Assembly: GCA_015478775.1 (NCBI GenBank)
Contig: JADMKP010000012.1
Coordinates: 1-64,000 of the forward strand
Length of the DNA stretch: 64,000 nucleotides
Direction of reading: 5' to 3'
From: Fermentimonas sp.
Lineage (GTDB): Bacteria > Bacteroidota > Bacteroidia > Bacteroidales > Dysgonomonadaceae
Numbering within the stretch: the first letter of the stretch is position 1; the number at the start of each line of letters is the position of its first letter. A model generated the notes under the pieces. The model saw only the letters and a list, made by a program, of their open reading frames with translations. It did no database searches and was not told where the DNA came from. Shown here in pieces: positions 1 to 64,000 of this stretch. A program made the position numbers and the translations under genes.

Positions 1-373
1 ATACAAGTTCGTCAATAATTTTACCTTCAAAACCAATATAGTACTCGTTCCATCCAATTTCATTATTTGGACTGTAGCTGTGCCACTGTCCGGGGAACAA
101 AATTATGATCTGACCTTTAGTTATGTTTAATCGCTTTGTGTTTTCTGAAATAAAAGTACCTTTCCCTTTACTGATATATACAAATTGATATTCAGATAAA
201 ACGCGACCTTTGTCTGGTCTAAAATAATAGTTCTTTGGATGATCTGTCGATGGATACACAGTATTGGGCGCTATTGGCTGGAAACCAACAGTATTTATGG
301 TGAGTCCAAATTTCTTATCTTTTTCACTTACTAGCAGGTATTTAAAGTCGACGCCCAGGTCATTAAATCTCAT
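1..373 (-). CDS. AraC-family transcriptional regulator, N-terminal part (truncated by window edge)
   Basis: The minus strand is open from an ATG at 373 to the left edge and gives about 124 residues starting MRFNDLGVDFKYL. The segment with FVYISKGKGTF, then GQIIILFPGQWHSY, then GWNEYYIGFEGK, is the cupin-like sugar-sensing domain that precedes the double helix-turn-helix in AraC/RhaS-type activators. The DNA-binding half would lie outside the window. The gene follows rhaT in the same direction after a 70-nt gap in which I see no terminator, so it is probably the rhamnose-responsive activator of the rha genes. The family call is solid; the ligand is inferred from the neighbours. Confidence 0.75.
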   Translation of the reverse strand, partial: MRFNDLGVDFKYLLVSEKDKKFGLTINTVGFQPIAPNTVYPSTDHPKNYYFRPDKGRVLSEYQFVYISKGKGTFISENTKRLNITKGQIIILFPGQWHSYSPNNEIGWNEYYIGFEGKIIDELV

Positions 374-443
374 GGTCTTACAATTTGTTTTTCAAAATCA
401 TTCATTTAAGTGGTAAATATAATGAAATAAAATTGAAAACCTC

Positions 444-1469
444 TTAAAAGATATTTGGAATTATTAACGAGAAAATTAATATTGCCATTCCCAATGCAAG
501 ATAGGTGATTGCTTTTTTGCCCGATCCTTTCCACTCCTTCAATACTACTCCCCAAACATTACTGAATACAACATTCAATGCCATTAATATACTCCAAGAG
601 AAGGCCATCATTACACTGTTTGGATCAAAGAAACTTTGTCCCATTCCCAATCCAAAGAATTGCGAGTACCATAATAATCCTGCTAATGCGCAGAATAATA
701 GATTGTTTGTCAAAACCGATCTGGAAGATCGAAAAATTTCTCCTCCTGTTTTATTCCTATAATTCATGTATAAACAGTATATCATATTGGTAACAAATCC
801 ACCTAATGTAACCAGCATTGTTACCGGATTTTGCGCAAATAGATCTGAAGCACCTCCTGCAACAGCCGCTTCTCTTATAGGAATTCCAGCATTAAGTCCC
901 AAATTGAAGCATGCACTCATCACGCCTGATAGTAAGGCTATTAACAAACCTTTTTTAAGAGCAAAGTCTTTAATTGCTTTTCTTCTCTCTTCATCAGTCA
1001 TGTTTTTTGAACGCAAACTGCCTGCATATCCAACTAAAGCAATACCAACCAGCGTAACAGCAACTGCTAACAGTAATATTAAACCTTTAGGCGAAAAGAG
1101 ATCGCCTGCAAACAGAGCTGGTATTAGTGTACCAAGTGCTGCTGTTGTACCTAATGCAACCGACTGTCCAAGTGCAATGCCTAAAAAACGCATACTTAAA
1201 CCAAAAGTTAGTCCCCCAATCCCCCAAAGTGCTCCATAACCAATTGCCTGCAAAGATGCAGTTGAGTTAGCCCTATACACTTCAATTATTTCCGGCATCG
1301 ACATTGCCATGAGTGTACCCAAGAATGGGAAAACCAGCCAAGCAAAAACTCCTTGAGTGAGCCAAAAGTTTTCCCACGACCATTCTTTTATTTTATTGAT
1401 GGGAACGTATGAGCTTGATTGGCCCATACTTCCCACTGCTATTATCAGTAAACCAATTAAGGTATTCAT
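444..1469 (-). CDS. rhaT: L-rhamnose/H+ symporter RhaT
   Basis: This 341-residue inner-membrane protein has about ten hydrophobic segments and the RhaT-type N-terminus (LIGLLIIAVGSMGQSSSYVPI), with conserved glycines in the region LWGIGGLTFGLSMRFLG. RhaT imports L-rhamnose with a proton and belongs to the drug/metabolite transporter superfamily. The length matches the E. coli protein (about 344 residues). It starts 3 nt after the rhaA stop, so it is translationally linked and third in the rhaBAT order. It is the only monosaccharide importer in the left half of the window, so it may also carry L-fucose; that is inference. Confidence 0.93.
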   Translation of the reverse strand: MNTLIGLLIIAVGSMGQSSSYVPINKIKEWSWENFWLTQGVFAWLVFPFLGTLMAMSMPEIIEVYRANSTASLQAIGYGALWGIGGLTFGLSMRFLGIALGQSVALGTTAALGTLIPALFAGDLFSPKGLILLLAVAVTLVGIALVGYAGSLRSKNMTDEERRKAIKDFALKKGLLIALLSGVMSACFNLGLNAGIPIREAAVAGGASDLFAQNPVTMLVTLGGFVTNMIYCLYMNYRNKTGGEIFRSSRSVLTNNLLFCALAGLLWYSQFFGLGMGQSFFDPNSVMMAFSWSILMALNVVFSNVWGVVLKEWKGSGKKAITYLALGMAILIFSLIIPNIF

Positions 1470-1472
1470 AGT

Positions 1473-2738
1473 TTACACTCTTTTTGAAGTTACTTCTTTT
1501 TCATACTCTTGAATTTCCTTAATATAGGCATCACCAATAACTACTCCCTGATGCTGACAGAAATAGTTGTAAACAGAATTCCACGGCATCGCTTTTAGTT
1601 CTTCGAGATATGCCATGCGTTCAAATCTTTTATCCTTTTTTTCAAACTCTCTAAGTTGATTAGTTGGTTCCAGTAGTGCTTGTAGCATGGCTTTTTGAGT
1701 AGCACGTATTCCCACTACATAAGCGCCAACTCTATTAATTGAAGCATCAAAATAATCGAGTCCAATATTCACACGATCCATTTGCCCCGAGCGAACAATT
1801 TCCTGTGCAATGGCTTGAAGCTCATCAGTTAAAATTACAACATGGTCGCTATCCCATCGTTCGGGTCTGCTAACATGCAAATTTAGTTCTGGCACAAATA
1901 GCAGCATAGTTGAAATCTTGTCGGAAATGGTTTCGGTGGGGTGAAAGTGTCCGGCATCTAGTGTAAGCATCATGTTGTTTTTTACAGTATATCCCATATA
2001 AAACTCATGAGAACCCGTTACATAGCTTTCACTACCTATCCCAAACAGTTTACACTCAAGGCAATCTTTTAAATATTCGGTACTAATTTTCTCCTCTAAT
2101 ACTTCATCAAGAGATTCAATTAATAATTTCCTATGCTCATAACGTGATACGGTTTTATCCTTCTCTCCATCTGGAATCCAAATATTATGAATACATGGAT
2201 CACCTTGTTGTTTTCCAATTTCTGCAGCAATTCTTCTACACCTGCGTAAGTGCTCTTTCCAAAAATTTCTAATAGCAGGGTCGAAATCGGATAATGTATA
2301 CCCACTCTTACTCTTGTCATGCGAGAAAAAAGTAGAATTGAAATCAATTTTAATACCATTTTCTAAAGCCCAATCTATCCAACTTTGAAAATGCTTTGGC
2401 TCAATTTGATCTCTGTCAACGAATTCTCCATCAAAATCTCCGTATATGGCATGCAGGCTAATTCTATGTTTACCAGGTATTAGTGATAACACTTTTGCTA
2501 TATCACTTCTTAGTTCGTTGATGGTGCGAGCCTTGCCTGCAAAATTTCCAGTTGTTTGAATGCCACCTGTAAGCTCTCCATCTGGATTTTCAAAACCTAA
2601 AACATCGTCAGCTTGCCAGCAATGTATAGAAATTGAAATATTTTTTAATTTATCCACAGCATTTTCTACATCCACTCCAAGTGTAGCATACTGTTCCTTT
2701 GCATATTTATATGCATCCAATACTTGTTCTACTTTCAT
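1473..2738 (-). CDS. rhaA: L-rhamnose isomerase
   Basis: This 421-residue cytoplasmic enzyme interconverts L-rhamnose and L-rhamnulose. Recognisable family blocks are SISIHCWQADDV near the N-terminus, GGIQTTGNFAGKARTI, HAIYGDFDGEF, GIGSESYVTGSHEFYMGY, the metal-binding stretch LTLDAGHFHPTE, and HVSRPERWDSDHVV. The length equals that of E. coli RhaA (about 419), and the start MKVEQVLDAYKYAKEQY is the usual one. It lies between rhaB (73 nt upstream) and rhaT (3 nt downstream) and has all the signature metal ligands, so I see no sign of decay. Confidence 0.96.
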   Translation of the reverse strand: MKVEQVLDAYKYAKEQYATLGVDVENAVDKLKNISISIHCWQADDVLGFENPDGELTGGIQTTGNFAGKARTINELRSDIAKVLSLIPGKHRISLHAIYGDFDGEFVDRDQIEPKHFQSWIDWALENGIKIDFNSTFFSHDKSKSGYTLSDFDPAIRNFWKEHLRRCRRIAAEIGKQQGDPCIHNIWIPDGEKDKTVSRYEHRKLLIESLDEVLEEKISTEYLKDCLECKLFGIGSESYVTGSHEFYMGYTVKNNMMLTLDAGHFHPTETISDKISTMLLFVPELNLHVSRPERWDSDHVVILTDELQAIAQEIVRSGQMDRVNIGLDYFDASINRVGAYVVGIRATQKAMLQALLEPTNQLREFEKKDKRFERMAYLEELKAMPWNSVYNYFCQHQGVVIGDAYIKEIQEYEKEVTSKRV

Positions 2739-2811
2739 ATGATTTTAAGATTTATTGAGTTATTATAATTGTTTGTTATTCTTTAATTATTTAAGGCCTG
2801 TTGTTTAAAAT

Positions 2812-4302
2812 TTATATTATGCGAGTCTTATCCACATCAAGATATTTTTGATAATGTGTGTTCCATTTTTCACTTTCTTGAGGTGTAAATTTCTCAAGAT
2901 TAGTTGAATTGCGCACAATATCACGTATTTGTATTTTATCCTTAACCATCCCCGCAGCCTTAACCTGCATCAAAATATTCCCCATTGCCGTCGCCTCTGA
3001 AGGGCCCGAAACAACCTCTATGCCAATTGCATTTGCAGTAAACTGATTAAGCATATTATTTTTTGATCCACCACCAATAATATGCAAGGTCTGAACAGGA
3101 AAATCGGCTAGCTTTTGAAGATTTTCAAGCACTTGCCTGTACCTTAATGCAAGACTTTCATAAATACACCTTGCAATCTCACCAAGGGTAATTGGCACTA
3201 TTTGACCTGTTTCTTTACAGTAATTTTTAATTGCTTCTATCATCGATTCTGGGTTTGCAAAGCACTGAGCATCGGGATTTATAAATGATGCAAATGGGGG
3301 TGATTTTTCTGCTTCTTCCACAATCTCAGTATATGATAGAGGAAATTCGGCATCCCACTCTTTTTTGCAACGTTCTATAAGCCACATTCCACAAATATTT
3401 TTTAATAGCCTTATAGATCCGTCAGCACCTCCCTCGTTAGTAAAATTAAGATTGTAAGTTTCTTCGTTAATAACCGGATTTTTTGTTTCGATACCCATAA
3501 GCGACCATGTGCCCGAGCTCAGATAAGCAAAATTTTCATTACCCGCCGGAGTTGCAAGAACAGCAGAGGCAGTGTCGTGTCCCGCAACTGCAATTACTGC
3601 AACTTCATCCATGTCGGTTTGTTTTTTTACAGAGTCTGATAGCTCACCAACTTTTGTTCCAGGAAAAACAATCGGAGCAAAATTGTCATTAGTGAGTTTA
3701 ATTTTTGCAAGTATATCTTCATCAAACTCTTTTAAGTATGGATTAATCATTTGTGAAGTAGATGCTATGGTGTACTCAGTAACCATTTTGCCCGTAAGCA
3801 TATAAGACAACGCATCGGGCATAAATAATATTTTGTCAATTACAGGATATATAGATGATTTATCATTGAGTTGTGTATCCAGTTGAAATAGAGAGTTGAA
3901 GTTCATAATCTGTATGCCGGTTTTATGATACAACTCTTTCTTCGAAATCTTAGCATAAAATCTATCAGGAGCACTAAAAGTAGATGTGTCGCGATAACTA
4001 GATGGCATACGAAGCGGCTTTCCATCACTTCCAAAACATACAAAATCTACACCCCATGTGTCTATTCCCAATGATGCAATATTATATCCTTGCTGTTTAG
4101 ATTCTTTTATAGATTTAATAATTTGGTCATATAAATAATAAAGATCCCAGTAGATATGATTGTTGAATTCAATCATTGGGTTTTGAAATCGTGTTATCTC
4201 ATTAAGCTCCACTCGGTCATCTTTAATAATTCCCACTATAGATCTTCCGCTGCTTGCCCCTATGTCTATGGCTAAATATTGTTTTAATTGAATTTTATTC
4301 AT
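2812..4302 (-). CDS. rhaB: Rhamnulokinase (FGGY family)
   Basis: This 496-residue sugar kinase phosphorylates L-rhamnulose at C1. The FGGY-kinase fold is shown by the N-terminal phosphate loop AIDIGASSGRSIVG, the sugar-site segment SLGIDTWGVDFV, the hinge block YLSSGTWSLMG and the adenosine motif HIIGGGSKNNMLNQ. It is the first gene of the rha operon; its promoter should lie in 4303-4833. No separate L-fuculokinase occurs in the window although fucI is present, so this enzyme is the only visible candidate for fuculose phosphorylation. That second role is inference only. Confidence 0.94.
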   Translation of the reverse strand: MNKIQLKQYLAIDIGASSGRSIVGIIKDDRVELNEITRFQNPMIEFNNHIYWDLYYLYDQIIKSIKESKQQGYNIASLGIDTWGVDFVCFGSDGKPLRMPSSYRDTSTFSAPDRFYAKISKKELYHKTGIQIMNFNSLFQLDTQLNDKSSIYPVIDKILFMPDALSYMLTGKMVTEYTIASTSQMINPYLKEFDEDILAKIKLTNDNFAPIVFPGTKVGELSDSVKKQTDMDEVAVIAVAGHDTASAVLATPAGNENFAYLSSGTWSLMGIETKNPVINEETYNLNFTNEGGADGSIRLLKNICGMWLIERCKKEWDAEFPLSYTEIVEEAEKSPPFASFINPDAQCFANPESMIEAIKNYCKETGQIVPITLGEIARCIYESLALRYRQVLENLQKLADFPVQTLHIIGGGSKNNMLNQFTANAIGIEVVSGPSEATAMGNILMQVKAAGMVKDKIQIRDIVRNSTNLEKFTPQESEKWNTHYQKYLDVDKTRII

Positions 4303-4833
4303 GATTCAGTTATTATGGTTCACAAATTTACAAGTTTACTCAATTCCTACTAAGCATAGAATTGATTTAATGACTTCAATTTTTGATATTATTTTACAAA
4401 TATAAGTTTATTATCCATATTTAAGGAAAAGCTGGCATTACTACTGAAACTGCTTAAATTACTCATAAAACACTCTTGTCTCATTCTTGCTTCACTACTA
4501 TTTTGCTCTTGTATTGCTCGTGTTTCGTTCATACTTTGCTCGTACCTCGCTCGGTTATGCTCCCTTTACGATAGAGTAAAGTAAGAGCGAAATAAAGATT
4601 AAGTATAAGAATTGCATTGGTTCAGTTGACAGAAAATTATATTTGAAAAAATTGTATCATAAATCACAGCTAAATAATCATTTTATTAACTCCAAAACAT
4701 CTTTTAAAGTCTATATTTGTAGTTGTTTTAGAAACATTATTACATATGGCTAAACATATATGGCTTTATTAATTGATCAACTTTTTTGTTTAAATTTGAA
4801 TATTCAGAACTGTAAACTTGAAAATCTTACTTA
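4303..4833. promoter_or_regulatory. Divergent intergenic region between rhaB and the oxoacid dehydrogenase operon
   Basis: This 531-nt spacer separates two divergent operons and carries no convincing gene. Minus-strand -7-like elements for rhaB are seen as CAAATTTA (4323-4330) and CAAATATA (4397-4404). Plus-strand TAnnTTTG elements are TATATTTG (4712-4719) and TAAATTTG (4791-4798). None has a clean TTTG element 19-21 nt upstream, so promoter assignment is tentative. The middle (about 4465-4590) holds degenerate TTGCTCGT-like repeats and a small imperfect stem. A direct repeat, ACATATGGCT/ACATATATGGCT, lies at 4742-4765. Confidence 0.45.
4791..4798 (+). promoter_or_regulatory. Possible -7 element (TAAATTTG) of the E2-E3-E1 operon
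   Basis: TAAATTTG matches the Bacteroidota -7 consensus TAnnTTTG and lies 36 nt before the E2 start. The -33 TTTG partner is not evident at the expected distance, and another -7-like match (4712-4719) exists, so this is a weak call. Confidence 0.3.
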
Positions 4834-6183
4834 ATGGCAATAGTAATTATTATGCCCAAACAAGGGCAATCTGTTGAAAGTTGTATCATCACAGAAATTA
4901 AAAAGAAGAAAGGCGAGACGGTAAAAAAGAGTGATATCCTTTTCACTTACGAAACCGATAAAGCTACTTTTGAGGAGGAAGCTCCTGTTGATGGTGTAGT
5001 TTTGGAGTGCTTTTATGTTGAAGGAGACGAAGTGCCGGTATTGGAGAATATGATGGTTATTGGAGCTCCGGGAGAAGATTACTCTGATTTGATTGGGGCG
5101 CATGAAACAGAAGAAACGAAATCTGATGAAAGCTTAAAAAAAGATTCAGAAGAAAAGATTGAATACACAGATGATCTTTCTAAAGTAGATACAAAAATCA
5201 GCAAAAAAACAGACCAGCCTAAATTCATTTCTCCCAGAGCAAAAAATTTAGCCGAAAAAGAATCTGTTGAAATATCCAATATAGATGGAAGTGGACCAAA
5301 AGGCAGAATAATAGAAAAAGATGTAAAGCATTTTTTGAATGATCGTCCCAGAATGACACCTCTTGCCAAAAAAATTGCTTCAGAAGCTGGTTTATCACCA
5401 CAAGAGTATGGTACTGGTTTAGCCGGTGCAGCAAGAGCAACTGATCTTGCAGATACAGAAAATAAAATATATGATGTTGAGTACGAAGATCGAAAAATAT
5501 CGAATATGCGTAAGATTATTGCAAAATCTATGCATTCGTCACTTCAAAACTCAGCGCAACTTACACATCATTTAAGCGCAGATGCAAGACGCCTGTTGGA
5601 GTTAAGAAAACAGGCTAAGATATCATTTGAGGAAAAAGCCATTGAAGCAAACATTACTCTAAACGATATGGTTTGTTTTGCTGTTATTAAAGCATTGAAG
5701 AAATTCCCTGAGGTAAATACTCACTTTTTAGGAGATTCGAAAAGATATTTTAATAAAGTGCATCTTGGATTAGCGGTAGATACAGAAAGAGGGTTGATGG
5801 TGCCAGTAATCAGAGATGCAGAAGACCTCTCGGTAACGGGACTTTCAAATAGACTAAAAACAGTTGCAGATTCGTGCCGAAAAGGTAATGTAAATCCCGA
5901 TATCCTTGCTCCTGAGGCCGGCACATTTACTGTTTCTAACTTAGGCAATTATGGGGTGGAAATGTTTACTCCGGTTATTAATTTGCCTCAGTCGGCAATT
6001 CTAGGCGTAAATACAATTCTTCCCAGGCCCAAAGATTTAGGTGATGGGGTATATGCTTTTGTGCCTCATATAGGTTTAAGCCTTACTTATGACCATCGCT
6101 CGTTGGATGGGGGTGAAGCCACTCGTTTTTTAAAACAAATAGCAATTGAAATAGAAAACTTACAATTAGATATAACATTATGA
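4834..6183 (+). CDS. 2-oxoacid dehydrogenase E2 (dihydrolipoamide acyltransferase) with two E3-binding-like segments
   Basis: This 449-residue protein is the core acyltransferase of a 2-oxoacid dehydrogenase complex. Residues 1-85 form a lipoyl domain with lipoyl-lysine K43 in ETDKATFE. Residues 131-168 are a canonical peripheral-subunit-binding domain (FISPRAKNLAEK to GPKGRIIEKDV). Residues 172-205 look like a second, degenerate copy (RMTPLAKKIASEAGL to GTGLAGAARATDL). The catalytic domain runs from about 225 to the end and has the active-site H421 and D425 in DHRSLDGG. The stop overlaps the E3 start by 4 nt (ATGA). The complex could use pyruvate, branched-chain oxoacids or another oxoacid; the sequence does not decide. 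Confidence 0.9.
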   Translation: MAIVIIMPKQGQSVESCIITEIKKKKGETVKKSDILFTYETDKATFEEEAPVDGVVLECFYVEGDEVPVLENMMVIGAPGEDYSDLIGAHETEETKSDESLKKDSEEKIEYTDDLSKVDTKISKKTDQPKFISPRAKNLAEKESVEISNIDGSGPKGRIIEKDVKHFLNDRPRMTPLAKKIASEAGLSPQEYGTGLAGAARATDLADTENKIYDVEYEDRKISNMRKIIAKSMHSSLQNSAQLTHHLSADARRLLELRKQAKISFEEKAIEANITLNDMVCFAVIKALKKFPEVNTHFLGDSKRYFNKVHLGLAVDTERGLMVPVIRDAEDLSVTGLSNRLKTVADSCRKGNVNPDILAPEAGTFTVSNLGNYGVEMFTPVINLPQSAILGVNTILPRPKDLGDGVYAFVPHIGLSLTYDHRSLDGGEATRFLKQIAIEIENLQLDITL

Positions 6184-7538
6184 TAGACTTATTAATTTTA
6201 GGTGGAGGTCCTGCCGGATATGTAGCAGCCGAAAGAGCAGGGCAAGCAGGATTAAAAGTAGTTCTTTTTGAAAAGAGTGCAATGGGTGGTGTTTGCCTCA
6301 ATGAGGGGTGTATTCCTACAAAAACATTACTATATAGTGCAAAAATGTATGAAAATGCACTTAACGCAGAAAAATATGGAGTCTTTGGCGACAATATAAG
6401 GTTCGATTATGGTAAAATGGTTTCACGCAAAAAAAAGATTGTTCGCAAACTTGTATTAGGCGTTGAGAGCAAGATGAAATCAAATAAAGTTGAGGTAGTA
6501 AAGGGCGAGGCATTTATAAATAGTCGCTCTTCCGAAGGCATAGAATTAAGTTGTAATGGAGAGAAGTATGTTGGTCGCAATTTGCTTATTTGCACCGGCT
6601 CAGAAGCATCTGTTCCACCAATTCCGGGTTTAAGTGAAGCTGGAGATATAATCCTTACAAACAGAGAGATTTTAGAGATGACAGAACGTCCCGAGTCGCT
6701 TGTGGTAATAGGTGGAGGTGTTATAGGGATGGAATTTGCCAGCTTTTATAATAGTCTCGGATCAAAAGTTACAGTCGTTGAGATGCTTCCGGAAATTGTT
6801 GCAGGAATGGACCTTGAAGTTTCAACAATGCTTCGTCAGATTTATGCAAAGAAAGGGATTGATTTTAACTTGAATTCAAAAGTTGTGCAAGTAGATGGCA
6901 ACAAGGTTGTATTTGAAAAAGAAGGTCAAATGCATACCGTAGAAGGAGACAAGATATTATTGAGTGTGGGTCGCCGACCTGTTACCAGTGGTTTTGGTCT
7001 TGAAAATATTGGTGTTGAGTTGTTCCGCAATGGAATTAAAGTGGATGAGAAAATGCGTACAAATGTTCCGGGTGTTTTTGCCGCAGGAGATGTAACAGGT
7101 TTCTCACTTCTTGCACATACTGCCAGTCGTGAGGGAGAGGTGGTGGTGAATAATCTTACAGGAAGATCTGATATCATGAGATATAATGCCATTCCGGGAG
7201 TTGTTTATACCAATCCTGAAGTTGCCGGAGTGGGCGAAACTGAAGAGTCGGCCAAAGAAAAAAATATAGCATATAAGGTTGCTAAATTGCCAATGGCATA
7301 TGCAGGACGTTTTGTTGCAGAGAACGAAGGTGGTTCGGGAGTATGCAAAGTATTGGTAGGAGAAAAATATGGTGAAGTAATTGGTGTTCATATGTTGGGC
7401 AACCCAAGCAGTGAAATAATATTTGGAGCTGCTATGGCTATTGAACAGGAAATGACACTTAAAGAAATGCAGGAGGTGGTATTTCCACACCCAACAGTTA
7501 GCGAAATAATAAAAGAGGTTGTATTTAGTTTTAAATAA
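6180..7538 (+). CDS. lpdA: Dihydrolipoyl dehydrogenase (E3)
   Basis: This 452-residue FAD flavoprotein re-oxidises the lipoyl arm of the E2 protein and passes electrons to NAD+. The N-terminal FAD loop LGGGPAGYVAAERAG is followed by the redox-active disulfide motif GGVCLNEGCIPTK. The NAD loop VVIGGGVIGMEFASF lies in the middle, and the FAD-ribityl motif GVFAAGDVTG follows it. The C-terminal interface domain ends with the catalytic histidine in HPTVSE. Length and motifs are complete. The start overlaps the E2 stop (ATGA) and E1 follows 9 nt later, so the three subunits form one translational unit. Confidence 0.95.
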   Translation: MIDLLILGGGPAGYVAAERAGQAGLKVVLFEKSAMGGVCLNEGCIPTKTLLYSAKMYENALNAEKYGVFGDNIRFDYGKMVSRKKKIVRKLVLGVESKMKSNKVEVVKGEAFINSRSSEGIELSCNGEKYVGRNLLICTGSEASVPPIPGLSEAGDIILTNREILEMTERPESLVVIGGGVIGMEFASFYNSLGSKVTVVEMLPEIVAGMDLEVSTMLRQIYAKKGIDFNLNSKVVQVDGNKVVFEKEGQMHTVEGDKILLSVGRRPVTSGFGLENIGVELFRNGIKVDEKMRTNVPGVFAAGDVTGFSLLAHTASREGEVVVNNLTGRSDIMRYNAIPGVVYTNPEVAGVGETEESAKEKNIAYKVAKLPMAYAGRFVAENEGGSGVCKVLVGEKYGEVIGVHMLGNPSSEIIFGAAMAIEQEMTLKEMQEVVFPHPTVSEIIKEVVFSFK

Positions 7539-7547
7539 ATATTAGAA

Positions 7548-10007
7548 ATGCCAAAAGTACAATTTATCGATCCCAGTGAAGTCAGAAAGCCAGGATTCGT
7601 AGAATTTAAGCCTATAGCTGTAAATCAATATCAGAAAAGTGTAAAAGACGAGAAAGAGAACTTTACAGATGATGAGTTTAAGCTTATTTACCACGATATG
7701 GTTCTTATACGTGAATTTGAGACCATGCTTAATCTTATTAAAACAAAAGGTGAGTATAATGGCACTTCATATAATCATCCCGGACCGGCTCACCTATCTA
7801 TAGGGCAGGAGTCGGCGGCAGTTGGTATGGCATGGACACTTTCTGTTGACGACTTCATCTTTGGTAGTCACAGATCGCATGGCGAGATATTGGCGAAAGG
7901 AATGTCGGCCATTCATAAACTGGATGATAATGAGTTAACTAGTATAATGGAAAACTTCTTTGATGGCGCCATTTATGAAATAGTTAAGAAAGACTTTGAT
8001 GGAACAGTAAAAGAGCTTGCCAGGAGGTTCCTTGTTTATGGTACACTTGCAGAAATATTTGCCCGTAAAACCGGTTTTAACAGAGGTCTGGGAGGTTCGA
8101 TGCATGCATTTTTTACTCCATTTGGAGTATATCCAAACAATGCAATTGTTGGTGGTTCGGGAGATATAGCTGTTGGTGCAGCACTTTATAAAAAGGTTAA
8201 CAGAAAGCCAGGACTTGTTGTAGCAAATATTGGTGACGCTTCTTTGGCGTGCGGGCCAGTTTGGGAAGGTATTACATTTGCTGCAATGGATCAGTTTAGA
8301 GAACTATGGGAAGGTGATATGCAAGGAGGGTTGCCTGTTATAATCAATATAATGAACAACCAGTATGGTATGGGTGGCCAGACCAGTGGCGAAACTATGG
8401 GCTATGATATTGCTGCACGTATTGGAGCAGGTGTAAATCCTGATCATATGCATGCTGAGCGTGTTGATGGCTACAACCCCCTTGCAGTAATTGATGCATA
8501 TAAACGTAAACGAAAGATTATTGATGAAAAAAGAGGTCCTGTTTTACTAGATGTACTTACGTATAGATATAGTGGACACTCACCCTCAGATGCTTCTTCT
8601 TATCGTACTAAAGATGAAGTTGAAGCGTGGGAAGCTCAAGATTGTATCAATTCTTATGGCAATGAACTTATTAATGCTGATGTTGCTCAACAAGTTGATT
8701 TGGATTCTATATGGTCTGATGTAAATGAACTTATTAATGAGATGTTTCTTAAAGCAATTGATACTAAAACTTCACCATTGATGGATAGTGCTGAAATTAT
8801 TGGTGAAATGATGTTTTCTAATGGCTCTGTAGACAGATTCTCTGATGCTGAACCTGAAGTGTTGATGCCATTGGACGAAAATCCTAGGGTTAAAAGAATA
8901 TCAGTAAAAGAGCGTTTTGCCTTTGACAAGGAAGGTAAGCCTTATAGTAAAATGAAGCAGTTTCAGCTAAGGGATGGAATTTTTGAAGCTATAATAGATC
9001 GGTTTTATAAAGATGCTTCACTTGTAGCTTATGGCGAGGAATGTCGTGATTGGGGTGGAGCTTTTGCAGTGTATAATGGATTAACAGAATCGTTACCTTA
9101 TAACAGGCTGTTTAATTCGCCAATTTCTGAAGCCGCGATTGTTGGTACTGCAATTGGGTATGCAATGTGTGGAGGTAGAGTTATTCCAGAAATTATGTAC
9201 TGCGACTTTATAGGTCGTGCTGGTGATGAGATTTTTAATCAGCTACCTAAATGGCAGGCAATGAGTGGTAATGTCCTTAAAATGCCAGTTGTTGTGAGGG
9301 TTTCTGTAGGTTCTAAATACGGAGCGCAACACTCGCAAGACTTGACATCTCTAATTGCCCATATTCCGGGTATAAAAGTCTGTTTCCCGGTTACACCTTA
9401 TGACGCTAAAGGTTTGATGAACGCATCATTACAGGGTACCGACCCAGTTATATTTTTTGAAAGTCAGCGTATCTATGATATTGGAGAACAGTTTCACAAA
9501 GGCGGTGTGCCCGAAGAATATTATGAGGTAGAATTGGGAGAACCTGATGTAAAGAGAGAGGGTAAAGATATTACATTCCTTACAGTTGGATATACACTCT
9601 ATCAAGCTCTTAAAGCTGCAGAAGAGCTTGAAGAGAAATACGGAATTAGTGCAGAGGTTATAGATGCACGCTCACTTGTTCCATTTAATTATGAAAAAGT
9701 AATTGAGTCAGTAAAGAAGACAGGAAAAATTATAGTAGCCGGTGATGCCACAACCAGAGGGTCGTTTCTTAATGATATGGCCACAAATATTAGTCAGCTT
9801 ACTTTCGATTATCTCGATGCACCTGTATCAGTACTGGGTTCGCGCAACTGGATTGTACCTGCACATGAACTCGAGGAACAGTTCTTTCCGCAACCAAGCT
9901 GGTTTTTGGACATGATTCATGAGCGTATTCAACCTCTGAAGGGCTATATTCCAGGACAAAACTTTACGGATGGAGAAATTGTGAAAAGGGCTAAAAATGG
10001 TATTTAG
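7548..10007 (+). CDS. 2-oxoacid dehydrogenase E1, fused alpha and beta subunits
   Basis: This 819-residue thiamine-diphosphate enzyme decarboxylates a 2-oxoacid and loads the lipoyl group. The N-terminal half is E1 alpha, with GSHRSHGEILAKG, GGSMHAFF and the TPP-binding span from GDASLACGP to NIMNNQYGMG. The C-terminal half (from about 465) is E1 beta (VAYGEECRDWGGAFAVYNGL, then SPISEAAIVGTAIGYA). About 45 residues are inserted between HGEILAKG and GGSMHAF compared with ordinary E1 alpha. Fused E1 chains occur in Bacteroidota and are usually annotated as 2-oxoisovalerate-type, but the substrate cannot be read from the sequence. The aldolase and dehydrogenase genes that follow suggest a role in sugar breakdown. 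Confidence 0.9.
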   Translation: MPKVQFIDPSEVRKPGFVEFKPIAVNQYQKSVKDEKENFTDDEFKLIYHDMVLIREFETMLNLIKTKGEYNGTSYNHPGPAHLSIGQESAAVGMAWTLSVDDFIFGSHRSHGEILAKGMSAIHKLDDNELTSIMENFFDGAIYEIVKKDFDGTVKELARRFLVYGTLAEIFARKTGFNRGLGGSMHAFFTPFGVYPNNAIVGGSGDIAVGAALYKKVNRKPGLVVANIGDASLACGPVWEGITFAAMDQFRELWEGDMQGGLPVIINIMNNQYGMGGQTSGETMGYDIAARIGAGVNPDHMHAERVDGYNPLAVIDAYKRKRKIIDEKRGPVLLDVLTYRYSGHSPSDASSYRTKDEVEAWEAQDCINSYGNELINADVAQQVDLDSIWSDVNELINEMFLKAIDTKTSPLMDSAEIIGEMMFSNGSVDRFSDAEPEVLMPLDENPRVKRISVKERFAFDKEGKPYSKMKQFQLRDGIFEAIIDRFYKDASLVAYGEECRDWGGAFAVYNGLTESLPYNRLFNSPISEAAIVGTAIGYAMCGGRVIPEIMYCDFIGRAGDEIFNQLPKWQAMSGNVLKMPVVVRVSVGSKYGAQHSQDLTSLIAHIPGIKVCFPVTPYDAKGLMNASLQGTDPVIFFESQRIYDIGEQFHKGGVPEEYYEVELGEPDVKREGKDITFLTVGYTLYQALKAAEELEEKYGISAEVIDARSLVPFNYEKVIESVKKTGKIIVAGDATTRGSFLNDMATNISQLTFDYLDAPVSVLGSRNWIVPAHELEEQFFPQPSWFLDMIHERIQPLKGYIPGQNFTDGEIVKRAKNGI

Positions 10008-10036
10008 CGTTTTAACTCTCTTTTATTTATAATATT

Positions 10037-11188
10037 ATGTTGAACGTAAATTGCCATTTACATACTCCTTACTCTTTTAGTGCATTTGAAGATATTGATG
10101 ATGCACTAAACAGGGCAGTTAAGGAAGGTGTGAAAGTGGTTGGTATTAATGATTTCTACACCAACAAAGGGTTTAAAGAGTGGAAAGTTGGATGCGATAA
10201 AAGAAAGCTCATCCCACTTTTCGGTATTGAATTTATTAGTTTAAATCAAGATGACCAAATTGCGGGGTTACGGGTAAACGACCCTGCTAATCCTGGTCGC
10301 ACATACATAAGCGGGAAAGGATTTGCATATCCTTTCAATTTACCCGAGCCATTTGCTTCTCAGCTTTCAGCAGTTGAAGAGGAGTCGAATAAACAAGTGG
10401 CAGCAATGTGTGTAAAGTTTAATGAATTCTTAAAAAGAATTGATGCTGGTTTTACTCTGGATCTTGCATGGATAAAAAAAGAACTGACACATGGTTCACT
10501 TCGTGAGCGACATCTGGCAAGAGCTGTAAGAATGAAATTGTTTGAGCATTGTAAAGACGATTTAGTAAAAACAGACTTACTGCTTAAAGAGCTATTTGGT
10601 GGAAAGAGTATAAAGTCTGAACTGACTGATATTGCTAGTCTGGAAAATGAAATCAGAGCAAATCTCCTTAAAATTGGAGGTGAAGCTTATGTGCCAGAGC
10701 ATCCTGATGCATTTTTGCCCTTGCAATCTGTTTGTGATATAATAATTGCAGCGGGTGGAATACCAACATATCCATTTTTAGCTGATAATGAAAAAGGGGA
10801 GTATACCGATTTTGAGAACAATCTTGAGCGTGTGGCAAAACAGCTTACTGAACGAGGCTTTCATTCGGTTGAATTTATAACTACTCGCAACGATGTTAAT
10901 TTACTAGAGAAGTATGCGGGTTATCTCCATGAGAAAGGTTTTGTAGTTACATTTGGTAGCGAGCATAACACTCCACAGATGGAGCCAATTGTGCTTTTTG
11001 CCAGACATAATAAGCCACTTACTGAGCGGTTGAAGCAGATTAACTTTGAAGGTGCATGCGTTATTGCAGCTCATCAACATTTAGTTTCACAAGGTTTAGA
11101 GGGTTATATCGACAGTAGTGGATATGCTGACAGAACTAAACGCAAAGACTTTATAGAACTGGGTGAGTCGCTAATCAAAAGTGTATGA
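10037..11188 (+). CDS. PHP-domain metal-dependent hydrolase/phosphoesterase of unknown substrate
   Basis: This 383-residue cytoplasmic protein begins with the PHP motif NCHLHTPYSFSAFEDI and continues with VVGINDFYT and LIPLFGIEFISL. Later metal-site blocks are EAYVPEHPDAFLPL and VTFGSEHNTPQME, the usual set of His/Asp/Glu ligands. PHP domains commonly cleave phosphoesters. A long central insertion (about residues 90-200) separates the motif groups. The stop overlaps the start of the aldolase/SDR fusion (ATGA), so co-expression is likely. A phosphatase acting on a sugar-phosphate intermediate of this operon is plausible, but I do not recognise a characterised homologue. Confidence 0.75.
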   Translation: MLNVNCHLHTPYSFSAFEDIDDALNRAVKEGVKVVGINDFYTNKGFKEWKVGCDKRKLIPLFGIEFISLNQDDQIAGLRVNDPANPGRTYISGKGFAYPFNLPEPFASQLSAVEEESNKQVAAMCVKFNEFLKRIDAGFTLDLAWIKKELTHGSLRERHLARAVRMKLFEHCKDDLVKTDLLLKELFGGKSIKSELTDIASLENEIRANLLKIGGEAYVPEHPDAFLPLQSVCDIIIAAGGIPTYPFLADNEKGEYTDFENNLERVAKQLTERGFHSVEFITTRNDVNLLEKYAGYLHEKGFVVTFGSEHNTPQMEPIVLFARHNKPLTERLKQINFEGACVIAAHQHLVSQGLEGYIDSSGYADRTKRKDFIELGESLIKSV

Positions 11189-13140
11189 AAGAGATAGATG
11201 ATATAATTAAGATTTCGAAATTCTACGGAAGTGATAATAGATTTGTTATTGCTGGGGGTGGAAATACATCTTATAAAAGTATAGATAGACTGTGGGTTAA
11301 AGCTAGTGGTGCTTCCCTTGCCACAATCACTGAGGAGGGTTTCGCAATACTTGATCGAACTAAGCTAAACCTTATTACCGAAAAGGTTTATAGTACTAAT
11401 GCTGATGAGCGTGAAGAACAAGTGAAAAGAGATCTTGAAGAGGCTACTTTAACAAAAGGGAAGCGTCCGTCGGTTGAAACTTCAATGCATAATGCTATTA
11501 ATTATGCTTTTGTTGTTCATTTGCACCCCACCTTAGTAAACGGTTTAATGTGTTCTCAGAATGCACAAAATGAGTTGATTAAGCTTTTTGGCGATAAGCA
11601 TGTTTTTGTGGAGTATACAGATCCGGGATACATACTTTTTAAAAAGGTAAATGATAAGATAGAGGAGCACAGAAAAAGATTTGACAAAGAACCTAAGGTT
11701 ATATGGCTGCAGAACCACGGAGTTTTTGTAGCTGCTAATACTATAGAGGAAATTCAGTTAATATATAATGATATCATAGATAAGCTTGAAGGAAGACTTA
11801 TAGAACCTCTTGAAGTTAAGTCATTGGAGGTAAATGTCAGTGTTACTAAAATACTTCCTGCCCTTAGGATGTTATTATCTAACAAAGAGCTAAAAACCCT
11901 AAGAGTTAGGAACAATGGCTTGATTAAATATTATAGCGAGCAGCCCGAAAATCAAAAAGATATAGTAAAGCCTTTTACCCCTGATGCAATTGTCTATTGC
12001 AAGTCGAATTATATATTTCTTAATAGCGACAATGATCTTTTGAATGAAGCAGAACAAAAGATTTCTGATTTTACAGAAAAATATGATTATCTGCCCAAGG
12101 TATTACTTATAAAAGGGATAGGTTTGGTGGCAGTGGGTGACAATGCCAACCAATGCGATATAATATTAGATGTTTTTGAAGATGCAATGAGAATTGCATT
12201 TTTGTCAAAAGCTTTTGGTGGACCACATCCTATGACGGATGAGCAAATAAGATTTATTGACACCTGGGAGGTTGAGAACTACAGAAGAAGTGTTGCGGCA
12301 GGCTCGTCTGCTGGTCGCGCCGAGAATAAAACTATTATTATAACAGGTGCTGCACAGGGTTTTGGTGAAGGTATAGGAGAGTGTTTGATAAAGGAGGGCG
12401 CCAATATTGTAATTGCCGATCTTAATGAAATAAAAGGAAATCAAACAGCAGTGTCTTTTAATAAAATATCGAAAAGCAACCAGTCGGTTTTTGTGAAAAC
12501 TGATGTTTCAGATGTCAGCAATTTAGAAAATCTAATTTATAAAACTGTATGTGAATTTGGTGGTGTAGACTGTTTTATAAGTAATGCAGGTGTATTGAGA
12601 GCTGGGGGACTTGAAGATATGACTCCAGAGAATTTCGATTTGGTGACCAAAATAAATTATAGTGCTTATTTTTATTGCACTAAGGTGGTGAGCAAAGTTA
12701 TGAAATTGCAAACAAAATATGGTTCGGACAACTATTATGCTGACATTATCCAGATAAATTCTAAATCTGGTCTTGAAGGTAGTAGAGCAAATTTTGCGTA
12801 TGCAGGTGGTAAGTTTGGAGGAATTGGACTTACTCAGTCGTTTGCTTTGGAGCTTGCGCCAAATAGAATTAAGGTAAACTCTGTGTGTCCAGGTAACTTC
12901 TATGAGGGGCCATTATGGAGTGATTCTGAAAATGGACTTTTTGTACAGTACTTGAAAGCCGGAAAAGTGCCGGGCGCTAAGTCTATAGAGGATGTGAGAG
13001 AGTTTTATCTTTCTAAAGTGCCAATGCGCAAAGGTTGCACTCCATTGGATGTTACAAAAGGTGTTTTGTATCTTATGGAACAAAATGGTGAAACTGGGCA
13101 AGCCTTGCCGATAACTGGCGGTCAAGTGATGTTGAGCTAG
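11185..13140 (+). CDS. Bifunctional class II aldolase / short-chain dehydrogenase (RhaEW-like)
   Basis: The N-terminal part (about residues 1-365) of this 651-residue fusion is a class II aldolase/adducin domain, with GGGNTSYKS, the zinc motif VVHLHPTLVNGL and WLQNHGVF. The C-terminal part (about 385-651) is an SDR with the nucleotide loop TGAAQGFGEGIG, an active-site serine in INSKSG and a YxxxK pair in YAGGKFG. Fusions of this design (RhaEW, Bacillus YuxG type) split L-rhamnulose-1-phosphate into dihydroxyacetone phosphate and L-lactaldehyde and oxidise the lactaldehyde. The known forms are somewhat longer (nearly 700 residues). It overlaps the PHP gene by 4 nt. It would supply the rhamnose aldolase missing from the rha operon; action on fuculose-1-phosphate is also possible. 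Confidence 0.85.
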   Translation: MKEIDDIIKISKFYGSDNRFVIAGGGNTSYKSIDRLWVKASGASLATITEEGFAILDRTKLNLITEKVYSTNADEREEQVKRDLEEATLTKGKRPSVETSMHNAINYAFVVHLHPTLVNGLMCSQNAQNELIKLFGDKHVFVEYTDPGYILFKKVNDKIEEHRKRFDKEPKVIWLQNHGVFVAANTIEEIQLIYNDIIDKLEGRLIEPLEVKSLEVNVSVTKILPALRMLLSNKELKTLRVRNNGLIKYYSEQPENQKDIVKPFTPDAIVYCKSNYIFLNSDNDLLNEAEQKISDFTEKYDYLPKVLLIKGIGLVAVGDNANQCDIILDVFEDAMRIAFLSKAFGGPHPMTDEQIRFIDTWEVENYRRSVAAGSSAGRAENKTIIITGAAQGFGEGIGECLIKEGANIVIADLNEIKGNQTAVSFNKISKSNQSVFVKTDVSDVSNLENLIYKTVCEFGGVDCFISNAGVLRAGGLEDMTPENFDLVTKINYSAYFYCTKVVSKVMKLQTKYGSDNYYADIIQINSKSGLEGSRANFAYAGGKFGGIGLTQSFALELAPNRIKVNSVCPGNFYEGPLWSDSENGLFVQYLKAGKVPGAKSIEDVREFYLSKVPMRKGCTPLDVTKGVLYLMEQNGETGQALPITGGQVMLS

Positions 13141-13164
13141 GGCGGTTAAATTAAAAATGATAAA

Positions 13165-14436
13165 ATGAAAACAAAAGCAGTAAGATTATATGGTAAAAAA
13201 GATCTCCGATTAGAGGAATTTGAATTACCACAAATAAAAGATAATGAGATTTTAGCTAAGGTTGTTTCAGACTCACTTTGTATGTCTTCTTACAAAGCAG
13301 CATCTCAGGGGCCTGAGCATAAACGTATACCCGATGATGTATCGGAAAATCCAATTTTGATGGGGCATGAATTTGCCGGTGAGTTATTGGAGGTAGGTTC
13401 TAAATGGGCTCATAAATTTAATGCGGGCGATAAGTTCTCAATTCAGCCTGCTTTATACTATGAAGATGGTCCGGTTGGTATTTTAAGTGCTCCGGGTTAT
13501 AGCTATAAATACATTGGCGGCAATGCTACCTACATAGTTATTCCGAATGAGGTAATGGAACAAGATTGTCTTCTGAAATATGAAGGTGAAGGGTATTACC
13601 CCGCATCTCTTGCGGAGCCTCTATCATGTGTAATTGGTGCGATGCATGCAAATTACCACACAACTCCTGGAAGTTATGAGCATAAAATGGAGATTGTAGA
13701 TGGTGGGAAAATGGCAATTTTGGCTGGTGTGGGACCAATGGGGCTTGCTGCTATTAACTATGTGCTTAATAGAGAAGATCTAAAGCCTTCACTTCTGGTT
13801 GTTACTGATGTAGATCAGGATAGACTTAATAGAGCTGCTTCTATATATACAGTCGATTTTGCTGCTTCACGAGGAATAGATTTATATTATATAAATACAG
13901 GTAAAGTAGACAACCCGGTTGAATTGCTCAGAGATAAGACAAATGGTTTGGGTTATGATGATGTGTTTGTTTTTGCACCGGTTAAATCTGTAGTGGAGCA
14001 AGGTGATGCGATACTGGGGTTTGATGGATGTCTTAACTTCTTTGCTGGACCAAATGATACTAATTTTAGTGCTAATCTCAATTTCTACAATGTTCATTAT
14101 GCATATACACATATTGTGGGTACTAGTGGTGGTAATAATGATGATATGGTTGAAGCATTAGATATTATGAGTAAAGGTCTTGACCCCGCAGGGTTAGTTA
14201 CGCATATAGGTGGGTTGGATGCAGTTGTAGACGCAACTATTAATCTCCCCAATATCCCAGGAGGTAAGAAGCTAATATACACTCATATTGAAATGCCACT
14301 GACTCCAATTGCTGATTTTGCAAAACTTGGTGAGGAAGATAAGTTTTATAAAGAACTTGCTGAAATATGTTCTAAGCATAAAGGTTTATGGAGTGTTGAG
14401 GCAGAAGCGTTTTTACTTGAGAATTATGGTGTTTGA
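13165..14436 (+). CDS. Zinc-type medium-chain alcohol dehydrogenase, SorE (L-sorbose-1-phosphate reductase)-like
   Basis: This 423-residue MDR-superfamily protein has the GHE block (LMGHEFAGELLEVG), an unusual N-terminal segment in place of the typical GICG (SDSLCMSSYKAA), and a Rossmann region GVGPMGLAAINYV. A C-terminal extension reaches the end at LLENYGV. The architecture and length fit SorE-like sugar-phosphate reductases/polyol dehydrogenases rather than ordinary ADH (about 350 residues). It lies 24 nt after the aldolase/SDR fusion and 18 nt before the tandem aldolase. Roles could be reduction of a ketose-phosphate or oxidoreduction of lactaldehyde or glyceraldehyde; the sequence cannot decide. 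Confidence 0.75.
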   Translation: MKTKAVRLYGKKDLRLEEFELPQIKDNEILAKVVSDSLCMSSYKAASQGPEHKRIPDDVSENPILMGHEFAGELLEVGSKWAHKFNAGDKFSIQPALYYEDGPVGILSAPGYSYKYIGGNATYIVIPNEVMEQDCLLKYEGEGYYPASLAEPLSCVIGAMHANYHTTPGSYEHKMEIVDGGKMAILAGVGPMGLAAINYVLNREDLKPSLLVVTDVDQDRLNRAASIYTVDFAASRGIDLYYINTGKVDNPVELLRDKTNGLGYDDVFVFAPVKSVVEQGDAILGFDGCLNFFAGPNDTNFSANLNFYNVHYAYTHIVGTSGGNNDDMVEALDIMSKGLDPAGLVTHIGGLDAVVDATINLPNIPGGKKLIYTHIEMPLTPIADFAKLGEEDKFYKELAEICSKHKGLWSVEAEAFLLENYGV

Positions 14437-14454
14437 TTTTTATAAATTATATAT

Positions 14455-15753
14455 ATGAAACAATTAGATGTGAATTTGATGCATCCGGTAGAACAAATTA
14501 AAGTTATTATCGGAAGAATATATAAAAGTGGTATGACTACTACTTCAGGAGGAAATGTATCAATTAGAGATAAAAATGGAGACATTTGGATTACACCTTC
14601 GGGAGTTGATAAGGGATTACTTACTGAGAACGATATAATGCAGATTAAAAAAGATGGCACTGTAATTGGATTGCATAAACCTTCTTCTGAACTTCCATTT
14701 CATAAAGCAATTTATGAGTCCCGACCAGAGCTTAGTGCCATTATTCATGCTCACCCGCCTGCTCTTGTTGCTTTTAGTATTGCTGGTATTGTACCCGACA
14801 CAAAAATTGTTCCCCAAGCATACAATATTTGTGGCGATATTGGTTTTGCTCCTTATGGTACTCCAGGTAGTGAAGATTTGGGAGAGAAGATTGCTAATGA
14901 GTTTCTCGACAAACGATACAAGGCTATTATTATGGAAAATCACGGCGTTGTATTAGGAGGTGCAAATATGATGGATGCATATCAACGTTTTGAAACTCTT
15001 GAGTTTTGCTGTCGTACAATTATTAATGCAAAAAGGCTTGGAAGCGTAAATTATTTATCAGACGAGCAAGTTTCTCAATACGTTAATCATTTACCATCTA
15101 ATATTTCTCACTTCATGGATATTGATCATCCATCTGAGGAAAGGGCTATAAGAACTGAAATGGTGAATATTATACGTAGAGCATGTGATCAGGGATTAAT
15201 GATTTCTACATATGGAACGGTATCTGCTAGATGGAAAGAAAATGATTTTCTGATTACTCCTAGCAATATTGCCAGATGGGATATTGTACCAGGTGATTTA
15301 GTACAAATAAAAAACGGTATGGCAGAGGCAGGAAAAACTCCTAGTCGGTCCGTTGCACTTCATCAGCGCATTTATCAGTTAAACCCCCAGATTAATTCAA
15401 TTGTATGTACTCAACCCGTTAATCTAATGGCACATGCAGTTAGTGGCAGTAAGTTTGATGTTAGAACTATACCTGAGAGCTGGATATTCTTACAAGACGT
15501 GCCTTCAATACCGTTTGGTTTGATTTATAATGATGTTGATAGTGTGGCAAAGATGTTTCAAAAGAATAGGGTTATACTAGTAGAGAATGACAGTGTATTC
15601 GTTACCGGTGACAAGCTCTTAAATACATTTGATTATTTGGAGGTTGCAGAGTTCTCGGCCAATTCGTTGGTTATGGCTGCTACAATTGGAACATTGCAAC
15701 CAATTGGAGATGAAGAGATAGAGGATTTAAGAATTGCATTTAATGTAAAATAA
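14455..15753 (+). CDS. Tandem class II aldolase (FucA-like) with an intact first and degenerate second domain
   Basis: This 432-residue protein is two class II aldolase/adducin domains in a row. Domain 1 (about 8-215) keeps the FucA catalytic set: E79 (SSELP), H98 and H100 (HAHPP) and H163 (MENHGV), plus SGGNVS. Domain 2 (about 222-430) aligns along its length, but these positions read S, C, Q (VCTQP) and D (VENDSV), so all four zinc/catalytic residues are gone. L-fuculose-1-phosphate aldolase normally has one domain of about 215 residues. Placement just before the probable fucR and fucI supports a FucA role for domain 1. Domain 2 may be structural, since the family is tetrameric. Confidence 0.82.
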   Translation: MKQLDVNLMHPVEQIKVIIGRIYKSGMTTTSGGNVSIRDKNGDIWITPSGVDKGLLTENDIMQIKKDGTVIGLHKPSSELPFHKAIYESRPELSAIIHAHPPALVAFSIAGIVPDTKIVPQAYNICGDIGFAPYGTPGSEDLGEKIANEFLDKRYKAIIMENHGVVLGGANMMDAYQRFETLEFCCRTIINAKRLGSVNYLSDEQVSQYVNHLPSNISHFMDIDHPSEERAIRTEMVNIIRRACDQGLMISTYGTVSARWKENDFLITPSNIARWDIVPGDLVQIKNGMAEAGKTPSRSVALHQRIYQLNPQINSIVCTQPVNLMAHAVSGSKFDVRTIPESWIFLQDVPSIPFGLIYNDVDSVAKMFQKNRVILVENDSVFVTGDKLLNTFDYLEVAEFSANSLVMAATIGTLQPIGDEEIEDLRIAFNVK

Positions 15754-15779
15754 TAAAAAGGGCGATTGTTAATTAGTAA

Positions 15780-15797
15780 ATATGTTTAATAACATAT
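15780..15797. promoter_or_regulatory. 18-nt palindrome upstream of the GntR gene
   Basis: The arms ATATGTT and AACATAT flank a 4-nt centre, giving a perfect 7-bp inverted repeat about 85 nt before the regulator start. It could be an operator or a weak hairpin after the aldolase gene. No T-run follows, so a terminator is less likely. Confidence 0.35.
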
Positions 15798-15883
15798 AGA
15801 AATGTTTCTAAATTAAATTTTAATATTGTTCATTTGTCTTTATTGTCAGCACAGTACAGAACAGTGCGGTAAAGGATGTTGAA

Positions 15884-16879
15884 ATGGATAACAAATTGGA
15901 ATTAAGATTTAGTGGAAAACATACTAAGGTAAAACAGCTTGCTGACTTTATCCAAGATAATATTATTGCTCAAGAAATGAAGGTAGGAGATAAATTGCCT
16001 TCTATTAACTTCTTGAGTCAAAGATTTTCAGTTTCCAGAGACACAGTGTTTAAGTCGCTTTCCGACTTACGAGATCGTGGAGTTATTGATGCTATTCATG
16101 GTAAAAACTACTTTGTTTCTTCACCAACCAGAAATATATTATTGTTATTAGATGAATATTCGCCCTTTAAAGAAGTGTTACATAATATCTTGGTGTCTGA
16201 GCTGCCAAAATATTATAAAATAGACCTATGGTTTCACCAATATAATCAGCATCTATTCAATAACATTATAAATGAATCAATAGGTCAGTATAACAAATAT
16301 CTTGTTATGAACTATGATAATGAGAAATTCTCTGATTCGTTAACCAAGATAGACAAGAAAAAGCTGCTACTACTTGATTTTGGGAAATTCGACAAAGATG
16401 GTTATTCTTATGTATGCCAAGATTTTGATGATGGTTTATATAATGCATTAGCAACTATTAAGAAATATCTTATGAAATATGAAAAGCTGATTTTCGTTCT
16501 TAATAAGAATCATAAACATCCACAGAGTAGTAAAACTGCATTCTCTAAATTCTGTCTGGATAATGATTTGTATTTCAATATATACAACGAGATTTTAGAT
16601 GATGCACCAATAAAAGAAAATTGTTTCTATCTTGTAGTTAAACAAGAAGATGTTGTTAAGATTGTAAAGAAGGGCAAACTAAATAATCTTAAACCTGGCA
16701 AGAACTACGGCTTGCTTGCATATAATGAAAACCCGTTTTTTGAAGTAATAGAGAATGGTATATCTAGTATAGGTATAGATTGGCAACAGATGGGGAAGGT
16801 TGCATCAGAGTTTATTTTAAAGAGCAAGCCTGTTAAACACTATTTGCCCACGGTGATAATTAAAAGAGACTCGTTTTAA
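15884..16879 (+). CDS. GntR-family transcriptional regulator with sugar-binding C-terminal domain (probable FucR)
   Basis: This 331-residue protein has a GntR winged helix in residues 15-80 (KLPSINFLSQRFSVSRDTVF, then LRDRGVIDAIHGKNYFV). The rest resembles the periplasmic-binding-protein/LacI-like ligand domain, ending with HYLPTVIIKRDSF. In Bacteroides a GntR-type FucR represses the fuc operon and is relieved by L-fucose; this gene sits directly before fucI and fucU, which supports the same role. A run of three related 5-mers (ACAGT, ACAGA, ACAGT at 15851-15865) lies just upstream of its start and might be an autoregulatory site. Family certain, ligand inferred. Confidence 0.85.
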   Translation: MDNKLELRFSGKHTKVKQLADFIQDNIIAQEMKVGDKLPSINFLSQRFSVSRDTVFKSLSDLRDRGVIDAIHGKNYFVSSPTRNILLLLDEYSPFKEVLHNILVSELPKYYKIDLWFHQYNQHLFNNIINESIGQYNKYLVMNYDNEKFSDSLTKIDKKKLLLLDFGKFDKDGYSYVCQDFDDGLYNALATIKKYLMKYEKLIFVLNKNHKHPQSSKTAFSKFCLDNDLYFNIYNEILDDAPIKENCFYLVVKQEDVVKIVKKGKLNNLKPGKNYGLLAYNENPFFEVIENGISSIGIDWQQMGKVASEFILKSKPVKHYLPTVIIKRDSF

Positions 16880-16903
16880 TTTATTTGAGCATAAAATTTA
16901 ACA

Positions 16904-16920
16904 TATTCAAAAATTGAATA
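16904..16920. promoter_or_regulatory. 17-nt palindrome in the fucI leader
   Basis: TATTCAA and TTGAATA flank three A residues, giving a perfect 7-bp inverted repeat about 30 nt before the fucI ATG. Its position suits an operator for the adjacent GntR-type regulator, but it is AT-rich and could be chance. Confidence 0.35.
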
Positions 16921-16949
16921 ATAGATAAACACATATAATAATCTAAGTG

Positions 16950-18719
16950 ATGAGAAAATATCCAAAAATTGGTATTCGTCCAACTATAGATGGACGACAG
17001 GGTGGCGTTAGAGAAAGCCTTGAAGAAAAAACTATGAACCTAGCGAAATCTGTAGCAAATTTAATTGAAACGAACCTCAAAAATGGAGATGGAAGTGCGG
17101 TTGAATGCATAATAGCAGATACTACAATTGGTAGAGTAGGTGAGAGCGCAGCCTGTGCCGAGAAGTTTGAAAGAGAGGGTGTAGGGTCAACAATTACTGT
17201 AACTTCAAGCTGGAATTATGGCTCGGAAACTATGGATATGAATCCTCATTATCCAAAAGCTATATGGGGGTTTAATGGTACTGAACGTCCGGGTGCCGTA
17301 TTTCTTGCAGCAGTTCTTGCAGCTCATGCACAAAAAGGTTTGCCTGCTTTTGGAATATATGGTCGTGATGTTCAGGATTTATCAGACAACTCTATTCCAG
17401 AAGATGTTGCCGAGAAATTATTAAGGTTTGCTCGTGCAGCACAAGCAGTTGCAACTATGAGAGGTAGGTCTTATCTGGCTATCGGTGGTACTTGTATGGG
17501 AATTGCAGGTTCAATGGTAAACCCAGATTTTTTTCAAAAATATCTGGGAATGCGCAATGAGTCTGTAGATTCTACTGAGATAATTCGCAGAATTGAAGAA
17601 GGTATATTTGATCCGGAAGAGTTTGAGAAAGCTATGGCTTGGACAGAAATGTACTGTAAGGTAAACGAGGGTGAAGATATAAATAGAGCTGAGAAACAAA
17701 AAGATCGCGAAGCAAAAGATAAAGATTGGGAGTTTGTGGTGAAAATGACCCTAATAATTAAAGACTTGATGCTAGGAAACCCGAAGTTAGAGGAGTTGGG
17801 TTTCAAAGAAGAAGCGATAGGACATAATGCAATTGTTGGTGGTTTTCAAGGTCAACGTCAATGGACGGACTTTTTACCAAATGGAGATTTTAGCGAGACA
17901 ATACTGACTAGTTCATTCGATTGGAATGGGATAAGAGAGGCTTTCAGTTTTGCTACTGAAAATGATTCGCTGAATGGTGTTTCTATGTTATTTGGACATT
18001 TACTTACTAATACTGCACAAATGTTCTCTGATGTAAGAACTTACTGGAGTCCTGAAGCAGTAAAGCGTGTGACCGGCAAGGAGTTAGAGGGTAAAGCTGC
18101 AAACGGTATTATTCATCTTATAAATTCTGGTGCAACAACTCTTGATGCTACTGGTAAACAAAGATTAAACGGTGAGCCTGCTATGAAAGAGCACTGGAAT
18201 ATAAACCAGGAAGAAGTTGAAGCTTGCCTTGCAGCAACTACCTGGTCGCCTGCAAATAGAGATTATTTTAGAGGTGGAGGCTACTCATCAACATTTCTTT
18301 CTGAAGGTGGAATGCCAGTAACTATGAGTAGGTTGAATCTGGTGGATGGATTGGGACCAGTACTGCAAATTGCAGAAGGGTGGACAGTTGAACTGGATGA
18401 GGAGGTTCATGATATTATTAATAAACGTACTGACAGAACTTGGCCAACAACATGGTTTGCACCACGTTTAACCGGTAATGGTCCTTTTAAAGATGTTTAC
18501 TCTGTAATGAACAACTGGGGAGCAAATCATGGTGCTATAAGCTATGGTCATATTGGACAAGATTTGATTACTCTTGCCTCAATGCTTCGCATTCCTGTAT
18601 GTATGCACAATGTTGAGGAGTATGAAATTTTCCGTCCTTCTACATGGAACGCTTTCGGAATGGATAAAGAAGGCGCTGATTACAGGTCATGCAAAAACTT
18701 TGGACCAATTTATAAATAA
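16950..18719 (+). CDS. fucI: L-fucose isomerase
   Basis: This 589-residue enzyme (ATG at 16950; a GTG lies one codon earlier) converts L-fucose to L-fuculose and is known in the family also to accept D-arabinose and L-galactose. It matches E. coli FucI almost end to end: [19 protein letters not shown] near the start, [14 protein letters not shown], and [12 protein letters not shown]. The Mn-site residues lie in ATENDSLNG (Glu), FSDVRTYW (Asp) and PVCMHNVEE (His). It ends [14 protein letters not shown]. It follows the GntR gene by 70 nt and precedes fucU. Nothing suggests damage. Confidence 0.97.
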
Positions 18720-18728
18720 AATCATATT

Positions 18729-18770
18729 AAAGGGTATATGCTAACAATGATAAATGTGCATATACCCTTT
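18729..18770 (+). terminator. Perfect 13-bp hairpin between fucI and fucU
   Basis: The arms AAAGGGTATATGC (18729-18741) and GCATATACCCTTT (18758-18770) pair perfectly around a 16-nt loop. The hairpin starts 9 nt after the fucI stop and ends 16 nt before the fucU ATG. A short T-run (TTTTCT) overlaps the 3' arm, so it could act as a leaky terminator or as an mRNA-stabilising structure setting the fucI:fucU ratio. Confidence 0.6.
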
Positions 18771-18786
18771 TCTAATAATAAACATT

Positions 18787-19212
18787 ATGCTTAAGAGAAT
18801 ACCAAAAATTCTTTCACCTCAACTGGTTAAAACACTTATGGAAATGGGGCATGGTGATGAAATTGTTATTGCCGATGCCAATTTCCCTTGTAACTCAATT
18901 TCTGACAACGTAATTTCCGCAGTTGGATTGTCGGGTGTTGATATTTTACAAGCTGTTCTGGAGCTTTTTCCACTAGATTCATATGTGGATGAGCAGGTAT
19001 TACTTATGGAGGTAGTGCCAGGTGATGATTATAAACCTTTGATATGGGATAAGTACAAAAGTGTACTAAGTGATTCAGATGAATCTTTTTCAATAGGATA
19101 TTTAGAGCGTTTTGCTTTTTATGAAAGGGCGAAAAAATCATATGCAGTTATAGCAACAGGTGAAGAGGCTTTATACGCAAATATTATCTTAAAAAAAGGA
19201 GTAGTTAAATAA
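18787..19212 (+). CDS. fucU: L-fucose mutarotase (RbsD/FucU family)
   Basis: With the ATG at 18787 the product is 141 residues, matching FucU (about 140), and opens with the family sequence MLKRIPKILSPQLVKTLMEM followed by GHGDEIVIADANFPCNS. The active-site His is in MGHGDE and the C-terminal Tyr/aromatic block is FAFYERAKKSYAVIATGE. It catalyses anomer interconversion of L-fucose so that FucI receives its preferred form. An earlier in-frame ATG at 18754 would begin inside the hairpin loop and add 11 residues without family support, so I rejected it. Confidence 0.93.
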   Translation: MLKRIPKILSPQLVKTLMEMGHGDEIVIADANFPCNSISDNVISAVGLSGVDILQAVLELFPLDSYVDEQVLLMEVVPGDDYKPLIWDKYKSVLSDSDESFSIGYLERFAFYERAKKSYAVIATGEEALYANIILKKGVVK

Positions 19213-19301
19213 GGCTGGTAATTAATTTTAAAATAGTTTTATTGCAAGTAATTAATAAGTTTATTAACATTGCATAGTTTATTCCGAATAATTCTAAGAT
19301 A

Positions 19302-21782
19302 ATGCAGAAAAGGTTTTTAATTCCAATTTTACTACCTCTACTTTTTATAAATTGTATTGATAGTGTTGATAAATCTCAAAAACTTACACTTCTATACGAT
19401 ACTCCTGCAACTGTATGGGAAGAGACACTTCCTTTGGGGAACGGTAGGATTGGTATGATGCCCGACGGCGGTGTGAATTCAGAACGAATAGTTTTAAATG
19501 ATATTACCATGTGGTCTGGAAGTGAAGATAAAGATGCACTTAACATGGAAGCGTTTAAATATTTGCCTGAAATACAGGAATTGCTGCTAAATGGTAAGAA
19601 TCTTGAAGCGCAGGATCTGATGTATAAACATTTTAAAAGTGGAGGTTTAGGCTCTGCTCATGGAAATGGTAAAGATGCACCATATGGATGCTTTCAAATG
19701 TTGGCCAATTTAAATATTAATTATAGTTATCCCGTTGATGTTAATTACACTAATTCAGATGTTGAAACTGTTTATGAAGTAGCTTCTGAATCCACTTCTA
19801 AATCTGCTTCTGATTATGTAAGAGAACTTTCCCTAAATAATGCTGTTGCCTCTACAAAATTTAAAATAGGAGGTGTAAATTATAAAAGAGAATACTTTGC
19901 ATCTCATGAAGATGATGTATTGATAATTCGTGTTTCTGCTGATAAAAAGAATTCTGTATCTTTTAACTTGGGGTTAAGTAGACCCGAACGTGCTTCTTTA
20001 TCGATAAGAGATAATGTTCTTTATTTAGAGGGTCAACTCAACGATGGGTACGACGGTGATAAAGGTGTACGATACTTTACAAAGTTGGAAGTTATTAATA
20101 AAGGAGGGAGTGTAAATTTAGACGATAGTACTTTATCATTAACTGATGCTGATGAAGCAGTTATTCTTATTTCAACGTCAACAAATATGCTGGATAAAGT
20201 TTTTGAATCATCTGTTAACGAATTGCACGCTAAGGCTAAATCGAAATCATATAGTCAATTGAAAGAAGGTCATATTAAGGTATACAAAGAAAAATTTGAT
20301 AGAGTAAGTTTGGATTTGGGAGAACAAGATAATGTCACGCCAACTGATCAACGACTAATTAACTTTCAAAAAAATGATGATCCGGCTTTTGCTGCTTTAT
20401 ATTTTCAGTACGGACGATATCTTATGATTAGTGGTACTTATGAGAATAGTTTACCTCTAAATCTTCAGGGTTTGTGGTCTAATCAGGTACAGACACCTTG
20501 GAACGGAGATTATCACCTAAATATCAACATACAGATGAACTATTGGCCAGCGGAGGTAGCTAACCTATCGGAACTTCATAAACCTCTTATAAAGCTAACA
20601 GAATCGCTTGTGGAATCGGGAGAGAAGACTGCTAAAACTTTTTATGGTGCAGATGGATGGGTGGCACATATGATGACTAATCCCTGGGGTTTTAGTGCAC
20701 CTGGAGAGCATGCTTCATGGGGAGCTACAAACACTGGTGGTGCTTGGTTGTGTCAACATCTTTGGGAGCATTATGCATTTACCCAAGATGTGGAATATTT
20801 AAGTTCAATTTATTATGTGTTGGCAGGTGCTTCAGATTTCTTTATAAGTAGTATGATAAGGGAACCAAAAAATAATTGGCTTGTAACATCGCCTTCATCA
20901 TCACCTGAGAATGCATTTTATCTTCCTGGAAGTAAAGAGAGCGTTTTTGTATGCATGGGGCCAACAATGGATGTGCAATTAATAAGAGAGTTGTTCAAAA
21001 ACACACTTACTGCTGCTGATATTTTAAATATAGAGGATAAAACTATAATGGGTATAAAAGAGACAATAAACAGCTTGCCCCCAATGCAAATTAGTCCCAA
21101 TGGCTATCTTCAAGAGTGGCTCGAAGATTATGAAGAACAAGATCCCAAACACAGGCATGTTTCTCATTTATACGGTCTGCATCCATCAAATCAGATATCA
21201 CCTATTTCCACACCCGATTTAGCAGAAGCGGCACGTGAGACTCTAAACAATAGAGGAGATGCCGGAACTGGTTGGTCGCGTGCGTGGAAAGTTAATTTTT
21301 GGGCAAGACTTCATGACGGTAATAGAGCTTATAAACTGTTGAAGAGTTTACTCGAACCTACTTTTGAAAATGAGATAAAAATGGGTAGCGGGGGTGGTAC
21401 TTATCAAAATCTATTTTGTGCTCATCCTCCCTTTCAAATTGATGGAAACTTTGGAGGTACATCTGGAATAGCAGAGATGCTTATTCAAAGTCAAAAGGAT
21501 TTTATTCATATTTTGCCTGCTTTACCCGATACTTGGAGTAGGGGTAAGTTTACTGGATTACGGGTTAGAGGAGGAGCAGAAGTTGATGCTGAATGGGAAG
21601 ATAATATGCTAACAAACATAACCATTACAGCACAAACCGATAATACTTTTAAGATTAAGGTACCTAACTATGCAAATAGTATCCTTCAAAATGATAAGGA
21701 ACTACAAATCGTAAACGGTTTTGTTTCTATTGAAATTAAAAAGGGTGAGGTTGTAAAACTAGATGTTTTTGCACAATCATAA
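19302..21782 (+). CDS. GH95 alpha-L-fucosidase (lipoprotein)
   Basis: This 826-residue protein has a lipoprotein signal (LLPLLFINC, Cys at about 17), so it is probably anchored in the outer membrane or periplasm. GH95 hallmarks are TPATVWEETLPLGNGRIG, the two-Asn catalytic stretch HLNINIQMNYWPAE, the acid-bearing segment SPSSSPEN, HRHVSHLYGLHPSNQI and QIDGNFGG. In the characterised Bifidobacterium AfcA the corresponding residues are the general acid Glu, two Asn and an Asp; mapping them here is inference. GH95 releases alpha-1,2-linked L-fucose (some members release L-galactose). Its location directly after fucI-fucU makes fucose the likely product. Confidence 0.9.
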   Translation: MQKRFLIPILLPLLFINCIDSVDKSQKLTLLYDTPATVWEETLPLGNGRIGMMPDGGVNSERIVLNDITMWSGSEDKDALNMEAFKYLPEIQELLLNGKNLEAQDLMYKHFKSGGLGSAHGNGKDAPYGCFQMLANLNINYSYPVDVNYTNSDVETVYEVASESTSKSASDYVRELSLNNAVASTKFKIGGVNYKREYFASHEDDVLIIRVSADKKNSVSFNLGLSRPERASLSIRDNVLYLEGQLNDGYDGDKGVRYFTKLEVINKGGSVNLDDSTLSLTDADEAVILISTSTNMLDKVFESSVNELHAKAKSKSYSQLKEGHIKVYKEKFDRVSLDLGEQDNVTPTDQRLINFQKNDDPAFAALYFQYGRYLMISGTYENSLPLNLQGLWSNQVQTPWNGDYHLNINIQMNYWPAEVANLSELHKPLIKLTESLVESGEKTAKTFYGADGWVAHMMTNPWGFSAPGEHASWGATNTGGAWLCQHLWEHYAFTQDVEYLSSIYYVLAGASDFFISSMIREPKNNWLVTSPSSSPENAFYLPGSKESVFVCMGPTMDVQLIRELFKNTLTAADILNIEDKTIMGIKETINSLPPMQISPNGYLQEWLEDYEEQDPKHRHVSHLYGLHPSNQISPISTPDLAEAARETLNNRGDAGTGWSRAWKVNFWARLHDGNRAYKLLKSLLEPTFENEIKMGSGGGTYQNLFCAHPPFQIDGNFGGTSGIAEMLIQSQKDFIHILPALPDTWSRGKFTGLRVRGGAEVDAEWEDNMLTNITITAQTDNTFKIKVPNYANSILQNDKELQIVNGFVSIEIKKGEVVKLDVFAQS

Positions 21783-21911
21783 AAATTGAGGGGGAGTTGT
21801 AAGCCTATAAAGTTATTACTATAATAATAAAAGAACTATTAGTATGGTCTATTTAGCATATTATTTTAAATAAAAAAGACTACCGAAGGGTTGTCTAAAA
21901 ATTATCAAAAA

Positions 21912-23765
21912 ATGAAGAGTCTGTTTTCTGTTCTGTTTTTATCTATTTTGTTCTTTATTAATTCATGTACATATACTTCCGATACATTTTCTATTGCAGA
22001 TTATGGTATTAGTCCAAACACCCGTGAAAATGTTTCTGCCGCGGCACATAGATTAATAAATGACTTGCAGAACAGAACAGATACTGCCCATATTAATGTG
22101 ATTTTCCCTAAGGGCACATATCATTTTTATGAAGACAGTGCGTTTGTACGTGAATATTACATCTCAAATCATGATCAGGACAATCCGAAAAAAGTTGGAC
22201 TGGCATTAGAGAATCTGAAAAATATAACTATTGATGGTATGGGATCAACATTTATATTTCATGGCAGGATGATTCCCATCTCAATTCTTAATTCAGAGAA
22301 TATATTATTAAAAAATATTTATATTGATTTTGAAGTGCCTGCTTTGAGACAACTTAATGTATTAGAAGTAAATAAAGAGACTGATGAAATAATAGCCGAG
22401 ATTTATCCCAATAATAACTACAGAATTGAAGAAGGAAAATTAATTATAGTTGGTGAAACATATGAATTGATACCAAATACGGCAATGTCTTTTAATGAGG
22501 ATAAGAGACTTACTTACCTTAGGAGAGACTTGAGTTTTAATCCCACAAAAGTATCTGAGAGATCCCCCAACATATTAAGTCTGAATGGATGGGATCAGAT
22601 AAATGAAACTACTCCTGGAGAAAGATTTGTATTAAGGTCGTACTTTCGTCCAACTCCTGGTATTTTTATTAGTGAATGTAAAAATACAGATATTGAAAAT
22701 GTAACAATTCATTATGCCGAAGGAATGGGCCTTCTAGCACAAATGAGCGAAAATATAAATCTTAATAGTTTTAATGTTTCGCTTAAAGGAGAAGATGATC
22801 CTAGATATTTTACTACACAGGCAGATGCTACTCATTTCTCGGCATGTAAGGGAGTTATTGTTTCTAAAAATGGACTATATGAGAATATGGCAGATGATGC
22901 TATAAATGTTCATGGTACTTACCTTAAACTACTAAAGAGAGTAGACGATTACACAATTCATGCTCGTTACATGCATAATCAAGCATGGGGGTTTAAATGG
23001 GGTACAGTTGGTGATAGTGTTCAGTTTGTGGAATCAAAAAAGATGGAATTGGTTGAAGAAGATGTAAGCATAATACAATCTATCAAGTCAATTGATAAAC
23101 CTACAGAGTTTGGTGCAAAGGTATTCGAAATTAAATTTACTAACACGATTCCAAAAGAGATAACCGAGGATGGATCATTTGGTGTTGAAAATATAAGTTG
23201 GACTCCTGAAGTTGTTTTTTCTGATAATGTTATAAAAAATAATCGTGCAAGAGGAACTCTATTTAGTACACCGAAACGCGTAGTCTGTCAAGGTAATCTT
23301 TTTGATCATACGCATGGCACTGCTATACTTCTTTGTGGAGATAGCAACGGGTGGTTTGAAACTGGAGCATGTAAAGAGGTAATTATTAAAGACAATAAAT
23401 TTGTAAATGCATTAACTGCAAACTATCAGTTTACTAATGCAATAATTTCAATATATCCTGAAATTCCGAATCTCGAAGCTCAGACTAAATTCTTCCATTC
23501 AGGAATTGTTATAGAAAACAATACTTTTGAAATGTTCGATCAGCCTATCGTGCATGCTAAATCTACTGATGGTCTCATTTTTAGAAATAACACTATCCTA
23601 TATAATAACGACTTTGAACCTTTTCATTGGAACAAACATATGTTTTTCTTCGAAAAGGTGGACAACGTATTAATAGAAAATAATCAATTCGAGAGAGGAT
23701 TTGAAGCGGATAAGAACTTAAGAGTTGAGCTTTCTGATAATAGCACCGTAATAATTAAACAGTAA
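21912..23765 (+). CDS. GH110 exo-alpha-galactosidase, right-handed beta-helix (lipoprotein)
   Basis: This protein has 617 residues from the ATG at 21912; a TTG seven codons earlier is a poorer start because MKSLFSVLFLSILFFINSC is a complete lipoprotein signal. The body is a parallel beta-helix. Blocks I recognise from GH110 are QADATHFSACKG, DDAINVHGTYLKL, NRARGTLFSTPKRVVCQGNL and DHTHGTAILLCGDSNGWFE. Known GH110 enzymes remove terminal alpha-1,3-galactose, several specifically from fucose-branched blood-group-B structures, others from alpha-1,3-galactosides or carrageenan oligosaccharides. Next to a GH95 fucosidase, a substrate carrying both alpha-Gal and alpha-Fuc is plausible. Linkage specificity is not readable here. 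Confidence 0.85.
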   Translation: MKSLFSVLFLSILFFINSCTYTSDTFSIADYGISPNTRENVSAAAHRLINDLQNRTDTAHINVIFPKGTYHFYEDSAFVREYYISNHDQDNPKKVGLALENLKNITIDGMGSTFIFHGRMIPISILNSENILLKNIYIDFEVPALRQLNVLEVNKETDEIIAEIYPNNNYRIEEGKLIIVGETYELIPNTAMSFNEDKRLTYLRRDLSFNPTKVSERSPNILSLNGWDQINETTPGERFVLRSYFRPTPGIFISECKNTDIENVTIHYAEGMGLLAQMSENINLNSFNVSLKGEDDPRYFTTQADATHFSACKGVIVSKNGLYENMADDAINVHGTYLKLLKRVDDYTIHARYMHNQAWGFKWGTVGDSVQFVESKKMELVEEDVSIIQSIKSIDKPTEFGAKVFEIKFTNTIPKEITEDGSFGVENISWTPEVVFSDNVIKNNRARGTLFSTPKRVVCQGNLFDHTHGTAILLCGDSNGWFETGACKEVIIKDNKFVNALTANYQFTNAIISIYPEIPNLEAQTKFFHSGIVIENNTFEMFDQPIVHAKSTDGLIFRNNTILYNNDFEPFHWNKHMFFFEKVDNVLIENNQFERGFEADKNLRVELSDNSTVIIKQ

Positions 23766-23802
23766 ATACTAAACGGCAAAAATAAACAACAAATACTAAA
23801 TG

Positions 23803-23850
23803 AAAAAAGTATATAACATATAAGATTCCCTATATGTTAAATACTTTTTT
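23803..23850. terminator. Bidirectional terminator between convergent GH110 and esterase genes
   Basis: A 20-nt arm at 23803-23822, starting with six A, pairs with 23831-23850, ending in six T. There is one mismatch and an 8-nt loop. An A-run on one side and a T-run on the other give an intrinsic-terminator shape in both directions, exactly between two convergent genes. Confidence 0.85.
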
Positions 23851-23891
23851 TTAATGTTCTTTGAAAAGGCAAATTTATAACTTAAACATTA

Positions 23892-25823
23892 TCAGTTGTC
23901 CCACTGAAATGTTGGAAGTGGAAGATTGTTTTTACCCTTTAAGTTTGCACTTGGAGGTGAATTTCGCCAAGCATATCTTACACTCACAGGGTGGTTTACA
24001 TTACTATTAGAAACGTAAATCTTGTTGTTCTTTATAGTTGCTTTAGCATTATAATATCTTCTACCATCCTCAGATATTTCAAAATCAAATACTTCACCAT
24101 TTTCATTTCCAAAGATCTCGTCAGTAAATGATAAAATTACCTTATCATCCAATATCTCCCCTTCAACAAGTTGTGGAGTAATTGCCACATTCTGTTTATA
24201 TATTTTCTTTCTGATTTCAAGAGCTGCCCGTTCGGCTAAATCTTTTTTTCTTAAAGGATGAATATCATTCCATTCGCCAAGTCCCAGCCCAACTATTAAT
24301 TGAGCATTATCATCATTAACTGTTGCCCTGCGTTGCGATTCTCGTAGGGTAACCCATCCACTTTCAGATGGTGTATGTGTAGGTTCCATAAAATTGGGTA
24401 GCTGGACAACAAAAAACGGCAATGTATCATTATTCCAAATTGTTCTCCAATTATTCATCAAATTCTCTAGTAGTTGCTGGTATTCTTTTGGTCTCGAAGT
24501 GTTAGATTCTCCTTGATACCATAATACTCCTGAGATAGGATAATTGCGAAGCGGATAAAGCATTGCATTAAAGCAAGCGGTAGGACTATTTTGCATTCCT
24601 ATGCCCTGAACGTTTTTAGATGGTAAATGAGCTCCATATTTGAATTTCCATACTTCAGAAAGTTGAAGTTCTGACTTGTCATCAAAAACTATTTTATATG
24701 GCTTATCTTTTACGAATTCTGCATTAGGACCACCTATAAGGCGAATTGTTATAACATTAACACCCTCTTTTAAGAGTCCTTTTGGGACTTTGTATTTTCT
24801 CGGTGGATATTGATAGCCGGTATTACCAACTAAGACACCATTCACATATGTAGAATCGGCATCAACAAGACAACCAAGTCTTAGTAATGCTTCTCTACCA
24901 GCATAGTTTTTATCTATATCTACTTCTTGCCTAAACCAATATGAACCATTAAACGGTCCAAATTCTGTTTGTGTCCATTCTCTATTATTGTTTTGAGAAA
25001 CCTCTCTCCAATCACTATCATCTAAATCTTCTGAATACCACTTTTCATGGACTCCTTTATCGAGTTTATATAATAAATTACTCCATTTGCTATTTGCAAT
25101 ATGAGAAGCTTTATTTATATTATCTACATATTCATCATCCTTGACTAATAGTAGTTCACTCATATAATTTGGATAGTTCTTAATATAATCTTGTCCAATC
25201 CACGACTGTATGGGGGTTCCACCCCAGCTGCTTGCAATGACACCTTGAGGGATTCCTGTTTTTTCATAAAGATCATAAGCAAGAAAATAGGAAAAGGCTG
25301 AAAAATCAGATACGTTTTCAGGTGACAATTCACGCCATGCTGTTTCACCAATATCTTCAGACTTATCAAGAATGTTAGTGGCATTGGGAACTTTTAATAA
25401 CCTGATATTGGGTCTTTGTAAAGTGTCTGTTAAGTCTTTATATAAATCCTCCACCCTATAGATAGGAAGATCTATATTTGATTGACCAGAGCATAACCAA
25501 ACATCACCAACTAAAACATTATTAATAGTTCTATCATTAATAATAAGGGAATAGGGTCCACCTTCTTTTGAAGGAGTGAGTTTAACCGACCAATAACCAT
25601 TGTGATCTGCTACTGTAGTATAATTTTTGTCTTTAAACTCAATATTTATTTTTTCATTTGGATCAGAATAACCCCATACAGGAATTTCGGTATTTCTTTG
25701 TATAATCATATTGTCTGTAAATAGGTTTGGTAGCTTTACCTCGCCATATGCATCTGAAATAACAAATGTCGTTAACAGAAGAATAAGAATCTCAGAAAAA
25801 TGCTTTCTGATATTAAAACTCAT
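23892..25823 (-). CDS. Sialate-O-acetylesterase-type (SASA) carbohydrate esterase
   Basis: This 643-residue exported esterase has a signal peptide (about 1-27, ending ISDAYG). An Ig-like N-terminal domain follows (LPNLFTDNMIIQRNTEIPVW). The split SGNH/GDSL-like catalytic domain has the nucleophile serine in WLCSGQSN, the block GVLWYQGESNTSRP, and a late His in DIHPLRKKDL. A galactose-binding-like beta-sandwich (about 270-390) is inserted between the catalytic segments, as in other SASA esterases. Such enzymes remove O-acetyl groups. Placement after the xylose genes suggests acetylated xylo-oligosaccharides; sialic acid genes are absent. A terminator separates it from xylA. Confidence 0.85.
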   Translation of the reverse strand: MSFNIRKHFSEILILLLTTFVISDAYGEVKLPNLFTDNMIIQRNTEIPVWGYSDPNEKINIEFKDKNYTTVADHNGYWSVKLTPSKEGGPYSLIINDRTINNVLVGDVWLCSGQSNIDLPIYRVEDLYKDLTDTLQRPNIRLLKVPNATNILDKSEDIGETAWRELSPENVSDFSAFSYFLAYDLYEKTGIPQGVIASSWGGTPIQSWIGQDYIKNYPNYMSELLLVKDDEYVDNINKASHIANSKWSNLLYKLDKGVHEKWYSEDLDDSDWREVSQNNNREWTQTEFGPFNGSYWFRQEVDIDKNYAGREALLRLGCLVDADSTYVNGVLVGNTGYQYPPRKYKVPKGLLKEGVNVITIRLIGGPNAEFVKDKPYKIVFDDKSELQLSEVWKFKYGAHLPSKNVQGIGMQNSPTACFNAMLYPLRNYPISGVLWYQGESNTSRPKEYQQLLENLMNNWRTIWNNDTLPFFVVQLPNFMEPTHTPSESGWVTLRESQRRATVNDDNAQLIVGLGLGEWNDIHPLRKKDLAERAALEIRKKIYKQNVAITPQLVEGEILDDKVILSFTDEIFGNENGEVFDFEISEDGRRYYNAKATIKNNKIYVSNSNVNHPVSVRYAWRNSPPSANLKGKNNLPLPTFQWDN

Positions 25824-25876
25824 AGATATTATGATTTTAAATTGATTGGAGTTTACTATACTTGTTTATTAAAAAG

Positions 25877-25908
25877 AGTAGGTCAATCTTTTTATAGATT
25901 GACCTACT
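25877..25908 (-). terminator. Intrinsic terminator after xylA
   Basis: AGTAGGTCAATCT (25877-25889) and AGATTGACCTACT (25896-25908) form a perfect 13-bp stem with a 6-nt loop. On the minus strand it is followed by CTTTTT, 11 nt after the xylA stop, a textbook terminator closing the symporter-to-xylA operon. Confidence 0.9.
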
Positions 25909-25918
25909 AAATAATCTA

Positions 25919-27250
25919 CTAGATATACATATTAACTATTGCTTCATAAAGCTCTTGTTTTCCGCTTATCATCTCTGGTTCTTTACCTAAAGAAAAAGCG
26001 TATTCACGTAGATCCTCTAAAGAGAGCTCACCATTTTCAAAAGCTTTGCCTTTACCATCGTCAAAAGAAGCATATCTTTCTTTTCTCATTTTGAGATAAG
26101 GTGATTTTTCTAGAATAGCAGCGGCAGATTCCAAAGCGCGTGCAAATGCATCCATACCAGCAACATGTGCAATAAATATGTCTTCAAGATCTGTTGAGTT
26201 TCTACGAGTTTTAGCATCAAAGTTTGTTCCACCACCTTGTAAACCACCACCTTCAAGAATTACTAACATTGCTTGAGTTAACTCATAAATATCGATAGGG
26301 AATTGATCTGTATCCCAACCATTCTGATAGTCACCTCTATTTGCATCAATTGACCCTAATAGTCCTGCATCAACAGCACACTGAAGGTCATGTTCAAAGG
26401 TGTGTCCAGCAAGAGTAGCATGGTTTACCTCGATATTAAGTTTGAAATCTTTATCCAGATTATGAGCACGTAAAAAGCCAATTACTGTTTCCGAATCATA
26501 GTCATATTGATGTTTGGTTGGCTCCATTGGTTTTGGCTCAATGAAAAATGTGCCTTTAAAACCTTTAGATCTAGCATAATCTCTGGCTTTTTTAAGCATC
26601 ATAGCTAGATGCTCTTTTTCTCTTTTCATATCAGTATTAAGAAGTGTCATGTATCCTTCACGACCACCCCAAAATACATAGTTTTCACCTCCTAATTCAA
26701 TTGTTGCATCTAAAGCATTTTTAATTTGAGTACCTGCAAAAGCAACGCTATCAAAGTTAGGATTGGTTGCTGCACCATTCATATAACGTTTGTTACTGAA
26801 TACATTGGCAGTACCCCAAAGTAGTTTAATACCCGTATCAGCCATCTTCTGTTTGATATACGCCACAACTTCTTTCAGATTAGCCTCATATTCTTCAAGT
26901 GAAGCGACTGGGTCTACCAAATCTACATCATGAAAACAGAAATACTCAATTCCTACTTTTTTCATGAATTCAAAACCGGCATCTACTTTCTTTTTGGCTC
27001 TTTCGATAACGCCTTCACCATTGTTCCATTCAAAATCTTTGGTTTCTTCTCCAAATGGATCACTAGATTCGGCACAAAGTGTATGCCAGTAAGCCATTGA
27101 GAATTTCAACCAATCTTTCATTTTGCGACCATATACAACTTTTTCTGGCTCATAATAACGGAATGCCAGAGGGTTTGTACTTTCCTTACCCTCAAATTTT
27201 ATTTCACCAATACCTGGGAAATACTCTTTTTGTTTGTCGTCTGTTTTCAT
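25919..27250 (-). CDS. xylA: Xylose isomerase
   Basis: This 443-residue class II xylose isomerase converts D-xylose to D-xylulose. Metal and substrate motifs are intact: the catalytic His in [51 protein letters not shown] and [14 protein letters not shown]. The N-terminal extension ([21 protein letters not shown]) is typical of class II enzymes. It is last in the operon, 51 nt after xylB, and is followed by a strong terminator. Confidence 0.97.
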
Positions 27251-27301
27251 ATTTGTTTTAATATAGTAAGTTAAATCTATAATATAATTTATGTTTTCTA
27301 T

Positions 27302-28774
27302 TTATAAGAACGATTTCCAAGTCTGATAAGCTTCTATATATTGTGAGCTCAATTTTAACTCAGGTTCAATTGTTTGAATTTTCTTTAAAGTTGAGAAAGC
27401 TTCTACATTCGATGAATACAGACCTGCTCCTATGCCAGCTGCTTTAGCTGCACCTGCAGCTCCATCAGTATCAAACAACTCAATAACTGCATTACTTGAA
27501 GTTGCTAAAGCTTCACGAAAAAGAGGGCTCAGAAACATATTAGCATTGCCTGCCTTTATAACATTAATATCCATTCCAATGCTTTTCATTATTTCCATAC
27601 CATATATAAATGAGAATACAATCCCTTCTTGTACAGCACGAATCATATCAGTTTTATTATGAATATTAAAGTTTATGCCTCTAAATGAACAATCTATATT
27701 TTTACTCTCTAAAACTCGTTCGGCTCCATTACCAAATGGAATTACAGAAATACCTTTTGCTCCAACCGGCGATTGTGCTGCCAATTGATTCATATCGTTG
27801 TAACTAATGTCAGTAGACATCATATTTCTCTTAACCCATGAGTTTAAAATGCCAGTTCCATTAATACATAATAACACTCCTAGTCTGGTTTGATTAGGTT
27901 TATGATTCACATGTGCGAAAATATTTACTCTCGAAAGAGGGTCGTACTTCACTTCATCCAGCACGCCATATACAACGCCAGAAGTGCCTGCAGTAGAAGC
28001 AATTTCTCCTGGGTTAAACACATTGAGCGAAACGGCATTATTAGGTTGATCCCCTGCACGATAACTGACAGGTATCCCGGGTGCTAATCCAAGTTCTTTA
28101 GCTGCTGTTGCAGTAACCTCACCTTGAATTCCGAATACAGGGGTAATCTTTGGTAGAATGTTTTCGTTAAATCCAAAATAATTCAGAATATCAGTTGATA
28201 CTTTATTCTCTTTGAAATCCCAAAATATACCTTCTGATAATCCCTCAACAGTAACTGATATTTCATCTGTCAACTTCATAGCAATGTAATCGCCAGGTAA
28301 CATTATTTTATCAATTTGAGCATAAAGTTTAGGCTCATTTTCTTTTACCCAAGCTAGTTTTGATGCAGTAAAATTACCAGGTGAATTCAGCAAATGAGAT
28401 AGTGCTTTTTCCTCTCCAATAGAGCTAAAAGCTTTCTCGCCGTATGGAACTGCTCTACTATCACACCAGATGATTGAGGGTCGCAGCACTTTTTTATTTC
28501 TATCAACCATAACTAACCCATGCATCTGCCATGAGATACCTATAGCTTTAATATCTTTAGGATCAATATTTGACAACCTAAGTACCGATTCATTAGCGAG
28601 TTTCAAATTAGACCACCACATTTCAGGGTCTTGCTCTGCCCATCCTGCTTTTTCGGCATGCATAGGCATCTCAACTTTAGGGAAAAAATCTGAGGCAACT
28701 ATCTTTCCTGTATTCGCCTCAACTAGTGCTGCTTTTACAGAAGAACTGCCAATATCGTAACCTAATAAGTACAT
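27302..28774 (-). CDS. xylB: Xylulokinase
   Basis: This 490-residue FGGY kinase phosphorylates D-xylulose to xylulose-5-phosphate for the pentose phosphate pathway. Features are the phosphate loop GYDIGSSSVKAALVEA, the sugar-site block GISWQMHGLVMVD, SIIWCDSRA, AGTSGVVYGVL and the C-terminal GAAGAAKAAGIGAGLY. It is adjacent to xylA and follows the SDR gene by 46 nt, so xylose and glucuronate catabolism share one transcript. Confidence 0.95.
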   Translation of the reverse strand: MYLLGYDIGSSSVKAALVEANTGKIVASDFFPKVEMPMHAEKAGWAEQDPEMWWSNLKLANESVLRLSNIDPKDIKAIGISWQMHGLVMVDRNKKVLRPSIIWCDSRAVPYGEKAFSSIGEEKALSHLLNSPGNFTASKLAWVKENEPKLYAQIDKIMLPGDYIAMKLTDEISVTVEGLSEGIFWDFKENKVSTDILNYFGFNENILPKITPVFGIQGEVTATAAKELGLAPGIPVSYRAGDQPNNAVSLNVFNPGEIASTAGTSGVVYGVLDEVKYDPLSRVNIFAHVNHKPNQTRLGVLLCINGTGILNSWVKRNMMSTDISYNDMNQLAAQSPVGAKGISVIPFGNGAERVLESKNIDCSFRGINFNIHNKTDMIRAVQEGIVFSFIYGMEIMKSIGMDINVIKAGNANMFLSPLFREALATSSNAVIELFDTDGAAGAAKAAGIGAGLYSSNVEAFSTLKKIQTIEPELKLSSQYIEAYQTWKSFL

Positions 28775-28820
28775 ATTATATATTGAAATTAATTATTTAC
28801 TACATTAATATTTTAACCAA

Positions 28821-29633
28821 TTACATAGCAAAACCATTGAATCCGCCATCCACTGTAATTGTAGTGGCTGTTACAAATGAAGATGCATCACTTATCAGAT
28901 AGTGTATCGCTCCGCAAAGTTCCTCTGGCTTACCCATTCGTTTAAACGGTGTCTGACGTATTACATCATTACCCCTCTCTGTATATGATCCATCTTTATT
29001 TGTGAGTAAATCACGATTTTGTTCTGTAAGGAAGAAACCTGGTGCAATAGCGTTAACTCTTATCCCCTCTCCAAATTTAGTTGCGACTTCATTTGCGAGG
29101 AACTGAGTAAAATTAGTTATTCCAGCTTTTGCTGCTGCATAGCCACAAACTCTAGTCATTGGCCTAAACGCTGCCATAGATGAAAAATTCACAATGTTTC
29201 CCTTCTTCTTTTCTACCATTGGCTTTAAGAATACTTGAGTTGGAAGAACGCTACCTGTCAAATTAAGACGTACAACTTTATCAAACTGATCCATATTCAG
29301 ATCAAAAAATGTTTCCTGAGGTGTTATATTTGCACCTGCCATATTACCACCTGCAGCATTAAGTAGTACATCTATTCTTCCATATTTATTTAAGATGACT
29401 TCTCTGTTTTTTTCAAGAATAGAATAATCTAACACATCAGTTTTGAGAAATATTGCTTCATTTCCATTCTTCACAATTGTTTCTTCAACTTCTTTCCCTT
29501 TTACTTCATTACGCCCCAGAATAACTATTTTAGCTCCCTGATTTGCAAGATAAGCTGAAATTACACTGCCTAGAATTCCAGTTCCACCAGTAATTACAAC
29601 AACTCTATCTTTAATATCGAATAAGTCCATCAT
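28821..29633 (-). CDS. SDR-family oxidoreductase, probable D-mannonate oxidoreductase (UxuB function)
   Basis: This 270-residue short-chain dehydrogenase has the dinucleotide loop TGGTGILGSVIS, NAAGGN, a catalytic Ser in NFSSMAAF and the YxxxK pair in YAAAKAG. It ends in TVDGGFNGFAM. In Bacteroidota an SDR of this type replaces the long-chain UxuB and reduces D-fructuronate to D-mannonate. It lies 13 nt after uxuA, which supports that role strongly. Family certain, substrate inferred. Confidence 0.85.
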   Translation of the reverse strand: MMDLFDIKDRVVVITGGTGILGSVISAYLANQGAKIVILGRNEVKGKEVEETIVKNGNEAIFLKTDVLDYSILEKNREVILNKYGRIDVLLNAAGGNMAGANITPQETFFDLNMDQFDKVVRLNLTGSVLPTQVFLKPMVEKKKGNIVNFSSMAAFRPMTRVCGYAAAKAGITNFTQFLANEVATKFGEGIRVNAIAPGFFLTEQNRDLLTNKDGSYTERGNDVIRQTPFKRMGKPEELCGAIHYLISDASSFVTATTITVDGGFNGFAM

Positions 29634-29646
29634 CTTTCTTATGTTT

Positions 29647-30828
29647 TCAAATTGTTTTATTGTCTAACTCATTTCGAACTACAGCCATCATACCTTCTAC
29701 CTGACCCAATGCAAGCATTCTTCCATAAAATGAGTATCCAGGGTTATGTTTTTTGTTGATATCATCTAACATTAACTTACCATGATCAACTCTCAAAGGT
29801 ATAGACCTATCATGTTTTTCCAGAATTCTAATTACCTCAATTATTTTACCTCTACCTCCAAGATGTGAAGCTTCCACAAAATCACCATTGGGTAGAATCT
29901 CTGTGCTTCTTAAATGTGCAAAGAAAACATGGTTTACAAACTTACGTGCAAGGTCAGGTAAATTGTTATGTTCACCTGCACTTAAAGATCCAGTACATAG
30001 TGTTAATCCATTGTTTTTACTATCAACCATATTAAGAATGAATTCAATGTCTTCTTCATTCGATACAATACGAGGCAACCCGAAAACAGGAAATGGAGGG
30101 TCATCAGGGTGAACTGCAAGCTTTACTCCATACTTTTCTGCAATGGGGATTACATTATTAAGGAAATAAGACATATTATGACGAAGTTTATTCTTGTCTA
30201 TTCCTTTATACTTGTCAATTATTTTTCTGAACTCCTCAACAGGATTTGTATTAGGATCTGAAATTTTCCTATGTATGAAGTTTTGAGTTCTAACAATTAT
30301 TGTATCAATTAATGAATCAACTTCATCACAAGAAATTACCTTGTCTAACTGATATACTTTCTCGATTTCTTCGGGAGTATAATCCTTCTCAGCCCCATCT
30401 CTGTTAAGAATAAAACAGTCGAAGTAAGCATAACGTATTTTATCAAAATATAGAGTATAAGTTCCGTCTTGTAACTTCCTTTCAAGATCTGTCCTAACCC
30501 AGTCTATTGCAGGCATAAAGTTATAGCAAATAGTCTTTATACCTGCCTTACCTAAGTTTTCAATACTAATTTTGTAATTTTCAATTAGCTGATCTCTAGT
30601 TATATCGCCATACTTTATCTCTTCAGCAACAGGTAGGCTTTCTACAACAGTCCAATTTAAACCATTACTCTCAATATGATTTTTTAAATCAATTATAGTA
30701 TCATATGTCCATATTTCACCCGGAGGAACTTCGTAAAGTGCAGTAACTATTCCCTCTACACCTATTTGGCGTAGCATATCAAGAGTAATAGTGTCATTCT
30801 TACCAAACCATCTCCAGGTTTTTTCCAT
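29647..30828 (-). CDS. uxuA: Mannonate dehydratase
   Basis: This 393-residue enzyme dehydrates D-mannonate to 2-keto-3-deoxygluconate and equals E. coli UxuA in length. Blocks seen are TWRWFGKNDTITLDMLRQIG at the start, CYNFMPAIDWVRTDL, the metal site AVHPDDPPFPVFGLPRI, CTGSLSAGEHNNLPDL, FFAHLRSTEI and VDHGKLM. It handles the glucuronate freed by the GH67 enzyme encoded immediately upstream (44 nt). The uronate isomerase (UxaC) and KDG kinase/aldolase are not in the window. Confidence 0.96.
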   Translation of the reverse strand: MEKTWRWFGKNDTITLDMLRQIGVEGIVTALYEVPPGEIWTYDTIIDLKNHIESNGLNWTVVESLPVAEEIKYGDITRDQLIENYKISIENLGKAGIKTICYNFMPAIDWVRTDLERKLQDGTYTLYFDKIRYAYFDCFILNRDGAEKDYTPEEIEKVYQLDKVISCDEVDSLIDTIIVRTQNFIHRKISDPNTNPVEEFRKIIDKYKGIDKNKLRHNMSYFLNNVIPIAEKYGVKLAVHPDDPPFPVFGLPRIVSNEEDIEFILNMVDSKNNGLTLCTGSLSAGEHNNLPDLARKFVNHVFFAHLRSTEILPNGDFVEASHLGGRGKIIEVIRILEKHDRSIPLRVDHGKLMLDDINKKHNPGYSFYGRMLALGQVEGMMAVVRNELDNKTI

Positions 30829-30872
30829 ATATCTTTTAAAATTGTAAATGTTATCTGTCTATAATTACAATA

Positions 30873-32993
30873 TCAATTATGATGTTTTAAATCCAATTTT
30901 ATCTTCATTAAATCCTCAAGTTCATGAACAGGTCGTTCTATATCATAAGGAATTGGCATTTTTGAGTATGTTTGAAAATACAAAAGACATGCATCTTTCC
31001 ACCAAACAGCATCTTTAGATTGAATTTTTAATTTCGATTGAACATGCTTAAAGCGTTCATTGTCAATAAAACTTTCTAATCTATCCCAATCTTTTTGGAA
31101 TTCCCTTACCTGTTTCACACCCCTGTCATATTTATATGACATTTCCTCCCATAAGCTGTTGCCATTCTTCATTTCATAGTCCCAAGGAACATGATGAAAC
31201 CAAAGAATATAATCTTCAGGGCAACTTTCTATATTATTAAACTTATCATTAAGAGGAGAGAAGTATTGAGAAACTGCATTACTACCTTCAGTAGTTCTGT
31301 CAAAACCTATCCCATACTCGTCTGCTTTATGATAGTATCGAGGCAACCAGTCGGCTCTTGCCCCAGGGATATCTGTCCAAGGTTCCGGACCATAATGATG
31401 ATCCCATGCAAATATGTGATGTAACCCTAAAGGCATCATGTAATCTATAGCTGCATACCATGATTCTAGCATTATCTGTTTTGTAGGATTTACAAAATCA
31501 TTCTCATTTGAGAAAGTCATTCTTATCCATTCATCAGCAATTTGTTCAGCAGATAAATTGTGATTCCATGCTAACCTACCAAATGCATACCAGTTTGATT
31601 GAGCAAAATGATGTCCCGTCCAGTTTGTATCTTCACCTATATTAGCAACCCCTGCAATTGCACTTATAGGCTGTTTATAAAGGGTGCCATCTGTTGCTTT
31701 GGCAACTGACGAACCTTCTCCCATGCTATAAGTGTCGCTTTCAAGAAACTCTTTCCACTGTGTACCCAAGTATACCAGATGATTGGAGAAACCAAGATAT
31801 TCCTGTGTAATTTGCAACTCAGGCATTATTGCAGTTTTCTTCATAGCGCCAAAAAGAGGACTGAAAGGTTCTCGTGGTTGAAAATCAACTGGTCCATTCT
31901 TTACCTGAACAATTACATTCTCTCTAAACTGTCCATCTAATGGCATAAACTCATTATAAGCCTGCTTAGCACGATCTTGATCGGATGGATTATATACAAA
32001 TGCTCTCCACATAACAATACCCTTATAAGGTAAGAGCGCATCTGCAAGCATATTAGCACCATCAGCATGGGTTCTGCCATAATCTTGAGGTCCTGGCTGA
32101 CCTTCTGAATTTGCTTTTACCAAAAACCCTCCAAAATCAGGAATGAGTTGATAAACTTCTTTTACTTTATTATTCCACCATTTCTGTACTTCTGGATCTT
32201 TCGGATCAGAATTTGCAAGATCACCTAAAATGTGTGGTGATGAGAAATTTACCGAGAGATAAACCTTTATTCCGAAAGGACGCAGAATATTTGCTATGAC
32301 TTTTACCTTTTGCAAATACTCTTGAGTCAGAATGTTGGGAGAGGCATTTACGTTGTTGATGACTGTACCATTTATACCAATAGATGCATTTGCTCTAGCA
32401 TAATCCTCATATCTGGGCGAAACTTTGGAAGGAAGTTCATCCCATTTCCAGATTGAATATCCTGCATAGCCTCTTTCAACTGTTCCGTTAAGATTATCCC
32501 AATGATTTAATATACGAACATTATATAGAGGCTTCTCGCTAATTTCTATTGATGATAAAACTTGTCCAGTTTGAATCAATCTAAGCAGATGAAAAGTTCC
32601 ATACAGCAAACCTTTCTCACCCTCAGAAGCAACAACGGTAATACTATTTTTTCCACGTTCAATAGTTCTAATAATATAACCTTCACTGCCTAACTCTTTC
32701 AATTCTTTATTTAGGTTGAGTCTTCTAATTTCCAAGTCCTTTACTGTACCTATCAATAAAGTATTATTATTCAAGCGTGAATGAATAGGAAGAGAACTAC
32801 CAGTCATTTCTTCCCATGCAAGCTGAAATTCTTTTATGGCTTTTAATTCAATATCTCCTTTTAAACCGCTAAAGGAAGGTGTTTCACTCAAGTTAACAGA
32901 TTTATAACGGAGCCATAATTTGCTTCCATCCTCCGCTTTAAGAAGCAAAGAGAAAGAAAAACAAAATATTAATATGTAAACTATTTTTTTCAT
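30873..32993 (-). CDS. GH67 alpha-glucuronidase
   Basis: This 706-residue enzyme begins with a signal peptide (MKKIVYILIFCFSFSLLLKA), so it acts in the periplasm. GH67 blocks are ENHWDNLNGTVERGYAG-like (LNHWDNLNGTVERGYAGYSI), the general-acid segment KANSEGQPGPQDYGRTHADG, EDTNWTGHHFAQSN and FAWDHHYGPEPW. GH67 removes 4-O-methyl-D-glucuronic acid from the non-reducing end of short aldouronic acids, whereas GH115 (gene at 41267-43840) acts on internal residues of the polymer, so the two are complementary. Its ATG directly abuts the GH43 stop, indicating coupled translation. Confidence 0.95.
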   Translation of the reverse strand: MKKIVYILIFCFSFSLLLKAEDGSKLWLRYKSVNLSETPSFSGLKGDIELKAIKEFQLAWEEMTGSSLPIHSRLNNNTLLIGTVKDLEIRRLNLNKELKELGSEGYIIRTIERGKNSITVVASEGEKGLLYGTFHLLRLIQTGQVLSSIEISEKPLYNVRILNHWDNLNGTVERGYAGYSIWKWDELPSKVSPRYEDYARANASIGINGTVINNVNASPNILTQEYLQKVKVIANILRPFGIKVYLSVNFSSPHILGDLANSDPKDPEVQKWWNNKVKEVYQLIPDFGGFLVKANSEGQPGPQDYGRTHADGANMLADALLPYKGIVMWRAFVYNPSDQDRAKQAYNEFMPLDGQFRENVIVQVKNGPVDFQPREPFSPLFGAMKKTAIMPELQITQEYLGFSNHLVYLGTQWKEFLESDTYSMGEGSSVAKATDGTLYKQPISAIAGVANIGEDTNWTGHHFAQSNWYAFGRLAWNHNLSAEQIADEWIRMTFSNENDFVNPTKQIMLESWYAAIDYMMPLGLHHIFAWDHHYGPEPWTDIPGARADWLPRYYHKADEYGIGFDRTTEGSNAVSQYFSPLNDKFNNIESCPEDYILWFHHVPWDYEMKNGNSLWEEMSYKYDRGVKQVREFQKDWDRLESFIDNERFKHVQSKLKIQSKDAVWWKDACLLYFQTYSKMPIPYDIERPVHELEDLMKIKLDLKHHN

Positions 32994-33971
32994 TTATTTT
33001 GAAGCAGTTCCTTCAATTGTTTTAATGGTTCCATCGGCGTTATATTCCAATTCAACCACTTTCATACTTCTTAACCATGTTTTACCGCCTGATGGAACAC
33101 TATCATGATGGAATAAGTACCATTTACCTTTAAATTCTACTATAGAATGATGAGAAGTCCAACCAACAACAGGAGAAAGTATTACGCCCTTATATGTAAA
33201 TGGTCCATAAAGATTATCTCCAATGGCATAGCATATATTATGTGTATCTCCGGTTGAATATGAAAAATAATATTTACCATTATACTTATGCATCCATGAA
33301 GCTTCAAAAAATCTGCGTTCAGTTTCTCCGGCTGTAAGTGGTTTGCCGTTTTCATCAAGAATTACTATATCTCTAGGCTCTTCATCAAATCCAAGCATGT
33401 CTTTACTTAATCTGACAATTTTAGGACAAAGTGCAGGTTCATTACCTTCTGGAAGAATTGCACATTCCAATGCTTTATTATTTCTGTAACGTTGCAATTG
33501 ACCACCCCATAGACCTCCAAAATACATATAGTATTCGCCATCTTCATCATGCCAAATTGCCGGGTCCATGCTATAGCTCCCTTTCATAGGGTTTTCTTCA
33601 GGAATAAAGGGACCTTCTGGCTTATCACTGATAGCAACACCAATACGAAAAATATCGTTTTGGTCTTTAAGTGGGAAGTACATATAGTATTTATCATCTC
33701 TGTGGGCCACATCACAATCCCAAAGTTGACGTCCTGCCCAAGGTATATCTTCTGTTCTTAAAACAACTCCATGATCTGTTACTTCACCGTTTTCAACATC
33801 GTCTAATGAAAACACATGATAATCTTTCATATTGAAATGATCTCCATTATCATTCTCAGGAATTCCACTTTCCCAATCGTGTGATGGGTAAATATAAATT
33901 CTTCCATTAAATACATGTGCTGATGGATCAGCCATATAATCACCCGGTACTAAATATCTTGGTTGTTGCAT
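32994..33971 (-). CDS. Cytoplasmic GH43 beta-xylosidase/alpha-L-arabinofuranosidase
   Basis: This 325-residue single-domain enzyme has no signal peptide, so it acts inside the cell on imported oligosaccharides. The five-bladed propeller's catalytic triad is visible: base Asp in YMADPSAHVF, modulator Asp in YSMDPAIWHDEDG and acid Glu in RRFFEASWMHKY. Short single-domain enzymes of this kind fall in the GH43 subfamily 1 group, which mostly cleave xylose or arabinose from xylo-oligosaccharides. It follows the GPH symporter and touches GH67. Confidence 0.9.
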   Translation of the reverse strand: MQQPRYLVPGDYMADPSAHVFNGRIYIYPSHDWESGIPENDNGDHFNMKDYHVFSLDDVENGEVTDHGVVLRTEDIPWAGRQLWDCDVAHRDDKYYMYFPLKDQNDIFRIGVAISDKPEGPFIPEENPMKGSYSMDPAIWHDEDGEYYMYFGGLWGGQLQRYRNNKALECAILPEGNEPALCPKIVRLSKDMLGFDEEPRDIVILDENGKPLTAGETERRFFEASWMHKYNGKYYFSYSTGDTHNICYAIGDNLYGPFTYKGVILSPVVGWTSHHSIVEFKGKWYLFHHDSVPSGGKTWLRSMKVVELEYNADGTIKTIEGTASK

Positions 33972-34103
33972 ATCTATATAATTTACTATTTAATAATTCA
34001 ACTTTATTTTTTTAATTCAATTAAATAAATCATTACCCTTTGAGGCGGAAAACGTTTAAAGACATCAAGAATTTAACTTACTTCTAGTGTAATAAAAATA
34101 ATA

Positions 34104-35528
34104 TTAATCGATTTCTCGATTCATATGTCTCTCCTCAATTTCAATATTGATTCTATCAATCACATCATCCTCAAGTTCGTATTTCGAGATTATAAACATA
34201 CCAAGAATAAGCAGAAGTGCCGGAATTACTACAACTAACCACAAAATTCCTTGCTCTACCAAGGGCGACTGTGATATAGAATTCTTTTCGTCGAAACCTA
34301 CAAAAGATAACACCAGTCCCGGTACTACACCACCAAGTGCCATTCCAGCCTTATAAAATATACCGGTAAGCGCGTTTACAATACCCGAAATTCTTCTTCC
34401 TGTTGTGTGTTCGCCATAAGATATAACCTCAGGTACAAGTGCCCACATATATCCTGTAGCAACAATAATTCCTGTCGACTTGATAAACTGTGCAACCATA
34501 ACAAGCCAAATTTGTGATTGTAATGAAGGTACAACAGAAACCACATAAAGTATTCCCATACCAACTATTGCAATTGTAAGAAAAACATAGAACATGTTCT
34601 TTTTTCCTATTTTCTTCTTAATTGCGGGCACCATTGGCATAAATATGAATGCAGGAATTGAACCAAGAGCCATAAAATATGGTAACATCTCGGGAGATCC
34701 TACGTTATATATCATATAATATGTTCCGGCCGAGTTCCCAATAGCCATCATTGCAAATGCTACTATAAAAAAGAATGCAAGAATTCTTAGCGGACGGTTT
34801 CTTACAAATTCGGTCCATAAATCGGATACTTTTACATCTGCCGTATCCTTCTCATCCATTACCACTCTTTCCTTAGTTTGCGTAAAACAGAATATCAAAA
34901 GAGCCAGTCCTGCCAATGCATAAATTGTCATAGTTATAAACCATGCATTCCCAGACTCTGCCGAATTGATTTTGCCATCTGGTGAAAATGTTTTAACAAG
35001 TATTGGTATTCCATATGCAACAGCCAACCCTCCAAGATTTGCCATAAACATACGGGTTGAGGTAAGTGCCGTTATTTCGTGAGTGTCTCTGGTAAGTGAT
35101 GCATTTAAAGCACCGTATGGCACATTTACCAGTGTGTATGCCATCGATAGCCCTATGTAGGTAATATAAGCATACAATAAAGAACCTGAAAAGCCATTCC
35201 AAAAGCAAAGTATTGCAAAACCTGTAAGAGGAATGCCCCCCAAAATCAAATATGAACGATATTTACCTAGCTTAGGAGTTCTCTTATCAATAAAAGCACC
35301 AACAATTGGATCCCATATTACATCAATCAGTCGAACTATTAGGAACATAACTGCCGCAGTTGCCGCAGGTAATCCGAAGACATTTGTGTAAAAGATTAAC
35401 AGGTACATCGAAACAGTCTGATAGATTAGATTCTGAGCCAGATCACCTGAACCAAAACCTATTCTCTGAGTCCATGAGAGTTTATAAAAACCCCTCGATT
35501 CACCCTTTCTAATTAAATTTGATTCCAT
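34104..35528 (-). CDS. GPH-family (glycoside-pentoside-hexuronide) cation symporter, XynP-like
   Basis: This 474-residue membrane protein has about 12 hydrophobic segments and the GPH signature RLIDVIWDPIVGAFIDKRTP in the first third, with QRIGFGSGDLAQNLIYQ near the N-terminus. Such symporters take up disaccharides or xylo-oligosaccharides with H+ or Na+. It is the first gene of the operon that continues with GH43, GH67, uxuA, the SDR, xylB and xylA, so the cargo is probably xylose- or aldouronate-containing oligosaccharide. Confidence 0.9.
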   Translation of the reverse strand: MESNLIRKGESRGFYKLSWTQRIGFGSGDLAQNLIYQTVSMYLLIFYTNVFGLPAATAAVMFLIVRLIDVIWDPIVGAFIDKRTPKLGKYRSYLILGGIPLTGFAILCFWNGFSGSLLYAYITYIGLSMAYTLVNVPYGALNASLTRDTHEITALTSTRMFMANLGGLAVAYGIPILVKTFSPDGKINSAESGNAWFITMTIYALAGLALLIFCFTQTKERVVMDEKDTADVKVSDLWTEFVRNRPLRILAFFFIVAFAMMAIGNSAGTYYMIYNVGSPEMLPYFMALGSIPAFIFMPMVPAIKKKIGKKNMFYVFLTIAIVGMGILYVVSVVPSLQSQIWLVMVAQFIKSTGIIVATGYMWALVPEVISYGEHTTGRRISGIVNALTGIFYKAGMALGGVVPGLVLSFVGFDEKNSISQSPLVEQGILWLVVVIPALLLILGMFIISKYELEDDVIDRINIEIEERHMNREID

Positions 35529-35888
35529 TGTATTAAGTTATAACTAATATTATTTGTTCCTAATTAATTCTTTTTGCTTTCAATATCTATGTATCCAAAC
35601 GTTTTTGATGTTTTTTTTATTAAGATTAATAGCATAATATGATTTATAGCATACAATGCATTATTTTGCATGATATTGAGTTTATGTCATTTTTTTACAG
35701 ATTATTTAAAAGACTATAGATGTAATTAATTCAATTTAGAATAATAAATTGTGTAAAAATACAATTAAAATTATAGAAGACAAAAGAAAATCATACATGT
35801 TTTAAAACATATATTATCAGCTATATAGGTATTGTACTAACTACCAATAGTTTATATATGTATTTTGTACAATAAGATAGTGCAATTT
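35529..35888. promoter_or_regulatory. Leader/promoter region of the symporter operon
   Basis: This region of about 360 nt, with no gene, lies between the symporter start and the susD terminator. It holds four GCAT motifs (35632, 35649, 35658 and 35668, the last three 9-10 nt apart) and a perfect 14-nt palindrome of arms ATGTTTT/AAAACAT at 35797-35810. I find no clean minus-strand TAnnTTTG box. These may be operator sites for a xylose- or oligosaccharide-responsive regulator encoded elsewhere. Confidence 0.4.
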
Positions 35889-35916
35889 AAAAAAACCGGA
35901 GCTCAATATGCTCCGG
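35889..35916 (-). terminator. Intrinsic terminator after susD
   Basis: CCGGAGC (35896-35902) and GCTCCGG (35910-35916) form a perfect GC-rich stem with a 7-nt loop, followed on the minus strand by seven T (35889-35895). It lies 20 nt past the susD stop and closes the whole xylan locus. Confidence 0.9.
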
Positions 35917-35935
35917 CTATAATTATTGGTAAATA

Positions 35936-37870
35936 TTAATATCCAGGGTTTTGATAAGCAGCTTTCTCCTCATCACTCATTGTTAATCCATCTATCTGTC
36001 CTTGAGGGATTGGTCGTAGATAATGAAAAGGTTGAATCGTTCTTTGATAAACAACTCGCTCATGATCTCCGGCACTACTTCCACAAATGGAATATGAACC
36101 AGCTACCTCTGCCCATTTTTGTGTGCGTACAAGATCATCCCAGCGGTAACCTTCACCAAAAAGTTCTCTACTGCGCTCTTCCAGAATGTAATTAATATCA
36201 ATTGTAGCAGGTGTAGCAGCAACCATTGCTGCACTGTTATCCTCAACTTTTGAATAATTGCCATTATTTTTCCAACGCCATTTACCTGCACGTTCACGCA
36301 ATACATTTACAAGTTCTCCAGCCGACTCAGTGCCTGTTGCACCTTTCACAGCAGCTTCTGCAGCTATTAAATAAAATTCAGAAAACTTGGCAATATTCCA
36401 CGGACGGGTACTGGCACCATTAGGTTGTCCTAATCCGGATCCGTTATCAGTTCTGTAAGTTCCCAATTTCCATAGACCAGGATAATAAATACGGCTAATT
36501 CCACTTGGGGGAATAACCCAGTCTGCCCTGCCTGGTAACGTTCCGGCCCCCACATTGCTTTTTCCGGCACCTACTTCATAAGTAACAGCTGGTGTAGGCT
36601 CTTCATCTAAAAATGTCAATACAGGTTCACCGTTTCTAACTAGCAAACCGTTTGCATTATAAAGGGACTCATTTGAAATGCCCGCTTTAGCCCAGTTTCC
36701 ATAAAAAACTGTTGAAAAGGTACCATCAAAGCGGCTGTCAATTGCCTTATCTGTGAATGTCTCGGTATATGCTTCAATAGTAGGAGCCATACGAGTCCAT
36801 GGACGGCCACCCCATTGAACGGCGTCTCGCTGAACAGAAGAAACATTATAATCAGTACCGTTAGCCGAGCTTCTCACGTTTGGATAGTTGGATGTTACAT
36901 ACCATACAGCATAATTATCGGGTGGCGCACCATTTCCCCATGATAAACTTGTTTGATTATAGTATTCATCTTCAATATGATCGGAGTACAAAACAATCTC
37001 TTTGTTCCTATCATTGCTGCCCAAGTGAACATCATAGTAATATTCTAACAGTCCAAAAGGACCAGGGTTATTTATACCCTCTAATGCTATATTGTATGCC
37101 TGTTGATAATACCATGCAGCATCATGTCCGTCAGGATCAGTTCTTGGTGTTTCAGGATAAGTAGGAATATTATTAGGATTTTCCAGCCACCATGCATAAG
37201 TGAGATATGCTTTAGATAGAAATAGTCGGGCTGCTGTTTTTGTAACACCACCTGTTACACGTCCTGTCTCAGGGAGTTCAGCAATAGCTGTTATCAAATC
37301 AGGAAAAACGCCCTTAGTGTATACTTCAGGTACAGTATTGCGTGTTGATACTCTAGAGGGAGAGGTGTTGAATTTGAGTTCACCCGATCCTAAATCAAGT
37401 GGTACTCCACCAAAAGTTTTAACTAGCATGAAATAATCAAATGCTCTCCAGAAACGGGCTTCAGAAATCAGCGCTTCTGATAATCCCACTTCAGCAGCAT
37501 TTTCTATTATCCCACTCGCAGTGTTAATATTGCTGTAAACGGCGCCCCAAAGTGCGTCTGAGCGACTGCTTGATGGATTCAAAGATCCAACTCCCGACAT
37601 ATCTGTATCCTTAAAGTTGTTGTCGGCACTTTGTGCATATGTATATTCATCAGTACCATTTTGTTGTGCTGCATAATAGTATTGTCCAAAAAAATAGCGG
37701 GTGTGTGAATACAAAGAGGTCAATCCATATTGTATACCTTGTTCAGTCTTGAAAAAACCGGGTTCATAAATACTTCTCGGTGTTTCCTCAAGGATATCAT
37801 TTGAGCAACCGGTTAAATAAGTAATTAACACTATTGTTGCTGCTGTTATAATTATTTTAAATTTTCGCAT
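35936..37870 (-). CDS. SusD-family starch/xylan-oligosaccharide-binding outer-membrane lipoprotein
   Basis: This protein has 644 residues from the ATG at 37870; an ATG five codons earlier lacks the signal peptide start. The lipoprotein signal MRKFKIIITAATIVLITYLT ends at a Cys in LTGCSND. RagB/SusD features are LEETPRSIYEPGFFKTEQGI, helical TPR-like segments (EARFWRAFDYFMLVKTFGG), AARLFLSKAYLTYAWW, and the late block EERSRELFGEGYRWDDLVR with HYLRPIPQGQID. It caps the SusC barrel and captures glycan. It follows susC by 37 nt. No SusE/F-like binding protein follows it; the operon ends here. Confidence 0.95.
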   Translation of the reverse strand: MRKFKIIITAATIVLITYLTGCSNDILEETPRSIYEPGFFKTEQGIQYGLTSLYSHTRYFFGQYYYAAQQNGTDEYTYAQSADNNFKDTDMSGVGSLNPSSSRSDALWGAVYSNINTASGIIENAAEVGLSEALISEARFWRAFDYFMLVKTFGGVPLDLGSGELKFNTSPSRVSTRNTVPEVYTKGVFPDLITAIAELPETGRVTGGVTKTAARLFLSKAYLTYAWWLENPNNIPTYPETPRTDPDGHDAAWYYQQAYNIALEGINNPGPFGLLEYYYDVHLGSNDRNKEIVLYSDHIEDEYYNQTSLSWGNGAPPDNYAVWYVTSNYPNVRSSANGTDYNVSSVQRDAVQWGGRPWTRMAPTIEAYTETFTDKAIDSRFDGTFSTVFYGNWAKAGISNESLYNANGLLVRNGEPVLTFLDEEPTPAVTYEVGAGKSNVGAGTLPGRADWVIPPSGISRIYYPGLWKLGTYRTDNGSGLGQPNGASTRPWNIAKFSEFYLIAAEAAVKGATGTESAGELVNVLRERAGKWRWKNNGNYSKVEDNSAAMVAATPATIDINYILEERSRELFGEGYRWDDLVRTQKWAEVAGSYSICGSSAGDHERVVYQRTIQPFHYLRPIPQGQIDGLTMSDEEKAAYQNPGY

Positions 37871-37907
37871 TTCAGTATATATCAAAGTTAGTTAATATTG
37901 AAATTAT

Positions 37908-40900
37908 CTAGAAAGTAAGATTTAATCCGAAAACAAAGTTTCTTGTTTGTGGACTATTAGTTGCTACTATAAGCATAGTGTTTGCATTATAGCCTCCGCC
38001 TACTGTTGCAACGTTTTCATCACCATATGAGTTGGTTACCGGGTCCATACCAGACTCTTTGTTAAACGGTGAAAAGAGAACAAATGCATTCTGGACACTA
38101 AAATATAGTCGTAAACCATCAATTCCTGACCTGTTTATCCAATCTGCTTTTTTATCGAAGTTGTAACCTAACATTATCTGTCCTACTTTAAAATAAGATG
38201 CATCAAAGTAGCCTAAAGTACTTCCGTATTTTGGATTATCACCACTCTTGATACCACCTGGTTTTGGATACTTGGCATCTGTGTTTTCAGGTGTCCAGTA
38301 ATCAACTTTTACATTACCTCTACGTCCTGAAAGCAAATTCAAGTAACCATTAGATGCATGAAGAGAGCTTACCAAAATTCCTCCGTGCTGATAAGTGCCA
38401 ATTACATTTAGGTCCCAGTTTTTATATGCCAAACGGGTATTAAATCCACCCAGCCAATCAGGATCTGCATTAATAACCTGTCTGTCATCAGCACCAATTT
38501 GTCTTACAGGTACACCATTATTGTAATCACCGGTATATTTAACTTTAATCATACCCACGTTACCTCCCGGTTCTAATATATCAAGATGAGGATCGCCTTC
38601 TTGCCATAAACCTATATTCTCATAATCAAAAATTGAATTTATAGCGTGTCCCACAAACCATGCATTAGATTCGTCTCTCTCCTGACCAGATGCCAGTTCT
38701 ACAATTTTATTCCTGTTAGAATAGAAGTTTAATCCAAAATCCCAGCTCAAGCCTTCACTATTATCAATTATAACACCATTAAGAGCAATCTCTAAACCTT
38801 TGTTTTGAGACTTACCAATATTAGCCCAATAACTTGCAACTCCTGATGTGGAAGGAAGATTTACGCGCATTAGAAGGTCGTTGGTATCAACCTGATAATA
38901 GTCAATTGATCCTGTCAACCTGTTATTTAATACAGAAAAATCAACTCCCACGTTAGATGTTCTTGAATATTCCCATCCCAAACCGGCATTAGGAACACTT
39001 GAAACATAAGCACCTATTGTTGTTTCAGATCCAAAATTATATGGACGAACAGATAATAGGCCTAAAGTAGCATAAGGGTCTACAGACTGGTTAGATGTTT
39101 GTCCCCAGCCTAAGCGCACTTTTAAATTATTTACCCAGCTCACATCTTCCATAAACGCTTCTCTGTGCAAGTTCCAGCCTGCAGAAATAGCAGGGTAGGT
39201 ATGCCACTTATAGCCCGGAGAAAGTCTTGAGGATCCGTCTGAACGCATTGCTAGAGAGACCATATATTTATTGTCGTAATCATACATTATACGTCCCATC
39301 CATGATTTAAGACCCGACTCTTCAAAACGTTGATCATTAGGGTTCACTGTTACATCAGCTTTTGCTGCTTGTCCCAAGTTCCAATATTGAAAATGGTTAG
39401 AAGGAATATTTAATGCACTTACTCTCGAACGATCATAATGAGTTTGCTCTTCAGAATATAGACCTGTTAAATTTATATGATGCTTATCAAAATATTTATC
39501 GTATGTAACAATATTTTCAACCACCCACTGGTAAGTAAGTGATTTTTCAAGCGATCCGGTAGATGCTGCATCTGGGGCATTGCTAAATATACCTGTTCCC
39601 TGAAATGTTCCTCTATTCATTCCTCTAAGGTTAAGCCCTAAATTCATACGATAACTCAAACCTTCAATTCCAGGTATCTTAACATCTGCATAAACTGAAT
39701 TGTATGAGCCATAGCCTCGTTGATTGTCGGCGTAGTTATCTCCCAAACCTTCCAATCTCTCGCGAGTCATTGTCCAAGTCTCGTCATCAATTGATTTCAC
39801 TGTACGCTTAAGTGTACCATCTTCATTATAAGGATTTATAAGAGGTGAGGTTGACAGAGTACTGTACATGCCAATATTCTGTCCATTGTTTGTATTATAA
39901 TTATTGTTTGTAGTGAGGCCGAAACGGAAATAATTTCCTACTGCCTGATCAATATTAGCACGTAAATTGATACGACGGTATTCTTGTCCGGGAAGTAACG
40001 ATGTATCTTGATAATAGCCTGCTCCAAAATTAAAACTACCTGTTGCAGTACCACTGGATACTCCAACATCATGACTCATAACCATTCCCGTATTAAACAT
40101 TAAATCCTGCCAGTCGGTATTTACACCCACTTCTTCATCTGCTCCCAGAGTGGGGCGACTATTTCCATCACCCAAATCTTCTTTATATACCCCTGCATCA
40201 TGACGCATCTGATACAATTCGTCACCTGTCATCATCGGATAACGGTTATAAAGCGTTTTAGCACCATAATAAGCGTTATAGCTAACTGTTGCTTTCTGAC
40301 CGGCAACACCCTTAAATGTGGTAATCATTATAACACCATTAGCTCCTCTCGATCCATAAATAGCTGTAGATGAGGCGTCTTTTAATACGTCGATACTCCT
40401 GATATCGTTGGGGTTGATGTCTGAAATACTTCCGGCAAAAGGAATCCCGTCCAATACTATCAAAGGATTATTGTCGGCATTCAATGATCTGGTTCCACGA
40501 ATACGTATCTGCATATCCGCACCTGGTCGGGAGCTAGATTGCTGCATCTGTACACCTGGCAGTCGTCCCTGCAGAGCAGTGGTTATATTACCTGTTGCAA
40601 TTTGTCTAATATCATCAGCCTGTATAGATGAAACCGAACCGGTAACGGCCTCTCTCCTCATAGTACCGTAGCCTACAACAACAACTTCATCCAGTAATTC
40701 GGTGTCTTCCACTAAAATTATCCGGATAGAATTCCTGCCTTCTAATGCTACTGTCTGACTAAGCATTCCAACATACGAAACTTCCAGCGTTGCATTTGCC
40801 GGAACATTCGATAGGATGAAATTTCCATCAATATCGGTAATAGTACCAATTGAAGTCCCTGTTATACGAACAGTTACACCAATCAGTGATTCTCCTTCTC

Positions 40901-41009
40901 CGTTTGTAACCGTACCTGTAACGGTTGTTTGAGCGGAGACAAATAAAGAAATAGTACTCAGCAAGAGAATACAAATTCCTTTCAATAGGTTCATTTTGTT
41001 CTTTTTCAT
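37908..41009 (-). CDS. SusC-family TonB-dependent outer-membrane transporter
   Basis: This 1033-residue protein has a signal peptide (ending FVSA). A carboxypeptidase-regulatory-like beta-sandwich follows (TTVTGTVTNGEGESLIGVTV), then the TonB-box-like DEVVVVGYGTMRREAVTGSV. The plug domain includes LPGVQMQQSSSRPGADMQIR and the SusC signature GVIMITTFKG. A 22-strand barrel ends in TRNFVFGLNLTF with a terminal Phe. It imports large oligosaccharides with the SusD partner. It is preceded by a 257-nt leader with a direct repeat (41042-41074), and the SusCD pair is placed last in the cluster, not first as is more common. Confidence 0.96.
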   Translation of the reverse strand: MKKNKMNLLKGICILLLSTISLFVSAQTTVTGTVTNGEGESLIGVTVRITGTSIGTITDIDGNFILSNVPANATLEVSYVGMLSQTVALEGRNSIRIILVEDTELLDEVVVVGYGTMRREAVTGSVSSIQADDIRQIATGNITTALQGRLPGVQMQQSSSRPGADMQIRIRGTRSLNADNNPLIVLDGIPFAGSISDINPNDIRSIDVLKDASSTAIYGSRGANGVIMITTFKGVAGQKATVSYNAYYGAKTLYNRYPMMTGDELYQMRHDAGVYKEDLGDGNSRPTLGADEEVGVNTDWQDLMFNTGMVMSHDVGVSSGTATGSFNFGAGYYQDTSLLPGQEYRRINLRANIDQAVGNYFRFGLTTNNNYNTNNGQNIGMYSTLSTSPLINPYNEDGTLKRTVKSIDDETWTMTRERLEGLGDNYADNQRGYGSYNSVYADVKIPGIEGLSYRMNLGLNLRGMNRGTFQGTGIFSNAPDAASTGSLEKSLTYQWVVENIVTYDKYFDKHHINLTGLYSEEQTHYDRSRVSALNIPSNHFQYWNLGQAAKADVTVNPNDQRFEESGLKSWMGRIMYDYDNKYMVSLAMRSDGSSRLSPGYKWHTYPAISAGWNLHREAFMEDVSWVNNLKVRLGWGQTSNQSVDPYATLGLLSVRPYNFGSETTIGAYVSSVPNAGLGWEYSRTSNVGVDFSVLNNRLTGSIDYYQVDTNDLLMRVNLPSTSGVASYWANIGKSQNKGLEIALNGVIIDNSEGLSWDFGLNFYSNRNKIVELASGQERDESNAWFVGHAINSIFDYENIGLWQEGDPHLDILEPGGNVGMIKVKYTGDYNNGVPVRQIGADDRQVINADPDWLGGFNTRLAYKNWDLNVIGTYQHGGILVSSLHASNGYLNLLSGRRGNVKVDYWTPENTDAKYPKPGGIKSGDNPKYGSTLGYFDASYFKVGQIMLGYNFDKKADWINRSGIDGLRLYFSVQNAFVLFSPFNKESGMDPVTNSYGDENVATVGGGYNANTMLIVATNSPQTRNFVFGLNLTF

Positions 41010-41041
41010 TCTCTGATTTGTTTAGTTAAATAGATTTAGTT

Positions 41042-41074
41042 GTGTTTGTGCACAGGTTGTGTTCGTACACAGGT
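41042..41074. repeat. Tandem 16-nt imperfect direct repeat in the susC leader
   Basis: GTGTTTGTGCACAGGT (41042-41057) and GTGTTCGTACACAGGT (41059-41074) differ at two positions and have a 17-nt period. Each contains a TGT...ACA inverted element. They lie about 33 nt upstream of the susC ATG, within the likely 5' untranslated region. Confidence 0.7.
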
Positions 41075-41210
41075 AGAATTAAATTTTGCTCGTTTTCTGT
41101 TTTACAAAGCAGTTATAGCATAATTCAGTATGTATATCGCACAATAATTAGAAGCATCTAACTGTTCTTAATACAGAAAGGTGTAAAGTTAGAATATATT
41201 ATTTAAATAA

Positions 41211-41218
41211 CAAATATA
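41211..41218 (-). promoter_or_regulatory. Possible -7 element for susC
   Basis: On the minus strand this reads TATATTTG, a match to TAnnTTTG. A TTG at 41241-41243 lies 22 nt upstream, slightly more than the usual spacing. If used, the leader would be nearly 200 nt. Confidence 0.35.
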
Positions 41219-41266
41219 TTATTGTTAAAAGACTATTTAACAATATTGTGTTAACAATACTATAAA

Positions 41267-43840
41267 TTATCTCTTCTTTGGAGTTTCGTTCATAAATAAA
41301 TGGGTTTCTTCATAACCTCCAAAATCAACAATTATTTTCTGAAATACAATACCCGGATCCATCGGTTCTAAAATTAGGGTATAAACTCCTTCTTCAGATT
41401 CTGGTAAACTAAGATTGATATCCTTTTTTACAACTCTCCCTGCTACAGTTGGGTAAAAAACAGAGTAAATGTTTTCAGGATCCTCGTTAAGATTTGAGTT
41501 GAAATTAATTATCTTTTTTTCACCTCCATCAAAACCAACTCTGTATTCGTGTCCTTTACTATCATGGAAAGGTAGTGTAGATTTAACCACCACATGAACT
41601 GTAACTTCACTAACATCTTCAGGAATATTCATTTTATATGAGAGGGAAGCACCGTTAACTGATTTAGTATACGGCATTAGAGCAACACCGCTTAATGTGC
41701 GTCCCATATGAGGGATTACTGTCCATTCTGCTTCAGGCGCATTTAATGCCTCATAATAATGTTCAGTCTCAATCACTACCACACCGTTTTTTGAAGAGAA
41801 TACATATCCGCCAACCTCATTTTCAGTATTATCAAATTTATATATCTCGGGCAAAGTGTCTTCCTTAAAATTATCGTTCCAAGACGTGTAACCAATCTTT
41901 TTCTGAATCATCATACCGTCCCATTTTCCATCAGACATAATTTTATTGTAATCGTAGCTCAAATCTGCATCTCTTTTAAAAGTTTTCTCTACTTTTTCTG
42001 CCCAATAGTTAGCTTCGGGGTTATTTTCAGAATAAAGCTTATGATTCATTGCTTGTGAAAAATACATCTCGTAGATGTTGGCCATAGCTTGAACTGGGTA
42101 AAGAATAAGTTGCTTGTATGCATCACGATATTCTGGTTTCAGAGAGATAAACTGCCTTAAAGCCTCCGCTTCAAGCTTTATATATTCATCAGACACTTGC
42201 TGCCATTCGCCCGTTTCTAAATTATATGTATTACGATTTAGCATTTCGGGGGTTACCCTGCCGTTGTATTTGCTATAAAGGTTAAGTATTCTCGATGCTT
42301 CATTAGCTTGATCATCACCAAACTGCTGTTTGCAGAACTCACGAGTATGGTCTAGAAGATTTTCAGCAGTAAATCTCGTTGGGTTCCATGCCATATCCAG
42401 ATATAGAGTGATTGGATATTCCATTGGTTTTAAGTCACCCACATTAACTACCCACAATTTATCCACACCATAATCGTAGGTCAATTGCAGCTGCTCCCAC
42501 ATATTCTGAATAGGAGTAACATTTAGCCATTTTGAGTTTCTAGGAGCACCCACATAATCAAAATGATAATACATTCCCCAACCTCCCGAATGGTCTCTAT
42601 CCTCAGCTGTAGGCAAACGACGTACGTTGCCCCAATTATCGTCAGTAAGTAACATTATAACATCAGATGGTGGTCGCAAACCCATATCAAAATAACGCTG
42701 CACCTCTTTGTATATAGCCCATACCTGTGGAAGTTTTTCAGGCGACTCACCCGTAACATCCTTTATTATTTTCCGCTGATTACTGATAATGTTTTCCAGA
42801 AGTCTAATATTGTCTTCATCTGTAGGCACATAAAGATGATCTTCACCTTCTTTTCCACCCATAGGAGTATCTCCATCACCTCTCATTCCAATGGTAACAA
42901 GGTCATCTGTTCCAACAACTCTTTCAATTCCTTCTCTGAAGAATTCATCTATAACTTCTTGGTTAGTATTATAGTTCCATTCACCATATTCATTTCTATT
43001 TCTTGCCCATTCCTGATGATTACGAGCCATAGGTTCATGATGGGTAGTACCAATAACCACTCCCATAGTATCGGCAGTTTTACTGTTTAATGGGTCATCG
43101 GCATAAAAAGCCCAATCCCACATTGCTGGCCATAAAAAGTTGCCACGAAGCCTTAATATCAATTCAAATACACGAGAATAAAAACGATGATCACCAATTT
43201 TAGTTCCATAAGTATTCAAAACCCAGGTTGTAAGTGCTGGGGCCTCATCATTTAAAAATATACCTCTATATTTTACAGCAGGTTCACCTGCCGTGTAAAC
43301 TCCTTTTGTTATCGATAAATTCTCCTGAGGTATTACAGGAACATCTGCCCAATCATACCATGGCGAAACTCCTAGCTGTTCCGATAGCTCGTAGATACCA
43401 TAAATAGCTCCTCTCTTATCACTTCCGGCAATTACCAAAGCTTCTTCAACACCATCAAATGGGTTGGATACAACAGTTATTATATATTTTTCATTCTTAC
43501 CCTTCAGCTGTTCTGTGTCAAACTTATTATTATCAGTGAGAGTTTTTATAAAACGACTATCCAGAGTTCCCACAATAATTAATCTGTCTTTATTGGGAGT
43601 ATTAATTACCGTAGCCCGTTTGCCCGATACTCTTTCAAAATCTTCACTCAGATTTGCAGCAGCAATACCTACTCCTGCATCTTCATCAATATCAATTAAT
43701 ATAGTTGCAGGTAAATTATTCTCAATTAATGTGAATCTTTCTGGAGATAACTCATAGAAAGTAATTCCATTGTGATCTTTTGCCACAGAAGTGTAGCATA
43801 TTAATACTGACAGAATTATAAAAAATATTTTCTTCATCAT
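41267..43840 (-). CDS. GH115 xylan alpha-1,2-glucuronidase
   Basis: This 857-residue exported enzyme has a signal peptide MKKIFFIILSVLICYTSVA. An N-terminal domain includes LIIVGTLDSRFIK and RGAIYGIYELSEQLGVSPWY. The barrel has hallmark stretches KYRGIFLNDEAPALTTW, TTHHEPMARNHQEW, GMRGDGDTPMGG and LLTDDNWGNVRRLP. The C-terminal domain (about 690-857) is a beta-sandwich. GH115 releases (4-O-methyl)glucuronic acid from internal xylose residues of glucuronoxylan, upstream of the GH67 step. It is separated from GH97 by a large hairpin and from susC by a long leader, so expression may differ from that of its neighbours. Confidence 0.93.
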   Translation of the reverse strand: MMKKIFFIILSVLICYTSVAKDHNGITFYELSPERFTLIENNLPATILIDIDEDAGVGIAAANLSEDFERVSGKRATVINTPNKDRLIIVGTLDSRFIKTLTDNNKFDTEQLKGKNEKYIITVVSNPFDGVEEALVIAGSDKRGAIYGIYELSEQLGVSPWYDWADVPVIPQENLSITKGVYTAGEPAVKYRGIFLNDEAPALTTWVLNTYGTKIGDHRFYSRVFELILRLRGNFLWPAMWDWAFYADDPLNSKTADTMGVVIGTTHHEPMARNHQEWARNRNEYGEWNYNTNQEVIDEFFREGIERVVGTDDLVTIGMRGDGDTPMGGKEGEDHLYVPTDEDNIRLLENIISNQRKIIKDVTGESPEKLPQVWAIYKEVQRYFDMGLRPPSDVIMLLTDDNWGNVRRLPTAEDRDHSGGWGMYYHFDYVGAPRNSKWLNVTPIQNMWEQLQLTYDYGVDKLWVVNVGDLKPMEYPITLYLDMAWNPTRFTAENLLDHTREFCKQQFGDDQANEASRILNLYSKYNGRVTPEMLNRNTYNLETGEWQQVSDEYIKLEAEALRQFISLKPEYRDAYKQLILYPVQAMANIYEMYFSQAMNHKLYSENNPEANYWAEKVEKTFKRDADLSYDYNKIMSDGKWDGMMIQKKIGYTSWNDNFKEDTLPEIYKFDNTENEVGGYVFSSKNGVVVIETEHYYEALNAPEAEWTVIPHMGRTLSGVALMPYTKSVNGASLSYKMNIPEDVSEVTVHVVVKSTLPFHDSKGHEYRVGFDGGEKKIINFNSNLNEDPENIYSVFYPTVAGRVVKKDINLSLPESEEGVYTLILEPMDPGIVFQKIIVDFGGYEETHLFMNETPKKR

Positions 43841-43923
43841 ACTTATTTTTAATTGTATTGCAGTTTTATGTTATCTTATTTAAGGACGTGAAAAATTGTA
43901 AGTAGCCGATCCAAATTAGTAGA

Positions 43924-43988
43924 TTAGCCGTACCAAGTCCGGATCCTCCTCGAAAATTTCGAGTGGGATTGGGACTTGGTACGGCTAA
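43924..43988. repeat. 65-nt near-perfect stem-loop between GH97 and GH115
   Basis: A perfect 17-bp outer stem (43924-43940 with 43972-43988) encloses a nested inverted repeat. The innermost part is CTCGAAA/TTTCGAG around one A (43949-43963), linked by further pairs from 43942 to 43970 with one mismatch and two wobbles. It lies 24 nt beyond the GH97 stop and is much more GC-rich than the surrounding DNA. A run of five T occurs only about 24 nt further on the minus strand, so it is not a standard terminator. Possible roles are an mRNA-stabilising 3' structure or a dispersed palindromic repeat element. Confidence 0.8.
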
Positions 43989-44011
43989 AGTATATACTTA
44001 GTCCCGTCTTG

Positions 44012-45952
44012 TTAATGTTTAATTACAAACCCACCGTTTGGTTGAATAGTTACTTTGTAAGTTCCATCTTTTTTGATGGTGTGGTTTATTAAAGTGGGTT
44101 CTTTTTTATTATTGTCGTTATAGATATAAACCTTTTCGCCTTTCAGCATTGGTAAGTCAAGTTGAAGTTCAATAGCATTTTCCATTGCATTAACCCCTGC
44201 AATATACCAATTATCGCCATTACGACGAGCAATTACTGTATATTTTCCAGGATACCCATCTATATATAATGTTTCATCCCAAGTTGTAGGAATATCCTTC
44301 ATGAAATCAATAAGGAAACCTTCAGCATCAGTTAGGTTGTTAGGAGTAAGAGCAAACATTTGTACCGGATTTTGGAACAAAATTCCTGTTGCTATTTGAA
44401 AAACGTCAGTAGTAAGTCGTTCTTGACCTCTTGTATTGCCCCTGTTTAGAAACTTATTCATGAATACTCCACCAAACTCCATGCTTGCCACAGTGTTGCG
44501 TATAAAAGGATGTAGAGTGGCGTAAAATGCTTCTTTCTCGCGAACATCCTGAGAGAAAATTAACATCTCAGATGCAAGAACCGCTTCACTACCAACAAAG
44601 TTGGGATACATTCGTTCCCAGCCGCGGGGTAGGGTGCATCCGTGAAAAATAATCATTAACCCATAATCGTTAGCATCAGAAAGAATATCTTCATAAAAAC
44701 GCATGGTCTCCTGTTTATCACCACCAAAGAAGTCAACCTTTAAACCTTTAACACCTATATTTTGCAGCCACTTCATTTCTTCTTTTCTCGCAATGGATGT
44801 GCTCATTCTATTGCGAGGACCCTGAGGAGCATCATTAAAACCACCATTTGAATTATACCATAGGAAAACATCTACATTTTTTGAGTGAGCATATTCAATC
44901 AATTCTTCCATTTTTTCGTAACCAATGTTTGTATCCCACAAAGCATCAATAAGTATATATTCGTATCCCATATCGGCTGCAAAGTCGATATACTTTACCT
45001 GATCATCCCAGTTCATACTCTGATCCTGCCATACGATCCAGCTCCAAGTACCGCGACCATATTTATATTCTTGCGATGGTTGATAAAGCGGTTCAACAAC
45101 ATCATAAGCTATAGTTGTCTCTACAATTGGTTTTAAAGAATTGCCCACAGTAATTGTACGCCAGGGAGTTACACCGGGAAGTGAAATTTGAGCACCATTA
45201 CTGCCAAATCCATTATTTTGATTGAGATGAGGATACTCAATAAGGTATAAGCCATCTTTAGTTCCATCGCTAAGATGAGATGCGTTAAACTGACTGCTAA
45301 CTCCTGTTTCAGAAAGAAGTACCCAGTTATCGTCACCTAATCTGAACAGTCCTGGAAATACATATCCTAATTTGCCGTATGTTCCTTTGCCTACTGGTTC
45401 ATCATTTGTATATCCGCTTTCGTAGCTCGGTGAGGTTCTTGCAAATGCACCCATTGCCCCCATCATGTTAGAAAGAAATGTTGTAGTATAGTCGGGAAAT
45501 TTAAAGCCCGTGGCTTCTTTTTCAATAACAACTGCTCTTCTTTCACCCCAAGTAGGAAGTTCATATCGGAATGCAATGTCATTATTACTAACTTGAAATA
45601 CGATGCTTAAGCCTTTTTGCTTTTCATCTTCAAATGAAGTTGTAAGTTTATTTGCAACATAGTGAATATCCGATTTCTTAATCTTGTCTTGAGTGTACTG
45701 TTTCTCAACTTGTTCAATAACCTGATCTTTGAATTTCAGGTTTTGGCTAAAATCGCCCTCATTTGTAATTAATCCTAGAGGTGATTTTTCCAAAGTAGTT
45801 TTTCCATCATATTCAACGGAATATTTAGGCTGTCCCTCTTCTAAAAATATATCAAGTTTTAGTTTGCCATCGGGACTTGAAATCGTGGCTACTTGAGCGA
45901 ATATTATGTTAGTTGTAAATAGTAATATAATAAATAAAATGCCTTTTTTCAT
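44012..45952 (-). CDS. GH97 glycosidase, probable alpha-galactosidase subgroup
   Basis: This 646-residue exported enzyme has a signal peptide ending NIIFA, an N-terminal beta-sandwich (VATISSPDGKLKLDIFLEEG), a TIM barrel and a C-terminal sheet domain ending QPNGGFVIKH. The barrel block GVKGLKVDFFGGDKQETM carries an Asp where retaining GH97 alpha-galactosidases have their nucleophile; inverting SusB-like glucosidases lack it. FHGCTLPRGWERMYPN and GSEAVL follow. In a heteroxylan locus it would remove alpha-D-galactosyl caps of side chains. The family is certain and the subgroup is inferred from the one motif. Confidence 0.85.
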   Translation of the reverse strand: MKKGILFIILLFTTNIIFAQVATISSPDGKLKLDIFLEEGQPKYSVEYDGKTTLEKSPLGLITNEGDFSQNLKFKDQVIEQVEKQYTQDKIKKSDIHYVANKLTTSFEDEKQKGLSIVFQVSNNDIAFRYELPTWGERRAVVIEKEATGFKFPDYTTTFLSNMMGAMGAFARTSPSYESGYTNDEPVGKGTYGKLGYVFPGLFRLGDDNWVLLSETGVSSQFNASHLSDGTKDGLYLIEYPHLNQNNGFGSNGAQISLPGVTPWRTITVGNSLKPIVETTIAYDVVEPLYQPSQEYKYGRGTWSWIVWQDQSMNWDDQVKYIDFAADMGYEYILIDALWDTNIGYEKMEELIEYAHSKNVDVFLWYNSNGGFNDAPQGPRNRMSTSIARKEEMKWLQNIGVKGLKVDFFGGDKQETMRFYEDILSDANDYGLMIIFHGCTLPRGWERMYPNFVGSEAVLASEMLIFSQDVREKEAFYATLHPFIRNTVASMEFGGVFMNKFLNRGNTRGQERLTTDVFQIATGILFQNPVQMFALTPNNLTDAEGFLIDFMKDIPTTWDETLYIDGYPGKYTVIARRNGDNWYIAGVNAMENAIELQLDLPMLKGEKVYIYNDNNKKEPTLINHTIKKDGTYKVTIQPNGGFVIKH

Positions 45953-45985
45953 TGTGAGTTTATTTATGATTGTTTAATTAAATAG

Positions 45986-47347
45986 TTATTCCGAAAACAT
46001 CCAATAGTCGAAGTACATTAAATGACTACCAGGATTACCCTTGACCACAAAATAGAGATCGTGTACACCAGTAATAGCAGGAACTTCAGCTGAGACAATT
46101 TCCCACCGATTATTTCCACCAGTACGTGGTATCCTTACATCAGCTACCTTTTCGCCATCAACTGCTGCAAGTCGTACTTCCATAACAATAGGGTCGTTAT
46201 GAGTTGTCCCAACACGGCAGCTGAACTTATTAGCACCTTTATTTCTGAAGTCCACATCTCTTACTCTTATGTAGCTTTCATTTTTATTAGCCGTAACAAA
46301 AACTCCCACCTCATTATTTTGGGAAGCCTTAAAGCCTTCAGAAAATGCAATTGTTTCTGCCTGATTCAATATATATGGGTTTAAAGTGGCCAATCCTTGC
46401 TTAATACCTTCTGTCATATTAAGTTGAGGTATGCTGCCATCTTCGTTGAAAGACAGTTCCTCAACACATACCGAGCGATTAAAACCTCCGCCTCCGGGAA
46501 GAGCACCGTTATGATAGAAAAAATATGTTTTACCTCTAAAATCAATAATTCCCGGATGGTTTGTAAAAGATCTGCCCTGAGTTGGCATTACTACTCCACC
46601 ATATTTCCACGGACCAATAGGGCTGTCGCTGGTTGAGTATCCAATATGTTCAGGGATTGGTCCACCAGGCCAGAATAAATAATAGAGATTATTTCTTTTA
46701 TATAGCCAAGGTCCTTCTTCATACAAAGTGTTTCTTTCAGAGTCGTCATCTCTTTTTCCGAACGACTCTTCTGTAAGTGGCACTCTCACTACCTCACCAT
46801 CATATGAAATCATGTCTTCATTTAGTTTTACATAATAGAGGTTAGGGTTTCCCCAGTACATATATGCCTGCCCATCATCATCAATAAAAACAGTAGGATC
46901 AATATCACCCCAGTCGGTTTGAACAAGTGGTTCGCCAATTGGATCATAAAATGGACCCATTGGCGTATCTGCTACAGCAACCCCAATTGCTCCACGATTG
47001 TTGATTCGTGAAATCATTGGAACATACATGTAAAATTTGCCATCCCTTTCTATGCATTGCGGTGCCCATGCATCACCTTTTGCCCATTCAAAATCAGAAT
47101 ACTTAAGAATAACCCCATGATCGGTCCAGTTTACCATATCATTTGTAGAATAGAGGTTCCAGTTATCCATAGTAAACCACGAAGAGCCATCTTCATCATG
47201 AGTTGTATAGAGATACAGTCGGTCGTTCCAGACCATAGGAGCCGGATCGGCAGTATATTTAGTCTGTACAATTGGATTCTGAGCAGATATTGATAGTAAT
47301 GATAATAGTTTAAGTAAAACTACAAATGCGATAGATTTAATTCTCAT
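45986..47347 (-). CDS. GH43 with C-terminal CBM6-like domain
   Basis: This 453-residue exported enzyme has a signal peptide ending SISAQ. The GH43 propeller (about 25-325) has base Asp in [11 protein letters not shown], modulator Asp in [14 protein letters not shown] and acid Glu in [13 protein letters not shown]. Residues about 330-453 form a beta-sandwich ([34 protein letters not shown]) like CBM6, often bound to xylan or arabinoxylan in such enzymes. It is probably an arabinofuranosidase or xylosidase. It lies between the GH43-esterase fusion (26 nt) and GH97 (33 nt) in a compact run. Confidence 0.88.
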
Positions 47348-47373
47348 GTTATTTTAATTATATTTATACAATG

Positions 47374-54010
<6,637 letters not shown>

Positions 54011-54032
54011 TTTTGTTGAATTTATAATTATA

Positions 54033-56453
54033 CTATATTCTAGTTATCAAATATTTTTGTCCACGTTTAGTCGGCAAGTCGTATTCGTACACTTTTTTAA
54101 TTGTGCTATTCTCCACGTCCGCATCTTTATTAATTATAGGTTCCTTAATCTGAGACTTTTTAAATAAATGATTTGGATTTTCTCCTTTAGCTTCAGCCAA
54201 TCCTTTACCCTTAAGAGGCACATAAGAACGAATTCTGAGATTTCCTCCTAGTTTAGATGTGATTTCTGCTTTCACAAGAATCTCATCATTCCATTTCATA
54301 TCAATATTGAATCCACCACGTGCCATAATTCCCGATACTGAACCTTTTGCCCACTCTTTTGGAAGTGCTGGAAGAAGATGCACTGCTTGATCGTGACTTT
54401 GTACTAGCATTTCTGCTACACCAGCTGTCAATCCAAAATTTCCATCAATTTGAAAGGGTGGGTGAGCAGTAAATAAGTTAGGATAAGTTCTTCCATCCCT
54501 CTGATTTCTGGGTCCAGCTAGCGTAAGCATATTTTGAATAATTTTATAGGCATGTTGTCCATCTAAAAGACGTGCCCATAGATTAACTTTCCATCCAATG
54601 GACCAACCTGTTGCCTGATCTCCACGATAAGTTAGAGATCTTTTTGCTGCTTCAAATAACTCGGGAGTACTGTATGGAGATATCTGATTTCCGGGATACA
54701 GACCATATAGGTGTGATACATGTCGATGTTCATTTTTTGGATCGTCAACATCTTGAAGCCATTCTTGCAATTGAGAGTGTTTTCCAATTTGCATAGGGGG
54801 CAGACGATTTGCCATTTCACGCAATTCATTACTATAATTTGTGTCGTTTTCTAGTATATCATTTGCCATTGCAGTATTCAATAATAGTTCGAAAACAATT
54901 TGATTGTCCATAGTTGTACCAGCTGTTACAGGACCATGCTCAGGTGAAACTGAAGGACTAACAACCATCCATCCGTTATCGGGATGCTCTATTAATGTTG
55001 AAAGGAAAAAGTCGGCAGCTCCTTTCAATGCAGGAAAATATTTCGATAAGAATTCTTTATCTCCTGTATATAGCCAATGCTCCCAAAGATGCTGACAAAG
55101 CCACGCACCGCCGGTTGGCCACATGCCAGCAGCAGCAAAATCAACTGGACCGGTTATTCTCCATATATCTGTATTATGATGAGCTACCCATCCTTCGGCT
55201 CCATACATTGTGCGTGCTGTTTCACGACCACTATTACTAAGGTCTTCAATCATCTGAAACAAAGGTTGATGATTGTCAGAGAGATTAGTTACTTCAGCAG
55301 GCCAGTAGTTCATTTCAGCATTTATATTGATAGTGTATTTGCTATCCCATGCAGGATGTGTACTGTTGTTCCATATTCCCTGAAGATTAGCAGGTTGGCC
55401 TCCAGGTTGTGACGAAGATATAAGCAGATAGCGTCCAAACTGTGCTAAAAGAGCAACCAGTGATGGGTCTTGTGTGTTTTTAAATTCTTTAATTCTTTCT
55501 GTTGTAGTCGCATTTTTATCATTGCTGCTTCCACCTAAATCAAGTTTAAATTTATTGAATTGAGATGCATAAGTGGATATATGATTTTTAATAGCAGTTT
55601 TGTATTTCTTTTTATATGCAGCATTAAGCTTTTCGGTTGCTTGTTTTTTAGGGTCTTTGTTTAGATTATTCCAATCACTAAAGTTTGTGGCAATAGATAT
55701 ATATATAATAGCCTCAGAAGCATTTGAAACATGAATGCTGTTTTCATTTATCTCTACCTTGCCATCTTTGTTTTTTATTTCTGTTTGTATCTCAAAGAGT
55801 ACCTTACCGGCTATACCTTCGTGATCACCACCTTTGCCATTTAATATTAGTCTCTTTCCATTGGCTGAAACATTGTGGACTAATGGATTTTGATACGAAG
55901 CAGAAAAATTAAGACTATTCTTCTTATCAGCTGTAATGCGCATTATAATGACATCATCTGCAAAAGATGAAAACAGTTCGCGTGTGTAAGTAACACTATC
56001 AACCATGTATCGAGTAAGAGTTATCGCTTTATTCAAATTGAGTTCTCTATAAAAATGTTGGTGATTTTGATGGTTGTCGAAGTTAAGAATAAGACTTCCT
56101 GCTGTTTGATAAGGCATACCGTGAGGACCTCCGAAAAAAGTCTCATTTATTAGCTTGTCAGCTTGGTCATATTTTTCTTCAAAAACGAGTTTTTGAACTT
56201 CAGGTAATGCACCTAATGCATTGGGATTGTCATTTCTGTGAGGTGAGCCTCCCCAAAGTGTTTCTTCGTTCAGTTGAATTTCTTCACGCTGAGGTATTCC
56301 GTATACCATTGCTCCTAGTCGAGAGTTACCCATAGGTAGGGCTTCTTCCCAAACAGCTGCAGGGGTATTATACCAAAGTATCAGATCTTGAGAGCTAATT
56401 TCAAGATTCGATATTCCAATGAATATGATTAAAAACAATGTAATTCTTTTCAT
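54033..56453 (-). CDS. GH95 alpha-L-fucosidase/alpha-L-galactosidase
   Basis: This 806-residue exported enzyme has a signal peptide ending EISSQ and no lipobox. GH95 hallmarks are TPAAVWEEALPMGNSRLGAM, LNEETLWGGSPHRND, the Asn pair in ININAEMNYWPAE, SPSVSPEHG, EHRHVSHLYGLYPGNQI and QIDGNFGLTAGVAEML. It differs from the lipoprotein GH95 at 19302 (different anchoring and active-site-loop wording). The B. ovatus complex-xylan locus contains a GH95 acting on L-galactose side chains of corn xylan, so L-galactosidase is a serious alternative to fucosidase here. It is 22 nt upstream of GH3. Confidence 0.9.
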   Translation of the reverse strand: MKRITLFLIIFIGISNLEISSQDLILWYNTPAAVWEEALPMGNSRLGAMVYGIPQREEIQLNEETLWGGSPHRNDNPNALGALPEVQKLVFEEKYDQADKLINETFFGGPHGMPYQTAGSLILNFDNHQNHQHFYRELNLNKAITLTRYMVDSVTYTRELFSSFADDVIIMRITADKKNSLNFSASYQNPLVHNVSANGKRLILNGKGGDHEGIAGKVLFEIQTEIKNKDGKVEINENSIHVSNASEAIIYISIATNFSDWNNLNKDPKKQATEKLNAAYKKKYKTAIKNHISTYASQFNKFKLDLGGSSNDKNATTTERIKEFKNTQDPSLVALLAQFGRYLLISSSQPGGQPANLQGIWNNSTHPAWDSKYTININAEMNYWPAEVTNLSDNHQPLFQMIEDLSNSGRETARTMYGAEGWVAHHNTDIWRITGPVDFAAAGMWPTGGAWLCQHLWEHWLYTGDKEFLSKYFPALKGAADFFLSTLIEHPDNGWMVVSPSVSPEHGPVTAGTTMDNQIVFELLLNTAMANDILENDTNYSNELREMANRLPPMQIGKHSQLQEWLQDVDDPKNEHRHVSHLYGLYPGNQISPYSTPELFEAAKRSLTYRGDQATGWSIGWKVNLWARLLDGQHAYKIIQNMLTLAGPRNQRDGRTYPNLFTAHPPFQIDGNFGLTAGVAEMLVQSHDQAVHLLPALPKEWAKGSVSGIMARGGFNIDMKWNDEILVKAEITSKLGGNLRIRSYVPLKGKGLAEAKGENPNHLFKKSQIKEPIINKDADVENSTIKKVYEYDLPTKRGQKYLITRI

Positions 56454-56465
56454 ATGATTATTATT

Positions 56466-56703
56466 TTATTCAATTATTGCCACAAAACCACCTCGGGTTA
56501 AACAATTAACTACTAAAGGCTGGTCAGTACCAGTTATTTGTGTTATGTTTTCAAAATCAAAACACCGCTTTTCGGCCCGTCTTTAATAATTGTTATTTGG
56601 TTATATGTGATAACCAGGTCATTTATATCAAAAGAGAGTATTTTGTTTCATCCCACAGGTATTAGTTACTTTAAATGGTCTATAAATTATATCTTATATA
56701 AAA
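56466..56703 (-). pseudogene. Possible decayed coding remnant between GH31 and GH95
   Basis: The 263-nt gap between GH31 and GH95 is unusually long for this compact run. On the minus strand it reads as short open pieces in shifting frames. The last is a 38-codon piece ending FDFENITQITGTDQPLVVNC, then LTRGGFVAIIE and a stop (56466-56582). An overlapping piece in another frame includes LVITYNQITIIKDGPKSGVL. They look like a protein C-terminus broken by frameshifts, but the pieces are short and may be chance. No parent family is recognised. Confidence 0.3.
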
Positions 56704-56716
56704 GTGAAATTGATAA

Positions 56717-59335
56717 TTAAAATTTAACTGAAACCAACTCGCCTATATATGTGATACATTTAGATTTATCAGTAACAAGAACATCTGAAGAACTATCTTG
56801 ATTTGCCAATACTATACAAAACTCTCTAATCTTTTTCATACCTTCAAATTCACCTTTTCTATCTTCGATATTTAGTGTATTTGCGATGTCATCCCATTTA
56901 AAATCAATGGTACTAAACATTCCCTTCTCATAATTATAGTTGTCACCTTCGTCTTCATATAAGGTAAATGATGCGTTGGCACCTCTATAAATTCTTATTT
57001 CGATAGGTGCATCAACATCTTCAGTAGAATATTCCTTGGTGGGGCCCAAAGGAATAATAGAACCTCTTTTTACAAATATAGGTATTTTGTAGATGTCAAT
57101 TTCTTCATCTATATATTGACCTCCATCATATACTTTACCATTCCAAAAGTTTATCCATCCATTTTTATTTTTAGGAAGATAAATCGACCATGTGCTTACT
57201 TTACCTTCGGTTACCGGGGCAATAAGCAATGAAGGGCCAAACATAAACTGATGTTTTTGTTCTAAGGCAATTTTATCATCTTCAAAATCCATTATTAATG
57301 GTCGCATTAATGTTGAGCCATTGAAGCTGACGCGGGAAGATTCAGAATAAATATATGGCAACATTCTATATCTTATATCAAGATATTTTCTAACAATGTT
57401 CTCAACCTCTTCTCCGTACCTCCAAGGTTCTGTATTACTCATATATCCATGAACCCTTAATATTGGAAAGAATGTAGATGTTTGAAACCATCGTATAAAA
57501 AGTTCATGATAATCAGTATTAGTGTATTGATCGCCAGGACGGAAAAATCCTCCTGTATCGTATGTCCACCAAGGAATTCCGGTACTCATTTGACCTAATC
57601 CTCCTGTAATTTGACGTCGAAAAGATTCCCAGTCATTTCCTACATCGCCCGACCAAGTTGCAGTTCCATATCTCTGAATACCAGAAAATGCACTTCTTGT
57701 GAGGATAAAAGCACGTCTTTTTAAAGGATCATCATTTCTCAGTCCGTTATACACACTTCTGTTAACGTAAAGTGGGTAAACATTTCTAAGTAGCTCTCCT
57801 GGGAGTGTCCCATTGTTTATAAGTCTATTCTTAAGATCATCATTTTCAGGTTCTGTTGCATCTAACCACCAACCATCAATTTTGTATGGAAGAAGTTTCT
57901 CTTTAAAATTTTTCCAATAGAAGTTGGATGCATCTGGGTTGAAAAAATCAATCCAGTCCGTTTCAGGAATATAGTAGCCTTTATTATTCATTTCTTTACC
58001 CAGTTCGGACTGCTTATCAATCTTTGACCAAACTGATATCATCAATTTCACATTCATTTGATGTAGTTCTGTTACCATTTGACCAGGATCTGGATACCTC
58101 TCTTCATCAAAGCGCATAGCATTCCAACCATATTTGCCCCAATATTGCCAATCCTGAACTATCATATCTAAAGGAATTCTCTTCTCTCTAAATAAACGGG
58201 CGTTTTCTAATAATTCATCTTGTGTATTGTAGCGTTCACGACAATGTATATAACCTAATGCCCAAAGTGGCATCATAGGTGCGGGTCCTGTAGTCTCCCG
58301 ATAGCTGGCAATTACTTCTTCTGCATTACCGGCAAATACGGTATAGTCTACATATTGGGCAACAGGCGAATAGAATACAGTTTCATCAGTTACCTTTTTC
58401 CAGTATAAAGTTGGCGAATCATTCTGCTCTCCTTCAACAAGAATATCATGTTTACCTCGTTTTAATTCCACAATAATAGATGTAGTGGGAGGTAACCAAA
58501 TATTATTTACATTAATGATGTTGTTGTTATTGATAGAGAGATTATGTTTTCTTGCCATTGACTGACCCACATCTAATAGTAGAGAATATTTGCCAGTTTC
58601 GAGTATCTCAAGAGTGCCCGAAAACTGATTCATATGTCTTGTTTCCGATCTATTTCCACTAGTTCCTGTGGCATCAACAGTTACTGTCTGTGTTGTTTTA
58701 TCTACTCTATTTAGTGATAATATGTTATCTGATGGATTGAACTCAGTTAATCCATAATTATTCCATAACAAACCATATCCTTTACTTGAAAGTATAAAAG
58801 GAACTGAAATCTGACTGTTTACTTGGGTTAGCCTTCGTGATAAGCCTCTTATATTTAAATATCCATCTTGAAACTGGCCTGTTCCATAGATGTACTCATC
58901 AGAAGGAGAAATAAATTTTTGTCCCGCTTTAAAAACATTAAAATCCTTAATACTGTCTGTTTCTAAAAGTCTGCCATCTTCTTTCTCTTCCAGAATAATG
59001 TTTCCGAACCTATCAATAAATGAGAGAGTGCTTTTGTTTTTGTTATAAATAGTTTTTATATTTTCTAATTCTAATATAATGCTATTTGCATCTTCTGTGA
59101 TTAAATAATCGGGGCACGGAAGTTTTTCAGTATATATTAATTCCTCAATCTCGATAACTTCTTCTGCATTTTGGAATTTTACTCTAATCGAGTTGTCATT
59201 TAATGGCTTAAGTATAATCACTCCTCCTTCAACTTGCAAGGTTATTCCATCGCCATTATCCGTCACTTTAATATTAGCTTTAGTAAAAAGGGGGGTAATT
59301 ATTAAAGCCATTAAAACAATTATAGTCCTTATCAT
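56717..59335 (-). CDS. GH31 alpha-xylosidase-type enzyme with PA14 insert
   Basis: This 872-residue exported enzyme has a signal peptide ending PLFTKA. The GH31 N-terminal beta-sandwich carries a PA14-like insert at about 230-330 (FSGTLEILETGKYSLLLD to LKRGKHDILVEGE). The barrel has WALGYIHCRERYNTQDEL, nucleophile Asp in GWWLDATEPE and acid/base Asp in TATWSGDVGNDWESF. A PA14 insert and the WWLDATEPE motif are typical of GH31 alpha-xylosidases such as CjXyl31A, and the complex-xylan locus of B. ovatus encodes a comparable alpha-xylosidase. Its ATG overlaps the GH8 stop by one base (TAATG). Confidence 0.9.
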   Translation of the reverse strand: MIRTIIVLMALIITPLFTKANIKVTDNGDGITLQVEGGVIILKPLNDNSIRVKFQNAEEVIEIEELIYTEKLPCPDYLITEDANSIILELENIKTIYNKNKSTLSFIDRFGNIILEEKEDGRLLETDSIKDFNVFKAGQKFISPSDEYIYGTGQFQDGYLNIRGLSRRLTQVNSQISVPFILSSKGYGLLWNNYGLTEFNPSDNILSLNRVDKTTQTVTVDATGTSGNRSETRHMNQFSGTLEILETGKYSLLLDVGQSMARKHNLSINNNNIINVNNIWLPPTTSIIVELKRGKHDILVEGEQNDSPTLYWKKVTDETVFYSPVAQYVDYTVFAGNAEEVIASYRETTGPAPMMPLWALGYIHCRERYNTQDELLENARLFREKRIPLDMIVQDWQYWGKYGWNAMRFDEERYPDPGQMVTELHQMNVKLMISVWSKIDKQSELGKEMNNKGYYIPETDWIDFFNPDASNFYWKNFKEKLLPYKIDGWWLDATEPENDDLKNRLINNGTLPGELLRNVYPLYVNRSVYNGLRNDDPLKRRAFILTRSAFSGIQRYGTATWSGDVGNDWESFRRQITGGLGQMSTGIPWWTYDTGGFFRPGDQYTNTDYHELFIRWFQTSTFFPILRVHGYMSNTEPWRYGEEVENIVRKYLDIRYRMLPYIYSESSRVSFNGSTLMRPLIMDFEDDKIALEQKHQFMFGPSLLIAPVTEGKVSTWSIYLPKNKNGWINFWNGKVYDGGQYIDEEIDIYKIPIFVKRGSIIPLGPTKEYSTEDVDAPIEIRIYRGANASFTLYEDEGDNYNYEKGMFSTIDFKWDDIANTLNIEDRKGEFEGMKKIREFCIVLANQDSSSDVLVTDKSKCITYIGELVSVKF

Positions 59336-61371
59336 TAGTTCCCTTTTTCTATTTTATTTTTGATTGCAATAATCTCTTCTGCGTAACGTTTACCTAGTGT
59401 TCTGTAGCCTTCTGCACTGAAATGAAGATTATCTCTCGCTACACCGCAACCTCTAGATGAAATTACGTATGCAGTAGGAATATATTTAGGTAATTCATTA
59501 ATTATTTCATTCATTGATGCACAAACTCCATTTTGTTCTTCGTGTACCACTTCGCCAGCCAAAAGAGGAACTGAATTTGGTTGTAACCCCACATCTTTAA
59601 GAAGGTTGTCGTATACATTTTTTACCTTTAGCGGCCATTCTTTATCACCAGTATTAGATTCACCCTGATGAATTAAAATTCCTTTTATTATTGCTCCTTC
59701 TGAGGTTGCTTTATTTGCCAATTCAACTAGTCTTCCATAAGGATTGCCGTCATATTCGCTAACCATGTTTTTCAACCAATCTGGTGAAGTTTCAACATAT
59801 TCTTTGTAATTAACCTTATCAAACAGTTCAATTTTACAACCACCAACTGATACATTTATAACACCCACCTTTACGTGCTCAGGTAATGTTTCAAGCAATG
59901 CTCTTCCAAAATAATCAGTAGGTGTTAATCCTGTATGACATCGTGTAAGAGGAGGTACAGCCTTATACCACTGCCCTTGTTCTCTTCCTAAATCTGGACA
60001 GTCTACAGCTTGCATCACCAAAAAGCGATCGCTAATATCCAAGGTGTCAATATGCTCAATTCTCGCATTACCTTCCATGTTAGATTGACCGAAGCTTAAA
60101 TATAAATGAATCTCTTCCTTAGGAGTTATAATTCTATAATTCCCACTCAATGCCATAAATGAAAATAATCTTAGTAAACCATCAAAATAGGCATCAAAAT
60201 AACCATCATCATAAGGTTCATGCTTTGCATTCCAGAATTTGTGCACAAATTCATCTTTTTTATCATGAGTACTTACAAGTGATACTGCAGCAGAGGTAGA
60301 CACTAGTCCTAAGGAATGGCGTAAAGCAGTATATCCTCCTGCACCTAATATCTCAGTAACACCGCTTCCATCAACATTATACTGGTCCACAAAGTTGTCA
60401 ATACCTTGTGAATAGAGAAAGTTCTGGAAAGTTTTGCCATAGTTTTGTTGCCATTCTATATCTTTTGCAGACCATGTATAATCAATAGTAATATTCAATG
60501 GTACTCTCCACGAATCGAATCTAAAAGCATCTCCAATAATTCTACCGTTATTAAGAAGTGAACCGTCGTAGTTACTGTAGTCAGGGTTCAAACCAGTATC
60601 CGGGTGTATTGCTTTGTGTATAAACTCTCTACTCTTTTTAGCACACTCTCTCCAATATTCGGAACGTCCATCATCTGCCCATTTTGCCCATACTTCATAA
60701 AAAGCAGGAATATGATAAGAAGGATCAGTGAAATTTGATCCAAATCCTGTTGGAACGAATGTTATAAGCTGATGTTCGGGGTGGATTAATGGAGTGACTC
60801 TATTATCCCCTATCTTTTCCATTGAAGAGTTAAGTATAAATTGAGCTTCCGAAAGATAATCGATTCCAGTATCATTACCCCATTTGTTTGAGGCAAATAT
60901 AAGTGAGGTAATAAAAAACAATTCTCCATCTGAAGCAGGCCCTTGAGAGTTAGGCGTACCATCAACTTTGCAACTCCATTTAAAATATCCCTTCATTGGT
61001 CCTTCCTGATGCTGCATAAAATGTTTGGACCATCTCCACAGACGGTCGAACATTACTTTTTTATCCAATTGCACTGCGATCATCATTCCGTATGACATCC
61101 CTTCAGAGCGCACATCATTATTTTTGATGTCAGATATGTATGCCATTGAATCGCCAACTTCAAAATATACTTTATCTGGTCCTTCAAAAAGACCAAAGAA
61201 TATTTCTTTAAGCTTATTATCTACTTCACTCTCGCTATAACCTAATTCAACGAATAGATTACGATACTTTCCTGTTTCAAATGCACCATTCTCCCATGGT
61301 TTCAATGAAGTTTCTGCAGATAGTTTCATACAGAAAGCAAATATTAATAGAAAAAATACTTTGATTTTCAT
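59335..61371 (-). CDS. GH8 xylanase/exo-oligoxylanase fused to a CE6-type acetyl esterase
   Basis: This 678-residue exported protein has a signal peptide ending CMKLSA. Residues about 22-410 are GH8 (general-acid Glu in VRSEGMSYGMMIAVQL, GELFFITSLIFAS, FRFDSWRVPLNI, YFDAYFDGLLRLFSFM). Residues about 415-678 are an SGNH/CE6-like esterase with nucleophile Ser in LYLSFGQSNMEGNA, GILIHQGESNTGD and late Asp/His in DNLHFSAEGYRTLG. GH8 enzymes of this type cleave xylan or remove xylose from the reducing end; CE6 deacetylates xylan. The fusion couples deacetylation to backbone cutting. It is the only clear backbone-cleaving enzyme in the window. Confidence 0.9.
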   Translation of the reverse strand: MKIKVFFLLIFAFCMKLSAETSLKPWENGAFETGKYRNLFVELGYSESEVDNKLKEIFFGLFEGPDKVYFEVGDSMAYISDIKNNDVRSEGMSYGMMIAVQLDKKVMFDRLWRWSKHFMQHQEGPMKGYFKWSCKVDGTPNSQGPASDGELFFITSLIFASNKWGNDTGIDYLSEAQFILNSSMEKIGDNRVTPLIHPEHQLITFVPTGFGSNFTDPSYHIPAFYEVWAKWADDGRSEYWRECAKKSREFIHKAIHPDTGLNPDYSNYDGSLLNNGRIIGDAFRFDSWRVPLNITIDYTWSAKDIEWQQNYGKTFQNFLYSQGIDNFVDQYNVDGSGVTEILGAGGYTALRHSLGLVSTSAAVSLVSTHDKKDEFVHKFWNAKHEPYDDGYFDAYFDGLLRLFSFMALSGNYRIITPKEEIHLYLSFGQSNMEGNARIEHIDTLDISDRFLVMQAVDCPDLGREQGQWYKAVPPLTRCHTGLTPTDYFGRALLETLPEHVKVGVINVSVGGCKIELFDKVNYKEYVETSPDWLKNMVSEYDGNPYGRLVELANKATSEGAIIKGILIHQGESNTGDKEWPLKVKNVYDNLLKDVGLQPNSVPLLAGEVVHEEQNGVCASMNEIINELPKYIPTAYVISSRGCGVARDNLHFSAEGYRTLGKRYAEEIIAIKNKIEKGN

Positions 61372-61395
61372 AAATTATTTCATTTACATGTTGAT

Positions 61396-62961
61396 TTAGT
61401 CAGGATTAATTTGATCATTTATGCGGAAATAATCAAAGTCAGTAAATCCACCTGTATTTTCAGTAGCATAATGAAAAAGACCAAAGCGATATCCCATAAA
61501 ATGGGGTAGGGTGTATGACATCTGTAACGTGTTTCCTATAGCTATCCAGTTTAACCCATCTAAACTGTAATAAAAGTAAGCTTTATCAGTGCGATCTTTA
61601 AAATCGCATTCTATTTTTAAATGAACACCATTTTGATTAAGAGGTATGGATTCAACTTCTACCGATTCGTCACCCTTACTATTCACCATTATTATTGAAA
61701 ATTGGTCCTTTTCTTTCTTTACACCAACATATCCATAGTTCTTTTGAAGAGCTATCATACCAGAGTAATCTCCGTTATTCATATTGTCTACTTCAATAAA
61801 AGTAGAAGCAGAGCTCTCTGGTCCGAATGTTCTTTGTGTTAAGGTATTTCTAGCTTGTAAGGGAGAATCATCTATTCTTCCGGCTGTCAATCTAAGGTAA
61901 CCAGGATAGTCTGTAAGCGACCAGAACCTATCGTCTGGGTTGTGATTCCACTGCCAATGTAGTGAAAATGGCTCATCGCCAGCTATTCTATTAAATTCAT
62001 CCGATGAGACAATACCCCAAGCGCCAAGTTGATTATTAACTTTAATATCTAATTCATCAGGAACAACTCCATCTTCACCCAATACTGGCCACTTATCAAC
62101 CCATTTCATTGGCACTAGGTATGGTATTCTACCTACTGATCCATAATCTCTAAACATATATGCATACCAACCACCCTCTGGGGTATCAATAATACTACCT
62201 TGGGCAATTCCTCTGTCTCTAAGTACTACCTTTCCTTCATACGGTCCTCTGATATCTTTTGCACGATGTACAATTACAGTTCTCATATCATTAGGAGGCC
62301 AAGTTATATTAAATATATAATAATAGCCGTTGTGTTTTACCATTTGAGATCCCTCTGCAGGTAACATTATTCTTTCTGAAGCAACTTTACTTGCATTTTC
62401 GATTATGACTTCGTGTTTGGTTCCTTCTTTAATACCTGTAAGATCTGATTTTAATTCAACTAATGTTATATTTCCTGCGCCATAAATCATATATGTTTTC
62501 CCATCATCATCAAAGAAAAGTGTGTGATCATGAAGAACTGGTTCAAAAGTTATCTCTTCCCACTTTCCATTCTCAATATTATCAGTTTTAAAAATATGAG
62601 TTTTACCTGATGTGGCAGAGAAAGTAGATACATAAAAAATATCGTTGTGGTAACGAATACTACTAGCCCAAGAACCTGCACCATATGCGTTGTTTCCATT
62701 CTCAAGACGTAACTTTTCATTATCAGCTAAAGTGTCATAAGTATAACTTACCATTCTCCAATTAATCAAATCTTTTGATTTCATAATGGGGAGTCCAGGG
62801 CTCATATGCATTGTAGTACTACTCATATAGTAGGTGTCACCTACACGAACCATTGCAACATCTGGTACATCAGCCCAGATAATTGGATTTTTTGCTTTGT
62901 TTTGGCTGAAGCCAGAGATGATGAATATCATCAAAAAAAGAATAACTATTAATCGTTTCAT
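61396..62961 (-). CDS. GH43 with C-terminal concanavalin-like domain
   Basis: This 521-residue exported enzyme has a signal peptide ending ISGFSQ. The propeller (about 25-315) has base Asp in WADVPDVAMVRVG, an unusual modulator segment LHDHTLFFDDDG (His follows the Asp where Pro is common) and acid Glu in LPAEGSQMVKHNG. Residues about 325-521 are the beta-sandwich seen in xylosidase-type GH43 enzymes (SLHWQWNHNPDDRFWSL, MGYRFGLFHYATENTGGF). It is probably an arabinofuranosidase or xylosidase with side-chain preference. It lies 24 nt before the GH8 gene. Confidence 0.88.
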   Translation of the reverse strand: MKRLIVILFLMIFIISGFSQNKAKNPIIWADVPDVAMVRVGDTYYMSSTTMHMSPGLPIMKSKDLINWRMVSYTYDTLADNEKLRLENGNNAYGAGSWASSIRYHNDIFYVSTFSATSGKTHIFKTDNIENGKWEEITFEPVLHDHTLFFDDDGKTYMIYGAGNITLVELKSDLTGIKEGTKHEVIIENASKVASERIMLPAEGSQMVKHNGYYYIFNITWPPNDMRTVIVHRAKDIRGPYEGKVVLRDRGIAQGSIIDTPEGGWYAYMFRDYGSVGRIPYLVPMKWVDKWPVLGEDGVVPDELDIKVNNQLGAWGIVSSDEFNRIAGDEPFSLHWQWNHNPDDRFWSLTDYPGYLRLTAGRIDDSPLQARNTLTQRTFGPESSASTFIEVDNMNNGDYSGMIALQKNYGYVGVKKEKDQFSIIMVNSKGDESVEVESIPLNQNGVHLKIECDFKDRTDKAYFYYSLDGLNWIAIGNTLQMSYTLPHFMGYRFGLFHYATENTGGFTDFDYFRINDQINPD

Positions 62962-63017
62962 ATTTATTATTTAATAATGATTGACACTTTAAATACTTTT
63001 TATACGTGATATATTTT

Positions 63018-64000
63018 TTAGAGTGTATTAGTTAAATAGATATTTTTTATAATAATAGGTTTACTTCCTAGTGACCAGAATCCCATAATATATATATGAG
63101 AGGGGTCTATCTTTACAATATTATCACTTTTAAACATGTTGTGGAGATCAATTTCTATCCTACGCTCACTCTTAAAATCATACTCTGCAGCACCTGACCA
63201 ATAATTGTTTTCATCAAACAATCTGAAAGAAACACTTGAATCATTTTCATTACCTAATTCTACAATCAGGTATTTATATGCAGATAGATTAACCCCATTA
63301 CCATATTGCCATCCACCAAATCCATATTGTCCTGTTATCAATGTTTTGGTATTCTCATCAAACGAACCTTTTTCCCATATTGAAGGATTAAACATTTCAT
63401 CGGTAAGAGGAAATGTAGTTGATTTAACTTTAAATGTAATCTCTGAATTACTATCATCTGATAAACTATATGAGACAGTTACTACTGCTTCACCATCTTT
63501 TAATGAGCTCATCCTACCGCCCTTATCAATTGTAATGATTGAATTATCAGAAATGTCAAATTCTGAATCAGCTGTTACATATCTAGATGAACCGTCAGAA
63601 AAATGTGCTTGTACAATTAAATTTCTTGCATCACCGGTCAATATTTGAACATGATTGTCTATACCTAAAATAGATATTTTATCGAGTTTGGATTCATTTA
63701 CATCAATACCTGTTGCATATTCATTATACCATTGATAGGTGGGCCATGGGCAAGCCTCTGGGTCGTTAAGAAAAGTATATTCTGCAGGTATGCCTTCAAC
63801 ATTTTTAAATGCAGCTAAGTGATGACATTCCGTAAAGATTAGCCAGCTAACATTTCCTGTGATGTCTGCAATATATTTGAAATTTGCACCAAAACCGGGT
63901 CCACCTACTACTCCAGTAAAACTCTTGCCCCATGAAGAATTGTATTTTTTAGGAGCCCAGTCCATTTCAGTAACCATAATAGGGGCAAAATCTGATACTG
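63018..64000 (-). CDS. C-terminal part of a clan GH-A-like glycoside hydrolase with Ig-like and CBM-like domains (truncated)
   Basis: The minus-strand frame is open from the right edge through about 326 residues to the stop at 63018. An ATG at 63977 is internal, because VSDFAPIM precedes it in frame. The first part has APIMVTEMDWAPKKYNSSWG, which resembles the nucleophile-bearing strand of GH5/GH-A enzymes, and ACPWPTYQWYNEYATG. From about residue 120 comes a Big2-like domain (LIVQAHFSDGSSRYVTAD, IDKGGRMSSLKDGEAVVTV), and then a C-terminal jelly-roll (LITGQYGFGGWQYGNGVNLS) to the end. It may be the missing endo-xylanase or another backbone enzyme. Family unsettled because the front is outside the window. 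Confidence 0.55.
   Translation of the reverse strand, partial: VSDFAPIMVTEMDWAPKKYNSSWGKSFTGVVGGPGFGANFKYIADITGNVSWLIFTECHHLAAFKNVEGIPAEYTFLNDPEACPWPTYQWYNEYATGIDVNESKLDKISILGIDNHVQILTGDARNLIVQAHFSDGSSRYVTADSEFDISDNSIITIDKGGRMSSLKDGEAVVTVSYSLSDDSNSEITFKVKSTTFPLTDEMFNPSIWEKGSFDENTKTLITGQYGFGGWQYGNGVNLSAYKYLIVELGNENDSSVSFRLFDENNYWSGAAEYDFKSERRIEIDLHNMFKSDNIVKIDPSHIYIMGFWSLGSKPIIIKNIYLTNTL

Follow-up and report, generated by a model that had tools for sequence, protein, structure and literature searches.

In the textbook rhamnose and fucose routes, half of the sugar carbon passes to lactaldehyde and from there to propanediol or lactate. In the L-sorbose route, SorE and sorbitol-6-phosphate dehydrogenase act by way of a hexitol phosphate, so that a C2 ketone becomes a C5 ketone. 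The RhaEW proteins of Bacillus and Chloroflexus were assayed as bifunctional rhamnulose-1-phosphate aldolase/lactaldehyde dehydrogenases (PMC3870299). The locus described here lies in a 64,000-nucleotide stretch of Fermentimonas sp. DNA, called the window throughout. Seven plus-strand genes with intact reading frames (open reading frame list) encode E2, E3, a fused E1, a PHP protein, an aldolase/SDR fusion, a SorE-like protein and a tandem aldolase. They are separated by -4, 9, 29, -4, 24 and 18 nt, in agreement with a preliminary description of a complete E1-E2-E3 complex tightly spaced with aldolase genes. A GntR gene starts 130 nt past the tandem aldolase, followed by fucI and fucU. The set is divergent from rhaB-rhaA-rhaT on the minus strand, and because these are the upstream genes we regard the block as primarily a rhamnose locus with fucI and fucU added. 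Calling the complex embedded in a fucose operon is correct for the window, where fucI and fucU lie downstream, but not for its own family, where the usual neighbours are rhamnose genes. Gene content, order and enzyme families of the predicted operon are firm. A promoter and terminator scan of the block gave a signal no better than chance level.

Features of the rhamnose/fucose block, with positions in the window
Feature	Position	Strand	Basis
rhaT, L-rhamnose permease	444..1469	-	name from resemblance and context; 73-82% identical copies adjoin rhaA in family loci
rhaA, L-rhamnose isomerase	1473..2738	-	name by resemblance
rhaB, rhamnulokinase	2812..4302	-	TIGR02627, 537 bits (cut-off 528)
E2: lipoyl, E3-binding and acyltransferase domains	4834..6183	+	Pfam PF00364, PF02817, PF00198
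E3, dihydrolipoyl dehydrogenase	6180..7538	+	TIGR01350, 491 bits (above cut-off 409)
E1, alpha/beta fused, 819 aa	7548..10007	+	PF00676, PF02779, PF02780 (E1_dh and transketolase domains)
PHP-family hydrolase	10037..11188	+	PF02811, 33 bits
Class II aldolase half, N-terminal in aldolase/SDR fusion (gene 11185-13140)	11185..12312	+	PF00596 (Aldolase_II); alignment
SDR half, C-terminal in fusion, SrlD (sorbitol-6-phosphate dehydrogenase) type	12313..13140	+	adh_short; profile scores and trees
SorE-type zinc dehydrogenase (L-sorbose 1-phosphate reductase family)	13165..14436	+	ADH_N; identity to annotated sorE
Tandem class II aldolase	14455..15753	+	PF00596 (Aldolase_II), two stretches
GntR-family regulator	15884..16879	+	PF00392
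fucI, L-fucose isomerase	16947..18719	+	TIGR01089, 1122 bits (over cut-off)
fucU, RbsD/FucU-family mutarotase	18754..19212	+	PF05025

A check on conservation showed that the gene order is not unique to this genome. It recurs across many genomes, and the arrangement is therefore more than chance. The PHP marker of the set was found in 55 of the 101 genomes of the window's family (Dysgonomonadaceae) and the window-type E1 clade in 54 of the 393 genomes of the order (Bacteroidales). In a hand-picked sample of loci from 20 PHP-positive genomes of the family (of 55), all with the locus on a long contig, rhaA was a neighbour in 12, a rhaB-like kinase in 13 and fucI in none. SorE was present in 47/50 E1-positive and 0/30 E1-negative genomes, and this co-occurrence also held with SorE on a different contig from E1 (e.g. 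G839, G936, G951). RhaA, searched with the window's rhaA as query, was found in 42/50 E1-positive versus 7/30 E1-negative genomes, and RhaA or FucI in 45/50 versus 9/30. At the thresholds used, five of the 50 E1-positive genomes had neither, three of them more than 90% complete (G866, G898, G1019). RhaD and the set are nearly mutually exclusive in the family: RhaD occurred in 2 of 55 PHP-positive and 26 of 46 PHP-negative genomes. The window's own genome gave no RhaD at E<=1e-20 and no FucO at E<=1e-60. Some sets adjoin mannitol-phosphate-dehydrogenase-like or glycerol genes, which may point to a wider range of substrates.

The SDR half of the fusion had SrlD as its best named match. In a tree whose long branches make it a guide only, it joined SrlD with support of 99/97, and the RhaW-type rows were set off at 100/100; assignment to the RhaW type was rejected on these grounds. 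Against NF009050 (sorbitol-6-phosphate dehydrogenase, cut-off 307) the window protein scored 206.5 bits and that of a relative, G965, 220.3 bits, the next-best model for the latter reaching 155 bits. Because the scores fall under the cut-off, the SDR half is taken as SrlD kin, not as an equivalog. The SorE-type protein is 49.6-50.6% identical to annotated sorE at 99% coverage, and the full-length match at 50.6% to Klebsiella sorE bears out its earlier label as SorE-like. Its predicted activity is that of the L-sorbose 1-phosphate reductase family. In the PHP protein, residues H7, H9, D39, E65, H310 and H346 were invariant in 24 sequences; they may be metal ligands, and the protein is probably a metal-dependent phosphatase.

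We tentatively read the operon, at a little under an even chance, as an aldolase-independent entry of 6-deoxyhexoses into central metabolism, with putative substrates, step directions and products. In its favour are the E1-SorE co-occurrence, the SorE identity, the SrlD affinity of the SDR half, the fucose-type operons lacking an aldolase domain (see below), the transaldolase and transketolase partners, the sugar-linked E1 kin on rhizobial plasmids, the near exclusion of RhaD and the presence of RhaA or FucI in most E1-positive genomes. Counting against it are the stereochemistry, the window's retained zinc motifs and the free aldolase halves, the E1-positive genomes with neither RhaA nor FucI, and the small share of loci with transaldolase or transketolase partners. 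An isomerase and a kinase (RhaA/RhaB or FucI/FucK) would form a 6-deoxyketose 1-phosphate, the SorE-type enzyme would reduce its C2 ketone to give a 6-deoxyhexitol phosphate, and the SrlD-type SDR would oxidise the methyl-adjacent hydroxyl to give a 1-deoxyketose 6-phosphate (CH3-CO-CHOH-...-CH2OP). The net effect of the two dehydrogenases would be to shift the ketone of the deoxyketose phosphate from C2 to C5, as in the L-sorbose route. The thiamine-dependent E1 would then cut off the methyl-ketone end, as acetoin dehydrogenase does with acetoin; the acetyl group would pass to the E2 lipoyl arm and on to CoA, E3 would yield NADH, and the remaining tetrose 4-phosphate would go to transaldolase and transketolase. 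PHP or HAD phosphatases may also take part. The deoxyketose would carry, as its C4, the former C3 of rhamnulose- or fuculose-1-phosphate, so that a plain cut would leave D-threose- or L-erythrose-4-phosphate instead of D-erythrose-4-phosphate, and an epimerisation would be needed. Four Proteiniphilum-type genomes have a transaldolase as a following gene, the one at L110 scoring 501 bits against TIGR00874, and a TalC-transketolase-TalC run occurs in G1101; such partners are found in a minority of loci only.

The window's aldolase domains bear on a classical alternative, which we consider unlikely. Rhamnulose-1-phosphate would be split by the aldolase half into DHAP and L-lactaldehyde, the lactaldehyde would be oxidised to lactate by the SDR in the manner of RhaW, a lactate dehydrogenase encoded elsewhere would give pyruvate, and the complex would be a dedicated pyruvate dehydrogenase. 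The fusion has the domain order of RhaEW as assayed from Bacillus and Chloroflexus (PMC3870299), and it matched PRK08324 models over its full length, far below cut-off. Its top NCBIfam model was a bifunctional aldolase/SDR (232 bits, cut-off 1014); identification as RhaEW was rejected at 228.8 bits for TIGR02632 (cut-off 567.75) and with an SDR half that is not of the RhaW type. The aldolase half retains its zinc motifs in the alignment. The tandem aldolase keeps them in its first half and has lost them in the second (HAHP to CTQP and ENHG to ENDS, by eye), and its best models, of OxoTetrPhDc and FucA types, were both sub-cut-off. The aldolase half is free-standing on the contig of rhaA in six genomes, and this together with the retained zinc motifs leaves room for classical cleavage. 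The nearest models to E2 are pyruvate-type, though it scores under their cut-offs and no NCBIfam model passes.

Against the classical alternative, the SDR half is SrlD-like, the coupling of E1 with SorE is left unexplained, none of the operon genes was recognised as a lactate dehydrogenase, and other E1s exist in the genome. Ten relatives have the set without the aldolase half. In three genomes from two families the set adjoins fucose genes in an operon without any aldolase domain. One of them, G965 (a 99% complete draft), carries fucI, fucK, fucU and fucP over cut-offs beside the set, in the order GntR-E2-E3-E1-PHP-SDR-HAD-SorE-FSA/TalC; the other two, G984 and G894, have the same fucose layout and an SDR without an aldolase domain. 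In a survey of PF00596 (class II aldolase) across 17 genomes, 16, the window's included, had at least one match and G965 had none at E<=1e-8, its two first-look candidates scoring worse than that. The classical FucA/RhaD route would call for a class II aldolase in every genome with the pathway, an expectation that G965 goes against; the absence of PF00596 alongside fucose genes is based on this one draft genome. The route to pyruvate through lactaldehyde and lactate, suggested in the preliminary description, is not supported in view of the SrlD-like SDR, the lack of a recognised lactate dehydrogenase in the operon, the three aldolase-free operons and the G965 survey result. Under the aldolase-independent pathway, the window's aldolase domains may serve a parallel branch (DHAP and lactaldehyde) or the interconversion of rhamnulose and fuculose phosphates.

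With its E1, its E3 and an E2 that has both lipoyl and acyltransferase domains, the complex belongs to the E1-E2-E3 2-oxoacid dehydrogenase superfamily. This fold and domain set are consistent with oxidation of a deoxy-sugar-derived 2-oxoacid to an acyl-CoA, as proposed in the preliminary description, a reading that we find improbable. Neither the block nor the genes conserved around it (most of the latter judged by similarity or reading) showed a recognisable aldonate dehydratase, lactonase or oxoacid aldolase, and the entry enzymes are an isomerase and a kinase. The 2-oxoacid substrate is not supported: no gene of the block was recognised as forming sugar acids, and SorE-type and SrlD-type sugar/hexitol-phosphate dehydrogenases are what constantly accompanies the complex. 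E1 contains PF00676, PF02779 and PF02780, and both E1 and E2 scored under every listed NCBIfam cut-off. In trees, the window's E1 fell in a separate clade on a long branch, shared with E1s of rhizobial plasmids and characterised by a 42-residue insert that the plasmid E1s also have. The same genome holds three further E1s (C12:186745, C7:93020 and C1:99752, a 925-aa frame); those of C12 and C7, the two placed in trees, fell outside the window's clade. A 100/100 split set the window's E1 apart from the rows for BCKDH, for the fused E1s of Bacteroidota and for the C12 E1 of its own genome. Identification as a pyruvate or branched-chain 2-oxoacid dehydrogenase was rejected on this split and the scores below cut-off. 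On the side opposite PDH/BCKDH stood the window's E1, acetoin E1s and one annotated pdhA, and the tree therefore leaves the E1 substrate unfixed; the window's E1 is on the AcoAB side, yet in a separate clade. The claim that the complex is dedicated to deoxy-sugar use is supported, as are its conserved order and its distinctness from housekeeping E1s.

An FSA/TalC-type gene lies within the set in G965, G984, G894, G828 and G1101, and FSA enzymes accept hydroxyacetone. A TalC/FSA-type or class II aldolase could cut the 1-deoxyketose phosphate to hydroxyacetone and glyceraldehyde phosphate, with the complex taking the three-carbon piece. We hold this, too, to be improbable: such a gene was found in 7 of 132 loci (four of the seven are 29-30% matches and come from two genomes, whose TalAB-type gene was counted twice), while E1, SorE and SDR are near constant, and acyloin cleavage of hydroxyacetone would give formaldehyde. 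A housekeeping pyruvate or branched-chain complex in the operon by accident, for which family membership alone speaks, is very improbable given the other E1s, the 100/100 separation, the unique insert and the conserved linkage.

More tentatively than for the operon itself, we propose a 6-deoxyhexose pathway that would be new to description, widespread among Bacteroidales and independent of any aldolase. A ketone shift via hexitol phosphate would be followed by a new lipoate-dependent 'ketose-phosphate dehydrogenase' class, common to Rhizobium/Agrobacterium plasmid clusters, yielding acetyl-CoA, NADH and tetrose phosphate. If so, all six sugar carbons would reach central metabolism, bypassing lactaldehyde and propanediol, and predicted fermentation products would change for Bacteroidales carrying the set. 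It would also account for a genome in which fucI-fucK stand without a class II aldolase match, and would extend the substrates of acyl-CoA-forming dehydrogenase complexes to a sugar phosphate. Rhamnose and fucose are plentiful in glycans of plants, algae and hosts.

Among known systems, the nearest E1 kin (about 53% identical) are on plasmids of Rhizobium, Agrobacterium and Pleomorphomonas. The rhizobial clusters share the E1 insert and have a lipoyl protein, sugar kinases and sugar ABC transporters, but carry an alpha/beta hydrolase instead of the E2 catalytic domain. The stretches inspected had neither SorE nor an aldolase/SDR annotated, and plasmid searches found PHP on none and SorE on no rhizobial plasmid. 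Similar to RhaEW, the window has a class II aldolase-SDR fusion within a rhamnose locus; it differs from annotated RhaEW in its identity of about 23-25%, in an SDR half from another subfamily and in an aldolase half gone in ten relatives. FucI, FucU, RhaA, RhaB and RhaT are shared with the classical operons (FucA/RhaD, FucO), whereas RhaD (at E<=1e-20) and FucO (at E<=1e-60) gave no match in the window's genome, which has the complex together with PHP, SorE and SDR as additions. Acetoin dehydrogenase (AcoABCL) likewise combines a thiamine E1, lipoyl E2 and E3, an assembly that would split methyl ketols into acetyl-CoA and an aldehyde, and has its E1s on the same side of the tree; the window's E1 differs in its own long-branched clade, fused alpha and beta parts and 42-residue insert, and its partners are sugar-phosphate enzymes rather than butanediol genes. 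The L-sorbose pathway offers the pairing of a SorE-type reductase with a sorbitol-6-phosphate-dehydrogenase-type SDR, although the window's SDR is SrlD-type, unlike that of the Klebsiella sorbose operon. In the window no PTS genes were recognised, entry is by rhamnose or fucose, and the pair is coupled to E1-E2-E3.

The reading frames, gene order and gaps of the preliminary description were borne out by an ORF check, and its domain assignments by family searches. The block encodes E2, E3, a fused E1, a PHP protein, an aldolase/SDR fusion, a SorE-like dehydrogenase and a tandem class II aldolase, whose second half has lost its zinc motifs as judged by eye from the sequence. A GntR regulator starts 130 nt downstream and is followed by fucI and fucU. 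Upstream, the other strand carries rhaB (TIGR02627 above cut-off), rhaA and rhaT, and the block is therefore one half of a divergent rhamnose locus. A promoter scan was at chance level and terminators were fewer than in shuffles, results that do not establish a single transcript. In the polysaccharide locus downstream, Pfam confirmed GH67, GH115, GH97, GH3, GH8 with a SASA esterase, and a TonB-dependent receptor plug. Sequence reading added xylose isomerase, xylulokinase and proteins of SusD-like, GH43 and GH31 type.

Coordinates of the set, other features of its genome (G000) and features in relatives (C, contig; L, fetched locus)
Feature	Location	Strand	Remark
Set, E2 to tandem aldolase	window 4834-15753	+	
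GH95 protein	window 19302-21782		family search; immediately 3' of fucU
Frame resembling the GH95 protein	window 54033-56453		
Xylan-type polysaccharide locus	window 25919-63977	-	downstream of set
Second fucI	G000:C7:849864-851627		
Further E1_dh gene	G000:C12:186745		split type
Further E1_dh gene	G000:C7:93020		split type
Further E1_dh gene	G000:C1:99752		925-aa frame
Second E1-clade copy	G344:C1:210311		away from rhamnose locus (L140/L141 genomes G344, G336); same family, another genus
Second E1-clade copy	G336:C1:1527437		outside rhamnose locus; same family, another genus
Interposed gene, example	L110:13283-13627		
Interposed gene, example	L122:5745-6167		
Interposed gene, example	L085:6951-8201		
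Interposed gene, example	L087:4045-6243		

The preliminary description had allowed that this order might be unique to the genome. It is not: the order recurs across Dysgonomonadaceae and Bacteroidales genomes, and the PHP protein, taken as a marker, was present in 55/101 genomes of the family. The survey of family loci also ruled out a pure fucose operon as the family-wide layout. Named genomes were scanned, and counts refer to the best 80 of 271 relatives, with the 191 weaker ones outside them. Every title naming a group among these 80 gave Bacteroidota or a group within Bacteroidales. Cultured bacteria with the set include Proteiniphilum acetatigenes and Seramator thermalis. E1 was followed by PHP in 72 of the 80 loci, and E1, PHP and aldolase/SDR stood in the window's order in 65, many loci being truncated by contig ends. 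A lipoate-ligase-like gene, its identity family-checked on one example, was seen in 29 of the 80, which fits a lipoylated E2. The set's range may exceed these best 80.

In a Bacteroidales sample the E1 clade was found in 54/393 genomes (E ≤ 1e-120). The surroundings of 32 were fetched, E1 being located by ORF script in 31 and by tblastn in one (L206). These loci held E2, E3 in some, E1, PHP and/or a HAD phosphatase, an SDR with or without aldolase domain and, mostly, SorE; a divergent GntR regulator was present in 24/32. Phylum and class samples, drawn evenly and containing few Bacteroidales, as the result for the order sample makes plain, yielded full-length PHP only in the window's own genome (1/296, five short PHP-domain matches being discarded), as they did the E1 clade (1/395, E ≤ 1e-150). 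PHP had no match among plasmids, and a sequence search for solved relatives gave three weak matches (best E 0.006), all unrelated molecules. In a number of relatives unrelated small genes are inserted between set genes, at sites that vary by locus; the interposed families are 23S rRNA-intervening-sequence protein, PD-(D/E)XK nuclease, YhcG/DUF1016 and GmrSD.

Housekeeping function, raised earlier in the form of the branched-chain enzyme, was contradicted by three observations: the additional E1 genes in the genome, the E1 trees and an insert. In two trees the window E1 and fused E1s from rhizobial plasmids formed one clade (100/100), separated at 100/100 from the genome's own C12 E1, a branched-chain E1 and a Bacteroidota fused E1. 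A 42-residue insert set apart the clade members in the alignment (7/7) from the others (0/12); it lies between motifs HRxHG and GGSMH. This insert and a conserved lysine in the E1 stretch GSKYGAQHSQ might bind phosphate. Acetoin-type E1s and one annotated pdhA both fall on the window E1's side, and the tree therefore gives no substrate name.

The SorE-type protein shares 49.6-50.6% identity with annotated L-sorbose 1-phosphate reductases. Co-occurrence was scored in 80 genomes, a sample that leaves out four E1-clade genomes with fragmentary E1 and in which 12 of the 30 negatives (G759-G770) were classed by absence among the positives of the E1 clade search. SorE (E ≤ 1e-60) was found in 47/50 genomes with the clade and 0/30 without; G752, G975 and G1032, the exceptions, are 90, 76 and 72% complete. 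The aldolase/SDR query matched 47/50 and 1/30, missing G975, G1019 and G1032, and its sole match outside the clade (G750) was to the aldolase half. RhaA was present in 42/50 versus 7/30 and FucI in 33/50 versus 7/30. Fisher values for these patterns are too optimistic, as the genomes are related (the 50 represent 19 families).

Sequence comparison placed sorbitol-6-phosphate dehydrogenase (SrlD) nearest to the C-terminal SDR half of the fusion. The two grouped at 99/97 in a tree whose long branches make the kinship indicative, a guide and not proof; an earlier tree lacking SrlD had left it unsettled and is superseded. Sequences of the type of RhaW, the lactaldehyde dehydrogenase half of RhaEW, stood apart at 100/100, two of them from annotated rhamnose operons and the third an unannotated 24% match. 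On this grouping, RhaEW orthology is rejected for the SDR half.

Ten genomes carry the set's SDR without a catalytic aldolase domain, and Aldolase_II was absent (E ≤ 0.01) from the six of these proteins examined with Pfam. Free copies of the aldolase half share a contig with rhaA in six genomes, at less than 200 nt in four (G856, G828, G1101 and G951), 1.7 kb in G940 and 6.7 kb in G745. Because of these free copies and its absence from the set in ten genomes, the aldolase half is likely a rhamnulose-1-phosphate aldolase, and the set can do without it. The two aldolases might, as a side idea, epimerise rhamnulose-phosphate at C4 to fuculose-phosphate, but G856, G745, G940 and G1081 have RhaA and showed no tandem aldolase in the PF00596 search. 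Within the family RhaD and the set were almost mutually exclusive, RhaD occurring in 2/55 genomes with PHP (G296, G299) and 26/46 without, a pattern for which genus membership accounts in large part. FucO was above cut-off in 6/101 family genomes and not in that of the window.

Genome G965 (99% complete, 1% contamination) has fucI, fucK, fucU and fucP above cut-offs, followed by GntR, E2, E3, E1, PHP, an SDR without aldolase domain, HAD, SorE and an FSA/TalC-type gene. A PF00596 search of 17 genomes gave at least one match in the other 16 and none in G965 at E ≤ 1e-8, two candidates scoring worse. G984 and G894 show the same fucose layout, yet class II aldolase genes occur at other sites in both. 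The simplest reading of these loci is that the set itself processes the fuculose phosphate formed there.

In the L-sorbose route, SorE and sorbitol-6-phosphate dehydrogenase shift the ketone from C2 to C5; a sorE operon was inspected for comparison. SorE and the SDR would convert a 6-deoxyketose 1-phosphate into a 1-deoxyketose 6-phosphate, which like acetoin is a methyl ketol. Cleavage of this ketol by an E1 of acetoin type would yield acetyl-lipoyl, and thence acetyl-CoA, plus a tetrose 4-phosphate. Stereochemistry is the main difficulty, since direct cleavage would yield D-threose- or L-erythrose-4-phosphate. In three Proteiniphilum-type genomes (L110 = L054; L121 = L051; L038) a transaldolase gene lies 56-57 nt 3' of the tandem aldolase; a fourth (L127 = L055) has one 80 nt 3' of SorE. 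G1101 has TalC-transketolase-TalC with the set. These neighbours are consistent with a tetrose phosphate, though suggestive only. The same may be said of a phosphatase by the set, for which phosphoglycolate phosphatase models were nearest, under cut-off; the mammalian phosphatase of that name breaks down 4-phosphoerythronate, which arises from erythrose-4-phosphate in a side reaction (PMC7041631).

Mannitol-1-phosphate 5-dehydrogenase-like genes and HAD phosphatases adjoin E1 in L196, L210 and L212, the last also with a PfkB kinase; genes read as glycerol genes adjoin L199 and L202. The set may also act on other hexitol or ketose phosphates. A dedicated complex that works on deoxy-sugar phosphates together with SorE and an SrlD-type SDR has good support and is, in our view, probable. 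The exact chemistry, to acetyl-CoA and tetrose phosphate, is tentatively preferred as the best among several readings. The original observation of a complex embedded among aldolase genes is confirmed and strengthened, and its interpretation, oxidation of a sugar-derived oxoacid or of lactaldehyde-derived pyruvate, is replaced in part.

We recognised no account of the proposed pathway in open-access literature, judged by listings for a few terms, which is weak evidence of absence. Passages of a comparative genomics study of rhamnose utilisation place canonical RhaD in Bacteroidales and mention RhaEW in Bacteroidetes (PMC3870299); those passages include no such complex, and "dehydrogenase complex", "lipoamide" and "acetoin" are absent from its main text. 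Outside Bacteroidales, the nearest E1s found (~53%) were on Rhizobium, Agrobacterium and Pleomorphomonas plasmids, the chromosomes of other phyla lying outside this search. Their neighbours include a lipoyl protein, an alpha/beta hydrolase, sugar kinases and sugar ABC transporters, with lipA at one locus and mannitol dehydrogenase at two. More distant E1s occur in sugar operons of Arthrobacter (L213), with fba (class II fructose-bisphosphate aldolase), a lipoyl protein and an FGGY kinase, and of Sinorhizobium/Rhizobium (L214/L231), where E1a and E1b lie with E2, E3 and fba. Given these settings, E1 in sugar operons is a theme that extends beyond Bacteroidales.
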